Shown piece after piece: positions 1-64,000 of a stretch of 64,000 nt of DNA. A model generated the notes under the pieces. It was not told the DNA's origin. It did not search any database and saw only the letters and a program-made list of their open reading frames with translations. Origin of the DNA: Linanthus parryae (Eukaryota; Streptophyta; Magnoliopsida; Ericales; Polemoniaceae); the NCBI GenBank assembly GCA_023055425.1, contig JALGPY010000010.1, forward strand, positions 17,953,363-18,017,362, read 5' to 3'. The translations under genes and the position numbers were made by a program. Every line of letters begins with the position of its first letter. Position 1 is the first letter of the stretch.

Positions 1-150
1 AGAACTCATTTTCACAAATAATAGCATAATTCACTCAAAAGACGACAAATTCTCCATGTTGAGCACGCAAAACGTAGCAAAATAAGGACTAAAATAACTC
101 CGAAAACGGTGTTATCAGCTAGCGTTAGAACCGTCGGCTCTGATGCTAAC
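1..150 (-). mobile_element. 5' untranslated leader of a gypsy element lying off the left edge
   Basis: This short stretch precedes an LTR start. At 135-150 the + strand reads GGCTCTGATGCTAAC, which resembles the complement of the initiator-Met tRNA primer site (TGGTATCAGAGC) with changes. It abuts the first TG of the LTR. That arrangement means the internal part of a minus-strand retrotransposon extends leftward out of the window. No coding sequence is seen. Confidence 0.55.
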
Positions 151-2804
151 TGAAACAATCCTGGAACCTACGGTTCCTTGCTAGCACAACCATACGAAAA
201 TCCAAGCGCATTTATTTAATAAAAACTGGCGAAATCCTCCAACCATAATTTGAAATAAAACAAATGACATTGTTCAAATCTAAATTCTGAAAATATGCTT
301 CCTAAATGAAATGAAATGTTTCTAGCTGCATGATCCCAGTCTTCAAATCACAGTGTGCGCGTTCCCCCACTTTATTCATAACCTGCGGGTTTTCAAATAG
401 CAACAACCGACCGCATAAAACTTTTATCAGTAAAAACTGAGTAAGCATATACCACAACATGCAAAACAGAGTTTTGGCTTAAAGAGTGAATCATAATATA
501 ACTGAAGTAACTTCACATTTAATCATTAGTTGAGCTGATGTGTATAAGAGCCCAACGGGTAACTAATGCCCACAGAGAGGTCACGATGAAATAAATAATA
601 AATAGGGTACCTCTCGGGATATAACAGTCCATCCCAATTCACCCCTGAACTAACTATGAGACCATAAGTGTCGACACCCCTATAGCTTACAGTTGTGACC
701 CACACATGCATAGGTATTCACAATAAACTTAGGGAATCGCCGACATGCTTCCATGGTCGTAGCCATAATACAAAGGAGACTCGCCGACATGCGTCTCCGA
801 CCGTCGCCATATATAAATACAAAGGAGACTCGCCAACATGCGTCTCCGGCCGTATCCTTCACACACATCCTCTGTACATCGCCCCATATCATTTATCGTT
901 CATTAATATATCACATGACCTCATACTTTCGAAAGAGATACTTTCAAGAGATTTTCAAAATTTAAGACTTAAAAACAGTTGTACGGTACACAAGTAACAC
1001 ACGCCAAACACATTTTGATAGTTGAAGGTGTTGTTCATATAAACTTACTTGGAATAGAGAGCTCGTCACACGAAAGCAAATACGAAACTACTCGTAGTAT
1101 GGGTCCTCAATGAACTCGCCTCCTACGAACTCGGAATAAACAATAGCGATTATTCCTAATTAACATTCAATTATCACGACAATAGTGCAACAAAGTCCTA
1201 TATGCAATGCACATAACCCCTTATTAATTTTCCCAAATTATCTAAGGTAAAATAGAATTATCATTTAAAATGGACTAATATAATACTAGCTTTTGTTAAT
1301 ATGAAGACATACGAAAACTATAATTATATTTATAAACTTATAAGGTGGTATAATTTAGTTTTAGAATAAAGAATCTAATTAAACATAGATAATAATACTA
1401 TTGTACAAAAATATAACTTAATTAAAGTATAAACATCATATGTTCCCCCACAGTTTGGTAAAAGACATTTTGTACCCCCAGAAAAGTTTTTAGAACCTTT
1501 TACCTGGTTACCCTTCTTATGTTCACATACAAACCCCCACAACTCATGTAACACCTACTAATATTTTTAAATAAACACAAAAAAAAAATTTGTTTTGTTT
1601 TTTAGAGAAAAAAAAAACATTATGATTTTTTTATAAATAACTTAAACACTTTTTTTTTAAAGTAACTATACAAATAGAGTTTAGAAATTAACTAATTAGA
1701 ATTAACAATTTAATATATAATGCTAATTACATAACCAATACCAGCCACTAGGGAAGACCCTCAAAAGTCAAAACCATCTTGTCATTAACATGGTACTTTC
1801 TTCTCCAAAAATGAAATCACACTTTACTACTACTCCAAAACCCACCCATTGTAAACAGAGAGGCTAACACCCAATACTCATAATGAATGAAAACAAGGAA
1901 GTGAATTTCAAAGAAGCAAAACAGGGGTTGGGTTTGTTTACCGTGGACATGGAAAGAGGGTGAAGAGGACGGCGATTTTGGGAGCTTTCCGGTCGCTCCT
2001 GCTTGGATTCGCCGGAAAGAGAGAGGGACAGCGACGAAGGGAGGCGGTAAAACGGCGGCGTCGCACGGAACAGAGTCGGCGCCGGGTTCGGCATGGCTTG
2101 GTCGAATTTGTCTGGTATTTCGGCCGGGTTTCGCTCGGCAATCCGGTCGGCAGAGAGAGATAGAGTGATTGAGAGAGTTTGGTGTGGGTTTTCTCGTCGA
2201 TTGCAGGGGTTTATATAGGCTTCGTCGGGGAGAATTCGGATGTAGGTGGAGTCCGACGGTGGTGATTTTCGGGTTGAAGTGGGTTTCGAATCGAGCCACG
2301 ATTTCAGCAAAATTGGAATGCTTGGTGAGCAATATTCGGGTCTTTGGCAAATTGGAGTGAATCGGTACGATTTTTGGTGAAGGTGGTGGTCCGATTGGTG
2401 GTGTTGCGGTTGGAGGCGGTGTTGGTGTCGGAGAAGGAGACGTTGTCTCCTGGTGCTTGAGGGAAGGTCGGAGACGACGCGAGGAAAAATCCAGTGTGGC
2501 GCGGAGCACCGGGTTCGCGGTGGTTGACACGTAAAATTAAATTAAAACGTGACGTTTTGGACATGTTAAAAAATGTTACACGACCCACAACTTTTAATAA
2601 CTAAAAACTTGAGTAACTTTTATAGCTTTTACTAAAAATAATATATAAAAACAAAAAGTTCAAAATATTATTTTTCTTAACATATAATTATATAAAAATA
2701 TATGTATAACTCTTGAATAATAAAACTACTTTTATAATTCCTACTAACGGCCTAAAATATTCGTTAAACCCAAAAAAACACCCCCAAAATTACGGGGTAT
2801 TACA
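151..2804 (-). mobile_element. 5' LTR of a minus-strand Ty3/gypsy element (Tekay-like)
   Basis: The segment starts TGAAACAATC and ends GGGGTATTACA on the + strand, so in element orientation it runs TGTAATACCCC to GTTTCA. A primer-site complement lies just outside its left end. It resembles the LTR at 56788-59052: same terminal bases, a shared AAGTGTCGACA block (near 665 and 57419), and the same polypyrimidine-rich organisation, so both probably belong to related families. Long LTRs of more than 2 kb fit the Tekay/Del clade. Small degenerate repeats of GAGACTCGCC(G/A)ACATGCGTCTCC occur at 776-848. The ORFs inside (for example 1817-2530) are chance frames in GC-rich LTR sequence. Confidence 0.7.
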
Positions 2805-4458
2805 ATAATACTCTTGCCAAGTTGCTTCTCTACTACATTCTTGAATTCTTTGAACATTTCAAAGGATTCAGATTCGGCATTCATAAGGTATACTAGTCAA
2901 TATCTAATGAAGTAATCACTAAATATAATAAAAATTACCACCTCTGGCAGGCGTGGGAAACGGTCCAACACATCATTATGTATGAGTGCCACTACCTCAC
3001 TAGTCATCTCACCTTTCTTATTGAAATGGGACTTTGTAATTTTTCCTAATAAACAAGATTCACATGTATGATTCATAATCAAATGAGTCTAGAAATCCAT
3101 CCTTATGGAGTCTACAAAAGCGCTTCTCGTTTATATGGCCTAAAGAGCAGTGCCATAGATAAGTATGATTTAAATCGTTAGTTTTAATCATCTTGGTCTT
3201 TATGTTATATACATAATTATTTAGATCAAGGATATACAATCCATTAAACAAAAGCGCACTAAAATAGTGCATACTATCAAAATAAATGGAGCAACACTTG
3301 TCCTTTATTTTAATAAAAAAACTTTTTTCGTCCAACCAAGAAATAGAAATAACATTTCTTCTCATACAAGACACATAATAGCAATTGTTTAATTGTAAAA
3401 TAAGTCTATGAGGCAAAGATAACTCATAAACGACTATGGCTAATGCATCAAATCTTGCTCCATTCCCCATGCGCAAGTCTATCTCCACTTTAGCCAGTCA
3501 TCTACTTGTCTTGAGATCCTGCACATTTTGACAAAATGTGAGATCCACATCTAGTATCCAATACCCAAGATGAAGAGATAGACAAATTTACATCTATAAC
3601 AAAAAATACCTGGTGGTGGTGGAATCACTATTCCAAGCCTTTTATCCTCTAGATACTTGGGGCAGTTCCTCTTCCAGTTGCATGTCTTACTAAAATAGTG
3701 ACATGTGCCTTTAGAGACACCACCAGCAAGCTTTAAGGCAACTTCCTTGAATTTTGCAACTTTCTTGCTCTTTCCTTTGGAGGTAGAAGCAACTCGCTTG
3801 CTCTTTCGTCCATTGACCATCATTGTGGCCTTGGCTTTTCCTTTTTTAATCCTCTATTCAATGGTCTTCAACATATTGAGCAGGTCACAGAGGTTTGTTG
3901 ATCTTATTCATGTTATAATTCATGATGAACTGGCTATAACTACGCGACAAAGATTGCAGGATGAGATCAGTGGCCAACTCTTTGCCGAATGGGAAGTCTA
4001 ACCTCTCGAGATTCTCCATATATCCGATCATACAAAGCACATGAGGCCCGTCTGGGTTCCTCTCTGACAGACTGCACTTGTACAGTGCTTTGGATACTTC
4101 ATGTCGCTCATGCCTCGCCTGCTCTTGGAAGAGATGATTCAAATGTATGATCATATCATACGCCTCCATGTTTTCATGTTGCTTATGAATCTCAGAGTTC
4201 ATGGTGCAAAACATGAGATCCACATGCTTCTGATGTACCCTTGTAGCGGCAAGAACATCATCCTCTTACCCTAACAAAAAGAACAACATCCTCTCCCGGT
4301 GGTTTTGGAATAGGAGTGTATAAGACATACATTTTCTTTTCTTGCTTGAGAACGATTCTCAAGTTTTTGTACCAGTCTAGAAAATTGGTTCCATACAACT
4401 TTTCATTCTCAAGGACAGATCGTAGGTATGAATTCAATGATTGTTGATTGTTTGCCAT
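2805..4458 (-). pseudogene. Ty1/copia gag-pol remnant, truncated in integrase
   Basis: Reading the minus strand from 4458, several broken frames follow the copia order. The Gag start (MANNQQSLNSYLRSV, 4458-4260) is followed by a Gag body (about 4223-3885). A damaged zinc knuckle (CHYFSKTCNWKRNCP, about 3710-3660) has lost part of its CCHC pattern. The GAG-pre-integrase domain (LWHCSLGHINEKRFCRLHKDG, about 3160-3080) is followed by the start of integrase (CESCLLGKITKSHF, about 3070-3020; then FKEFKNVVEKQLGK near 2840). The sequence stops where the gypsy LTR begins at 2804, so reverse transcriptase and RNase H are missing. Frameshifts and stops separate the domains, so it is non-functional. It is older than the LTR that cut it. 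Confidence 0.8.
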
Positions 4459-6029
4459 TGGAATTCTACAAAATAAGAAATATGCAATTTTAGTATTTTT
4501 CAACAATTAACTATATTTAACAATGACTAGATTATTAAATACATCTCCCACTATTTTTCTTGGATTAATAGCCCTCACTATTAATGCAGAAAATATCATA
4601 TACTTTCTAGTGGGCCAAGATCTATATTTTACTTCCTCCTTGAGCTTGCTTTGGCAAGTCACCCAAAGATCAGTTATTTAGGTAGCAACAACTTCCAATT
4701 GCATCATATGCAACTCTTTGTTCGATTAGGTGAATAACCCCTTATTCTTATCTATCCCATAGATAACGCCTAATTGCCTTGCCTCTAAGTTTTTCAATCT
4801 TATTGAAACAACCTAGTTGTGTCCAGCCTCTTACTTCAATAATCACACGTTACTTGCTTGTGTTGCCGCATCACACCATGATGAACTGAATCGCCTTACA
4901 TTGGCAAGCCCGAATTTAATTTACCCTGATCATGATGTGTGTTTAAGTAAGAGAAGGCAAAACGCAATATTTATCGTTTGAGGGATTTCCATGTCATTAT
5001 TAATTGTTTTGTTGATCCCATCAACAGGATCTACTTATTTGGATTGGGCAATCCCAAATAAAAGATCAACATACAATACACCAAAAATAAATAACAAGAA
5101 AATATATAAATAAAGAAGAAAAATACACGTGGTATGTATATGGCCCCTTAGACTAAGTTTTCCCAAGCCAATGAGAATATCTATAAGCCCTAATGTGACA
5201 AGCTCATCTCCATGTGCCTCCATTTTTAGTCCACGCATTCTAGGCTTGTGAGTTCTCCAAGTCTTGTGGTTTCTTTAGTCTTTGATCTTCTTCTCCATGA
5301 CTTGAATAAAATTTAACTATCTAATTCTAGCTAGCATCTAAACTAAATAGAGATACCTCACAGGCGAGGGAGAAGACGACATGCAGGCCGTAAATTAATT
5401 ACATTAATTACATTAAAAACCAAAACCAAAACAAACCAAAAAAGTAAACATACATAACCTAGGCCATATCCATCCACCATGCGATAAATCACATAAAACA
5501 GTTAAATCCAATTTTAACGCGGTTGGTCAATTTTAATTGAATTTGGGATTTTCTAGGGTCAAAACGGTCCAAGTGGTGCGCCAATCCTATTGGCCGAACC
5601 ACGAGGACCCACCGGACCGAGCTCACACCGGTCCGACCAACCCTTGGCAGACCCGGTGGGGCGGTCGGCCCAAGCCCACTCGAGAAGAGGAGGGGCGGTC
5701 AAGCATTGCCGAACCCCATAGGGGTTGTTTCCAAAAAACTTCCTCCTTCCCTTGTGGGCATATTCCCAACTGTAGAGAAAAACATCTTTTCCCCGAATTG
5801 TGCCCAAACCCTAGCTTGTCAAAATCCCAAAACTCGCATCATATGTGAACCAAATTTACCAAATTTTATAGGATTTGTAAAATTGGCTCATTCTCTATTG
5901 AATCATAATCAATTTGCATCACTATCCTTAACTTCGGTTTTCGCAAAAAGTAACGATTACAGTGTAAAACTGATAAAACGGTAACACATAATATCATGTT
6001 ATGCACTACGACATGTGGCTCTGATACCC
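4459..6029 (-). mobile_element. Leader region and primer site of the copia element
   Basis: About 1.5 kb lies between the Gag start and the 5' LTR. It has no supported coding sequence. A GC-rich block at 5560-5720 gives chance ORFs. The + strand reads GGCTCTGATACCCC at 6017-6030, the complement of a copia-type primer site (GTATCAGAGCC). A long untranslated leader is common in plant copia elements. Confidence 0.6.
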
Positions 6030-7423
6030 CTATAGGGTTTTGATGCAGGTAACAAAATGGAATAACTATAAAACTCTTGATCAAAGCCCTCCACGGATTG
6101 CATGCAAGCATTCATAACGTGATGAAAGTAAACGAATTGTGTAACTTGTTTGTCTGAGTGATCACTACGCAGAATGATGTCCACGTCTCTAAGAGTATCC
6201 ACACCTAGGATTTCAAGCTGGAATACTTCTCACGTCTTGTGCTAGCTACGCAAAGAGGCAGATAGAAAGAGATCACGCAAATCGAAGCACCGAGGGGGGG
6301 CACACTATGGTCGACTGGTATGGGGCGGATGGGTAGGGCTTCGGCTCTAGCTTTATGTCTCTCCTTTCTTTGTTATTTCACACAATAATTACTCTTGTTG
6401 TTATGAAATAATAAGCTAGGAGTCCCTTTATATAGTTAATAACTCCTTATTAACTATATATTTGCCCCAATACTAATCCTGTCCATACAGGGATTAATCC
6501 ACCTTGCAAATTAGTCCTACTAACTTTGTTTGTGGTTGCGCTTTGATCCTTTTAATTAATTAGTCCAATTAATTAATATCCAAATACAGTTTAATCCATA
6601 GGGTGTGTGACCACATAGATTTCTACTTAGTTGGTAGTAACAATTACAAACATGGAGTGGTGTCTAGCAACACATCTATGCCACCCAACTAATAGAAATA
6701 ATCAGTGATCTGACAAACCATGTACCCAATGTTACTATGTTGTATATATCCATTTGTCTCCATATCCGGATCGGACACGAGACAAAACTGCCACACTCGT
6801 ATATCCAATCAATAGTTTCTCGATCCTGGGAATTGGCTTATCTATACATATAACATAAATATCCCATATTGATTTATCTGAGTCTGGTCAGACAGTCCAT
6901 AAGCACTACCCCTTGAGTGGACATGGATATTAACTCCCATTTGTGGGAGGGACAAATCCTCTCTACATCACTACCATCTCTCAGCTAGCTTCCTATTGTG
7001 CCCGATTACTATCTTTATAGTTACCCAGTTACGGTGTAACGTTTGATAATATCAAAACATGATATTTCACAACTAGAGTATCTAGTGAATTCAAGTCTAA
7101 GGATTACAACACCATTAGCACTACGAGAAGCGCTTGTGACTTTGTCATAATCTAATGTAGCCTTCTCGTTGTGGGTCAATCCAGTATGCCATTACTCCTA
7201 ATGCATACCCATGTGTTAGACTTGATATCTGCATATCATTCTACCCACATACTAGTCAATAGTGATCGTCATATTAATCAATGTAATGGAATAGGGATAT
7301 TTATGATAAACATGCAACACATTGCAATCTAACGAGTTCATTATATTAAATATCTCCATAAATAATAAATGAATATTCTAGCCAAAACAATGTTCATACT
7401 AAATATAGATTGCCTCTAGGGCA
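6030..7423 (-). mobile_element. 5' LTR of the copia element
   Basis: The right end on the + strand reads TTGCCTCTAGGGCA, so the LTR starts TGCCCTAGAGGCAAT in element orientation, a start I recognise from plant copia LTRs. The left end abuts the primer site near 6030, but the exact last base is uncertain by about 15 bp. Length is about 1.4 kb. No coding sequence is seen inside. Confidence 0.6.
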
Positions 7424-8400
7424 TCTACTCCAAGACCATAGGCACACCTTCAACATCATCTCCCTCTGCCACTTCATTATCTCCCACTCCCTCGAAGTTG
7501 TTACTGGGTTCGAACTTGCGATTCCCACTTACGTCAACCTTAAGCTTTGTTGTCTTCTCAAACAATTGAGTCCACCTAGGGTGAAGTGGCTAATCAGAGT
7601 GAGTCGTCCTGTACTCCATGAAGCTTATCTAGTACGACTGATGATCTTCATCCTCCATTGGGACGAGTGTAGGATAGACAATCTTTATCTCATTCCAGTA
7701 TTGAACTCCTTTTTACAATCCGGCGTTGCAGTTTCGCCATGTCCAATTAGCCAACCGCGGCAATTTCCTTTCCTTATCTTCCTCTTTCTTTCCCAAAAGC
7801 TCAGTGATATGCGATATGGCCTTGCAAATCCATGTAAGAAAGATGTGCGGGAACCAAGTCCTGATGTACTTTTCTTGTCGCCGCTCAACTATATTTTCTT
7901 GTTCGATTCCTCCAGAGCCTTTTCAACTACAGGTATTGCGATGTTATTATCAAGCTTCTGATAGGGGATATACTTAGAACCCAATTCAGTGCATGCTCTT
8001 TCTCTAGTACCCCATCAAAACTCAAGCTCGAAACCAAACTGAATTCCGGCATTCCAAACTGTACATGCATATTGTTAATGTAGAGCCACACCTCATGCTC
8101 TTTCTTCCCCTCGTTCATTTTGCATGCATGAAAAGATTCACAAGCTGTCCGAAAAAGTTAAAATAGCCACAAAGGATTTCCAACATAAACTTCAGCTGCT
8201 GGAGCTTACTCTCAATCAATTTAAGATCGTCGCGGAGATATTTCAAATTGTCCCTTGTATCCTTTCAAACCTACCCTCGTTGTGATGTTTCCTTTCTTGA
8301 TTTTCCCCGGCACAACGGAAGCGGTACATCTCTAAAAACCTGAGCGAAGTCCGAAACTTTAATTAACTGCATCTGCTATTAAATTAAAAAATCTCATTAG
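7424..8400 (-). pseudogene. Decayed transposon gene, possible DUF1985 remnant
   Basis: Minus-strand frames here are short and broken. The peptide VQFGMPEFSLVSSLSF (about 8045-7995) resembles the core of DUF1985, a plant domain often found in Mutator-like elements that carry Ulp1-type protease genes. Nothing else in the stretch could be assigned. The match is by eye only, so this is tentative. Confidence 0.3.
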
Positions 8401-8419
8401 TAATCAAGTTCTAATAATG

Positions 8420-8835
8420 TCAAGTGTTACTGAAATAATCTAAGTATTTTAAAATGTATGTTATTGTTTAATCGTCCAAGTCCATAATAGTTAATGACAT
8501 TTGATGAATTTTTCCAAGTGCTGAGAAATTTTCCAGGTATTTGGCTCAATTTTAAAGTGTTGAAGTATTTGCCTGAATTTTTAAGTGTTCAATACTTTTC
8601 ATTCACATTTGGTTGAATTTCTTTGAGAGGAAATTGTAAGTGTTCAAGTGTTGTCGAATTTCTATGTGTTCAAGTGTTACTGAAAATTCTAAGTGTTCAA
8701 CTTTCAGTGTTCATTCACATTTTGCTAAATTTCATTCACATTTTTTTGGAGAAGAATTTCAGACACATTTTTTAGTGTTGTTGAAGTATTTTTATAAGTC
8801 TAAGTGTTCAAGTGTTACTGAAAGTTTTTGATTGT
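8420..8835. repeat. Degenerate tandem repeats around AAGTGTTCAAGTGTTACTGA
   Basis: Variants of AAGTGTTCAAGTGTTACTGA recur near 8424, 8640, 8670 and 8796, mixed with TTCATTCACATTT motifs. The array is AT-rich and has no coding content. It may be part of the same decayed element as the DUF1985-like relic. Confidence 0.45.
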
Positions 8836-8886
8836 TTTTTAAGTCTGGGGAATAACTGATTTTCCTCTAAGTATGTAAATTGACAC

Positions 8887-9085
8887 TGGGAGGAGCAAAT
8901 GCTCGTCTGGACTTTTATTGGGATGAAAAAGCCTTTTAGTGTTACACGAGACTTGCTTGTCCCAGTAAAAGGCCAGACGAGCATTTGCTCGTCTCGCAGG
9001 TCTTATATTCCTCGTCTCAATTTTCAATCCGGTGAGACTGTGACGAGCACTTGCTGATCGCAGTCTCACCAGATTGAAAACTCTC
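8887..9085. repeat. Two adjacent hairpin-forming inverted repeats
   Basis: The first pairs GAGCAAATGCTCGTCTGG (about 8894) with its complement CCAGACGAGCATTTGCTC (about 8973). The second pairs TTTTCAATCCGGTGAGACTG (about 9020) with CAGTCTCACCAGATTGAAAA (about 9061). They may be part of a fold-back MITE; no target duplication was found. From 9086 to 9657 I see nothing further. Confidence 0.5.
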
Positions 9086-9657
9086 GTCCCAATCTAGATC
9101 TAAATCCCATCCTCGTCCCAGTTCTTGAAGTGGTGGAATTCAAACAATTATTCAAACAACCCATTTTTTAGGGTTTTTTTATACATACAATTAATCAAAG
9201 TTGCATAATTGAAGGAATTGAAAGTGCAGGGTTTCAAAAACCCAACCTCTTCTCCGATAGTGGCTATGTTGCCTGTACGATTGAGGATCGAGTGGCTGGC
9301 TTCCGTGACAATGGTGGTGAAGGGGTTGGGTTGGGGTGCGCTGAAGGGCGGAGCGGAGGAGGAAGATGAAGATTCAAATTTTTGTTTTTATAAAAAAGAT
9401 TGACTAAAGGTATTTTTCGGTAAATTACACTTGTTAACCTCGAGTCAATTGGCCATCTAATCTCACCCGAAATCGAAATTGGACTTCTAACCTTGGAGAA
9501 AAAGACAAACAATTTTGCCCTCTCACAAATAAAAGGTAGATGTCCAATTTTGAATTGTGGCAATGTCATAGAACAAAGAGGCATTGGGAAAGGTTTTAGT
9601 ACAAATTTTTTGGTTAACATGAGGTTAAGGTCAAACAACTGAACAAGTGCATATAAG

Positions 9658-10673
9658 CATAGTTTTAAAAACCGGACCGGACCGGCCGGTTCGACCGGTC
9701 AGACCGGTGAACCGGCCGGTTCGGTTCGTAATCCGGACCGCATATGCAAGAAGCGGTCAAAACCGGTCCAAAACCGGCCGGTTTTGAAAAAAACCGGTGA
9801 ACCGGACGGTTTACCGGTTTTGATCGGTTTTTATGAATTATCGATTTTTCCGGCGTCATCTCTCAGGCGGCCACACAGGCGTTCGATCCAACTAATGAAA
9901 AAGATTGATAAACCAAAGGCTTGAGAAGTTGCAGCGAGGAGGAAAATAGAAGAGAGGGAGAGCGATCCGAGAGGGAGAAAGCAACTGTAGAGTTTGAGAT
10001 GTTGCAGCGAGGAGAAAAAGAGATAATAGACTAGTTGGAGAGGGAGAGTGCCATTGTTGTTTTGTAGAGAGAGAGAGAGTAATATGCTGTGATGTGTAAC
10101 TGCCGAAATTGAGTTGGAGAAGGTGGAGAGATCAGTAAAAAGATAGGGACTAATTAATGGAGAAATTAAAGATAAGGACGAATTAATGTAGAGATTAAAA
10201 ATAAGTCAGTTACCTTTTTTTAAGGCAAATTTTTGACCGAGATAATGATATAATTTTTTTTTAATGATTTTTTTTATAGAATGATGTTTTGAATGATTTG
10301 ACTTCCCTATTTATCTCACCAAATTTCGAAATAATGATTCAGTTACCATTATATTTCATCAAAATATATTGTTGTTTGACTACAATTCAGTTATTTATGT
10401 GTGTGTGTGTGTGTTTTTTTAAGCAGAGCTATTACTACCGTTTCAAAAAAAAAAGCATAGGTATTACTATAAAAATATTAAAACACTAAATAAGCTTCAA
10501 AATTAAAACTTCCAAATATATTTTTGGCTATTTTTCATTATGTTTACTATTTTTGTATAAAAATTAATAGATATCTATTATTAATAAACGTACGATTGAA
10601 CCAGTCCGACCACCGGTCCGACCATGAACCGGTGCCTCAGCGGTTCGATGGCCGGTCGGTTTTTAAAACTTTG
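9658..10673. mobile_element. Non-autonomous hAT element upstream of the RRM gene
   Basis: The ends are CATAGTTTTAAAAACCGG and, inverted, CAAAGTTTTAAAAACCG. A perfect 8-bp target duplication CATATAAG flanks it at 9650-9657 and 10674-10681. Eight-base duplications and CA-starting ends are hAT features. The left arm is rich in CCGGTT repeats. No transposase is encoded. A (GT)n tract lies near 10399. The element ends only 112 bp before the RRM start codon, so it must lie in or beside that gene's promoter. Confidence 0.88.
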
Positions 10674-10785
10674 CATATAAGTGAACTGGAGGTATTTTTC
10701 AAATACCAATTAGCCAGCAGGTTATCAAGCCAATTTTTTAACTTTATAAACCCTTTGTTTCGTTTATCGCCGAAGTAAAAACCCC

Positions 10786-10951
10786 ATGGCTATGGCGATG
10801 AGAGCGTCGGCTACGTCGATAGCAGCGACACGGTCCAGCGGCCTTAGAGGACTGTTCTCCACTTTGTCTTCGGCTTCACCGTTCAGTCTGCCGCAGACTA
10901 ATCAGGCTGAGAGGCCGAAGGCTGAGCCTTCCACGAGCGTCTTCGTTTATG
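10786..10951 (+). CDS. Exon 1 of organelle-type single-RRM RNA-binding protein
   Basis: The full coding sequence joins 10786-10951, 13267-13335, 13423-13529 and 45861-45971: 453 nt, 150 residues plus stop, in frame across all junctions. It encodes one RNA recognition motif, which binds single-stranded RNA. RNP2 is SVFVYGLS (exons 1-2) and RNP1 is KGFGFVTY (exon 3). The first 45 residues are rich in Ser, Ala and Arg and almost free of acidic residues, as in chloroplast or mitochondrial targeting peptides. Size and layout match plant small organelle RRM proteins, which act in organellar RNA processing or cold response; the exact orthologue cannot be fixed by eye. The start is the first of three Met codons (MAMAM) in context CCCCATGG. 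Exon 1 ends after one base of a codon at a GT donor. Confidence 0.88.
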
Positions 10952-13266
10952 GTGTGTATCTCCCCGACTCGATTCACCCTCGTATTCTAAAATTTTAATT
11001 ATTTCTTCAATTGCTAGTTTTTATGTGGTATATTTTTCTCATGAATCGCATTAGTTCTGAACTCGGTATCGGTCAGTTTGATTTTGCACACAACTTGTTC
11101 GTTCTCCAGCTTGTTCCTCACATTTTCTAATTCCATTGGTGTTTCTGTGCCAGAGAAATGAAAACAGTTAGTTTTAGAGAAATGATTCCTCTAATACTTT
11201 GAGCTTCCTTTTCCCTGCCTAATTTTCTTGTCTAAGTACATCAAGAGACTGAAGTTCCAAAAGTATTTATTTTACCTATTTTCTGCAATTTATCAGTTAG
11301 TTGTTACCTTTTAGGAACAGCTGCTAGTTTGTATTCATTCGCTCTGTTCTTGAAAGTAAATCCACATGAAAGCTATTGGTTCTTTGGGGAAATGAGTGCA
11401 GAATTCTTGTGGAATTTCAGAAGTTCCATAAATGAGAAATGAGAGGGTGCAATTCGTTGCTGTATGGATTGGAACGTGTGCCTTAGTTTCAGCCCTAGTT
11501 ATGGGTTTCCCTAGCCCGGATGCCAGGAAGGAACATACTCAGGCCTTCATACCCCGAGCTTGAGTTAATCAGTAGGAGTTTTGTTTGGCAAATTGAGTCC
11601 ACTATATGTGATAGCGTGGTTTTTAAAACTATATTTACAAAAGCTTATGGAGAAGTCTTAGGGTGTAGGATGAGGATCTGCATCAGGTCTGGCCTCCATT
11701 TGTTATTAGAGAGCAAGTTGCTGCTTGGATTTCCGTTTCCCCCTTGTCTCCTCGTTCTTTCCATTAGCTTCTTCTTATTCGCAATCGTCTTTGGGTTTTC
11801 ATTGTCTAATCAAAATTCACTTGCCTTTTTCTGATCCTTGTTGATTGATGAGTGTCTGTGTTTTCCACACTCAACGTCGTTTTTTTGTGTCAAAATAGTC
11901 ATTCATGTTTAGTTTATGTTCACTAGATTACGGGGCACATAAGATGCGTCTGCAATTAAAATATCATTCTTCAAATTAATATTTTGTAAAAGTAAAGTTA
12001 GTTATTGATTACATAATTTATTTGGCCAATCAAACTTTCAAACTATCTAACAACTAATATTCCCCCCCATAAGAGTAATATTATTTCATATAACACAGAA
12101 CTCAAATCAAAAGAATATTTCCCTTTCGGTCGTGGAAGTTTGGATGACAAACCCGTCTTTTCTTGCTCCAGTTGATCAACCCTTGCATTCTCATCCCTCA
12201 CGCTTCTTCATTGTCTGTTTGGCCAACCATGAAGAGAATACTGTGAGCCAAAACTAAAGAAATTAAACCATATTGAACTCTAGTTGTGTTGAATCTTTCA
12301 TGAAATCTGCAGCATAAACTGGGGTAAAGAAAAAGTTATTAACTAAGCAAGTAAGACTTCAGACCACCAACATCTCAAAAGAAACATCATTTACTATCTC
12401 TACAAAGTTAATACAGAAAGGAAAAGCATATCAGATAGATATAGAGTTCTTATTACCTCATTCCTGGCAACCAAACTATTATTTTGTCCATAAACTGATT
12501 TCAGAACAATGTAATTTTTCTACCGAACCCGTCTAAGTTCTAAAATTGAAGATGGACATTATCAAGTTCAGGGGGAGAGAGTTTAAATTGAAGCAAGTGT
12601 CAGTCATGGATTATTTCAAGCAGTGGGCAGTTTTTCACATTGTTTTGAGTCAAGTCTGCGTGTCCGCTTTTTGGACACTTTTGGACACTTTTGAGTCAAG
12701 TCTGCGTTCCTATTATTATGTAGGTTCACGGATCTGACTCCTCTTGTCGTATTGGATTTGGTTTCCCGCATGAAGTCCAGTTAACCTAGAAATGTCTCAA
12801 CAGCAATAACATGGAAACACCTTTAATAACAAGAGCAAACTGATGTTTTTAACTTCTTATCACATGTACTTGGTATTAGTACAGATTGTGCTGTATGGCT
12901 TGCTTGGACGACAATTGTTATGCCTGTGCCCAACCCTATTCCCCAAGTGAGCTTAGAATCTTGTCCAGAGCCATCCGGTCTACGAATAGTCCGCGCTCAC
13001 GCTCAATTTAAAATCAGGCTGTCCACATGGGGGTAAAATGCTGTTGACCCTTTAAGAAACAAAACGTTGTGTTCTGCTTGAGGATTGTTACTATTACCTT
13101 TTTTGGTATGTATTCTTGATTAGATCTCTGTATTTTCAACTTCGACAAAGTTCTTTATCTCATTATATTACATTTTCAGAACTGGTACTCATTTTAGTCC
13201 TTTCAGTTATAGTTTGTGTGATTAACGTCCATCACTTTCTTTGACGCCCTTTCTTATCTGTTTCAG
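10952..13266 (+). other. Intron 1 of the RRM gene
   Basis: The intron starts GTGTGTATC and ends TTTCAG. It is 2315 bp, AT-rich, and has no supported gene or recognised transposon. ORFs such as 11520-11834 have no recognisable features. Confidence 0.8.
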
Positions 13267-13335
13267 GGCTAAGCAAACGTACTACTGTAGAAGGACTTAG
13301 AGAAGCCTTTGCGAAGTTTGGTGAAGTGGTCCATG
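13267..13335 (+). CDS. Exon 2 of the RRM gene
   Basis: This 69-nt exon encodes LSKRTTVEGLREAFAKFGEV and the following residues, the first helix of the RRM and the loop after it. It is flanked by TTTCAG and GTTGGC. Its phase fits exon 1 (one base carried) and exon 3. Intron 2, 13336-13422, is 87 bp and ends TTTCACAG. Confidence 0.88.
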
Positions 13336-13422
13336 GTTGGCTTTTTTTATTTGAAGCATTTCAGCATAACTGTGTGTTTCCTCTGCTCTCTTGTTAAGTA
13401 TTGCTCTCTTATAATTTCACAG

Positions 13423-13529
13423 CGAGAGTAATTACTGATCGTGTATCTGGATACTCCAAGGGGTTTGGTTTCGTAACATATGCAACTATACAAGAGGCGT
13501 CTAAGGGCATAACAGGCATGGATGGTGAG
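13423..13529 (+). CDS. Exon 3 of the RRM gene
   Basis: This exon encodes ARVITDRVSGYSKGFGFVTY and the next helix, ending ITGMDGE. It carries RNP1 (KGFGFVTY), whose aromatic residues contact RNA. The donor is GTGAGT, a strong consensus site. Everything up to 45860 must be spliced out to reach the last exon. Confidence 0.88.
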
Positions 13530-14559
13530 GTGAGTGGACATTAGTTTGACCAAATATATTTCATGATGAAATAAACCGTCTTACACGTTTTAAATTTTCA
13601 TTTCTAGTCTTGGCTATTTTATTTGACTTCTGCGTAAATTCAAAGATGTTAGTTACTGTTAGGTATTTGGACAGCAGAGATCTATGGCGGTATTTCTTCT
13701 CATGCTTATCTGTGCAATAAGATATTGCAGAAAATATAAAAAAATATTACATTAGCATGTAATGTTAACACAGAAGTATAGAACTATAGGAAGCACCAAC
13801 ATACAATATGCGGTTCTCAAAAGTTGGCTTGGTAATTTTCAGGAAACTAGTAGGCCCATCACACGTTACGCCTTAGGGTGTTGCAATCAGTTATAGATAT
13901 TGATTTCTTATTATGTGCTAATTTCTAAATAAATATTACACTTAGATGTGTTATTTGATATGTTTGTTTACATTTCACAGACTAACAGTGTGTGTGTGTG
14001 TGTGTGCCATTTATACAATTCATTGCTAAAAAAGACGTAGTAGTAAATAAATAAATAAATTATAATAAATATTACAATATGAATTTTATTTAAAACAAGG
14101 TAAATATTTCTTATAAAATATTAGTTAGCAACTCTATTAATATATGTGTATCTCCAATAATACATGATTGATCGGGTCTTGGTCCACTCTAAGACCATCA
14201 ATAACATTAAAATATAAATCTGTAGTGCTTCACTACGTGGATGATGCTACATATGGTACAGCTGGTCTCTTCTAATGTGTATATGGTACATTTTTCCACT
14301 ATCAACATAGCGCTCTATGTATAGCCCTCGTAGTTGAAATTCTTCTTTTAGTTGCTAAGAATTGATAATGAACGCAAGATTGAATCTTAAATTGCAGAAA
14401 ACTTGGTGTGAATTATAATCCAGACATTTTTACTATCAGTTTTGCACTATATGTGTAGCCCTTTTGGTTGAGATGCTTGATTTAGTTACTAGAATTTTGA
14501 TAGGATTCTGCAAATAGCAGGAGGATACAAATGAAAGAGTGAATCTTCCATTGCAGAAG

Positions 14560-14978
14560 ACTAGGGGTGGATTGTAATCCGTGTAGGACACCTGATGAAG
14601 GGTTGATTCTGAAAATTGAAATCTGATGAATGACTGCTGAGGTGAAGAGATGGATAGCAATAGCGTATTGCCACATTGTTGGAGATGTACATGATACTAA
14701 AATGTGTTACAGAAAGAAAAGGGTGAAATCGGTAAATGCACAAGGACATTTGTTTCATCAGAATCCCGAGCAGCAGTCAATTAGAGGATTACTTAGGTAG
14801 GAGTGAGGGTAAAAAAAAGGGGGGGGGGTCCAATGTGAAGGGAGAAGAAGCAGGAAAAAACTTTTGTGGCAGTTTCGGGTTGAAGGGTGTCTCAGTATGC
14901 ATATCAATCTCTCGTGCTCTCTCTTTCTGCTGCTATTATTTGTAATAAGGTGAAACCTAGTCAATGAGTCGGTATTCA
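14560..14978 (+). mobile_element. Probable 5' LTR of a + strand gypsy element
   Basis: A primer-site-like sequence, TTGGAATCAGAGCG, lies at 14983-14996, and the LTR end would be near 14978. The left boundary was not found and is a guess. A run of A and G occurs at 14811-14828. Confidence 0.35.
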
Positions 14979-16844
14979 TTATTTGGAATCAGAGCGTGCC
15001 TTCCTCGGCATAGTCCCCACAAATGGAGGCTCGAATCAATGAAGTGGAGAATCTTGATTCTGGGCTCGGCCAAACAGTGACACAGTTTACCGTAGATCTC
15101 GCACCTATTAAATGCGAGAAATCCAGAGTTTCAAGTCCAGTATTAATGAACTTCGCAATCTGGTTCTTGGCCGCGCTAGTGAAGATCACAACCAATAGCC
15201 TGTGACAGCTCCTAATGCAGGGCTCACCTCTTCCCTCACCCCCTCACAAATTGTGCGGGAGTTCCCTGGTGATACTGTCGCAGCTTTCCCTGGGAGATTT
15301 GACAACTGTCGCAAGTTAGAATTACTCTTGTTTGATGGCAGTGACCCGTACGGGTGGTTCTTTTGTGCAGACCACTTCTTAACCGTGACTGGCGTTCGCG
15401 AGGGAAATAAGCTTCGTTCATGATGTTCTTCTCATGGGAGCCTTCCTATATATATGGCTTGCCAGAAGACATTCAGCCTGATTTACACATGGCCAGCCAA
15501 ACGAGCTAATGGAATTGATGAAGCTGGCCCGTCGGGTGGAAGAGAATAATCTTTCTGTCTAAACTCTCTAAATCCTCTTGGCCAGCTTCTAGGTTTGGGT
15601 GCTTGCGTAACCCCACCCACCATACCTGATCTGAATTATCGCATTGCTAGAATTCTCAACTCCAATTGTCTTCCTCTACTTCTCCTGCAACTGAAGAGCC
15701 ACCTAAAGCACTAGTCACCAACTCGAGTCAGGTACCCTGTAGTCTACAAGGTTGGTGGGCGTAAAGATAATTATAATTGTCTGAGGCTGAGGTTCAAGAT
15801 TGCAGAGCGAAGGGACTTTGCTCTCGATATGATGAGCCCTTCAAATCTGGGCATTGTAAGCAATTCAACGCCGCCTTGCTTCAAAATGAGCAAGATGAAG
15901 TCGATGATGACTCGCCCATTGAAGATGCAGACGACACTAGTCTTTTCGTCAAAGAGATGGAGAATCAGTCAATGATCCTCCCATTGCACTCACTGATGGT
16001 TCCTCTGACTATTGAACCTTTCAGATGTGAGGAACTATACACGGTCAAGTTTTATTTCTTATTTATAAGGGTGCTTCTCATAACTTCCCTTTATGAGAAC
16101 GCAGTTGAACAACTACGTCTACCTGTTACGAAAACTAGACGCTTTGGGTTACAATGGGTGACGGTCATGCCATCTATCGCCCAGGTGTTTACTGTAATGT
16201 TGTCATGGAAATTCACGGATTCAAATTGTTTAGAAATTTTACCAATTTACATAGGTGGTTTCACGGTTTGATGTTATTATTCTGGGTTTTTCTTGGGGTG
16301 AATTGGAAGAAGCTCCATGTGATATTTAAACTCGACGACTTGCGGGTCACAGTAACCCAGGATTCTTCCTTAACCAATCAAGTGGTTGCTTTGAATTCAT
16401 TGTACCGGTTATTGCCTCATGAAACTGACGGATACCTACTGGAACTTTGTTCATCACTAGCTGCTAGAAACTCTGTTGTTGCAACTCCGGGCACTTTCCA
16501 TTCTCCACTCATGTCTTCCCTTTTATAAGACTTTTTCGGTATGTTTGGTGAGCCGTTAGGCTTGCCTCCTACTCATTCCCACGAGTACCAAATTCTATTA
16601 ATTCCCGGTGCTCAAGCCCAAAACATGTGCCCTTTTTGCTACTCATTTTCTCAAAAGAATGAAATAGAGAAATTAGTGAAGGATATGTTAATTGGTTGTA
16701 TAATCCACTATAGCCATAGTCCATTCTCTAGTGCAGTCTTCTAGTTAAGAAAAAGGACGAAGGTTGGGGATTCTGTGTTGGTTAGCTCGCTCTCAACAAA
16801 ATCACGTGTAAAGATAAATTTCCCGTACTTGCAGTATACAAGTT
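14979..16844 (+). pseudogene. Decayed + strand Ty3/gypsy gag-pol, 5' part
   Basis: Broken frames follow the gypsy order. A Gag piece has LLFDGSDPYGWFFCADHF (about 15330). A zinc-knuckle relic reads RYDEPFKSGHCKQF (about 15830). The start of reverse transcriptase reads KNEIEKLVKDMLIGCI (about 16655) and then KKDEGWGFCV, followed by a stop. The Gag is of the same type as the composite element's Gag at 21798-24190 (MPLFDGKDPHGWFFR). It stops at 16844, where another gypsy LTR begins. The 3' part of this element is probably the integrase piece at 42920-43745. Confidence 0.75.
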
Positions 16845-16973
16845 TGGATGATAGAAACCCTACTTTACGAACAAGAACAATCAAAGGAGGAAATTCAGAG
16901 AAATTTGGGAGAGAAAATCGGATTGGTTCTTCAGAAAAATGTAATGAATGATTTGGGAGACCAAGCCTCTTCC

Positions 16974-18191
16974 CATGGTTTTAAATAACGGCTGTCTCCT
17001 TGTCAAGGGCCTTAATAAAGAGGTTTTCTTACTTTTGTCGGTAGGTGATATAGAGAATGCCCCTTTGCTCTTGATCCTAGGATTCACCTATTACATGCGG
17101 TTTTGGTCGCTGGTAACAGAGTCGGTTCGTATCTGAGAAACGGTAACGGGAATCGGGAGCCGAACGCGTGAATGTTAAAATATCGTTAAAAGATGCAAAA
17201 AAAAAAAAACACTAAACGTTGTTTTTGTAGATCAATAATATTTGTTGTGTTTGTACTTGTTCAAATCATTTGTAACTAATTGTTAGACAATAAGACCTTG
17301 TTTTGATATGAAGTCACATATTTTTTCTTAACAAATAGTACATTTAATTTGTATTAAGAAACCTAAGAAGAAGTTATAACGGTGCAAACTTGCTAAAAAA
17401 ACGAATAACAAGATTTATCCTTGTAAATAATATCAGTTAACCAAACATGACCTATACTGTTGAGAAGTCCCACATCGGAGTTTCAAGAAGAAGAAACATA
17501 ATTAATAAGGTTCCTGGGCTACTCCCCTCGTTGCCAATTGGTTTTGAGGTGGAACCCCATGAATTCTAACGTGTATCAGAGCCTCGGCTCAACACACGTG
17601 AATGGTCTAACAACCCACGTGCTCACCGCCACCCGCCGACAAAAGATCCACGTGTAGGCCAAAGAATGCCACACGTGAGGGGGCGTGTTGAGAAGTCCCA
17701 CATCGGACATTCAAGAAGAAGAAACATAATTAATAAGGTTCCTGGGCTACTCCCCTCATTGCCAATTGGTTTTGAGGTGGAAACCCATGAATTCTAACAT
17801 ATACATAGTCTCCTACTTTCATTCTACAATCACTTTCAGAAATTAGGAGATACGAAGATAAGAACAAAAACGACCAAGACCCACGACGAAGATGAAGAAA
17901 GCCGCAGCAGGAGAGAGAGAAGTGGCCGGTGAGGTGAAGCCACAAAGAACCAGAGCACGAAATAGCAAACCCAACGAGAAGAGAAGGGAGATTTGGAGGT
18001 TACGGCCTTACTCCAAGTTCGGAGCGTAACGGAGCATATTGGCCGTTTATTGGTGAAAACGTTCCGTATCGGCCGTTTCAGGTGTGAGTCCGATTCACAT
18101 GTCGTGTATTGAGTGTATCGGTTTCGGAGACCTCCGATACTGTGACTTATCGGGCGATACTTACCGATATGCGCCGATATTTAAATCCTTG
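16974..18191. mobile_element. Non-autonomous hAT element inside the gypsy LTR
   Basis: The ends are CATGGTTTTAAATAACGG and, inverted, CAAGGATTTAAATATCGG. The 8-bp target duplication CCTCTTCC is perfect (16966-16973 and 18192-18199). The ends resemble those of the hAT at 9658-10673, so they may be one family. It carries no transposase. A TRIM is nested in it. Confidence 0.88.
17458..17799 (+). mobile_element. TRIM retrotransposon (342 bp) nested in the hAT
   Basis: Two 114-bp LTRs (17458-17571 and 17686-17799) begin TGTTGAGAAGTCCCACATCG. A primer site TGTATCAGAGC follows the first, and a purine tract GAGGGGGCG precedes the second. The 5-bp target duplication TATAC is perfect (17453-17457 and 17800-17804). 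There is no coding capacity, as expected of a terminal-repeat retrotransposon in miniature, which must be moved by proteins from other elements. The first LTR ends CG instead of CA. Confidence 0.93.
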
Positions 18192-18359
18192 CCTCTTCCT
18201 TAACCGTATTGCTAAACGACAAACAATAATTAACATTTTTTATAAAATATCCGTTAACCAATACGCCGCTGTCTCCTACTCCAATGTCATCATGTCACTA
18301 ATCCTCCAGTCGGGCCATCCGTTATTCTTCTTCATCCCCACTTTTCCTCGATTCGTGAC

Positions 18360-19130
18360 AGTCGCCCATCCTTCAGCAAATTCGTGTCCTCACAAATCAA
18401 GACCTAAGTCACCTAGAGCGGGAGCGAGAGCGAAAGCGGGAGCGTGAGCGCGAAAGCGACAAATTCTAAAAATGTTGTATTTGAGAGCGGCTTGGAGAGC
18501 GCCTATATAAATTATATATTTACTATAATATTAGATATAAACATATTGCATATTGAATTTTTGTATAATCTAGATTTTGTGGCAATAGATAAAAGCTCAT
18601 ATATAAAATTATAACCTCGTATACTGACTAATGTAATGGATGTTCAGCTTGAGTGAGTGTTAGTCGCGAGATTGACATACGATAAGGCATGTGGCTACCG
18701 CAATAGGGTGTTGACTATGTCATTTTAATTGAAATTATAGTTTGACTTACTTTCAAATGGGCTTGATAACTTAATAGTGAGAGCCATTGCTGAGAAAGTA
18801 CAGAGCGTTGGTGAAAACGCGCTCTAGAATTTTGGGAGCGAGGATTATCGGCGAATTCGAGCTGAAAGCGCCAGAGCGAGGATTGGGAGCGGGAGCGGAG
18901 CCCCTCCAGGAGGTTTTAGGTGATCTAGATCAAGACCTGCAAATTGCTTCTTCCTCGCGTAGTAGTCCTTCCAGGTGGTCTACGAGGGAAGAGTATTAGG
19001 CCACTGAACCAGTGAATGATTTGCTGTTGAGCTTTGCCCTGATTTCACCAAGTGCCTGTCCGAGATTGCCAAGTGTTCAACTAGTGTGTGGTCCTTTGTT
19101 CCTGTTTTTGGTAACAAATCCACTTCTTAT
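18360..19130 (-). pseudogene. C-terminal chromodomain remnant of the minus-strand chromovirus
   Basis: Minus-strand frames near 18939-19060 read ALGEIRAKLNS and then EGLLREEEAICRS, close to the end of a chromovirus integrase with a chromodomain. The sequence is split by the DNA element at 18406-18928. The purine-rich stretch next to the LTR follows. Stops interrupt it. Confidence 0.5.
18406..18928. mobile_element. Small non-autonomous DNA transposon
   Basis: A direct repeat ATCAAGACCT flanks it (18396-18405 and 18929-18938). The ends AAGTCACCTA and, inverted, AGATCACCTA pair. GC-rich GGGAGCG(A)GAGCG repeats sit just inside both ends. A duplication of 8-10 bp fits a hAT or Mutator-like element; I cannot decide which. 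Confidence 0.65.
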
Positions 19131-20165
19131 AAGGCCAGGCATAATGGACTGGTCCGATGGATTTGGTTTGGATCTATCTAGGTTGGGCCTAATTAAATCA
19201 TAGTCCATTCATGTCCAATAATTATTGGACTTAATTGGTTACGATTTGCATGGGCTCAAAACTTGTGGGTACTCCAACTAAGTCCACCTAGTTATATTTT
19301 AGGCCCACTTTCAAACAACTACGAAGGCCCAATTTAGTCAACTAGGTTTCTATTTGGAATAGTTAATGTTCTTTTACACAAATGACCTCAGATCTTATTC
19401 AAATTATCGAATTATTACCCTTAACACTCTCCCCATCTCCATATTTGATGGTTCATCGCAATCTCCATGTTTCCTCAATTCCTCTACTCCTCCGTCCGAA
19501 CCAACAACGCCCCTCGCCACCTTCCTCCACCTCTACCGCCTTCATCATCACCATTTCCGACCAACATGAACACAGACTACAGAAACCAGGTCGAGAGAGA
19601 ACCATTACCACTGCTGCGGGTATTCCCCCATGGATTCCAGCGACTCAAGATGAAAGGTGATTGTGCCAAATCGGTCGTACTCTTCGTTGTTTCTTCTTCC
19701 CCGACCAACCACAATAGAACAACTCCAGCGACTGTTTAACTTCGGCACTCCCTTAGGCTGCGTTGGCAGCGAAGTTTGTCGTCCTCTTCGGCAACATGAT
19801 CGTCGTCCTGGCGCGGCTTTCCTGACTTAGCCCTCGTCTTCTTCTTGTTTGCATTTCCACTACATTTAGTTCTAATTTATTTTTATTATATTTTCCTTTT
19901 TTCCACATACTAATCTATTATTATTTTGTTGGTCAGAATTTGTGATGTCGTGGTTTTAAACTTGAGGGTAAAATAGTCATATCTAATGTTGTTAATTTTT
20001 AATGGAGTCTTATCGGAGTACTAGATAATACCCATCCATCTCATATAATTGTCGGACTTAAATGGATAACTCCAACTAATACTCATTTATTAATAGGTCA
20101 GGACCCGTACTACTCATTAGTTGGTTTAATGGTCACGTCCAATGAGTTTATACCCATTTTGCCAG
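19131..20165. other. Unassigned, transposon-like insert
   Basis: The stretch separates two pieces of the chromovirus pol. GGCCAGGCATAATGG near 19133 and its rough inverse near 20150 (CCATTTTGCCAGGTC) could be hAT ends. No 8-bp target duplication was found. No coding sequence is supported; the ORFs at 19366-19739 overlap in three frames and look like chance. Confidence 0.35.
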
Positions 20166-20526
20166 GTCTATTTACAATGCATGCCCCTTTGCTAGCTTCA
20201 ATTGGTTCTCATGGAAGACATTGTCGATTTTGACCTCTGGTGGAAGCTGCAACTTGTAGGCACGACCTCTGGTGGAAGCTGCAACTTGTAGGCCACCTTG
20301 CCAATTCTCGCAAGCACATGATAAGGTCCGTCAAAATGTGCACAAAGCTTCAAGTTCCTTATAAAGTTCACTGAAGTTTCCATAAGTCGTCCGCCTGGAA
20401 CTCTCTCTTGAGCCTTAGCTAGGTTGTCTTTGAGAAGAATACTAGCCTGCTCCTGTCTTCGAGGAAGATGTCCACATCCTCTACATTGCTCTTGTTAAGT
20501 GGGTGGAATGGCAAGTGTTTTTGTTT
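20166..20526 (-). pseudogene. Integrase C-terminal piece of the minus-strand chromovirus
   Basis: The minus-strand frame reads LKLCAHFDGPYHVLARIG and then KVAYKLQLPPE, typical of the gypsy integrase C-terminus. A 32-bp tandem duplication (ACCTCTGGTGGAAGCTGCAA occurs twice, near 20233 and 20265) disrupts the frame. The sequence resumes beyond the composite element at 29221. Confidence 0.75.
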
Positions 20527-20531
20527 ATAGC

Positions 20532-20895
20532 TGTTACAACCCTGCTACTGTAACCCTAGGATTGAATCCAACTTAAGCAACTCAGAATATTACCAACAAT
20601 CCAGTGCAGTAACCAAACAAGTTCCAGAGAATCAAACAAGAATAGGTAGCTGCTGATAAAGAATAAAGAGAGAGACAAGAAGCTGCGTACCGAGGCGCCC
20701 CTCCTTAACCCTACGTTCAGAAGATTTTTCCTCCCACGTTCTTCTCTTCCTCTCCTTTTATAACATAACAAACTGACTCTAAAATATTAAATAACCAATG
20801 CACTTTGGTCCCTGCTCTGCATAAATTAATTATTACCACTCTGGCCCTTCTTCTTGCGCCTTGAAAACACTTTAACCCCTTGTAGGTCTTTATCA
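20532..20895 (-). mobile_element. 3' LTR of the composite element
   Basis: The LTR is 364 bp, TGTTACAACCC to CTTTATCA on the + strand. It differs from the 5' LTR (28853-29215) only by one G at the CTCTGGCCC/CTCTGCCC site. The polypurine tract lies at 20896-20910 on the minus strand (AGGGGAGGGTAC). The pol stop codon lies inside this LTR. Confidence 0.9.
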
Positions 20896-21200
20896 GTACC
20901 CTCCCCTAAAAGAGCCACCTTGTCCACAAGGTGAAAATCAGGAAAAGTGGCAGCTATAACGTCCCATGACTCCCAGGTGTTCTCATGAGCAGGAAGGGAT
21001 CTCCACTTGATCAAAACCTCAATAGAGCCATTAAGAAGTTTGCGTTGTTGAAGTACAGCTTCAGGCTCCACTCGCAATACCAAATCAGCATCAAGATTCA
21101 AAGGTAAATCAGGAGACTCTAAGACAGTTGGAGGAGCAAGTTTCAGTTGTGAAACATGAAAAACCGGATGTACAGTAGAGGAGGGAGGCAGGTCCTCCAA
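20826..21200 (-). pseudogene. Chromodomain end of gypsy pol (minus copy)
   Basis: The frame holds the integrase tail [15 protein letters not shown] and a chromodomain-like module (EVLIKWRSLPAHENTWESWD, with the usual aromatic and acidic residues). Chromodomains of this type guide chromovirus integration to heterochromatin by binding modified histone H3. The frame runs on into the LTR (KVFSRRKKKGQSGNN, then stop). The upstream integrase and RNase H are missing, because the sequence folds back at 21136-21192. Confidence 0.8.
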
Positions 21201-21797
21201 CTGTCTTAGAGTCTCCTGATTTACCTTTGAATCTTGATGCTGATTTGGTATTGCGAGTGGAGCCTGAAGCTGTACTTCAACAACGCAAACTTCTTAATGG
21301 CTCTATTGAGGTTTTGATCAAGTGGAGATCCCTTCCTGCTCATGAGAACACCTGGGAGTCATGGGACGTTATAGCTGCCACTTTTCCTGATTTTCACCTT
21401 GTGGACAAGGTGGCTCTTTTAGGGGAGGGTATTGATAAAGACCTACAAGGGGTTAAAGTGTTTTCAAGGCGCAAGAAGAAGGGCCAGAGTGGTAATAATT
21501 AATTTATGCAGAGCAGGGACCAAAGTGCATTGGTTATTTAATATTTTAGAGTCAGTTTGTTATGTTATAAAAGGAGAGGAAGAGAAGAACGTGGGAGGAA
21601 AAAATCTTCTGAACGTAGGGTTAAGGAGGGGCGCCTCGGTACGCAGCTTCTTGTCTCTCTCTTTATTCTTTATCAGCAGCTACCTATTCTTGTTTGATTC
21701 TCTGGAACTTGTTTGGTTACTGCACTGGATTGTTGGTAATATTCTGAGTTGCTTAAGTTGGATTCAATCCTAGGGTTACAGTAGCAGGGTTGTAACA
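21193..21797 (+). repeat. Inverted copy of the chromodomain-LTR end (about 605-bp palindrome arm)
   Basis: This arm is the reverse complement of 20532-21135, with a 57-bp loop at 21136-21192. It repeats the chromodomain frame (21227-21502) and then a complete LTR in + orientation (21433-21797). I noticed only one base indel (a five- versus six-base T/A run) and one substitution between the arms. The right end abuts the truncated reverse transcriptase of the next segment. Confidence 0.9.
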
Positions 21798-24190
21798 AAC
21801 GAACACTTCTTGCGATTAACAACCAGTTTATTCTCGCGCAACAATTTGAATGTAGCTCGAAGATGTTGCAAGTGGGACGTTGTGTCAGGACTATAAATCA
21901 AGATATCGTCAAAGAATACCAAAAGAAACTTACGCAAATGGGCACGAAAAATGTCGTTCATCAGGGACTGAAATGTTGAAGGAGCATTAGTAAGACCAAA
22001 CGGCATTACGACAAATTCATAGTGACCGTCATGGGTCCGAAAAGCCGTTTTTGCAATGTCATCATGTTTCATCCTGATCTGGTGATAACCTGACTTCAAA
22101 TCAAGTTTAGTGAAAACTTTAGCTCCCCCTAGCTCATCGAGAAGCTCTTCCACAGCAGGAATCGGGAATTTGTCACGAACAGTAAGCTTGTTAAGTGCTC
22201 TATAGTCGACACAAAATCGCCAACCGCCGTCTTTCTTTCGCACGAGGAGTACGGGGCTCGAGAATGGGCTAACACTGGGCTGAACAATTCCGGCATCCAA
22301 CATCTCTTTGACGATCTTTTCAATTTCGTTCTTTTGGTAATATGGATATCGATATGGTCTGATATTTGGGGGTTTTGCTCCAGGAATGAGAGGTATCGCA
22401 TGGTCGTGGCTACAAGCAGGGGGTAACTCAGTAGGTTCACGAAATAGGTCCGCGAACTCCTCTAAAATCTGCTGCATTGCCTCAGAATGTTGGGAGGGGG
22501 ACACTTTGTCTTGGCAAGTGATAGAATTGACCTCAAGCATGAGAGCATAGCCGTGCTTGGGCATCGAGCGCACGAGTGATTTTAGACCAACCTCCCTTTT
22601 GGTGTAAGCAGGATCCCCAGTCAGTTTCACCATGTGACCATCCTTTTCAAATGTCATATTCAGGGTCTTCCAATTAAAACACACATCCCCCAGAGTTTGG
22701 AGCCAAGCAACTCCCAGAATTATCTCCGGGTTGTCAAGGGAAAAAGGATAGAAGTCTTGGGAGATTTGCAGGCCTTGTAAATCGAGTTTTACTTCGCGGC
22801 ATATCTCGGCGCCACCTATGGATCGTCCATCCCCTACCTTGACTCGAAACTGCTTCGTGTTTGACCTGGGTAACTGGAGATCACGGGCTAGCGAAGCAGA
22901 TATGAAGTTGTGTGACGCCCCACCATCAATCAACACAGATACTTCCCTAGAGCCCAATAAGCCCTTAAGCTGTATCGTGCGATACTCCGGAACGCCAGCA
23001 ATAGAGTGAAGTGACAGAGTCATGGTCTGGTTCTCCACAACAGTTACCTCGGATGAGTCCAACTGCTCGTCGGATTCCCGCTCGTCGTCTTCCGTATCGC
23101 ATAAAATCAAAACATTGAGTTGTTTCGATTTGCACCGGTGTCCTGGCTTGAAAGGCTCATCGCATCTAAAACACAACCCTTTGGCCCGATAATCGCGCGC
23201 CTCTGCTTCGGTGAGTCGTCGATAAGATTCTTTCCTTGTGGCTGTTTCATTAGGTTTTGTAGTCGGTGACGTTTGGTCATTGCCAGCGACTGAACTCTTA
23301 CTTGTCGTGGATGCCGTAATGGGTTGCGCAGATGATGAATTCTGTTGAGCTTGAGATAGGGAATAACGAAGAGGTTCCGCAACATTACTTTGCTGGGACT
23401 GGTTGGACCCCTTGGTTAGCGCAGCAGTCTTCAGATTCCCCGATCGAGCCCTCGTCAAAGAAAAATTTCTTTCTTCAACTCTATGGGCCAGCTCCATTAG
23501 ATCTAAAAGAGAAGAGGGTTGAGCCAGATGAACCTCAGCTCTAGTTTCCTCCCTAAGACCATGTAAATAAGCCCCTTTCAAAAATTCTTCTGATGCTTCC
23601 CGGAGTGGTGCTGACAAGAATTCAAACCTTTCTCGGTAGTCGGCCATCGAGCTTGTTTGTTTATGCTCCATTAAAAGCTCGTACTGGTTGCAAGCCAACG
23701 AAGATTGAAATCTGCGAGTAAGGGTTTCCTTGAACTCTTTCCATCCAGTAATTGGAGCCCTCACCTCTAACCACTGGTAAAAGTTCAGGGCACTACCAGT
23801 GAGGCATACGACTGCTGAAGTAAGTTTTTCAGTCTCTTGAATGATGCCGTTAATGAGGAAGTAGTGCTCGATTCTGAAAAACCACCCATGAGGGTCCTTC
23901 CCATCAAAAAGTGGCATCTCCATCTTCCTGCGTAACTCAGTTCCCTCTGCTCCGTTCAGTGTAGCTCTTCTACGATCAACTTGCCCTGTCATTGACACCA
24001 TGCCTGGGGTGGTGTTTTCTGACTGCTTCCCTTGCTCATCTTTTCCTTGAGCCAGTATCAGATTCTTCAGTTCGTTGATGCTATCCTTCACGTTTTGCAT
24101 CTCGGTTGCCATCCCGTTGATGTTGTTCTGTACTGTTCCCATCCCGCGCTCCAACTCTGTGATACGATCTTCCATTCTAGTGTTTACCAT
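21798..24190 (-). pseudogene. Gypsy gag-protease-reverse transcriptase, truncated in RT
   Basis: One uninterrupted frame of about 797 codons starts MVNTRMEDRITELERG. Gag (about residues 1-330) includes a retrotrans-gag core (MPLFDGKDPHGWFFRIEHY). The zinc knuckle is CFRCDEPFKPGHRC (about 338-351). The aspartic protease motif is VLIDGGASHNFIS (about 422-434). Reverse transcriptase follows: WRFCVDYRALNKLT, then VFFDDILIYS with the catalytic DD pair. It ends abruptly after KKCSF at 21798, so the RT connection, RNase H and integrase are lost. Gag and RT lack stops, so the copy is young. A 26-bp leader and primer-site complement (GGCTCTGATACC) lie at 24191-24216. Confidence 0.9.
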
Positions 24191-24216
24191 GTCAGGTTCG
24201 CCGGCTCTGATACCTT

Positions 24217-24369
24217 TGTTACAACCCTGCTACTGTAACCCTAGGATTGAATCCAACTTAAGCAACTCAGAATATTACCAACAATCCAGTGCAGTAACCA
24301 AACAAGTTCCAGAGAATCAAACAAGAATAGGTAGCTGCTGATAAAGAATAAAGAGAGAGACAAGAAGCT
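24217..24369 (-). mobile_element. Partial LTR of the composite element, cut by the virus-like insert
   Basis: The LTR starts TGTTACAACCC next to a primer-site complement, as at the true 5' end, but stops after GACAAGAAGCT, about 153 bp in. The virus-like sequence begins at 24370. The junction shares at most a base or two between the two sources. Confidence 0.88.
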
Positions 24370-25975
24370 GAACCCCTCAAAAATAGAGATATCCCTCACC
24401 CTAGTAATGTCCTCCTCCGTTACTTCTCGAAGCCAATGCATACTAGGAGTCCTTTTTATCAGGTCAACAGCAAAACTCTTCCCATCCATGTAATTCACAA
24501 GGGACATAGGGTCCGAATTGTACTGCCTTAACATAGCCGACATCGCATTGGCTGCACCCTTGGTAGTGTTAGCCGCACATATGTCCACATCCTTCAGCAA
24601 TGTTAAACAAGCCATTTGATGAACCCTGCCGAATGCTCTAGCGCTGGCAATATTGGCCATTGGCCTGGCAGTTGTGTTACTCTGCAGCTTAACCAAACAA
24701 GGGTATATCAAGTCGCACTTGCTATTAACAACGGGCAGCCCTATCTTAGTGAAATACCTGTTCTCCCTTATGCTAGCAGCTATAATAACCGCCTCTTCCA
24801 GAACACGACTGCAATTACAGTAGTCAGCATATATAACCATTGAACCCCAAAATATCTGAGCAGATATCCCAATCAAGTTCGGTGTATCAGAAGTCCCCTT
24901 ACTGACCAAAAATATTGTTTCAGCATCAGCAGGTATCGAGATACCTTCCATTTGATGGAACTTCGGATTCGGGTACTCCTCACACATTGAGTAGATACAC
25001 GCATTGTAGGCATGAGCTTGAGAATTGTTAGACCAAACATAACCAGTATTCTCAAAGCCCCAGGCCGACACCAGAGAGGCTACATTATATGGAAGCTTCC
25101 TTGGGTTGAATCCTCTGTATTCTATATCACCATGCTCAAGCAGATCGAAGTAAGTCAGCACTCCTTTGACAAACCTAGTTTTCTTGTTCTGAGCACCACC
25201 AACAGAGTCGATGGTCTGCAGAATCATCTCAGTCTGAGTACTGTCTTGTGACTTCAGGTCATTCGCCGGTAACCCAGTACACTTTGCAAACTTCCCAGAA
25301 TCTGAAACCGATCCTGAGGTCAACATAGCAACTAAGTCGTCGTGTAGTGCAACATGGTCCTGCACTCCATTATACAAGTTCACACTTATATTCCTGTACA
25401 CCCAGTTTATCCTGAATATGTAAGAATTCATCCCAGCCAGCTCGTCCCAAGGTATATCTTTATCAGTTGTGAAATTCGCCCCCTCAGTCATCATCACACC
25501 ACGGATGGTCCCCTCATCTTCCTCAGAAACCTCTGCTCTATCAGCAATCTTATAAGCAGCTTCCGCCTTTCTAGACTTGGCGGTCTCTATCAGCCTCCTG
25601 ATGTCGTCCCGGTACTGTGGAGGAAACTCATCGGGCTTAATATTCTCCATACCATCAAAATATGATATGGTATCCAGCCAAGTCTTGTACATCTTCCTGT
25701 CATGTATCAATTCACGGGTCAACACACCCTTCGCCTGTGCAAATGTGAAACAGCTCAGCAACCTAGCCCAATCGCTTGCCAATTTATCCTTCTTAACCTG
25801 AGAGCTCATCACAGTCTCCCAACTGACGAACAGACATGCTCTGAAACTCAGCGGCGGCTCATCAGGTCTCATGGCTGGCGTAACTCCACTCGTCCCAAGA
25901 CTAACCTTTCTCTTACTTGGACTCGTAAACCTCAGCCCTTTCTTGGCACCTCTTCCACCACCAGTACTACTCAAA
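24370..25975 (-). repeat. Arm 1 of the virus-like inverted repeat
   Basis: The 1606-bp segment is the reverse complement of 26940-28545. Predicted peptides are identical in every frame I compared, so nucleotide identity is close to 100 percent. On the minus strand it encodes the C-terminal 535 or so residues of the virus-like protein without the N-terminal part. It has no start of its own in the same frame, apart from antisense sequence of the spacer. The frame runs on into the LTR. Confidence 0.93.
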
Positions 25976-28653
25976 GGTGTCTGAAGAGTGGTACTTGCAG
26001 TCCAATAGCCATAAGGCGTGAGGGTATTGGATTTGATGCTCTGGCAACTTTGCGGGATGAGGTTCGCAAAGGTGGACGCGTTGAGAAGTTGGACATACCT
26101 GAAGGTGGTTTCAATGTTAGATTTTCGTGTTTGAGGGGCGCGAAGAGTAAGGTGAAGCCGATAAGTTTTGAGGGCTGTGAGGTACACGATGATTTGACCC
26201 CGGGCGTGGGTAGGGTGCCGTGTGACAACACGCCCGATGAAGACTTAGGTGATCCAGGGTGGGAAATCGCTTCTGGGTCTGAGAGCAGTGGGGAGGAAGA
26301 AGACTATCTGGAGGTTATTGAACAACCGCCTAGCACGACGTCTGGTTCCCGGGGTTCTGCTGCTATTAACCGGGGTAAAGCTGGCCCTCCTAAGGGACCA
26401 ACTAGCACCATGAACCCGATATTTGAAGAAAGGGTGGTTAAGACGCCGTTGGAGTACTCTGACAGGGTGAACCCAGGCAGCAGACTTCTCGCTCTGACTT
26501 ATCCAACCACAGAGTTGGCTGGTAAGTCAAAGAGTACCAAGAGTAGCTCATCAGTGGTATCTCAGCCCGATACTGACAGGGAGTTAATGCCGAGGCTACC
26601 TGCTGGGGGTCCTGGTGTTATTATTGAGCAGATGACTTCTGAGGGTAGTGGTGATGTGGGCTCGAGGGGTAGTGAAGTTAGTTCGGGGCTAAGGGAACCG
26701 CATCCTTCTGTGGAGTCGGATCAAAATGTTGAAACCTCTCCGGATGTGATTGAGTACGTCATTCCTGGTGAACAGATGGTGGATGCTGGGACCCAGGTGT
26801 TGGAACCAATAGCTGAGGTTGAGAGCAGTGCTGAAGTAGGCCCTGACCGACTTGATTCACCACCTTCAATGCCGCCGTCTGTGCCTTCTCCGCAGAGGAA
26901 GACTCCCGATAGGCAGGCGGTCGAGGAAGTGAGAAACATTTTGAGTAGTACTGGTGGTGGAAGAGGTGCCAAGAAAGGGCTGAGGTTTACGAGTCCAAGT
27001 AAGAGAAAGGTTAGTCTTGGGACGAGTGGAGTTACGCCAGCCATGAGACCTGATGAGCCGCCGCTGAGTTTCAGAGCATGTCTGTTCGTCAGTTGGGAGA
27101 CTGTGATGAGCTCTCAGGTTAAGAAGGATAAATTGGCAAGCGATTGGGCTAGGTTGCTGAGCTGTTTCACATTTGCACAGGCGAAGGGTGTGTTGACCCG
27201 TGAATTGATACATGACAGGAAGATGTACAAGACTTGGCTGGATACCATATCATATTTTGATGGTATGGAGAATATTAAGCCCGATGAGTTTCCTCCACAG
27301 TACCGGGACGACATCAGGAGGCTGATAGAGACCGCCAAGTCTAGAAAGGCGGAAGCTGCTTATAAGATTGCTGATAGAGCAGAGGTTTCTGAGGAAGATG
27401 AGGGGACCATCCGTGGTGTGATGATGACTGAGGGGGCGAATTTCACAACTGATAAAGATATACCTTGGGACGAGCTGGCTGGGATGAATTCTTACATATT
27501 CAGGATAAACTGGGTGTACAGGAATATAAGTGTGAACTTGTATAATGGAGTGCAGGACCATGTTGCACTACACGACGACTTAGTTGCTATGTTGACCTCA
27601 GGATCGGTTTCAGATTCTGGGAAGTTTGCAAAGTGTACTGGGTTACCGGCGAATGACCTGAAGTCACAAGACAGTACTCAGACTGAGATGATTCTGCAGA
27701 CCATCGACTCTGTTGGTGGTGCTCAGAACAAGAAAACTAGGTTTGTCAAAGGAGTGCTGACTTACTTCGATCTGCTTGAGCATGGTGATATAGAATACAG
27801 AGGATTCAACCCAAGGAAGCTTCCATATAATGTAGCCTCTCTGGTGTCGGCCTGGGGCTTTGAGAATACTGGTTATGTTTGGTCTAACAATTCTCAAGCT
27901 CATGCCTACAATGCGTGTATCTACTCAATGTGTGAGGAGTACCCGAATCCGAAGTTCCATCAAATGGAAGGTATCTCGATACCTGCTGATGCTGAAACAA
28001 TATTTTTGGTCAGTAAGGGGACTTCTGATACACCGAACTTGATTGGGATATCTGCTCAGATATTTTGGGGTTCAATGGTTATATATGCTGACTACTGTAA
28101 TTGCAGTCGTGTTCTGGAAGAGGCGGTTATTATAGCTGCTAGCATAAGGGAGAACAGGTATTTCACTAAGATAGGGCTGCCCGTTGTTAATAGCAAGTGC
28201 GACTTGATATACCCTTGTTTGGTTAAGCTGCAGAGTAACACAACTGCCAGGCCAATGGCCAATATTGCCAGCGCTAGAGCATTCGGCAGGGTTCATCAAA
28301 TGGCTTGTTTAACATTGCTGAAGGATGTGGACATATGTGCGGCTAACACTACCAAGGGTGCAGCCAATGCGATGTCGGCTATGTTAAGGCAGTACAATTC
28401 GGACCCTATGTCCCTTGTGAATTACATGGATGGGAAGAGTTTTGCTGTTGACCTGATAAAAAGGACTCCTAGTATGCATTGGCTTCGAGAAGTAACGGAG
28501 GAGGACATTACTAGGGTGAGGGATATCTCTATTTTTGAGGGGTTCTGGCTTATAGATCACCCCGTTCTTTTAGGGGAGGGTATTGATAAAGACCTACAAG
28601 GGGTTAAAGTGTTTTCAAGGCGCAAGAAGAAGGGCCAGAGTGGTAATAATTAA
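25976..28653 (+). pseudogene. Captured virus-like gene, structural-protein-like, family unassigned
   Basis: From 25976 to about 28566 a single + strand frame of about 860 codons is open, fused downstream to the gypsy chromodomain tail and stopping at 28653. The N-terminal 320 residues (spacer) are acidic and rich in Ser, Pro and Gly, probably disordered. The C-terminal 535 residues look like a globular, mainly helical domain rich in Cys and aromatic residues (for example GYVWSNNSQAHAYNACIYSM). I do not recognise a cellular or transposon family. Size, layout and lack of introns suggest the coat or nucleoprotein gene of an RNA virus. The start is missing: the frame is open at the left junction. 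A captured plant transcript is the alternative. Upstream sequence in this frame (25702-25975) is antisense of arm 1 and not real coding. Confidence 0.6.
26940..28545 (+). repeat. Arm 2 of the virus-like inverted repeat
   Basis: This arm pairs with 24370-25975 across a 964-bp spacer (25976-26939). Transcription through both would give a hairpin of about 1.6 kb of double-stranded RNA. Because the spacer continues the arm's reading frame upstream, arm 2 plus spacer is the original collinear cDNA and arm 1 is the inverted extra copy. Confidence 0.93.
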
Positions 28654-28852
28654 TTTATGCAGAGCAGGGACCAAAGTGCATTGGTTATTTAATATTTTAG
28701 AGTCAGTTTGTTGATGCTATCCTTCACGTTTTGCATCTCGGTTGCCATCCCGTTGATGTTGTTCTGTACTGTTCCCATCCCGCGCTCCAACTCTGTGATA
28801 CGATCTTCCATTCTAGTGTTTACCATGTCAGGTTCGCCGGCTCTGATACCTT
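28567..28852 (-). mobile_element. Partial LTR (+) joined to gag start and primer site (-)
   Basis: 28567-28583 repeats the polypurine tract, and 28584-28711 is the first 128 bp of the LTR in + orientation. At 28711 the sequence switches to a minus-strand copy of the gag start (matching 24080-24190) and a primer-site complement (28839-28850). The LTR reads CAGTTTGTT and the gag region CAGTTCGTT at the switch, an 8 of 9 match that could have guided a template jump. Confidence 0.87.
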
Positions 28853-29215
28853 TGTTACAACCCTGCTACTGTAACCCTAGGATTGAATCCAACTTAAGCA
28901 ACTCAGAATATTACCAACAATCCAGTGCAGTAACCAAACAAGTTCCAGAGAATCAAACAAGAATAGGTAGCTGCTGATAAAGAATAAAGAGAGAGACAAG
29001 AAGCTGCGTACCGAGGCGCCCCTCCTTAACCCTACGTTCAGAAGATTTTTCCTCCCACGTTCTTCTCTTCCTCTCCTTTTATAACATAACAAACTGACTC
29101 TAAAATATTAAATAACCAATGCACTTTGGTCCCTGCTCTGCATAAATTAATTATTACCACTCTGCCCTTCTTCTTGCGCCTTGAAAACACTTTAACCCCT
29201 TGTAGGTCTTTATCA
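28853..29215 (-). mobile_element. 5' LTR of the composite element
   Basis: The LTR is 363 bp, TGTTACAACCC to CTTTATCA, followed by the target duplication ATAGC. It is one base shorter than its partner at 20532-20895 and otherwise identical by eye, so insertion was recent. Confidence 0.92.
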
Positions 29216-29220
29216 ATAGC

Positions 29221-32196
29221 CATACAAGACCTCAAATGGTGTAGTTTGGAGGCTGTTGTGGAATGTTGTGTTGTACCACCATTCTCCCAAGCTCAGCCAT
29301 TTAGACCACTAGAGTAGCCTATCCCTAGTCATATGTCTGAGGTAGATCTAAAAACATTGATTGAACCTCTCTGTTTGGCCATAACTTTGATCATTGTAAG
29401 TTGTGCTGTAGTTCAGCTTGGTATCCACAGCAGTAAAGCGAGTATTACAAAACAGACATAAGAAGATGGGTCTCTTTCAAGGCCACGGAGCTTAAAGACA
29501 TTATTGAAAAATACTTGTGCTGTTGAAATGGCTGTATAAGGGTAACATAGTGGCCCAACTTAGAGAATCTGTCCACAACTACCAAGATGATGGTTTCTCC
29601 ATGAGAATTTGGGAGACCTTCAAAGAAGTCCATGGAGATATGAGATCGGAGCATCTCTGGAAGTTGCAGTGGTTGTAGAAGACCTAGATATGGAAGGTTT
29701 CATCCTTTATGCTTTGGCAAGTATCACAGTTGCTGACCCACTCCTTGATTTTCTTCTTCAAATGCGGTGTTCACTCTTGTATGAGTTTCTAGCTCCCCAG
29801 AATGGCCCCCAATACCTGAATCATGGAACAGTCTTATGGTGTTGCTTCTCAGCTCTCCAGTACTTCCAATATAAATGAGGTCACGCTTCTTAATAACTCC
29901 ATCACTTAAGTACTGTTATTAGTGGCGTCCAAAATGAGATGTGGGTTAGTGCGTGAGCCCAATCATCACTGGAAACTCCTCTTGCATCCATTTTGGGGTT
30001 ATGGACGATATTGCGAAGCATTGCACTACATCATGCAGCTGCCTTCTTCATCTCTGCCATGTCTAGACAGTGCACCCGCAAACAATATAATCCTTGCCTT
30101 TCTTATATAAGATTATACAGTCCAATCCTAATAACTTCCTAATCCATTTTTTTTGCAGCGGAGTGGTAAACTCTTATGATCATGACAGTCATGATGATGA
30201 ATTTGGTACTCCCCAAATAAGGCCTCTATTTTTCAGGACCAAGTTTAGAAGTTCTTTCTCATAGGTGGACATACCTAAGTGTTTAGGTGCCAAACTCTTT
30301 CTCAAATAAGAAAGTGGTATGCCTCTTTGCATCAATACTGCTCTTATACCATTGTGACATGCATCAACTTCTATGGTGAAGGATAGAGTGAAATTGGGTA
30401 ATGCGAGGACATGTGTGGTACTCATTGCAGTCTTCAACTTGAGAAATGCAGCCTGTGCTTCTGACTCCTTTGGAACCCACCAGTTTTCAGCAACTTTGTG
30501 AGTGTCTAGCTGTGTGAACATACCCCCTCACAAACCTCTTATAGTAATTTCTGAGCCCTAAAAGCCCTCTTAGCTCCTTGAGTGTTCTTGGTTCTGGCCA
30601 TTTAGCATTGCTTCCACCCTGGTTGCATATGCTATTATCTGTCTAGAGATTATGTGTCCCAAGAAGTCAATACTGTCTTTATTTAAGGAACACTTGCTCA
30701 TTTTGGCAAAGAGCTTGTGTTGCTGGAATAATTTGAATGCATGCTCTAGATGTTGGAGGTTTTGCTCTGTCGTTTTGCTGTATATAAGAGTATCATAAAA
30801 GATCACCAATATAAATCTTCTCAGATATTGCTAACCCTTGAAAAATGGCTGGTGCATTAGCCAAATCAAAGGGCATTACTGTAAATTCATAGTGTCCCTA
30901 TGAGTCCTGATCAACCATCCTCCTCACATGCTGGTAACTAACCTTGAGATCCAGTATAGAGAAGATGGTTGCTCTTTGTAACTCATCAGAAACTTCTTCA
31001 ATGATTAATATTGAATATTTGTTCTTCATGGTGATTCCATTAAGGCCCCTATAGTCCACACAGAATCTCCAAGACCCATCTATCTTTTTAACCAACAAAC
31101 ATGTGATGAAATGGACTTGAGTTGGGTTGAATGACATCTCCATGCAACATTTCCCTTACCAACCTCTCAATCTCATTGTTTTGTAAATGTGAATGTCTAT
31201 AAGGCCACATACAAACTGGGGAAGAGCGTTCCTTTGATATGTATGTAATGGTCTTGGTGTCTTTTAGGTGATAACGTTTTGCTGCTCCTGAAAATTTCTT
31301 GGCATTGGTTGATGGTGCACTGTCTGGAATTTGTTGTCTTTTTGCAAGTCAGTAAGTGTAGTTGTGCAGTATTCACCCCCTCATGTCCTGGACAGTATTT
31401 CTGCAAACTGTGTAGTTGCATTGGGTTAACTTGACTTGGAGGGGATTGAGCTTGGGTGGTAATGTTTGTACCATAGTGCTGGAAAGTCAGAGTTTTGGGA
31501 TTCAAATCCATAGGAACGGGGCTAACATTTCTGAACCTTTCAGCCTTCAATAGTGATTCACAACCCACAAGAGTGAGAATTCTGAAATAGACAATGAAAG
31601 TGTGACCTTGCCGTTTTTTGTGGAACAACTTGGCATAGGCCCGAACTCTCAATAATGCTTCCATCACCCACCTGCCCTCTTCTTATGGATTTCTACTCTC
31701 AATAATTCAGTTGTTTAGCCACCTTGGTATCTGAAAACGTGTGTGTACTCCCTGTGTCTACCACAATAATCGATCTTTCCTTTGATTACTCCATGCACCC
31801 TCAATGTTTTCGAGGTATTTTGTCCATCCATGGCATGCAGCGAAACTCTGGCATCTCATACATTTAGGCGTAGTTTCATCCATGGCAGCCACCACTCCTG
31901 TGCAGCTCCACTTCTGTGCAGCTGTCATCTGTTTGTTGGTTTGGTACTGTCTCAACCTCTTCTTTTCGTATCGATGACCAGTTTCAAATTTGTCATCACA
32001 ACCCTTTAGACTTCTTATCTTGCATTTCCTCACTAGTGAGTCTTTTGTATGGCATGCCTTCATTGAGTGATAACCCTGAAATTCTGTCGGCTGGTGTGTG
32101 GCATTGGTTTCTTATATGGAGATAATAGTTGTGGGGTTGGATTCCGGCTTACTCCACAATTTGACACTCCACTATAAGGCTGCTAGGACTTCTTGT
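29221..32196 (-). pseudogene. Decayed gag-pol of the minus-strand chromovirus
   Basis: Reading down the minus strand: zinc-knuckle relic CDDKFETGHRYEKKRL (about 31980); protease-like VVDTGSTHTFSDTKV (about 31750); reverse transcriptase FCVDYRGLNGIT (about 31060) and MVIFYDTLIYSKT (about 30809-30771), where the second catalytic Asp is replaced by Thr; RNase H FTIEVDACHNGIRAVLMQ (about 30370); integrase core [12 protein letters not shown] and [12 protein letters not shown] (about 29630-29540). Many frameshifts and stops break it. It continues into 20166-20526, from which the composite element split it. Confidence 0.82.
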
Positions 32197-32204
32197 AATT
32201 TGGC

Positions 32205-34241
32205 CATAGTTATTAAACCCGGACCGACCCGGCCGGTCGACCGGTAACCCGGTGACCCGGAACCGGTCCGGGTCACTACTCAGTTTGTATATGTCACTGA
32301 CCCGGTCAAACCCACCCAAACCCGGTCAAACCCGGCGGGTTTGGTGATCAACCCGGTGACCCGGTCCGGGTTAACTGGGTTGAACCGGTCCGGAGATAAC
32401 ATGTTTTAAGCATTAAAAAACAAATTGAAATGCTCATATAAACATTTTTATTGAACATTTGTGTGATTGCATTCTTAATAAATGTAAAAAAGTGTTAAAC
32501 AACACATAAAATTAAGGGTAAAAGACATTTTGCACCCTCGTTAGATGGATTATATACAAAAAAAACCCTGTTGTTTGGGGATATACAAAAACCACCCCTG
32601 TCAGCTAACGGTGACTAACGGCAACTAACAGAACACGCTAAATACCCATTTTACCCTCAAATGAAAAAAAATGCCCTACGATATAAGTTTTGTTTTTCTC
32701 TACTACTCCTCATTTCTTCTCCACCACTCTCTCTCTTCCTCCTCATCCTCCCCACCTCCAGATCTGAAAACCCTAGCCACCACACCCAAGACCTCAGAAG
32801 TCATAAAACAAAAAAAGAAAGAACAATGGCTAAGAAATTCCATTCAACAATCTCTCTCTCTCTCTCTTAAAACTATAACCAACGCAGCCCTCACAGGCTC
32901 AAGCAAAACCACCGCCGCCACCACAATTCTCCCTCCGGTGAAGACAAATAGAACCGATGGACAGCCAGGAGGTCACCACCGCTATTGTCCGATGAGTGAA
33001 CTCGTCGATGGCGACAACTCCTCCGCCGATGAGTGAACAAACAAAACTCGTGGAAGTCACTGTCCGCCATCGACGAGATCCGGCGACATCTCCTATGCCC
33101 TTCCCCTCTTCACTCTGCGTCATCCACCGTCGACGAGATCCGGCGATTACCAAATCAGGCCAAGACCGCCACCATCACGCCTCTGATCCCCTCCTTCGTC
33201 CTCCTGACCCGATTCCCTCTCTCTGTCCTCTCTCTGTTCTTCTCGACGGAAACCCAGCACCGTGGGTATGTGAACATGGAGCGATTAAGGCTGAAATCGA
33301 CCGTGGGTTTGTGAACATCGACCGATTCCCCCTCTGTCCCCTCCTTCGTCTTCGTGACGCGATTCCCCCTCTCCGATTCGGTGGATTTAACTCCGATCGG
33401 AGCGATTAAGAGCCAAAATTTGGGTTTTTCTTATTTGAGTCTGATTGGAGGAACTTGCCTAAATTTGGGTTTCTAGCAGATTGTAGATAGGCTCCACTTT
33501 TGGGTTTATGATGTATCTGGTATATGTAGCCTATATGCTTGTATTCATCTTAGTAACGTGTAGTAGTTTGTAGTTATGTAGTAGTATCCACCTTGATTGT
33601 TAGGGTTGTTGTTGTTGTAGGCATGAATGGGGTGTTCTTCGTGTTCTTGGTGTCAAACTTCTTAGGATTGATGGTGAGTGGTGTTCTTGTAGACATTTGT
33701 TGTTGTTTTTGTTGATGTTGTGTTGGTATTGGTGTTGGTGGTTGTGGTGGTGTTGGTGGTGGTGGTGGTGGTGGTGCTGGTAGGGTGGTGGTGGTGTTGC
33801 TGTTGCTGGTAGGAGGGTGGTGGTGGTGGTGGTCAAGAACATTAAGAACATTAACAAAATAAACCCAAAAACACAAAGAGGGGCAAAATGGTCATAAAAA
33901 ATTCATATTGCACCCCCTACCTTCTGACACTAATAGAAGGGTGGTATTTGTCCAACGTCCATCCACTCATAGGGCGGTTTATGTATATCCCCCAACAACA
34001 AGGGGTTTTTTGTATATAACCCATCTAAGGAGGGTGTAAAATGTCTTTTACCCTAAAATTAATAACTTGAGCTATTATATGTCAATTTCTAATATATTTT
34101 ACTATAAATATATACTATAATATATTATTAATAATTTATTATTGACCCACCGGTCCGACCAGTGACCCGCCGGTTGGACTGGTGACCCAGTGACCCGGAA
34201 TCTTTGCCGGGTCAACCACCGGTCCGGGTTTAATAACTATG
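32205..34241. mobile_element. Non-autonomous hAT element containing a Mutator-like element
   Basis: The ends CATAGTTATTAAACCCGG are inverted copies of each other. The 8-bp target duplication AATTTGGC is perfect (32197-32204 and 34242-34249). Without the nested element it is about 490 bp. The ends are filled with GACCCGG and ACCGGTC repeats. The right end is repeated in the downstream tandem array. Confidence 0.9.
32516..34053. mobile_element. Mutator-like element, copy 1 (1538 bp)
   Basis: Inverted repeats of about 85 bp start GGGTAAAAGACATTTTGCAC. The 9-bp target duplication TAAAATTAA is perfect (32507-32515 and 34054-34062). The inside has a pyrimidine-rich leader, a GC-rich coding-like block (32880-33410), and a GTT/GGT-rich tract (33600-33830). 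No transposase is present. It may be a Pack-MULE carrying gene fragments, but no parent gene was recognised. Confidence 0.92.
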
Positions 34242-37200
34242 AATTTGGCATATGACTTAGCTTAAGCTAGAGTAGTGGGGTTGAGTAGCTTCAATGCTCA
34301 TTTGATGTCTGTTTTGAGTCACTAATGAAGATTGAAATGAAGTATTTCTCATTTGAACCAGGATAAATAGCCTTCACCCTAGGCCTCATTTGATCAAATC
34401 ATATTCACTAACAGTACTATTTCATTGTATCTTGTTAAACTCATCAATGATATATCCTCCTGGCCAGGGTTAGCTAACTCTCTACACACTAGCAAAAGTT
34501 CTTGCCATTCCATTCATCCATTTCAGCCCAAAATCATTCATCAGCTTCACCTTCTACTTCTAAATACTAGGACAATTTTTTGCTCACCTGTGACTAAAAG
34601 TATCTGTTAATTTGAGTGAGTCACCCTAGGGATGCTTCCCTTTGACTTTGGGAACCTCAATTTAGGTATCGGCAACCCTGTACCAGTAAGATTGCGAAGA
34701 GGGGTCATTAACTGAGTTTGAAGTTTCTTACCAATTTAACATCATAGTCGAATATTGTTAGATTATTTAGTTTCTATATTAGGTCGGTAATATGGTTGTG
34801 TTTCCTAATTATTCCATTACCTAGTTCCTTTAATTTCTTGTCGACCAAGTAATGGTCGCCTATTTATAAGCTCGCTGTACTCGTTGATTATAAACATTCA
34901 ATAATATTATTCTTATGATATTTAATCATGGTATCAGAGCATAATCGCTCTTGGTGGCCTAACACCCTTTTTGCTTCTCTGGCGGGTGCCTCTACTACAA
35001 GTCTCCGGTTGGATCAACTACCGCCGGACCACTAGCCTCTTTTTATGCATTTTTTTTTCGGTGAACCCTAGCTCCCGCTGCAGCCGTCTCAACTAGACGC
35101 CCCAAACTTAACGTCAGTTTTCTTCCTCCTTTCAAATGCCGACAAACTTGGTACAGCTCCACCACTCCAGTTCGACGTTGGCTCAGCACCGACTGTGAGT
35201 ATCGTCAGCACAGCGCCGTCAGTCGCAGGCCCTTCTTACCGCCGGTCTTCAATAAGGTCTCTTGCAGTGCCGCTAGCTCGGATACCTTGTTTCAGTGCTG
35301 TAAATTTGGTCCCTTACAGCACCTGCTTGTCACTTTCCTTGTCCATATTGGCGACGCCTCCTTCGCCGTGATCCACAGTTCTTCCCTCGGCGACCACCCT
35401 TGTTCTCGCTTTTCCGATGGTTCAGATGCTTTTCACCTACCAGCCGCCTTGCCCAAATTTGTCTCCGCCTCCTTATTGTTCGTCTCCATCACAAAATCGT
35501 CTTTGGTTGTGGATCTCAAAATTGCACCCAGGATCCGACTTCCTTCTCAGTGCTCTGCCTTCGCGTCCCCCTCCGATCAGCACTCAGTGGATTTCATCAA
35601 GGTTTCTCTGTTCACCGTTTTGTTCTTGGTTCGATCATTGAGTCTGGGTCTCGTTGCTTCAGTAGGTTCTTGCCACCTTACCACTCACCATGGCAGCCTG
35701 ATTCATTTATGTCTCCCTCGTATTAGGGATATTTTGAGCCCTAATTTGATATTTCCTTCTTAGTCCAAATTTTGAATTATTGAGGTTTGACTCCTTATTT
35801 TTCTCCCATCCTCTATATCGGTCATACACTTTCCGTATGTCTCCTCATGGAACCATATATTTTTTAAATACTACAAATGTGCCCTCCACATTCTTTCTTA
35901 ACTCACCATGGTCATCTGTTCTCGACACAATATGTTGTAAAACTATTTTTTCTTCTTCACAATATATCACTATATGTTGTAAATTAATAACTTGAGCTAT
36001 TATATGTCAATTTCTAATATATTTTACTATAATATATTATTAATAATTTATTATTGACCCACTGGTCCGACCAGTGACCCGCCGGTTGGACTGGTGACCC
36101 ACTGACCCGGAATCTTTGCCGGGTTAACCACCGGTCCGGGATTAATAACTATGAATTTGGCATATGACTTAGCTTAAGCTAGTGTAGTGGGGTTGTGTAG
36201 TTTCAATGCTCATTTGATGTCTGTTTTGAGTCACTAATGAAGATTGAAATGAAGTATTTCTCATTTGAACCAGGATAAATAGCCTTCACCCTAGGCCTCA
36301 TTTGATCAAATCGTATTCACTAACAGTACTATTTCATTGTATCTTGTTAAACTTATCAATGATATATCCTCCTGGCCAGGGTTAGCTAACTCTCTACACA
36401 CTAGCAAAAGTTCTTGCCATTCCATTCATCCATTTCAGCCCAAAATCAATCATCAGCTTCACCTTCTAAATACTAGGACAATTTTTTGCTCACCTGTGAC
36501 TAAAAGTATCTGTTAATTTGAGTGAGTCAACCTAGGGATGCTTCCCTTTGACTTTGCGAACCTCAATTTAGGTATCGGCAACCCTGTACCAGTAAGATTG
36601 CGAAGAGGGGTCATTAACTGAGTTTGAAGTTTCTTACCAATTTAACTTGGTCGGCTTGGCTCTATGAGCCACTTCTTAAAGATTTTAACATTATAGTCGA
36701 ATATTGTTAGATTATTTAGTTTCTATATTAGGTCGGTAATATGGTTGTGTTTCCTAATTATTCCATTACCTAGTTCCTTTAATTTCTTGTCGACCAAGTA
36801 ATGGTCGCCTATTTATAAGCTCGCTGTACTCGTTGATTATCAACATTCAATAATATTATTCTTATGATATTTTAATCATGGTATCAGAGCATAATCGCTC
36901 TTGGTGGCCTAACACCCTTTTTGCTTCGCTGGCGGGTGCCTCTACTACATGTCTCCGGTTGGATCTACTACCGCCGGACCACTAGCCTCTTTTTATGCAT
37001 TTTTTTTCCGGTGAACCCTAGCTCCCGCTGCAGCCGTCTCAACTAGACGCCCCAAACTTAACGTCAGTTTTCTTTCTCCTTTCAAATGCCGACAAACTTG
37101 GAACAGTTCCACCACTCCAGTTCGACGTTGGCTCAGCACCGACTGTGAGTATCGTCAGCACAGCCGTCAGTCGCAGGCCCTTCTTACCGCCGGTCTTCAA

Positions 37201-39864
37201 TACGGTCTCTTGCAGTGCCACTAACTCGGATAGCTTGTTTCAGTGATGTAAATTTGGTCCCTTACAGCACCTGTTTGTCACTTTCCTTGTCCATATTGGC
37301 GACGCCTCCTTCGCCCTGATCCACAGTTCTTCCCTCGGCGACCACCCTTGTTCTCGCTTTTCCTTTGGTTCAGATGCTTTTCACCTACCAGCCGCCTTGC
37401 CCAAATTTGTCCAAGCCTCCATATTGTTCGTCTCCATCATCACAAAATCGTCTTTGGTTGTGGATCTCAAAATTGCACCCAGGATCCGACTTCCTTCTCA
37501 GTGCTCTGCCTTCGCGTCCCCCTCCGATCAGCACTCAGTGGATTTCATCAAGGTTTCTCTGTTCACCGTTTTGTTCTTGGTTCGATCATTGAGTCTGGGT
37601 CTCGTTGCTTCAGTAGGTTCTTGCCACCTTACCACTCACCATGGCAGCCTGATTCATTTATGTCTCCCTCGTATTAGGGATATTTTGAGCCCTAATTTGA
37701 TATTTCCTTCTTAGTCCAAATTTTGAATTATTGAGGTTTGACTCCTTATTTTTCTCCCATCCTCTATATCGGTCAGACACTTTCCGTATATCTCCTCATG
37801 GAACCATATATTTTTTAAATACTACAAATGTGCCCTCCACATTCTTTCTTAACTCACCATGGTCATCTGTTTTCGACACTATGTTGTAAAACTATTTTTT
37901 CTTCTTCACAATATATCACAATATGTTGTAAATTAATAACTTGAGCTATTATATGTCAATTTCTAATATATTTTACTATAATATATTATTAATAATTTAT
38001 TATTGACCCACCGGTCCGACCAGTGACCCGCCGGTTGGACTGGTGACCCACTGACCCGGAATCTTTGCCGGGTCAACCACCGGTCCGGGTTTAATATTTA
38101 TGAATTTGGCATATGACTTAGCTTAAGCTAGTGTAGTGGGGTTGAGTAGCTTCAATGCTCATTTGATGTCTGTTTTGAGTCACTAATGAATTGAAATGAA
38201 GTATTTCTCATTTGAACCAGGATAAATAGCCTTCACCCTAGGCCTCATTTAATCAAATTGTATTCACTAACAGTACTATTTCATTGTATCTTGTTAAACT
38301 CATCAATGATATATCCTCCTGGCCAGGGTTAGCTAACTCTCTACACACTAGCAAAAGTTCTTGCCATTCCATTCAATCCATTTCAGCCCAAAATCAATCA
38401 TCAGCTTCACCTTCTAAATACTAGGACAATTTTTTGCTCACCTGTGACTAAAAGTATCTGTTAATTTGAGTGAGTCACCCTAGGGATGCTTCCTTTTGAC
38501 TTTGGGAACCTCAATTTAGGTATCGGCAACCCTGTACCAGTAAGATTGCGGAGAGAGGTCATTAACTGAGTTTGAAGTTTCTTACCAATTAAACTTGGTC
38601 GGCTTGGCTCTATGAGCCACTTAAAGATTTTAACATCATAGTCGAATATTGTTAGATTATTTAGTTTCTATATTAGGTCGGTAATATGGTTGTGTTTCCT
38701 AATTATTCCATTACCTAGTTCCTTTAATTTTTTGTCGACGAAGTAATGGTCGCCTATTTATAAGCTCGCTGTACTCGTTGATTATCAACATTCAATAATA
38801 TTATTCTTATGATATTTTAATCATGGTATCAGAGCATAATCGCTCCTGGTGGCCTAACACCCTTTTTGCTTCTCTGGCGGGTGCCTCTACTACAAGTCTC
38901 CAGTTGGATCAACTACTGCTGGACCACTAGCCTCTTTTTATGCATTTTTTTTCCGGTGAACCCTAGCTCCCGCTGCGGCCGTCTCAACTAGACGCCCCAA
39001 ACTTAACGTCAGTTTTCTTCCTCCTTTCAAATGCCGACAAACTTGGAACAGCTCCACCACTCCAGTTCGACGTTGGCTCAGCACCGACTGTGAGTATCGT
39101 CAGCACAGCCGTCAGTCGCAGGTCCTTCTTACCGCCGGTCTTCAATACGGTCTCTTGCAGTGCCGCTAACTCGGATAGCTTGTTTCAGTGATGTAAATTT
39201 GGTCTCTTACAACAACTGTTTGTCACTTTCCTTGTCCATATTGGCGACGCCTCCTTCGCCCTGATCCACAGTTCTTCCCTCGGCGACCACCCTTGTTCTC
39301 GCTTTTCCGATGGTTCAGATGCTTTTCACCTACCAGCCGCCTTGCCCAAATTTGTCTCCGCCTCCTTATTGTTCGTCTCCATCATCACAAAATCGTCTTT
39401 GGTTGTGGATCTCAAAATTGCACCCAGGATCCGACTTCCTTCTCAGTGCTCTGCCTTCGCGTCCCCCTCCGATCAGCACTCAGTGGATTTCATCAAGGTT
39501 TCTCTGTTCACCTCTTTGTTCTTGGTTCGATCATTGAGTCTGGGTCTCGTTGCTTCAGTAGGTTCTCGCCACCTTACCACTCACCATGGCAGCCTGATTC
39601 ATTTATGTCTCCCTCGTATTAGGGATATTTTGAGCCCTAATTTGATATTTCCTTCTTAGTCCAAATTTTGAATTATTGAGGTTTGACTCCTTATTTTTCT
39701 CCCATCCTCTATATCGGTCATACACTTTCCGTATATCTCCTCATGGAACCATATATTTTTTAAATACTACAAATGTGCCCTCCACATTCTTTCTTAACTC
39801 ACCATGGTCATCTGTTCTCGACACAATATGTTGTAAAACTATTTTTTCTTCTTCACAATATATC
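34056..39864 (+). repeat. Three tandem copies of a ~1.94-kb unit
   Basis: Units begin at 34056, 35981 and 37930, each with AAATTAATAACTTGAGC. Each unit contains the right end of the hAT, a piece of decayed gypsy gag on the minus strand, and the LTR, primer site and 5' internal part of an LTR element. Units 2 and 3 keep about 44 bp (TTGGTCGGCTTGGCTC and following) that unit 1 lacks. The left breakpoint falls inside the target site of Mutator-like copy 1. Confidence 0.92.
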
Positions 39865-40363
39865 GCAAAACTCTTTTCTTTTTCTTCATCTTCTTCTTCC
39901 CGCCACAATATGTCGTAAAACTATTTTCTCTTGATCGAGTATTATCCTTATTTGTTGCTTCATCTAGTACAACATTCTTATTCCTCTACTTTGCTCAGTG
40001 AGCTCCTCTACCCGGCCTTTGCAGCCACTTTGGCCTTCTCAGCCGACCTTCGCAGCCTCTGTGGCCTTTTCCACACCCGCCTTCATAACCGCTTGGCCTT
40101 CTCCGCCACTGCTATGATGTATGCTTACAACTCAATATTTGCACATTGAGTTTGAGGGGGGATGTAAGAGATATTATCATTATAGTAGATTATTGTTAGG
40201 TTATTAGTTTCTATATTATGGTGTTAATATGATTGTGTTTACTAGTTTAGATGATTCCATTACCTAGTTCATTTTAATTTTTTGTTGACTAAGTATAGGT
40301 CGCCTATTTGTAGGCTTGTTGTACTCGTTGATTATAACACTCGATAATATTATTCCTCTTACA
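34739..40363 (+). mobile_element. Non-autonomous LTR retrotransposon (TRIM/LARD-like) with triplicated 5' part
   Basis: Each unit holds an LTR of roughly 190 bp (first copy about 34739-34928) followed by TGGTATCAGAGC (first at 34929-34940), a perfect initiator-Met primer site. The 3' LTR is 40163-40363 (TGTAAGAG to CTCTTACA), preceded by the polypurine tract GAGGGGGGA. No Gag, protease or polymerase domain is visible; the ORFs of about 105-158 codons near 35287, 37397 and 39342 are the same frame in the three copies and resemble no known protein. It would depend on enzymes from other elements. Confidence 0.75.
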
Positions 40364-40494
40364 TTTTATCACCATTTCCCTCCTTGGTGGTACGCTGGAT
40401 GACACTGCCGTACAGCTGTCGCCTGTAGAGTCCACCATTGGTCCCTTAAATTTCTCGGAGTGGTGGTCACCGACGAGGAGATTGAAATTGTTTA
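40364..40494 (-). pseudogene. Gag N-terminal piece of the minus-strand chromovirus
   Basis: A short minus-strand stretch next to the 3' LTR of the preceding element; one frame reads NLLVGDHHSEKFKGPMVDST. It was separated from the leader at 42379 by the Stowaway insertion. Assignment rests on position more than on sequence. Confidence 0.4.
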
Positions 40495-41643
40495 CTCCCT
40501 CCGTCCGAAAATGTTTGTCTTTTTTGCCATTTTGCTTTGTCCCAAGATTATGTTTTTGGAAATATAACCACCTTTCACTTGTTTTTCCACTCTTACCCTT
40601 CATTAATTACTTTTACTTTATGTATATGGGACCACATGTATTACCATTGTTAATATGTGAGGGTATGGTAGTGCTTGTAGGGGTGCAACTTGGACGGGTT
40701 GAACCCGACCAACCCGAACCCAACCCGGACTAAAGTCGGGCTTGGACACATATTTTGAGTAATTTGGACGGGCTCGGACAAAAATTCTTAACCCGAATTG
40801 GAATTAGGGTTGGGTTTGGGTAGGAATATTCAACGATGGGCTAGCCCGAATTGCCCGATTTGTATACTCATTACACATAAATGTTAAATTTAAATGTTAT
40901 ATTTGGAGATTATTATATAGCATATTTATCAAAATCTATTATTTTTCTATCAATTATTAGCGATATTTTTAATTTTGTTTATGTTTTAACTTACAGTTTT
41001 TTTTCATAAAATATTTAGGGTCAATTACTAATCTACCATTTCCAGTTTGGGGTAATAATCCATTTAACACCTACAGTTTCGAAACTCTCTTAATAACCCC
41101 TCCAGTTGTTGATTGAAAACAAACAACAACTTGGGTAAATTCCGTCCAAATTATTCTGTTAGTTAACAGTTATTTGAGGGGCAAATTTGTCAACTCAAAA
41201 AACAATATGAACACTAATAACTATGTCTCACCATCGCCGTTACCACTGCCAGCAGAAACCCAGAATTTGGCAATTTTCTCCGGCCTATTTATCGAGAGAA
41301 GGCAGAGGAGTAGAAGAAGAATAGAAGAAGAAGAAAAAGAGGACAGAGGAGGAGGAGGCAGAGAAGAAGAAGCCCAGATCCCGGCAACCCGCCACCACCA
41401 TCATCGCAACAACCGCCACATCCACCACCACCGTTCTTCAACAAACCAAACCACCACCACTACTACCACCGTCCTCCAACAATCGAAACCCCCAAATCTG
41501 ACCCCAACCCAAACCCAATCGAAGCCGCCATCTCCATCTCAGACTTCACCCTATCGAAACCCCAAATTAACGACCGACAGTGAACGAACCCTCAACTCTC
41601 GATCTCTGCTCTCACTCTCCCAGCCTCTCTTTCTCTTCTAATG

Positions 41644-41683
<40 letters not shown>

Positions 41684-42376
41684 AGATTGGAAAATCAACT
41701 AGATCGGGAATTGTATCTCTCTATCTCTCAACATATTGGAAAATCAACTAGATCGGGAATTGTATCTCTCTCTCTATCGGAAAATTTTCAGTGGGTGGGT
41801 TCTCGAATTTGCGTCTATGGTGGTCGAAGAACAGGGGCAGGCGAATGACGACGTGATTGGGAGAGCGGGATGATTCTGGGTGTTTTGATGGTTGTAGAAG
41901 ACGAAGAGAAATATTGTGTCTTATTTTTTAGACTTAAATGGAAATCCTTGTATAAATGGAAAAAAGTCACTTTAACAATATATAGTCATTATTTTTTAGA
42001 CTTGAAAAATTGGATTGTCTACATTTGGTATATATTTTAATATGCAAGTTATTAACTTAACTTTGAGGGGACAATTAAAACTGAGTTGAATTTGATAATT
42101 ATGTTAATTTATTTAGTTCAATAGGCTAGCCTGAATTCAACCCGAACCCGAATTGGTTTGTTCGAATTTGGGCTTAGACGGGTCGGCAATGCTCCTAACC
42201 CGGGCTGGGCTGGGCTTGGGCAACCCCGACAGAATTCGGGCTTGGGCTTGGACAAGGGTCTCAACCCGCCCAGCCCACCCGAGTTGCAGTGCTAAGTGCT
42301 TGTTCTTGACATCTTTTTTCACTACCTTAATATATGTGAAAAGTCAAAGAAGACTAACATTATGGGACGGAGAGAA
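40495..42376. mobile_element. Stowaway-type MITE carrying a nested hAT
   Basis: The ends are CTCCCTCCGTCC and, inverted, TTCTCTCCGTCC, the Stowaway (Tc1/mariner) terminus. A TA duplication flanks it (40493-40494 and 42377-42378). Without the hAT it is about 257 bp. Confidence 0.88.
40678..42294. mobile_element. Non-autonomous hAT element nested in the Stowaway
   Basis: The ends are TAGGGGTGCAACTTGG and, inverted, TAGCACTGCAACTCGG. The 8-bp target duplication AGTGCTTG is perfect (40670-40677 and 42295-42302). Inside, from about 41021, AGGGTCAATTACTAATCTACC starts what looks like another insert; its other end was not found. A (CT)n microsatellite lies at about 41646-41682. The ORF at 41174-41641 is low-complexity and unlikely to be coding. 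Confidence 0.87.
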
Positions 42377-42378
42377 TA

Positions 42379-42919
42379 TCAATTTGTTGGCCTTATCATC
42401 CAACTTATCCCCTTACTCACCTTCAAATCTATCTCTTGCAGATAAGATCAGACCTCGTCACTCAATTTTTCCATCTTCACCTGCGGTTGATTTAGTCATT
42501 CTTCTGGTTGTGGTCATACGACTAGCCGAGAACCGATGGCTCTGATACTAATTGGAAGGGTTGGGATCCAAACCCTAATTTACAAACAAGACCAATCAAA
42601 GAGGGAGGATATTCATGGGAATTTGGGAGAGTGAATTGGATTGATTCTTCAGAAAAAAAGGAATGAATGATTTGGGAGAACAAGCCTCTCCCTTAACTGT
42701 ATAGCTAAACGACAAACAAGAATTAACAATTTAATTAAAATATCTCTCTCTTGAGGCACCGTTTTGTACTAAAACATCGTTGCATCACTAATTCTCCGAT
42801 CGGGCCATCCGTTGGTGGATCGGGTCAATTATAGACCCGATTCGTGTCATAATACTGTAGCATTTGGAGATGATGGCTGTTCATTGTCTTCATCCCTCTC
42901 TGTCTTGATTCGTGACATA
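42379..42919 (-). mobile_element. Leader, primer site and 5' LTR of the minus-strand chromovirus
   Basis: GGCTCTGATACTAATTGG at 42538-42555 is a primer-site complement. The LTR (42555-42919, 365 bp) ends GATTCGTGACA and aligns with the split LTR at 16845-18359. Everything between the two belongs to this element or to later insertions in it. Confidence 0.72.
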
Positions 42920-43745
42920 CGATTTTCTCCAAATTTGATTTGAAGTCAGGCTGGTCAAGCTCGAGGATAAGGCCAAAACAGCTTCTTGAACCCAGGATGT
43001 ACGTTACGAAGTTGTTGTCATGCGTTCGGTAACACCAATGCACCTTCTACGTTACGTTCCAATCTCTCATGAATAATCTATTTAGATTTTATTTGCAGAA
43101 ATTTGTGTTGTGCTTTTTTTTCTTTGATGATACTTCGGTCTTGTACCTACAAACGCAGTAGCCAGCTTTTGTACTGGGAGGGTTACAACCAGATGTGCAG
43201 CTGCTTGTTAAGTCTTGCAACACTTGTCAAATTAACATATATGCTGCCCTCCGACCTGCGAGACTTCTTCAACCCTTACCCCTACCTCAGCAAGTCTGGG
43301 AAGATATCTTAATGGACTTCAATAGCGGCCTTTTCCGAGCTATGGGCGTAGATACTATTCTGGTGGTGGTTGATCGAATGACCAAATATTGCCACTTCTT
43401 TCATCCTCGCCACCCATATTCTGCTTAAGATGTTGCACCTTCAAACAAATGGGCAAATGAGGTTGTTAACCACTTTCTTGAGACGTGTATGCATTGTTTT
43501 GCAAGCACCAGACCCTCTCAATGGCCTAAATGATTTGACTTGGGCTAAGTATTGATTAATATCCCCATTCAAGGCTTTGTAAGGTAGAGACTAGAGACCC
43601 TCCTGCCTTGCTTAAACTCGATGGACAATCTGCAGTTGAGGAGGTCAATCAGTTGCTGGATGCTTGCAGTGCCATTCTCGACGAACTTGAGAGCACTTTA
43701 CTCGAGGCTCAAGCTGAAATGATAGCTAACAGCTGATAGAAAATG
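42920..43745 (+). pseudogene. Integrase part of the decayed + strand gypsy element
   Basis: Broken + frames give a zinc-binding relic (LLVKSCNTCQINIYA, about 43198), the integrase core with ILMDFNSGLFRAMG and ILVVVDRMTKYCHFF (about 43308-43400), then the C-terminal region (about 43560-43735: LDGQSAVEEVNQLLDACSA). This is the same orientation and domain order as 14979-16844 and is probably its 3' half, 26 kb away. Confidence 0.72.
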
Positions 43746-43770
43746 TAGGGATGTGCAGTTCCAACCTTAA

Positions 43771-44921
43771 GGTTGTGTTTGATAACCGTGATTTGAATTT
43801 GGATTTGAAATCCAAAATTTAAAATTCTGAAATTTAAAATACCAGGGGACTTGAAATTTTCCGTTTGGATGCTTGTTCTAACTCTAGTTATGAATTTGGA
43901 TTTGTTTGTTTTGTTTTGTTTTGTTTTTTTTTTTTGTTTTTTTGTTTTTTTTTTTTTTTTTTTGTTTTTTTTTTTTTTTTTTCGAAAATTGGTTATTATC
44001 TAATTTAAAGAATAAACACATATGTGAGCTTGGCCCAGTGGTTTGTTATGAACTCATCAGAGCCTGCTGCGTGTGAGGGGTTCAGATCCGGTTCGATTTT
44101 CACAAGAAGCAACTTTTATCTAGTTGTATAGTAATTTTTGAGACACCATCTCTCAGCTTCATTTGACAAAAACGGCGGTTAGAGCAACTCCAACAGCAGG
44201 TGTATAAACTGTCCTTGGCACAAATATAGGCCAGATTTGCCCAAAAACCTGCTCCAACAGATGGTGCAAAATCTGGCCTATATTTGCACCTGGCCTATTT
44301 TTAGACCAAATCTGGCCAAAACTGAGGACAATTGAACCCTGGAGTAAAAAATTAAAAAAATTAATTTTAATGGTCTCATCCTCCTCTTATGCTTCTCTGC
44401 CAATTCAATGTTCGGATTGTGGGAAAAATGACTCTTGTAAAAAAATAAATAAAAAATAAAAAATAAAAAACTAAATAAAAAATAAAAAAATTACTCACTA
44501 CAAATTAACTAATTCGTTATTTTTATGCAAAAAAAGAGTTTCTTTATTATATATAAAGTAACATGATTGTGTGAAATGAAAAAATTATAAAATAGTAAAA
44601 TAATGCAGGTGGCCTATATTTAGGCCATCTGCTGGATCAACAACTCAAAAAGTATTGGTGTAAAATTTAGGACAGGTACAAATATAGTCCAAGGACTGTT
44701 TTGCTGTTGGAGATGCTCTTACTAATTCGGCTTTAAAGCACCACACGCCTTGATTTCAAATGACAGGGTATTTGGTGGAATCTGAAATTATTAACAATAC
44801 GGAGGTATGGATTTGTCCCAAATCAAATTCAAGCCTCCTATAAATGTCCAAACATCATATTTGATTCCAAATCTCACCAAATCCAAATCAACCCCAAATC
44901 CGTGGCTATCCAAACAGACCG
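43771..44921. mobile_element. PIF/Harbinger-type MITE
   Basis: The ends GGTTGTGTTTGATAACCGTG and, inverted, GGTCTGTTTGGATAGCCACG pair. TAA flanks both ends (43768-43770 and about 44922-44924). A T-rich low-complexity tract lies at about 43907-43982. A second MITE is nested inside. Confidence 0.72.
44182..44718. mobile_element. Nested Harbinger/Tourist-type MITE
   Basis: The ends GAGCAACTCCAACAGCAG and, inverted, GAGCATCTCCAACAGC pair. The TTA target duplication is at 44179-44181 and 44719-44721. An A-rich tract lies at about 44438-44490. Confidence 0.85.
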
Positions 44922-45860
44922 TAAAAGAATTCTGTATCCTAACATTTATAATACACATCATTTAAAACTCCAACATCTTAATTTTCCAAGTTTTTCAAAA
45001 TTTCTTCATCCAAACACACTGTTACTCTGCTCAAACTGGGTAGGAGATTCAATGTCAAAAGAGATTTTCTTAAACCCTAAACCATCAAATCTTTTACTAC
45101 AGAATTTCGAGTTAACCAAATCGCCAATGTGTGTATATGTATATAACGAAAAATTGATGTTTCGCCTTAACGAATAGCATTCAATTTTTAATTTAAAATA
45201 AAAAATAAAAATGCAAATAAGTCATCAACGCCTTCAAAGAAGGTGCCATTATGAATTATGATATAAAGACGACAACACCAAACGGCATTTGTTGTTACTC
45301 CTAGGAGCAAATTATGCAATATCGTCTCTTTTTCTAGATTTCTTTGACATAGGCACTCCTAGAAGACTTGCAACTTACAATGCACACATGTTGTAAGTTT
45401 ACTAATTAAGTACATTGAAACATAATGGTGATAACCAGCTAAGTTGTAGCTAGCTATTGAAACTCCTAGCAGGTGAATTACGAGCAAGAGAAATGGGTAT
45501 AACAATTTTAAAGGTGGAAAGACGTGCGGTAGTGATGCTTCTGAATCAAGAAATAGTAGGGCGATTGTGGAGAAGTAAATTCACAGAGAAACCTAAATAA
45601 CTCAGAAAAAAAATCCAAAAGTGATCAAACATGATATAATACTTGGTCAACCATGCTTCTAACCTTCCTTTTTTTGACTTGTTGGGACAATGTGAGCTCA
45701 CTTTTTTAGTCATTTATCTGATTTCCCAAATCTTTAGTGTACACAAAATTTCTAGAAAATATTTCATGACTCACTCAGCTGTACTGATAATATATGTTGC
45801 TATTTTTTTTTTTTTCATTTGAGAAAAATATGTTGCTGATTTATGCGCTTGGTTTTGTAG

Positions 45861-45971
45861 AAGTTGGACGGTTGGGTTATATTTGCAGAGTATGCAAATC
45901 CAAGACGTACGCCTGGCTCTTCCCCTCGCTACAGAAGTCCTCCATATGGTGGTCAAAATTACGAGCAGTAG
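45861..45971 (+). CDS. Exon 4 of the RRM gene, with stop codon
   Basis: The exon encodes KLDGWVIFAEYANPRR, the last RRM beta strand, then a short Arg, Ser, Pro, Gly and Tyr tail ending NYEQ before TAG. The acceptor is GGTTTTGTAG. The frame follows exon 3 without loss. The 3' untranslated region presumably follows; 45972-46440 shows no other gene and no clear AATAAA. Confidence 0.87.
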   Translation, partial: KLDGWVIFAEYANPRRTPGSSPRYRSPPYGGQNYEQ

Positions 45972-46717
45972 AAACCAGATAGAACGCGGATTTGGCCAAT
46001 ACTGCAGTACTCCACTTCTCTATAGATTGGCATATGCTGTGCAGTTTGGATAGCTACTTGCGGTAGTGAACTCATTTGTTGATGTTCAGTTGTAACTGAA
46101 AGCCCAAGTATAAGACTTTCCTGTAAAATTTCCCCGCGGAAGACCGAAGTTTGAGCAGCCGAGAATTGAATATACTGTAAGAGGACTTGGGACCTTATTT
46201 TTTAAATAGCCCATAGAGTTGCTATCATACTGTGAAGAGAAGTAATTTGGAATCTATTAACCTCACAAGCCAATATGGGAGGAAATGCTCCTAATGCGGA
46301 ATCAGGTTATGCCTTAGACGGTCTGAGAAACTACATCAGCAAATTAAGTGCTCATAGTTTCAGTTTCCTTCTTATAAAGCGGACATGATAAGTCTTGAGC
46401 ACGAAGTGTAGATGTCAAGTGTAGGAGATTGACAGTTTCCCCGAACCCGGTGGGTACCCCAATCCTACCCGCCCCTGAAAGGAAGGGTATGGGATATGGT
46501 TATGGGTATGGGAGGGGATGGTAATTAATTGTCGAACTCTTGTAGGGAATGGGTGGGATGGGAATGGGATTTAACAAATCCCTTGTTATACCCGACCCCG
46601 ATTAATTTATAGTGGAATTATTTTGGTGCACTACTGATATAAGTCTGTTTTCTTTTTTCTCTCTCTCTCTTTTTTTTTTTAATTGTATAACTATAGTGCG
46701 ATTTATTATATATCATC

Positions 46718-48213
46718 GGGTAAAAGACAAAAACCACCCCTTGAGTATGGGGTATATACAAAAACACCCTTCGTGTTCGGGAATATACAAAAACCACCCC
46801 TGTCAGTTAACGGAGACTAACGGCAACTAACGGAGGGGCAAAAAGACATATATACCCTCACCTCCAAGAAAAATTACACTGCTATAAAAAGCATTTTTTC
46901 TCCTCATCCCCCATTTCTAACCCTAACAGCCCTTTTTATCTCTCTACACCCTCTTTCTCTTCACCGACCCAGATCTAACTGTGTCCCTCTCATCTCCAGT
47001 TCTTCCATTTCTTCGCCGTGATTTGCTTCGGCGCCGTGATTTGCACCACCAGCCTCACATACCTTCGTCGTCTTCCCCTTTTGTTCCTCATCGCCGCCGT
47101 CGTCGTCCGCCATCTTCTCTGGTTCAATCGACGGCGACGGCGTCCGCCGTCTTCTCCGGCGTCCGCCGTCTTCTCTGGTTGAATCGACGGCGGAGGAGGA
47201 GAAGAGTGAGTCGATGATATAAAACCCTCGTATTCGTCGTCGTCTTTATCTCAATCGTCGATTCGTCGTTGTCTTCTCTATCTCAATCGTCGATTTGACA
47301 AATTGTTTCTCGGTCTCGATGCTCTGTTTGAGTAATTCTAGGGTTGAAAGCAGGGACTTTGATTTTGTGGAGGAGAAGAGAGAGTCGAACTTCAACCGGG
47401 AACTGATCGAGACAGTAACTGTGGTCTTCACACTTTAGCCCCCTTCATGTTCCTGGTTCGTCGTCGGCCAATTCGTCGGATCAGAAAGCGAATTCGTCAA
47501 TTTCGAATGATAACCCAGACGAGAAAGTTCGTCGATTGTTGAAGAAGGCGGTTTGGGGCTACAAATCTGTTCATGGCCCTTCCTCTGTCCCCCTTCTTCT
47601 TCTTCTATCTCTCTGATTTAGGGTAAGTTTGGGTTTGTGTTCTCACTGATTTCGTCGGCCAAATCGTCGGGCATAGCCTTGGTTACCTGGAGAATTTTTT
47701 TGGAGAATACTGAGATTGAGCTTTGGAGAATTCCTCCTTGTCTGCTTCTTGTTTGAAATTTTTATGAAAATGGTTATTTTTTACTGTGGGAGATTTGATG
47801 AGCACATTTATTGTTGTTGTCGTTGTTGTTCGGCGGTCGTGGTGGTGGCTTTGTATCCAGTTTCTGGTCCATTTTTGTTTGAAAATGGGTACTGTTGTTG
47901 TTGCTGCTATTGTTGATGTTGTTTTTGTTGTTGTTGTTGTTGTGTTGGTGTTGGTGGTCTTGGTTAAGAACACCAAGAACATGCACAAAGTAAACACAAA
48001 GTCACAAACACAAATATGGGTAAAATGGACATAAAAAAGACAGATTGCACCCCCATACTAATTAATTGTAACAGAAGGGTGGTTTTCGTCTAACGTCCAT
48101 CCACTGACAGGAGTGATTTTTGTCTCCACAGGGGTGGTTTTTGTATATCCCCGAACACGAAGGGTGTTTTTGTATATACCCCATACTCGAGGGGTGGTTT
48201 TTGTCTTTTACCC
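46718..48213. mobile_element. Mutator-like element, copy 2 (1496 bp)
   Basis: Long inverted repeats start GGGTAAAAGACAAAAACCAC. The 9-bp target duplication is TATATCATC at 46709-46717 and TATATCATA at 48214-48222, one mismatch. The layout matches copy 1: leader, GC-rich block (46980-47220) and a TTG-rich tract (47810-47945). No transposase. Confidence 0.88.
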
Positions 48214-48425
48214 TATATCATATAACTTCCATGTAATAATTCTAATTACAAGCCAACCTAGGAGAGGTAACAGAAATTTTGTATATTCAGGATTTCTCCT
48301 TTCTACCCCAAGTATAAATGTGTCCCAAGGTTCTAGCTCTTTGAATTATCTGTCACTCATTGGCTTCTTTTTTATGTTGTTTTCTGCGCCTTTGTTGTAG
48401 AAAACTGATCATACGCGGTTAAAGA

Positions 48426-51400
48426 TTTTTTTTTTTTTTTTTTTGAGAAGGAAACAGTTATAATGTATTAAGTCGAAAGTCGAAACGAGTCATGGGCTAA
48501 GATGTGAGCCATTGTTATAATATCACGTTTGACATGCTGAATTAAAATAAGGTAAAAGACATTAACCACCTCTGAGTTTAAGATTAATTCCATCATGTAT
48601 CCCTGTGTTTTGGAAAAAGACACTCCGTACCTTTTTTTTGGATGGAGGCTAACAGTGACTAACGGCAAGACCAAAAACACCCATTTACCCCTGAAATTTT
48701 ATAAAATTACATCCTATATATAACCCCCATCTCTCATTCTCCCCCATTTCTAACCTAATTTCACTCTCTCTCTAGCCCTCTTTTCTCTCTTCCCTTCTCT
48801 CTCTCTTCCTCCTCTTCTACTTCTCGTCAAACACCCAACCACCACCGCCACAAACATCACAGCCACCACCACTCCCTCTATCTCCCCCCAACCTCTGTTT
48901 CTCCCTCACTGTCAATCAGAACCCGCAGAGAAACCCTCGCCGGACGAGAATCAGATTCGCCGCCTTGGGTTCTGGATCTCATGGTGGAGGTGGCGCCTAG
49001 GAGGCACGACGATGCCGGCGCCAATGAAACACCGAATGGTGCTTGGATTTTCAAGTCCGGTGTTTCTCACAGTCAACACCAACTAACGCCGACGACTCTC
49101 CGGCGACGGCGGATCTGAAAACATTCATCACCACGGAGATCAGCTCTGGCCGATCTACAACTTCCTCAGAGAAACCGCGAGTTTTTTCCAAAGGGCTCAA
49201 GAACGCCGATTGATGCAGACGAAGCTCCGGCGAGAAGAAATTAAACTGCTCCGTTGACAAAATTCTGGTGGACTTAGCATCAAAACATTGTTTTAGCTTC
49301 ACAGTCGACCGATCTACACCTTCCCAGGTGGTGAAAGCGAGCAGCTTTTGACGGCGAACTAGGACAAACTCCGACGCAAATCCGGCGCCGGCAAAATCGG
49401 AAAGATCCACCACCTTAAGAATCAAGGCTGCTGGATCGACAACTTTCTTGCAGCGAAAAGGAGAATTATCAGAGAGGAAGACCGCCGAACCGCCGAACAT
49501 GGGAAAAGATGTCGCTTAGGTATCGAATATAGGTTATGGTTGCACAAGCCGCCTCTAACGAATTGGTTTTGAGATGCCTTAATTTGGGGCATCAAATGAG
49601 AATTTTTATTGGTTTGATTTGCTTTCTGGTTCTGTTATTAGATAACAATCACTACAAAATCGTTTACCAGAGGGATTTTCATTGCTTTTATTCATCCTCC
49701 AACATGATCTTCCATTATTATTGGTTTTATTGATGTTTTGGATCTAAAGTGGAAGTTTTTATTGGTTTTCTTCGCGCTTGAACCATGAACAACAAGAACA
49801 TCAACAACATCAACAACAAAAACATGACACCATAGGGGTTAATCAGTTGGTTTATTGGTGTTGTTGATGTTCCGAATTCAAAGTGAGATATGTTTTTGAT
49901 GTTGTTGATAGTTTTGGTAGATGTTCTTGATGTCCATGGTGTTATTGATGAGAAAATAGGGGAAAAAGTGAAAAAGCACACAGGGGCAATACGGTCCAAA
50001 AAAATTCAATCACCGACTTTTCTAACAGAATATGACAGAAGGGTGCTTAGTGTCCGAGTAATATTCCGTTACAAGGGTTCCCAGTGTCTTTATCCAAAAC
50101 TCAGGGTAGCAGCGTGGAATTATACCGAAACTCAGGGGTGGTAAGTGTCTTCTACCCATTAAAATATTATTAAAGTACAAGCTTAGAGCAAGGATACCGA
50201 TAATCATCCTAGCGATGGTTTTGTCAAATCTGGTTCCTGCAAGTTTCTGCATTGTGATAAGGCTATCTGAGAGAATGGTGATATCGCGGTAGCGATGAGA
50301 GAGTAGCCATTTCATGAGTTCGAGGATGCCTATGGTTTCTGCCGAAAGAGCTGAGTTAACTTTGAAAGTAGCGGTGCCATGAGTTTTCGTGCAATCACTT
50401 CGGATCCATCCTGCCATGCCGAACAATTTTTCTTATTTCCAAGTTGCATCAACGAGGAAGGTGATGTTACTTGTGCTCCTGTTTGTGTTGTTGGAAAAGT
50501 AGGCATTATCATGGTTGACAGTAGACTGCAGGCGGATTGTGGATGTTGGAGTTGATATTTCCTCGGACATCGAAGTTTCCAAAAGACGAATGGCTTCCAA
50601 GGTTCGAATAGGGGAGTGAATCCTTGAGTAAAAGGATGCTTGGATCCATATTTTTCATAGAATGAGGACAAACAATTTTTTGTCAGTCTCATTTTTAAGG
50701 GATGAAAAGATATTGAGGATGGTCGAGATTGTCAAGGTTGGCTGGCCTGTTAGGAAGTCGAGTCCAAGTCTTGATCCTCTCCAGACATGGTTGGAGTGGT
50801 CACACTGGAATAGAATGTGATCAGAAGATTCAATTGCGTTGTGACAACGCGGGCATTCGGTGTCTACCTGGATTCGTCTTGTAGTAAGGTTATGGTTGTT
50901 GCAAGATGTTGTGCCCAATTTTCCAAAGGAATCGATTCAGTTTTGGTGTGAGTGTAAGCTTCTGGATGGTAGTCCAGAATATCATGTCGTTTGGTGGGGA
51001 GCGAGTCGTTCCGGCGGCGAGGTGGTAGGCAGATTTGACAATAAAGATTCCGTCATTGGTACCATCCCAAAGTTGTTTGTCTTGTTGGTCCCAGATTTGG
51101 ATATAGATCGTCTGAATCCTCTAGGTTGTTTTTTCATCGTAGAAGCTCCGGAGAAGAGGGTAGATCCAAGTCTTTGTATTATGGTCGATGAAGAAGTTGG
51201 TCGTCAGATGTCAGAAGTAGTTGTTATCGCCTTTTGTGATCAGAACATTACTCCCAGGTATCCAATTGTCTGAAGCAGGGTGGATGATGTTTCCCTTTCC
51301 CAGATTCCATCGCGTTCCTTTTGTAAGAAATTCCTTCCCCACATGATGTTTTTCCATCCCCAGAAGCCGAAGTTGGCACAGTAGTTTTTGTTGCGAAGTT

Positions 51401-52966
51401 CCTATTGTGGCAGTATTTTCCTGTAAGCGCCTTGCTTAAGAGAGATGTTGGGTTAGTGCTCAAGTTGAAAGCGGTTTTGGCCAGCAGATCTTGGTTAAAC
51501 TGTCGGAGATCGCGGAACCCTAGGCCTCCTTGGGAGGGGTGCAGAGTAGGGACCATTTCTTCCATTTGATCCCTTTGTTGCTGCCATTACTCTATAGGAA
51601 GTTGCACATGATTGTTTGAGGTGGAGCTCTGGAAGACTGAGAGATGGTAGGTTGGGATTGCGGCAAGACAAGATTTGATAAGAACAAAGCGGCCTTCGAA
51701 TGAGAGAGAGTTTCTCTTCTAGGAGTGAAGCTTTTTCTTAAATCGTTGTAGGATGCCTTTTAAGATCTCCGCTTTCGAGAGTGTAAATTCAATAACAGAG
51801 CCGAGATATTTCCCTGGTTTGTCAACTAGGTTTATTTGTAGGATTGATTTCAGGTCTTCTCTGTCTGAATTGTTCATGTTTGGGCTTGAGAAAACTTCTG
51901 ATTTTTGGAAGTTGATTTCTTCGTTCGAAGACAAAACAATATTACTGTAAGATCCATTTCAGGACCCAAACATGCTCCAGGTTGTACTTCTGGAAGATGA
52001 AGCAGTTGTCCGCAAATAAGAGGTGAGACACCTTTGGGGAGGATGGCCCAACTTTGATGCCGAAGAAGATATTTTTAGAGGCTGCATGGTTGAGCATCGA
52101 TGAAAGAGCTTCTGAGATGAGGAGGAAAAGGTACGACGATAGAGGGTCTCCCTGGCGGATTCCCCGTGATGGCGAGAAAAATCAGAAGGCTGACCATTCA
52201 CAATGACTGAGGATGTGACGGTAGTGATGCATTGCATAACAAGTTGGGTAAACTTGCCGACGAAATCCATTTCTTGGAGTACTTCCGCCAAGAAAGTCCA
52301 TATCAAGTTTGAGAGCAAAGAATTTCGACTTAGTGGTCTTTTGGTGTATGATGTATTCAAGAACCTCGTGAGCAATGAGGATGTTATATGAGATTTGTCT
52401 TCCCTAAATGAAGGCGTTTTGGTTTTTCGAGATTAGACCGCCGACCACATCTTTAGGTGGTTAACAATCATTTTGGAGATGATTTTGTAGAATTGCAAAG
52501 ACTGATCGGCCGGTAGTCACTTGCGAATATGTGATTATGAGTTTTGGGGATGAGACTGATATACGTTTTGTTGACTTCTCGAAGAAGGTGGCCTGATTGA
52601 AGAGTACTGAGTACGACATTGGTGGTTTTATCTCCGGTCGTATCCCATTACTTTTGGTAGTATGCAGCAATCTTTCCGTCCGGACCTGGAGCCATATTGG
52701 TACCCAGTCGGAAAACCGCACTGCGAACCTCTTCAGCGGAGAATCATGGTCCAGAGAAACTGTTTGGTCAGGTGACAGCCTTTTGGTGATGAAATGTGTA
52801 GGGTTGATGGACGGGAAATCGGCGGTATATTTTGGTTGCTTTGGTCTGTAAGGAGATGGAGAAAGTGGTTTTTGAGGTGGTTAGAAACATCTTGGTGATC
52901 AATGATGAACTCTTCTGAACGGTCAAAATTTTTAATATGTTTTGGTACATAACTAAGTTGATACAT
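48426..52966 (-). pseudogene. L1-type LINE, 5'-truncated
   Basis: A 19-base T run at 48426-48444 is the poly(A) tail of a minus-strand LINE. Reading leftward from 52966: the region before reverse transcriptase (DVSNHLKNHFLHLL), reverse transcriptase pieces (52721-51719) with LLFADNCFIF near 52010, where the second catalytic Asp is Asn; the conserved SQGGLGFRDLRQFNQDLL (about 51520); a zinc-binding RT-associated domain (CPRCHNAIESSDHILFQC, about 50850-50800); and an RNase H-like end (about 50426-50200). Frameshifts separate these. The endonuclease part is absent. Target duplications were not resolved. Confidence 0.82.
48550..50157. mobile_element. Mutator-like element, copy 3 (1608 bp), nested in the LINE
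   Basis: The ends are AGGTAAAAGACA and, inverted, GGGTAGAAGACAC. The 9-bp target duplication ATTAAAATA is perfect (48541-48549 and 50158-50166). The inside again has a pyrimidine-rich leader, a coding-like block (49051-49500 on the minus strand, 149 codons, no recognised domain) and a run of AACATCAACAAC repeats. It splits the 3' end of the LINE. Confidence 0.9.
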
Positions 52967-53235
52967 ATGTTAAAATGTTGAGTATTGCTTTTGATGTTTA
53001 TCTTCTTAGTTGATTGTTATTCTCAGCTAGTTGGATGAACTTTAGACTTTTAAATGTTATGAATTCAGGAGTATCTTAGCTCAATTTGTAATGTGTAATT
53101 GTTTGTTAATGGTTACATTTTTTTGAGTGTGTGTAGTCTATATAAATAGTTTAGCTCATATAAATTACTATAATGGATGATGTAATCATTTAGAATATTA
53201 ACCCGATGGGATCGGGGGGCTATTTTATCCCGCCA

Positions 53236-55358
53236 CAATCCATATCGGTTACTATCCCTATAGGAGATCATGGACACATTTCCAAAGATAGATTTTTAAC
53301 TTTTCAAGAATGTGAAGGCCCTTGAACTTACCCCAGGCTGCATGAGCCTGGCCTGCCTTTGCGCATGAAGAAAAAACCCGACGGGTAGAGAATTGGCTTG
53401 TAGAAAGATTCTAAGAAACAATAACACGACCAATTGGTGTAGTTTCCTGACTTCGTAAACGATCAGATACCTGTATTGTCGATTCGCTTAAGGCAGTTGA
53501 ATGGATAAAATTTAGTTCGTGATGAAATTCCAAACTCGATAGTCATTTAAGCTATTGCTACCAATTCCTTCAGCTCAGAGTCGTTTTCACTTTCCCATTT
53601 TCTGAAATTGTTTTGAATTTCATTATCTTCCGGACATAATCCAATACATTTGTGTTGTACTTGTCTAAGCAGCACACATAAACGTTGTCAACCAAGATGT
53701 GGTGATTGAAGCGTAGTGATACATATTTTCATTGAGTGCTCTTTCCACACACGATGCTGTAGTTTTTTTTTGTGCACGTTACCAAATGAGTTCAAACTGT
53801 AATGTATTGATAGACTGTTGGAGGGAGGCGTGGATACAGAAATTCCTTCAAATGGGTCTAAATTTGAAAAATCAAAGAAACTCGAGGAAAAATAAAAATA
53901 TCAAGAATGTGAGTGGGAGCTAGCTATAGTGAATTTTTTTGTGTGGCCAAACAGAAAAACCAACACAAAATAAGAGTAAAATTAAACTTTATGAAGTTTT
54001 TTTGGAAGAACATACTCGGAAGGCAGGGTAGTATTACCACGTGGATCTACCAAAGCAACATGGAGCAGCCTATTAAATTTGCGAATTGGGCATTGGTCCT
54101 GGTCTTCTCATGTTCTAGCCCGATGTGTACGAGAGAATTCTTTGAGGAAGATTCAACGTACACCAAGTACAGGGAATAAGAGAAACACTGGAAAGGTAGG
54201 GTTGTGAGTAGGGAGAGAATAAGACGATAGTAGCTGTATGAGAGAGAGACAGAGTTTTGGCAGAGCTTCCGCGTAGTTCAGGTGATTCTTCCTGTGTAAG
54301 GAAGGGTTAACGATCCTATATATAGTGGAGAATATGACCGTTGTAGTGGGTTAATGCACCCATTAATGGCGGCTTAATTACCTTAACCACAACGGCACGT
54401 TCGTCCGCATATATAGGGTTCGTTACGCACTTCGTCCGCGTATACCGGAACCGTTATGAGGTTGACCGGGTTTATGGAGCTCGTGCTATAAATCTCTCAA
54501 AGCAGTTACTAAGGGTCGCGCGCGGGCTTGGATGTCGCCCGCGCGCGACTGGACTTACTCTAGCCTCCAAACCACTAAGTCCCTACAAGTCCCGTGTCGT
54601 GGTATGCGAGGGCCTTGTCTCGCAGCCCCCACGTGAATCAGCGCGGGTGGTGATCTAGTGTGTGTGGAGCACAGCTAGGTGTGCCGGATGACCCAGAACC
54701 CCTAGAGTCGTGCCACACACCAATTCAAATACACGCAAAATCATCCCCCCCGTGCGTGCCATTATGACCCAGAATCCCTAGAGTCGTGCCTTTTGTTCTT
54801 TTAGGGTTTTAGTCGTGACGTCAGCATCGACCTGTGATTGCACGATTCGGCGGTGACGGTTACGATTCGACCACTGAAAGGAAGCAACTCTTCAGTATTT
54901 TTGAATAAATAATTCAGGCCCTCCATTGTTTCAGAGTATTGCTTCTCTCTCTAAAGTGGATGTTTTCTGAGAGCCTCCGAGAGCAAATACAGATCATCAA
55001 TCATCAGTTCTTCCTTGCAAATCGTCTTCTTCAACTTGCTTCATCATCACAAGGTTGGCTTTGCTCAATTTTCGTTAATGTACTCCATACCTTTGAGCTA
55101 TTTTGAATTTGAGAAACCCAAAAGTCGTTTGAAATACACCATATTCTGTTGAGAAGGCTTCCTAAAACCCTAAAAGATTGAAACAACTTAAAATGGTGAT
55201 TTTCTGCAATTCTTCTACAAATTCGAAACTCTAAATCTGTAATTGACCCAGAACTGTTCATCTTCCCCTTTTGACAGTTTCAAAACCTAGAACTGCTTCT
55301 TGAATTTGAATGAAAGTGGATATACTTCTCCCCCCTTTTCTCTTGCTTTTCTGTAGAT
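53236..55358. other. Region without a supported gene
   Basis: I see no coding sequence or bounded element. A degenerate direct repeat, ATGACCCAGAA(C/T)CCCTAGAG, occurs near 54687 and 54764. A TATATATAG box lies near 54318. The right end may hold the promoter of the plant mobile domain relic. Confidence 0.5.
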
Positions 55359-56787
55359 ATGGCCAAGACAAAAGCCTCCAAATCTGTGAAAGAACCCGAA
55401 GAAATCCCTGATCTTCCCATGACCATGAGGAAGAAAGCTCCATATCTAGGCGGAGAAGACTTTTATCATGCTAGGGTAAAGTAAAGAATCTACCAGCTCC
55501 TGCCACTGAAGATCTGCTTCTGTTGAGCCCTCTTACTACCCCAGCCAGGTTGGAGTTAATTGACTCCAAGGACGTGGTAAGATTAGGTGTTGAAAATGGG
55601 TTCTTCCCCCATACTGACATTTCTACTCAGGCCTTCGTGCAAAAGATTGATTTAATGGATGAGTGGATTGACCATGTGCTAACTCAGCATGCCATCACGC
55701 TAGACAAGGCTGGGATCTATTTTGCTGTTAGGGCTACGAAGGGTGCTGCCGTGAAGCTGGATCAGACCATGCTTCTAAACCTTTTTTCTCGCTACTCACC
55801 TGCGACTCATACTTTTCACTTTGCTGAATTTGAAGCCGCCCCCACTTTGGAAGATCTTCAAATTCTGTATGAACTTTCACCCATGGGCGAAGTCGATCCC
55901 TTGGCTGCTTTGAAACCTGGTCCAGAGCTCACTCTCTATGCGCAGATGGAGGAGTGTTTGACCGAGGTAAAGAAAATTTCTACCCGTTGGACATCTGCAG
56001 AATTACTTCCCACATGGCAGCTGAGACCTCCGCGAAGAACACTTGGGAAAAATGGGTGCAATACTTCTTTCGCGACTATACGAATGGTAAAATCACCAAA
56101 GAAATATGGAAAATGATCCCGAAGCGAAGAATTATGTAGAGGTAAAGGGGTATCATCTGACCTTATGCGGCTTCCTCTGTGCCTGGCTGTCAAGGTATTT
56201 GATCGACGGTCATCCTCATGACGGGGTCTTTTATCATGCCTGCCCCTTGCTGTTAAGTTGACCCATGGTCAGAAGGTCGCGCTCGGGCCTCTAGTGCTAG
56301 GCACCTTGTATCATCGTTTAGACCAGCAGGTGGTTGAAATTGAGGAGTCACGTGGGCGTCTTGATGTATTGACTTTTGTCAATATTTCATTTCTTACCAT
56401 GTGGGTCTTTGAAAGGTGGCCCTCTTATGCTCCTGTTCCTTCAAAACCTAACATGTGGAACGTTCCAGGTGCGAAGAATGCACTTCCAAGCGGGAGAGCT
56501 GCCCGATGGTATAGGACCAATCCTCCTAAGTGTTCATGGAGTCTGGTGTGCGACGATCAGAGAAAATTTACAGCCTGGCCCTACATTACTCGCATTGACA
56601 ATGTGCGATTTTTCCCAAGGCTGTACCCTGGTAGAGATGGCTCCTATTCTGAAGACACCCTTCTCCGGGTTCATGATCGCTACCGTGAATTCCTCTGCTG
56701 GTGCTTGAGAGGTTCACTACCTGACCTTGCCGAATATGTTTCTGAGATAACTCCCAAGTACGAGCGGATCACACTCAATGTTGACCA
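55359..56787 (+). pseudogene. Plant mobile domain (PMD) pseudogene, truncated
   Basis: Starts MAKTKASKSVKEPEEIPDLP at 55359 and shifts frame near 55480. The long open part (55523-55960) holds LVRLGVENGFF-like and TFHFAEFEAAPTLEDLQILY segments, the hallmark of the plant mobile domain (formerly called aminotransferase-like), found in transposons and in a few domesticated silencing genes. It shifts frame again near 55965 and reads on from 56258 (VFERWPSYAPVPSKP) to 56787. There it is cut by a gypsy LTR. The function of the parent gene is unknown. Frameshifts and truncation make this copy inactive. Confidence 0.75.
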
Positions 56788-59052
56788 TGTAACACCCCCA
56801 AATGGCCCAAGCCGGAGACCCGGGGATGTCACTCCGTAGGGGAGAGGAGCCCAGATACAAGAAGATTTTATAACATGGTTCGCAAGCACAAAACATCCAC
56901 AATGATAATTAAATCCAATTGAAAATATTGCATTATCAAAAAACCAACATCCTAGCCACAAACCGGCACATCAATCTAAAGTGTTTAAATCACTAAATAA
57001 TTCAAATTCAAACTGAAATACTACTACTATTAATCCATGTCATGCGCGTCCCCTTCTACGCCAGATAACCATCTTCTAAACCTGTGGTGCGGAATGAAAA
57101 AGAAACACCACAGTACAAAATCAGCATGAAATACTGGTAAATAAACTTCCAAACATGTAAAACGATGATGGGATAGTTACAAAACAATGACTCATTTATA
57201 AGTAAGAGTTTTTCGCAAACACAGCGGTAATAATGTTGACTCTTGTATTAAGACATGACAGTTCCCAATTCCATAATATTTCCAAATCCATTTCCATAAT
57301 CTTTAGGAAAAATCCAAAATCCATCGTTAACTCCTTTCCGTTAACAAAACCAAAAATCCATTATTAATTCGTTGCGACGGGGGAAACCAAACCATCTCGC
57401 AAGCATCCAAGACCCTAAGTGTCGACAACCCCAAAAGAATCTAGCGTCCAGAGGAGTGAGTACAGGAAGCTATCCGGGAACTTGCAACCGGATTAAATAA
57501 AAAAAATTGAAACGGAAGACCAAGATCAAACCGTCCAATGCCAATGGTAACCATACCACAATAATAATAAATGTCCCCGCACAACTATTCCACTTTACGT
57601 ATTAATGCATTATCATTATCATGGTGATATTTCCAAGAGAAGCATTTAACAAGTAGAAATCACATATTGCATGTCACGTCACATAAACACATTTTGAGAT
57701 GTAAAGAAATACAAGAATTCATTTTGACACGAAAAGAGATAAGCACACTAGGCTTGGCATATTTACTTACCTCAAAGCAAAATCCAACAATAGCAACTCA
57801 ACCGATGTACTCTACGTACTCGTCGTCGACGAACTCGTTACCTACACGTAACAATATTCTAATCAAACAAATATTCTAGCAATATACTTGATATACTAAT
57901 TACAAGCATATGATAGTCAATGGTTTAGGGTTCTAACACCAACCTAACATCTCACACAAATCATACTTCAAAACAAAACCCAAAAATTTGCTTCAAAATC
58001 CTTTAACCTAAAGCATACATAACCTATCATAACTCCACCAAATCTATTACTCCAGTTTCCCAAACAGATCATGATCTAAAAACAGTTCCATTAGATTCAA
58101 AACGTTTGAAATAATAAGTTTCGCCTCAAACGGATCTTTATTTCGATTCCTGAATCAAAAGTTACACTAGTTTCAAGTTTCCAACTTCATTCAAAATATC
58201 AATACGGGAATTGTCAATCTTCATGAAACTTTTCCCCCAAGCATCAAGTTCATCCAATATTCATACTAAACCTAATATAACATGATTCTCACATTCAATC
58301 ATTCAATCAAACTTCTATTCCAAACTAGGGTTTCTTCCCAACACCCAAGAACATGATAAAACCTAAAACTTGATTATCAATCCTACAAATCCATGAACAA
58401 TGATCCTAACAATAACAAACTGAAATTTAAAGATTACATGCAACATACATAAATCATGAACAAGTGGTCACGAGAATAAGAGGTCAACAAGAGAAAAGAG
58501 AAGAAGAAACGAAACAAGCTCAAACCCGCCGCCCATGGAGGCGGACGGAGAGAGAGACGGACGGAGAGAGAGAGAGAGAAAGAAACAGAGAAAGAAAAAG
58601 AGAAAGAAAGAAAAGAGAAAAAGAGAGAGAAGAAATTACATCAACGGAAAAAGAGAGGGACGGCGGCGGCGGGGCTACCGTCTATCACAAGAGAGAGACG
58701 AGAGAGAGAGAGGGACGGGTGAGAGTGAGGGACGTGAGAGAGAGTTAGAGAAAAATAGGGAGAGTGAGGGTTTTATGAGAGTTGGAAATAAAATCAACTT
58801 CATAAGTAAGAAACCCTCTAGAATTAGGAAACTTTTACGTAGGAAGAAAAGTTAGGTCAAAAGACACTTATTGCCAAAAGACAAATACCTCCCCCAAACT
58901 CAAGTAAAAGACACTAAAACCTTTAATTAAAGTCACAAAGTTCCCCCCAAACTCTCAAAGCATTATAATTAACTCTCTACAATTAAATTAACTTCCCAAC
59001 ACTTATTATAATATCACAAAATACTTGTAGTCACAAAAACGGGGTATTTCAT
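56788..59052 (-). mobile_element. 3' LTR of the right-hand gypsy element (2265 bp)
   Basis: TGTAACACCCC marks the left end and GGGGTATTTCA the right end on the + strand. The polypurine tract of the minus-strand element adjoins at 59053-59065 (AAGGAGGGAAGAA in element orientation). A purine-rich GAGAGA/GAAAGA tract at 58540-58750 gives chance ORFs. The LTR lies inside the PMD pseudogene. Confidence 0.85.
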
Positions 59053-62000
59053 TCTTCCCTCCTTAAAGAGAACTTCGTCCTCGAAGTTTAAACAAAAACC
59101 TCCCTCCTTAATGAGAATTCGTCCTTGAAGTGTAAACCAAACTCTTAACCTCAATAAGGTATACACTTCCCTCAATGGTACAACTACTAAATGCAACCTA
59201 AGGTCATGAATGATATGCAATATACTATAAGTAGTACTGTATTAAAGAAAAACGAAGGATTACATCCTCTCCCCCTTAGAGGAGTGACGTCCTCGTAACT
59301 CAAGGTACCTCTTCAACTAGGTGAGGGTACTTCTTCCTCATATCATCTTCCGCTTCCCAAGTTGCCTCTTCAGTGAGGTGGTTTGTCCATAAGACTTTCA
59401 CAATCTTGACACTCTTGTTACGGGTGTTCCTTGTCTTGGTGTCTAGAATCTTGATAGGATGTTCTTCATAACTCAAAGACGGGTCCAGTTCTACTGGTTT
59501 GGGATCTAATACATGAGATGCATCAAGCATATACTTCTTCAGTTGCGATACGTGGAATACGTTGTGAACACGGCTCAAATTCGATGGTAAATCTAATCGA
59601 TAAGCCACTTCTCTAATCTTCTCTATAACATCATATGGTCCAATAAATTTCGGGCTCAACTTCCCTTTCTGATTGAACCTCATGACTCCTTTAGTCGGTG
59701 ATACTTTAAGAAATGCTTTTTCTCCAACTTGAAATTCCAATGGTCTTCTTTTCTGATCAGCGTAGGATTTCTTTCTATCCTGGGCTGCCTTCATTCGTTG
59801 CTGTATAAGTCTCACTTGATATGTCATCTCTTCGATAAGTTGTGGACCAATTACTATCGTCTCACTTATGTCGTTCCAACACAATGGTGTTCTACACTTT
59901 CTTCCATACAACGCTTCATGTGGTGCCATTCCAATACTGGCGTGATAACTGTTGTTGTAGGAGAATTCTATCAAAGGTAATATATCAACCCATGAACCTT
60001 GAAAATCCATAACACACGATCTTAGCATATCGTCCAACGTTTGGATTGTCCTTTCGGTTTGTCCGTCTGTGGCAGGGTGAAATGCCGTGCTAAACTTCAG
60101 CTGAGTTCCCAATGACTCCTGGAGTGCTTTCCAGAAGTGAGAAAGAAAATTGGGATCTCTATCGGAACTATAGAGTTTGGTACTCCATGATACCTCACAA
60201 TGTTCTTCATATACGCATCAGCTCTTTGTTCCATATTCCATGTGTCTTTCATCGGAATGAACCTTGCTGTCTTGGTCAATCTGTCAACTATGACCCAAAT
60301 CTGATTCAGTCCATTCTTCGATATCGGTAACGCAGTCACGATATCCATCGAAATCGAATCCCACTTCCAAACTGGGACGTCTAATGGTTGTACTAAGCCT
60401 CCCATTCTTTTATGTTCAAACTTCACCTTTTGACAAGTTAGACATTTCGCCACAAATTCTGCTACTTCTTTCTTCATGTAGGCCACCAAAACATCTTCTT
60501 CATGTCCATATAGAGTTTGTCGCCTCCTGGATGTACTGAGTAAGGTGTGTTGTGCGCTTCTCGCATCAACTTCTCCTTAGTTTCCATACACTTATGTGGT
60601 ATACACCATCTTCCCTTGTAACGAATACTTCCGTCTTCATGGATCTTGAAATCCTTTGCTTGACCTTCTGCAATCTTTTTCTTTATCCTTTCCACCTTCA
60701 CATCTCCTGGCTGGTTACTCCTTATTTCTTCCAAAATATCTGGCACAACTGTCATATTCCCAAGGATATTCTTTACTCCGCCTTGTTTCACTACTCCAAT
60801 CCCAAGTTTTCGGAACTCTCGGCATAGCCGATCTGGTAAAACTAACATAGTATCCAAAGTATGGCTCAATTTTCGGCTTAACGCATCAGCTACTACGTTT
60901 GCCTTCCCTTCATGGTATTGGATACGCAAATCATAATCCTTTATGACTTCTAACCAACGTCTTTGCCTGTTGTTTAGCTCTTTCTGCGTGAAGATGTACT
61001 TGAGACTGCTATGATCCGTATACAATCTACACACAGATCCATATAAGTGATGTCTCCATATCTTCAATGCGAAAACTATAGCTGCAAGCTCTAAGTCATG
61101 CGTAGCGTAGTTCTCTTCATGAGTTTTCAGTTGTCTTGAAGCATAGGCAATAACCCTTCTTTCTTGGATAAGCACGCATCCTAAACCCTTCTTCGATGCA
61201 TCACTGTAAACATCAAACTCTCCAGAATCATTGGGTAAAGCTAACACAGGTGCTGTAGTCAACTTTTCCTTCAATGTCTGGAATGCTTCTTCAAAATCTT
61301 CGCTCCACTTATACCTTACCGTCTTCTTGGTTAGCGTAGTAAGCAGTCTAGCGATCTTCGAGAAATCTTTCACGAAACGCCTGTAATATCCTGCTAATCC
61401 GAGAAAACTTCTTACTTCGGACACATTCTTCGGAGTAGGCCAATCTTTCACTGCTGAAATCTTTCCTGGATCCACGGATATTCCCTCCTTGGAGATTATG
61501 TGACCCAAGAATGGAACGTATTTTAGCCAAAACTCACACTTCGAGAGTTTAGCATATAACTTCTCATGTCTCAAAGTTCTAACACTTCTTTGAGATGTTC
61601 TTCGTGTTCTTCCTCGCTCTTTGAGTAAACAAGGATGTCATCAATTAAGACGACCACGAAACGATCTAGAAACGTCCTCATAACACGATTCATGAGATCC
61701 ATAAATATTGCTGGTGCATTGGTTAGACCAAAAGGCATAACAGTAAACTCGTAGTGTCCATACCTCGTTCTAAAGGCTGTCTTCGGGATGTCCTTCTCGG
61801 CTACTCGAAGCTGGTGATAACCTGATCTCAAGTCTATCTTTGAGAAAACGCTCGCCCCTTGTAACTGATCAAACAAGTCGTCAGTTCGGGGTAAAGGGTA
61901 TTTGTTTTAGATTGTCGCGCTATTCAACTCCCTATAGTCAATGCACAACCTCAAGCTTCCGTCTTTCTTCTTCACAAACAATACCGGTGCACCCCAAGGG

Positions 62001-62609
62001 GAAACACTCGGCCTTATGTAACCCTTTTGAAGTAACTCTTGCAACTGATCCTTTAGTTCTTTCAACTCTATTAGTGCCATTCTGTACGGTGCTTTTGAAA
62101 TTGGAGCTCTTCCAGGTGCTAAGTCCATAGTGAACTCGATCTCCCTTCTAGGTGGCATTCCTGGAATTTCGTCCGGGAACACATCGGGAAAATCTCTAAC
62201 TATTGGTATCTCTTCTAGCACATTCTCCTTCTTAGACATGTCTTGAACATAACACAAATAAGCACTATTCCCCTTCTTCACTTGGTTGACTATGGTCAAA
62301 GCTGACACTAGTCGGATACATGGCTCCTTTGTGATACCACGGTAAGAAACTTTTTTCTCCCTTTGGACCTTTAAGCCTGATCTTCTGATCGTGACAGTCT
62401 ATTACTGCTCGATATTTACCCATCCAATCCATTCCCAATATAACATCTATTCCTCCAAGATCAAGTTGTATCAGGTTTGCTGGTAGGGTACTAGCCGAAA
62501 TCCTAACTTCTACTCCCTCAAAAGTGGCGTCACATACTGTTACATGACCGGTTGGGGTAGCTACGGGGATGTATATTCTAGACGGCTTATTGAGATTCAA
62601 TTTTTCCAC
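59053..62609 (-). pseudogene. Gypsy pol (Tekay/Del type) with frameshifts
   Basis: Reading the minus strand down from 62609: protease remainder; reverse transcriptase with [11 protein letters not shown] (about 61940) and [14 protein letters not shown] (about 61650-61609, intact DD pair); RNase H with [18 protein letters not shown] (about 61200); integrase zinc-binding region ([19 protein letters not shown], about 60500; CLTCQKVKFEHKR), the core with SMDIVTALP and WVIVDRLTKTARF, and [17 protein letters not shown]; then an integrase C-terminal and chromodomain-like end ([18 protein letters not shown], about 59380). The frame is broken near 62290, 61900, 61572, 60480 and 60160, so the copy is inactive but fairly young. 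59053-59299 is non-coding. Confidence 0.87.
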
Positions 62610-62612
62610 AAA

Positions 62613-63917
62613 TCATAAAGAAATAAATGAATACGATGCTCCGGAATCAAATAGAGTAAAAGCTGGTTGATCGTGAACAAGAAATGTACCAGTGACTACT
62701 CCGTTTGCTGATTCCGCTTCAGTCCTGCTCATGACAGCGATCCTTGCAACATTCCCGTTCTGCGTTGCGGTAGTTCCTGCCGTTCCAGTCCCATTGTTGT
62801 TGGCGTTAGCTGGAGCATTGTTGTTCCTATTCCTGTTCTGAGCTCCATTGTTCCTTCCATTGCCTTGGTTGTTCACTTGATGCCTACCATAATTGTTGCC
62901 TCCATTATTCTGGTTGTTGTAGTTCCCATAGTTCCGGTTTCCGCCCCGATTGTTGTGGTACTGTCGGTTTCCTTGGTAATTGCCTCCTTGGTTCCCTTGC
63001 TGGTTTCCATTTGGTTTCAATCGGCATTGAAAAGCACGATGACCTTTCCTGCCGCAGCTGCGGCAGTTTACAAGGTTTCCTTGGCAGTCCTTTCCTGGAT
63101 GGTTTTGTTGGCACTTCTTGCAGATATAACGGCGAGGCTGATCATCTCCATTATTCTTCTTATTACCACGATACTGTCCTTGGTTACTTCCTCCGTGGTT
63201 AGGCTTAAACCTTTTGTCCTGACTACCTTGGTTAATCCTACCCTGATTGTTTCCATAGCCCACGACGTTCTCAACCTTGTGCTTCCCACACTTCTCATCT
63301 TGTGCCTCTTGCATACGCAAAACGGCTGCAGCTCTATCATAAGCTTCTTGTAGAGTATCGTACGTCCCGCACATCAAGTCTTTCTGCAGATGAAGTTCGA
63401 GACCAGACATGAACTTCCTGACTTTAGTCGCTTCATCAAGCATCAGCTGACCTGCGAATCGGGATAATTCCATGAATTTCTTGAAGTACTCGGTCACGGA
63501 ACCGTTCCCTTGTGTCAGATTCACGAAGTCTATGTACTTTTGATCCTGGACATGGTCCGGATAAAAGAGAGTGCGTAATGCAGTTTGAAGAGCCTCCCAA
63601 TTGAAATTGGGTTGAGCCAAAAAGTTCTGACGTGTGCTCCTCCACCATGTATTAGCTTCGTTCTTCAAGTAGAATGTCGCGCAAATAACCTTGCGGTCTT
63701 CAGGGCATTCAACTAGCTCAAGGACCTTATCCATCTCATCGATCAAATTTTCGAGCTCAACAGGATCCTCATTGCCTGTAAAGTTCCATGTCTTCATGTC
63801 TGCCACTTTCTTAGCCCAATTAGAGTTATTCTGCTCTCCCTGGTTTGCGTTCTGCGCCATCTGAGCAAATTGTGTAAAGAACTGGTCCATGTTGTTGTTG
63901 TTGTTGTTGGTTGCCAT
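62613..63917 (-). pseudogene. Gypsy Gag plus start of protease
   Basis: The 434-codon frame starts MATNNNNNNMDQFFTQFAQM. The retrotrans-gag core includes NEANTWWRSTRQNF. Two cysteine motifs follow (CKKCQQNHPGKDC and CRSCGRKGHRAFQC, the second a standard CCHC zinc knuckle that binds the RNA genome). A long Asn/Gly/Gln-rich linker leads to the protease motif LFDSGASYSFIS, where the frame ends. Gag forms the virus-like particle in which reverse transcription occurs. The rest of pol is in another frame (59053-62609). Confidence 0.87.
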
Positions 63918-64000
63918 AGGGACTTAACTATTTCTCCTGGTGTAGTATTGATGTGGTCTATCAGTCATAATCCCTACACTATAGCCTATTGTATTACTTA
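63918..64000 (-). mobile_element. Leader of the right-hand gypsy element
   Basis: AT-rich non-coding sequence upstream of Gag. The primer site and 5' LTR would lie beyond the right edge of the window. Confidence 0.6.

Follow-up and report, generated by a model that had tools for sequence, protein, structure and literature searches.

We analysed a window of 64,000 nucleotides of the Linanthus parryae genome (C2:17953363-18017362), together with the whole assembly to which it belongs (1.51 Gb in 121 contigs). In this window, a Ty3/gypsy chromovirus occupies positions 20532-29215 and encloses a large inverted repeat of viral capsid sequence. The features are given below in coordinate order, with strand and with the analyses on which each one is based.

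20527-20531, no strand: target-site duplication, left copy (ATAGC); flank comparison, empty site continuous in 11 of the 11 fetched relatives
20532-20895, minus: 3' LTR, 364 bp, TG..CA; LTR alignment, sibling LTRs
20532-21135, minus: left arm of the second inverted repeat, 604 bp, with LTR, purine-rich tract and chromodomain end; self-comparison, Chromo domain match
21136-21192, minus: loop of 57 nt, which in the siblings adjoins the left arm without a break; self-comparison, sibling alignment
21193-21797, plus: right arm, with an inverted complete LTR (about 21433-21797), ending at the LTR terminus; sibling alignment, LTR alignment
21798-24190, minus: gag-protease-RT, cut off inside RT, with about 1.85 kb of the siblings missing; Pfam, sibling alignment
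24204-24214, minus: GGTATCAGAGC, presumably a primer-binding-site type motif, inner copy; motif search
24217-24370, minus: LTR fragment from nt 210 to the LTR end, abutting viral antisense with a 1-nt overlap (G); joint analysis
24370-25975, minus: arm 1, viral capsid sequence, viral sense on the minus strand; self-comparison, Pfam match
25976-26939, plus: spacer, same open frame, without detectable relatives; frame analysis, Pfam and PHROGs scans
26940-28545, plus: arm 2, viral capsid sequence (PF21685 region), viral sense on the plus strand; self-comparison, Pfam and capsid-chain matches
28546-28563, plus: viral tail adjoining arm 2 only, aligned to 28557, end approximate; P0002 alignment, joint analysis
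28566-28712, plus: reversed fragment with chromodomain end, purine-rich tract and LTR start; sibling alignment
28713-28826, minus: duplicate of the gag start, meeting the LTR fragment at CAGTTyGTT; sibling alignment
28840-28850, minus: GGTATCAGAGC, the same motif, adjoining the 5' LTR; motif search
28853-29215, minus: 5' LTR, 363 bp, TATA-like box at LTR nt 133; LTR alignment, sequence scan
29216-29220, no strand: target-site duplication, right copy (ATAGC); flank comparison
29221-30521, minus: degenerate host gypsy element with integrase-like and RNaseH remnants, resuming left of 20527; Pfam, flank joining, relatives

The carrier retrotransposon and its insertion site

The LTR pair with TG..CA ends and the perfect 5-bp target-site duplication are those of a Ty3/gypsy LTR retrotransposon, and the two LTRs are only one indel apart. 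Pfam matches place gag, protease and RT on the minus strand, at 21776-24190, with a chromodomain match at 20826-21200; the window copy thus retains gag, protease, part of the RT and the chromodomain. A preliminary description, made from the letters of the window, had placed the repeat inside a retrotransposon, and indeed the LTR element encloses both viral arms. The interval that it proposed (24370-28566) captured the repeat correctly but was too narrow for the affected unit, which is the whole element at 20532-29215. Rfam (at the gathering threshold) and tRNA scans of the window gave no matches.

We also asked in what state the insertion site had been. When the outer flanks are joined with a single ATAGC, the joint is spanned by about 65 integrase-like residues in an open frame (...WWYNTTFHNSLQTTPFEVLYGYKQ...), in a host element that is otherwise full of stops. 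Moreover, the 11 relatives of the host element that were fetched, from 44 other matches listed, all align uninterrupted over the empty site. Considering the target-site duplication, the open joint and these continuous relatives together, 20532-29215 entered as one piece.

A genome search with a piece of the RT (40 matches scored of 393 candidates) revealed, on two other contigs, two near-identical siblings without the viral insert, L025 and L026. Their identity to the window copy is 99.5 and 99.6% over 2417 bp of gag-pro-RT, and each is a simple element of 5.29 kb with LTRs of 364 bp. L026 possesses a single 1535-aa frame with gag, protease, RT, RNaseH, integrase zinc-binding, SH3 and chromodomain in this order, which provides the family with the gag-PR-RT-RH-INT plus chromodomain arrangement; an integrase core model was absent among the 12 Pfam families listed for this frame.

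The viral inverted repeat and its protein

Self-comparison of the window showed that the two viral arms, each 1606 bp long, are 100% complementary and surround a spacer of 964 nt. The coordinates, length and perfect identity of the arms given in the preliminary description, as well as the hairpin layout that it recognized, were exactly reproduced. Its observation that the spacer carries on the reading frame of the arm was also borne out, as spacer, arm 2 and tail (25976-28563) form one frame of 862 codons with 0 stops. For a perfect repeat of 1606 bp, chance is not an issue. The absence of any difference between the arms corresponds to an age of at most about 72,000-133,000 years (95%), a weak bound that is based on assumed mutation rates and holds only without gene conversion or assembly collapse.

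The protein encoded by the arm belongs to a viral capsid family. Residues 602-947 of the 983-aa ORF matched PF21685 (E 6e-46), whose Pfam title is "Fungal virus Capsid protein, N-terminal domain", and a comparison with solved structures returned three capsid sequences with E values from 9.8e-43 to 4e-42, including 3j3i (E 4e-42), which we take to be the capsid of Penicillium chrysogenum virus, a chrysovirus. A region-wise protein search (5134 candidates) added P0002, a protein of 930 aa with both capsid domains and the only relative from outside the PDB, which is 28% identical to the arm protein over 354 residues. The alignment to P0002 continues beyond arm 2 through the residues WLID, up to 28557; therefore, the sense copy extends further than its antisense counterpart on either side. 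PF22144, the C-terminal half of the capsid, found no match in the window ORF, indicating that the N-terminal half alone is present at the locus. A first protein search, with 7991 candidates scored, had returned no relative, probably since its search words had been drawn from the N-terminal extension, and scans of viral contigs with P0001 and with a two-sequence alignment found no relative. AlphaFold run on two sequences gave a mean pLDDT of 34, and this model was left unused.

The 511 aa encoded by the spacer and the start of the arm (25978-27510) had no Pfam match, and the N-terminal extension gave one match in PHROGs, at E 0.19; judging from the shared open frame, and from a genome search that located this protein nowhere else, it may represent a viral N-terminal extension. 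The spacer itself would also be viral, considering that it shares the open frame and was not found elsewhere in the genome.

Within the whole genome, the arm DNA matched its own two arms only (2 of 2 candidates scored), and the arm protein gave 2 matches, both at this locus (4 of 4 candidates scored). We rejected a host gene family as the source of the arms, since the genome matches are the locus itself and the other relatives are viral capsids. The preliminary description had suspected a viral origin, had suggested comparing the arm protein with viral proteins and had named a host gene family match as the result that would overturn its reading; viral capsids were what the comparison returned, and such a host match did not occur. 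With its capsid family on the one hand and its integration into a nuclear contig of 56 Mb, with target-site duplication and empty site, on the other, the sequence is an endogenous chrysovirus-like element. Further viral segments, such as an RdRp, would lend support to this assignment but are not necessary for it. The viral RdRp family PF02123 gave 0 matches in the genome (7 of 7 candidates scored), as it did in 14 control genomes, so that this result does not establish its absence.

Breakpoints and the second inverted repeat

The siblings allowed the window element to be read piece by piece. On the coordinates of L025, it consists, from left to right, of 8581-7920 antisense, 7978-8581 sense, 6069-3499 antisense, the viral antisense copy, the viral sense copy, 8200-8346 sense and 3793-3289 antisense; L025 positions 6070-7919 are missing. 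The junctions between virus and transposable element lie inside one unit bounded by LTRs and target-site duplication. At four of the six internal joints, those with both parents known, the pieces share a microhomology of 1-3 nt: 1 nt against L025 or 3 nt against L026 at 21193, A or AAA at 21797-21799, G at 24370 and GTT, within CAGTTyGTT, at 28712. This count leaves aside the joints at 25975/25976 and about 28563, for which the viral parent sequence is needed. Microhomology-mediated DNA repair would be expected to leave overlaps of this size too, and one of 1 nt is barely above chance.

The carrier contains a second large inverted repeat, which is not viral. Its arms (20532-21135 and 21193-21797, 604 and 605 bp) surround a loop of 57 nt and are one substitution and one indel apart. 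We considered whether the inverted LTR at 21433-21797 could be an ordinary nested insertion and rejected this, as RT sequence lies beyond its terminus and the chromodomain lies on its other side just as it does inside the siblings. The two A's that follow the LTR end at 21797 fit either the 2 bases between LTR and primer site or RT sequence. Because the sense arm stops at the last LTR nucleotide, it points to an origin before integration, considering that a chromosomal template would run into the flank, whereas this is where a linear cDNA stops; autointegration, in which an LTR end is joined to an internal site, also fits this arm end.

Moreover, two variants, at columns 163 and 168, occur in all three complete LTR copies and in none of the four sibling LTRs, which points to a single molecule or family member as the source; these columns lie outside the two partial copies.

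Origin of the locus, its possible function and known systems

Taken together, and pending proof by long reads, the locus is a young single insertion of a chimera between a retrotransposon and a virus. We think it likely that this LTR-retrotransposon chimera arose by faulty reverse transcription that switched onto the RNA of a chrysovirus-like dsRNA virus. The reverse transcriptase would have left the retrotransposon RNA for the viral RNA, copied the N-terminal half of the capsid gene and then made a second copy of opposite sense, for which the simplest route is fold-back synthesis, the 964-nt spacer serving as the loop. Another fold-back, with a loop of 57 nt, would have taken place at the 3' LTR end, and the finished chimera, keeping two good LTR ends, would have been inserted by integrase as one unit, all in one round of reverse transcription.

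The viral identity of the arms, the single insertion, the breakpoints and the variants common to the complete LTR copies are seen directly in the sequences; that the reverse transcriptase made the jumps, and in which order, is what we infer here. Fold-back copying predicts a loop contiguous with one arm, and the 57-nt loop is indeed contiguous with the left arm, while the 964-nt spacer runs on into arm 2 without a break, matching a fold-back in the opposite direction. Fold-backs of opposite direction require either at least two nascent strands or a joining of pieces, which counts against a tidy scheme. For the viral repeat, a switch between the two strands of the dsRNA genome would do as well. 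The RNA 5' end is expected about 30 nt after the TATA-like box, and the joint between LTR and virus, at LTR nt 210, lies away from it, so that it did not arise by a simple run-off at the template end; this, too, fits a tidy scheme poorly.

Short overlaps and alternating inverted pieces are typical of chromosomal rearrangement, and both are found here. It could therefore be asked whether fork stalling with template switching, or end-joining of cDNA scraps, scrambled the insertion and drew in viral cDNA. We regard this as unlikely, because two near-identical LTRs with a perfect target-site duplication enclose the pieces, the mapped pieces belong to the sibling retrotransposon or to the viral frame, with only about 8 nt near 28560 outside both, the inverted arm stops at the LTR terminus and the complete LTR copies have their variants in common.

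Long hairpin RNAs are known to be processed by plant Dicer-like enzymes, and a domesticated antiviral locus, with a hairpin retained for the virus-silencing small RNAs that it yields, would account for a perfect 1606-bp repeat with an open frame and a TATA-like box in the LTR. An LTR-driven transcript, if made, would fold into a viral stem of 1606 bp, and its cutting by Dicer-like enzymes can be predicted from the layout of the repeat. Yet the youth of the insertion, with LTRs one indel apart, explains both the perfect match and the open frame, and the same element contains an inverted repeat that is not viral; we find domestication quite improbable. This reading concerns the upkeep of the locus and is compatible with an origin by reverse transcription. 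Since the second repeat is not viral and calls for no antiviral role, the structure speaks more directly of how it arose, probably through template switching with fold-back during reverse transcription.

Finally, an artefact of assembly or library, either a palindromic read chimera or mis-joined copies, is very improbable despite the difficulty of assembling identical arms, since the flanks of the two arms differ, unlike those of read-through palindromes, the target-site duplication agrees with the empty site and the contig reaches 56 Mb.

Returning to the insertion of a reverse-transcribed chimera, the locus looks like a fresh footprint of the entry of an RNA-virus gene into a plant chromosome. 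A single assembly shows the carrier, its insert-free siblings, the empty site and four of the six internal breakpoints of a young event; the capture mechanism is thus testable in a living plant. In addition, as a natural long viral hairpin, the locus allows small RNAs, and an effect on a dsRNA virus, to be sought. A bolder reading, which we hold with considerable doubt, is that LTR retrotransposons act as accidental vaccinators of plants, template switching and fold-back on viral RNA writing genes of dsRNA viruses into the chromosomes as long, LTR-driven hairpins and so making heritable RNAi triggers in one step. If so, the repeat would need no prior assembly by selection.

Inverted-repeat small-RNA loci and engineered hairpin transgenes have long perfect arms that flank a spacer. 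The Linanthus locus has a long inverted repeat of the same kind, two perfect arms around a spacer, and differs from them in that its predicted hairpin is read as a by-product of its origin. Regarding the capture itself, Geuking and colleagues reportedly obtained in 2009 LCMV-IAP recombinants in mouse cells, in which an RNA virus had fused with an LTR element and had integrated; that case differs in cell culture, virus and element.

Retrotransposon or pararetrovirus reverse transcriptases are suspected of bringing viral RNA into plant DNA, by a route described as unknown in the available text of Chiba 2011 (PMC3136472). Chrysovirus-like sequences are present in plant cDNA, according to the accessible part of Liu 2012 (PMC3407116), and a review that tabulates Chu 2014 reports chrysovirus-derived insertions in three plant species (PMC6908805). 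The latter resemble our case as chrysovirus-derived sequences in plant nuclear genomes and differ in that the review's available text mentions neither a retrotransposon carrier nor a hairpin (PMC6908805). For grapevine, virus-derived insertions, mainly pararetroviral, have been proposed to give resistance, as stated in the accessible text of Bertsch 2009 (PMC2714080).

The closest parallel is eBxnv-1, a nodavirus RdRp in a Bel/Pao LTR retrotransposon of Bursaphelenchus xylophilus (Cotton 2016, PMC5177903). According to the available text of that paper, one earlier natural case was known to its authors, who infer copy-choice in reverse transcription (PMC5177903). As at our locus, a gene of a non-retroviral RNA virus lies between two LTRs, with PBS and PPT; the differences are the nematode host, the degenerate carrier and the absence of the word "inverted" from the text available (PMC5177903). 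In Linanthus, the host is a plant, the carrier is young and has siblings, and the target-site duplication, the empty site and four of the six joints can be read. Among the titles and abstract openings of the open-licence papers listed, we found no plant case of a non-retroviral RNA virus captured by an LTR element as a hairpin, and the phrase "endogenous chrysovirus" occurred 0 times in those listed. Plant genomes with chrysovirus insertions and retrotransposons that captured RNA viruses had each been described before; it is their combination that is new.

Probable recent activity of the carrier family

In the sibling retrotransposon L026, a copy on another contig that lacks the viral insert, gag-pol is encoded by a single unbroken frame of 1535 aa (L026:1705-6309, minus strand) and the LTRs are >99% identical. 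This intact frame and the near identity of the LTRs make recent activity of the family that the carrier belongs to probable.

Other elements in the window

We also noted the following features:
20232-20293, a 30-bp perfect direct duplication with a 2-bp gap, inside the host gypsy element to the left of the insertion
32515-32629, 33972-34054, 46718-46831 and 48128-48214, four copies of a dispersed small repeat (~83-115 bp, 81-89% alike, both orientations present), perhaps MITE-like
55523-56836, a pair of ORFs that each match the plant mobile domain (PF10536) only weakly, with scores below the curated cut-off
59303-63917, a further Ty3/gypsy element, with matches to gag, protease, RNaseH, integrase zinc-binding, SH3 and chromodomain distributed across three ORFs

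The frame preceding the capsid domain

About 500 codons of open frame (25976-27500) precede the recognisable capsid domain, the first part being, as judged by eye, Ser/Pro/Glu-rich in appearance, and this frame had no match in Pfam. Compared with the protein of this frame, the aligned part begins ~390-405 residues closer to the N-terminus in the matched capsid relatives, which are P0002 (a viral protein of 930 aa), 9rvm and the solved capsid sequence 3j3i.
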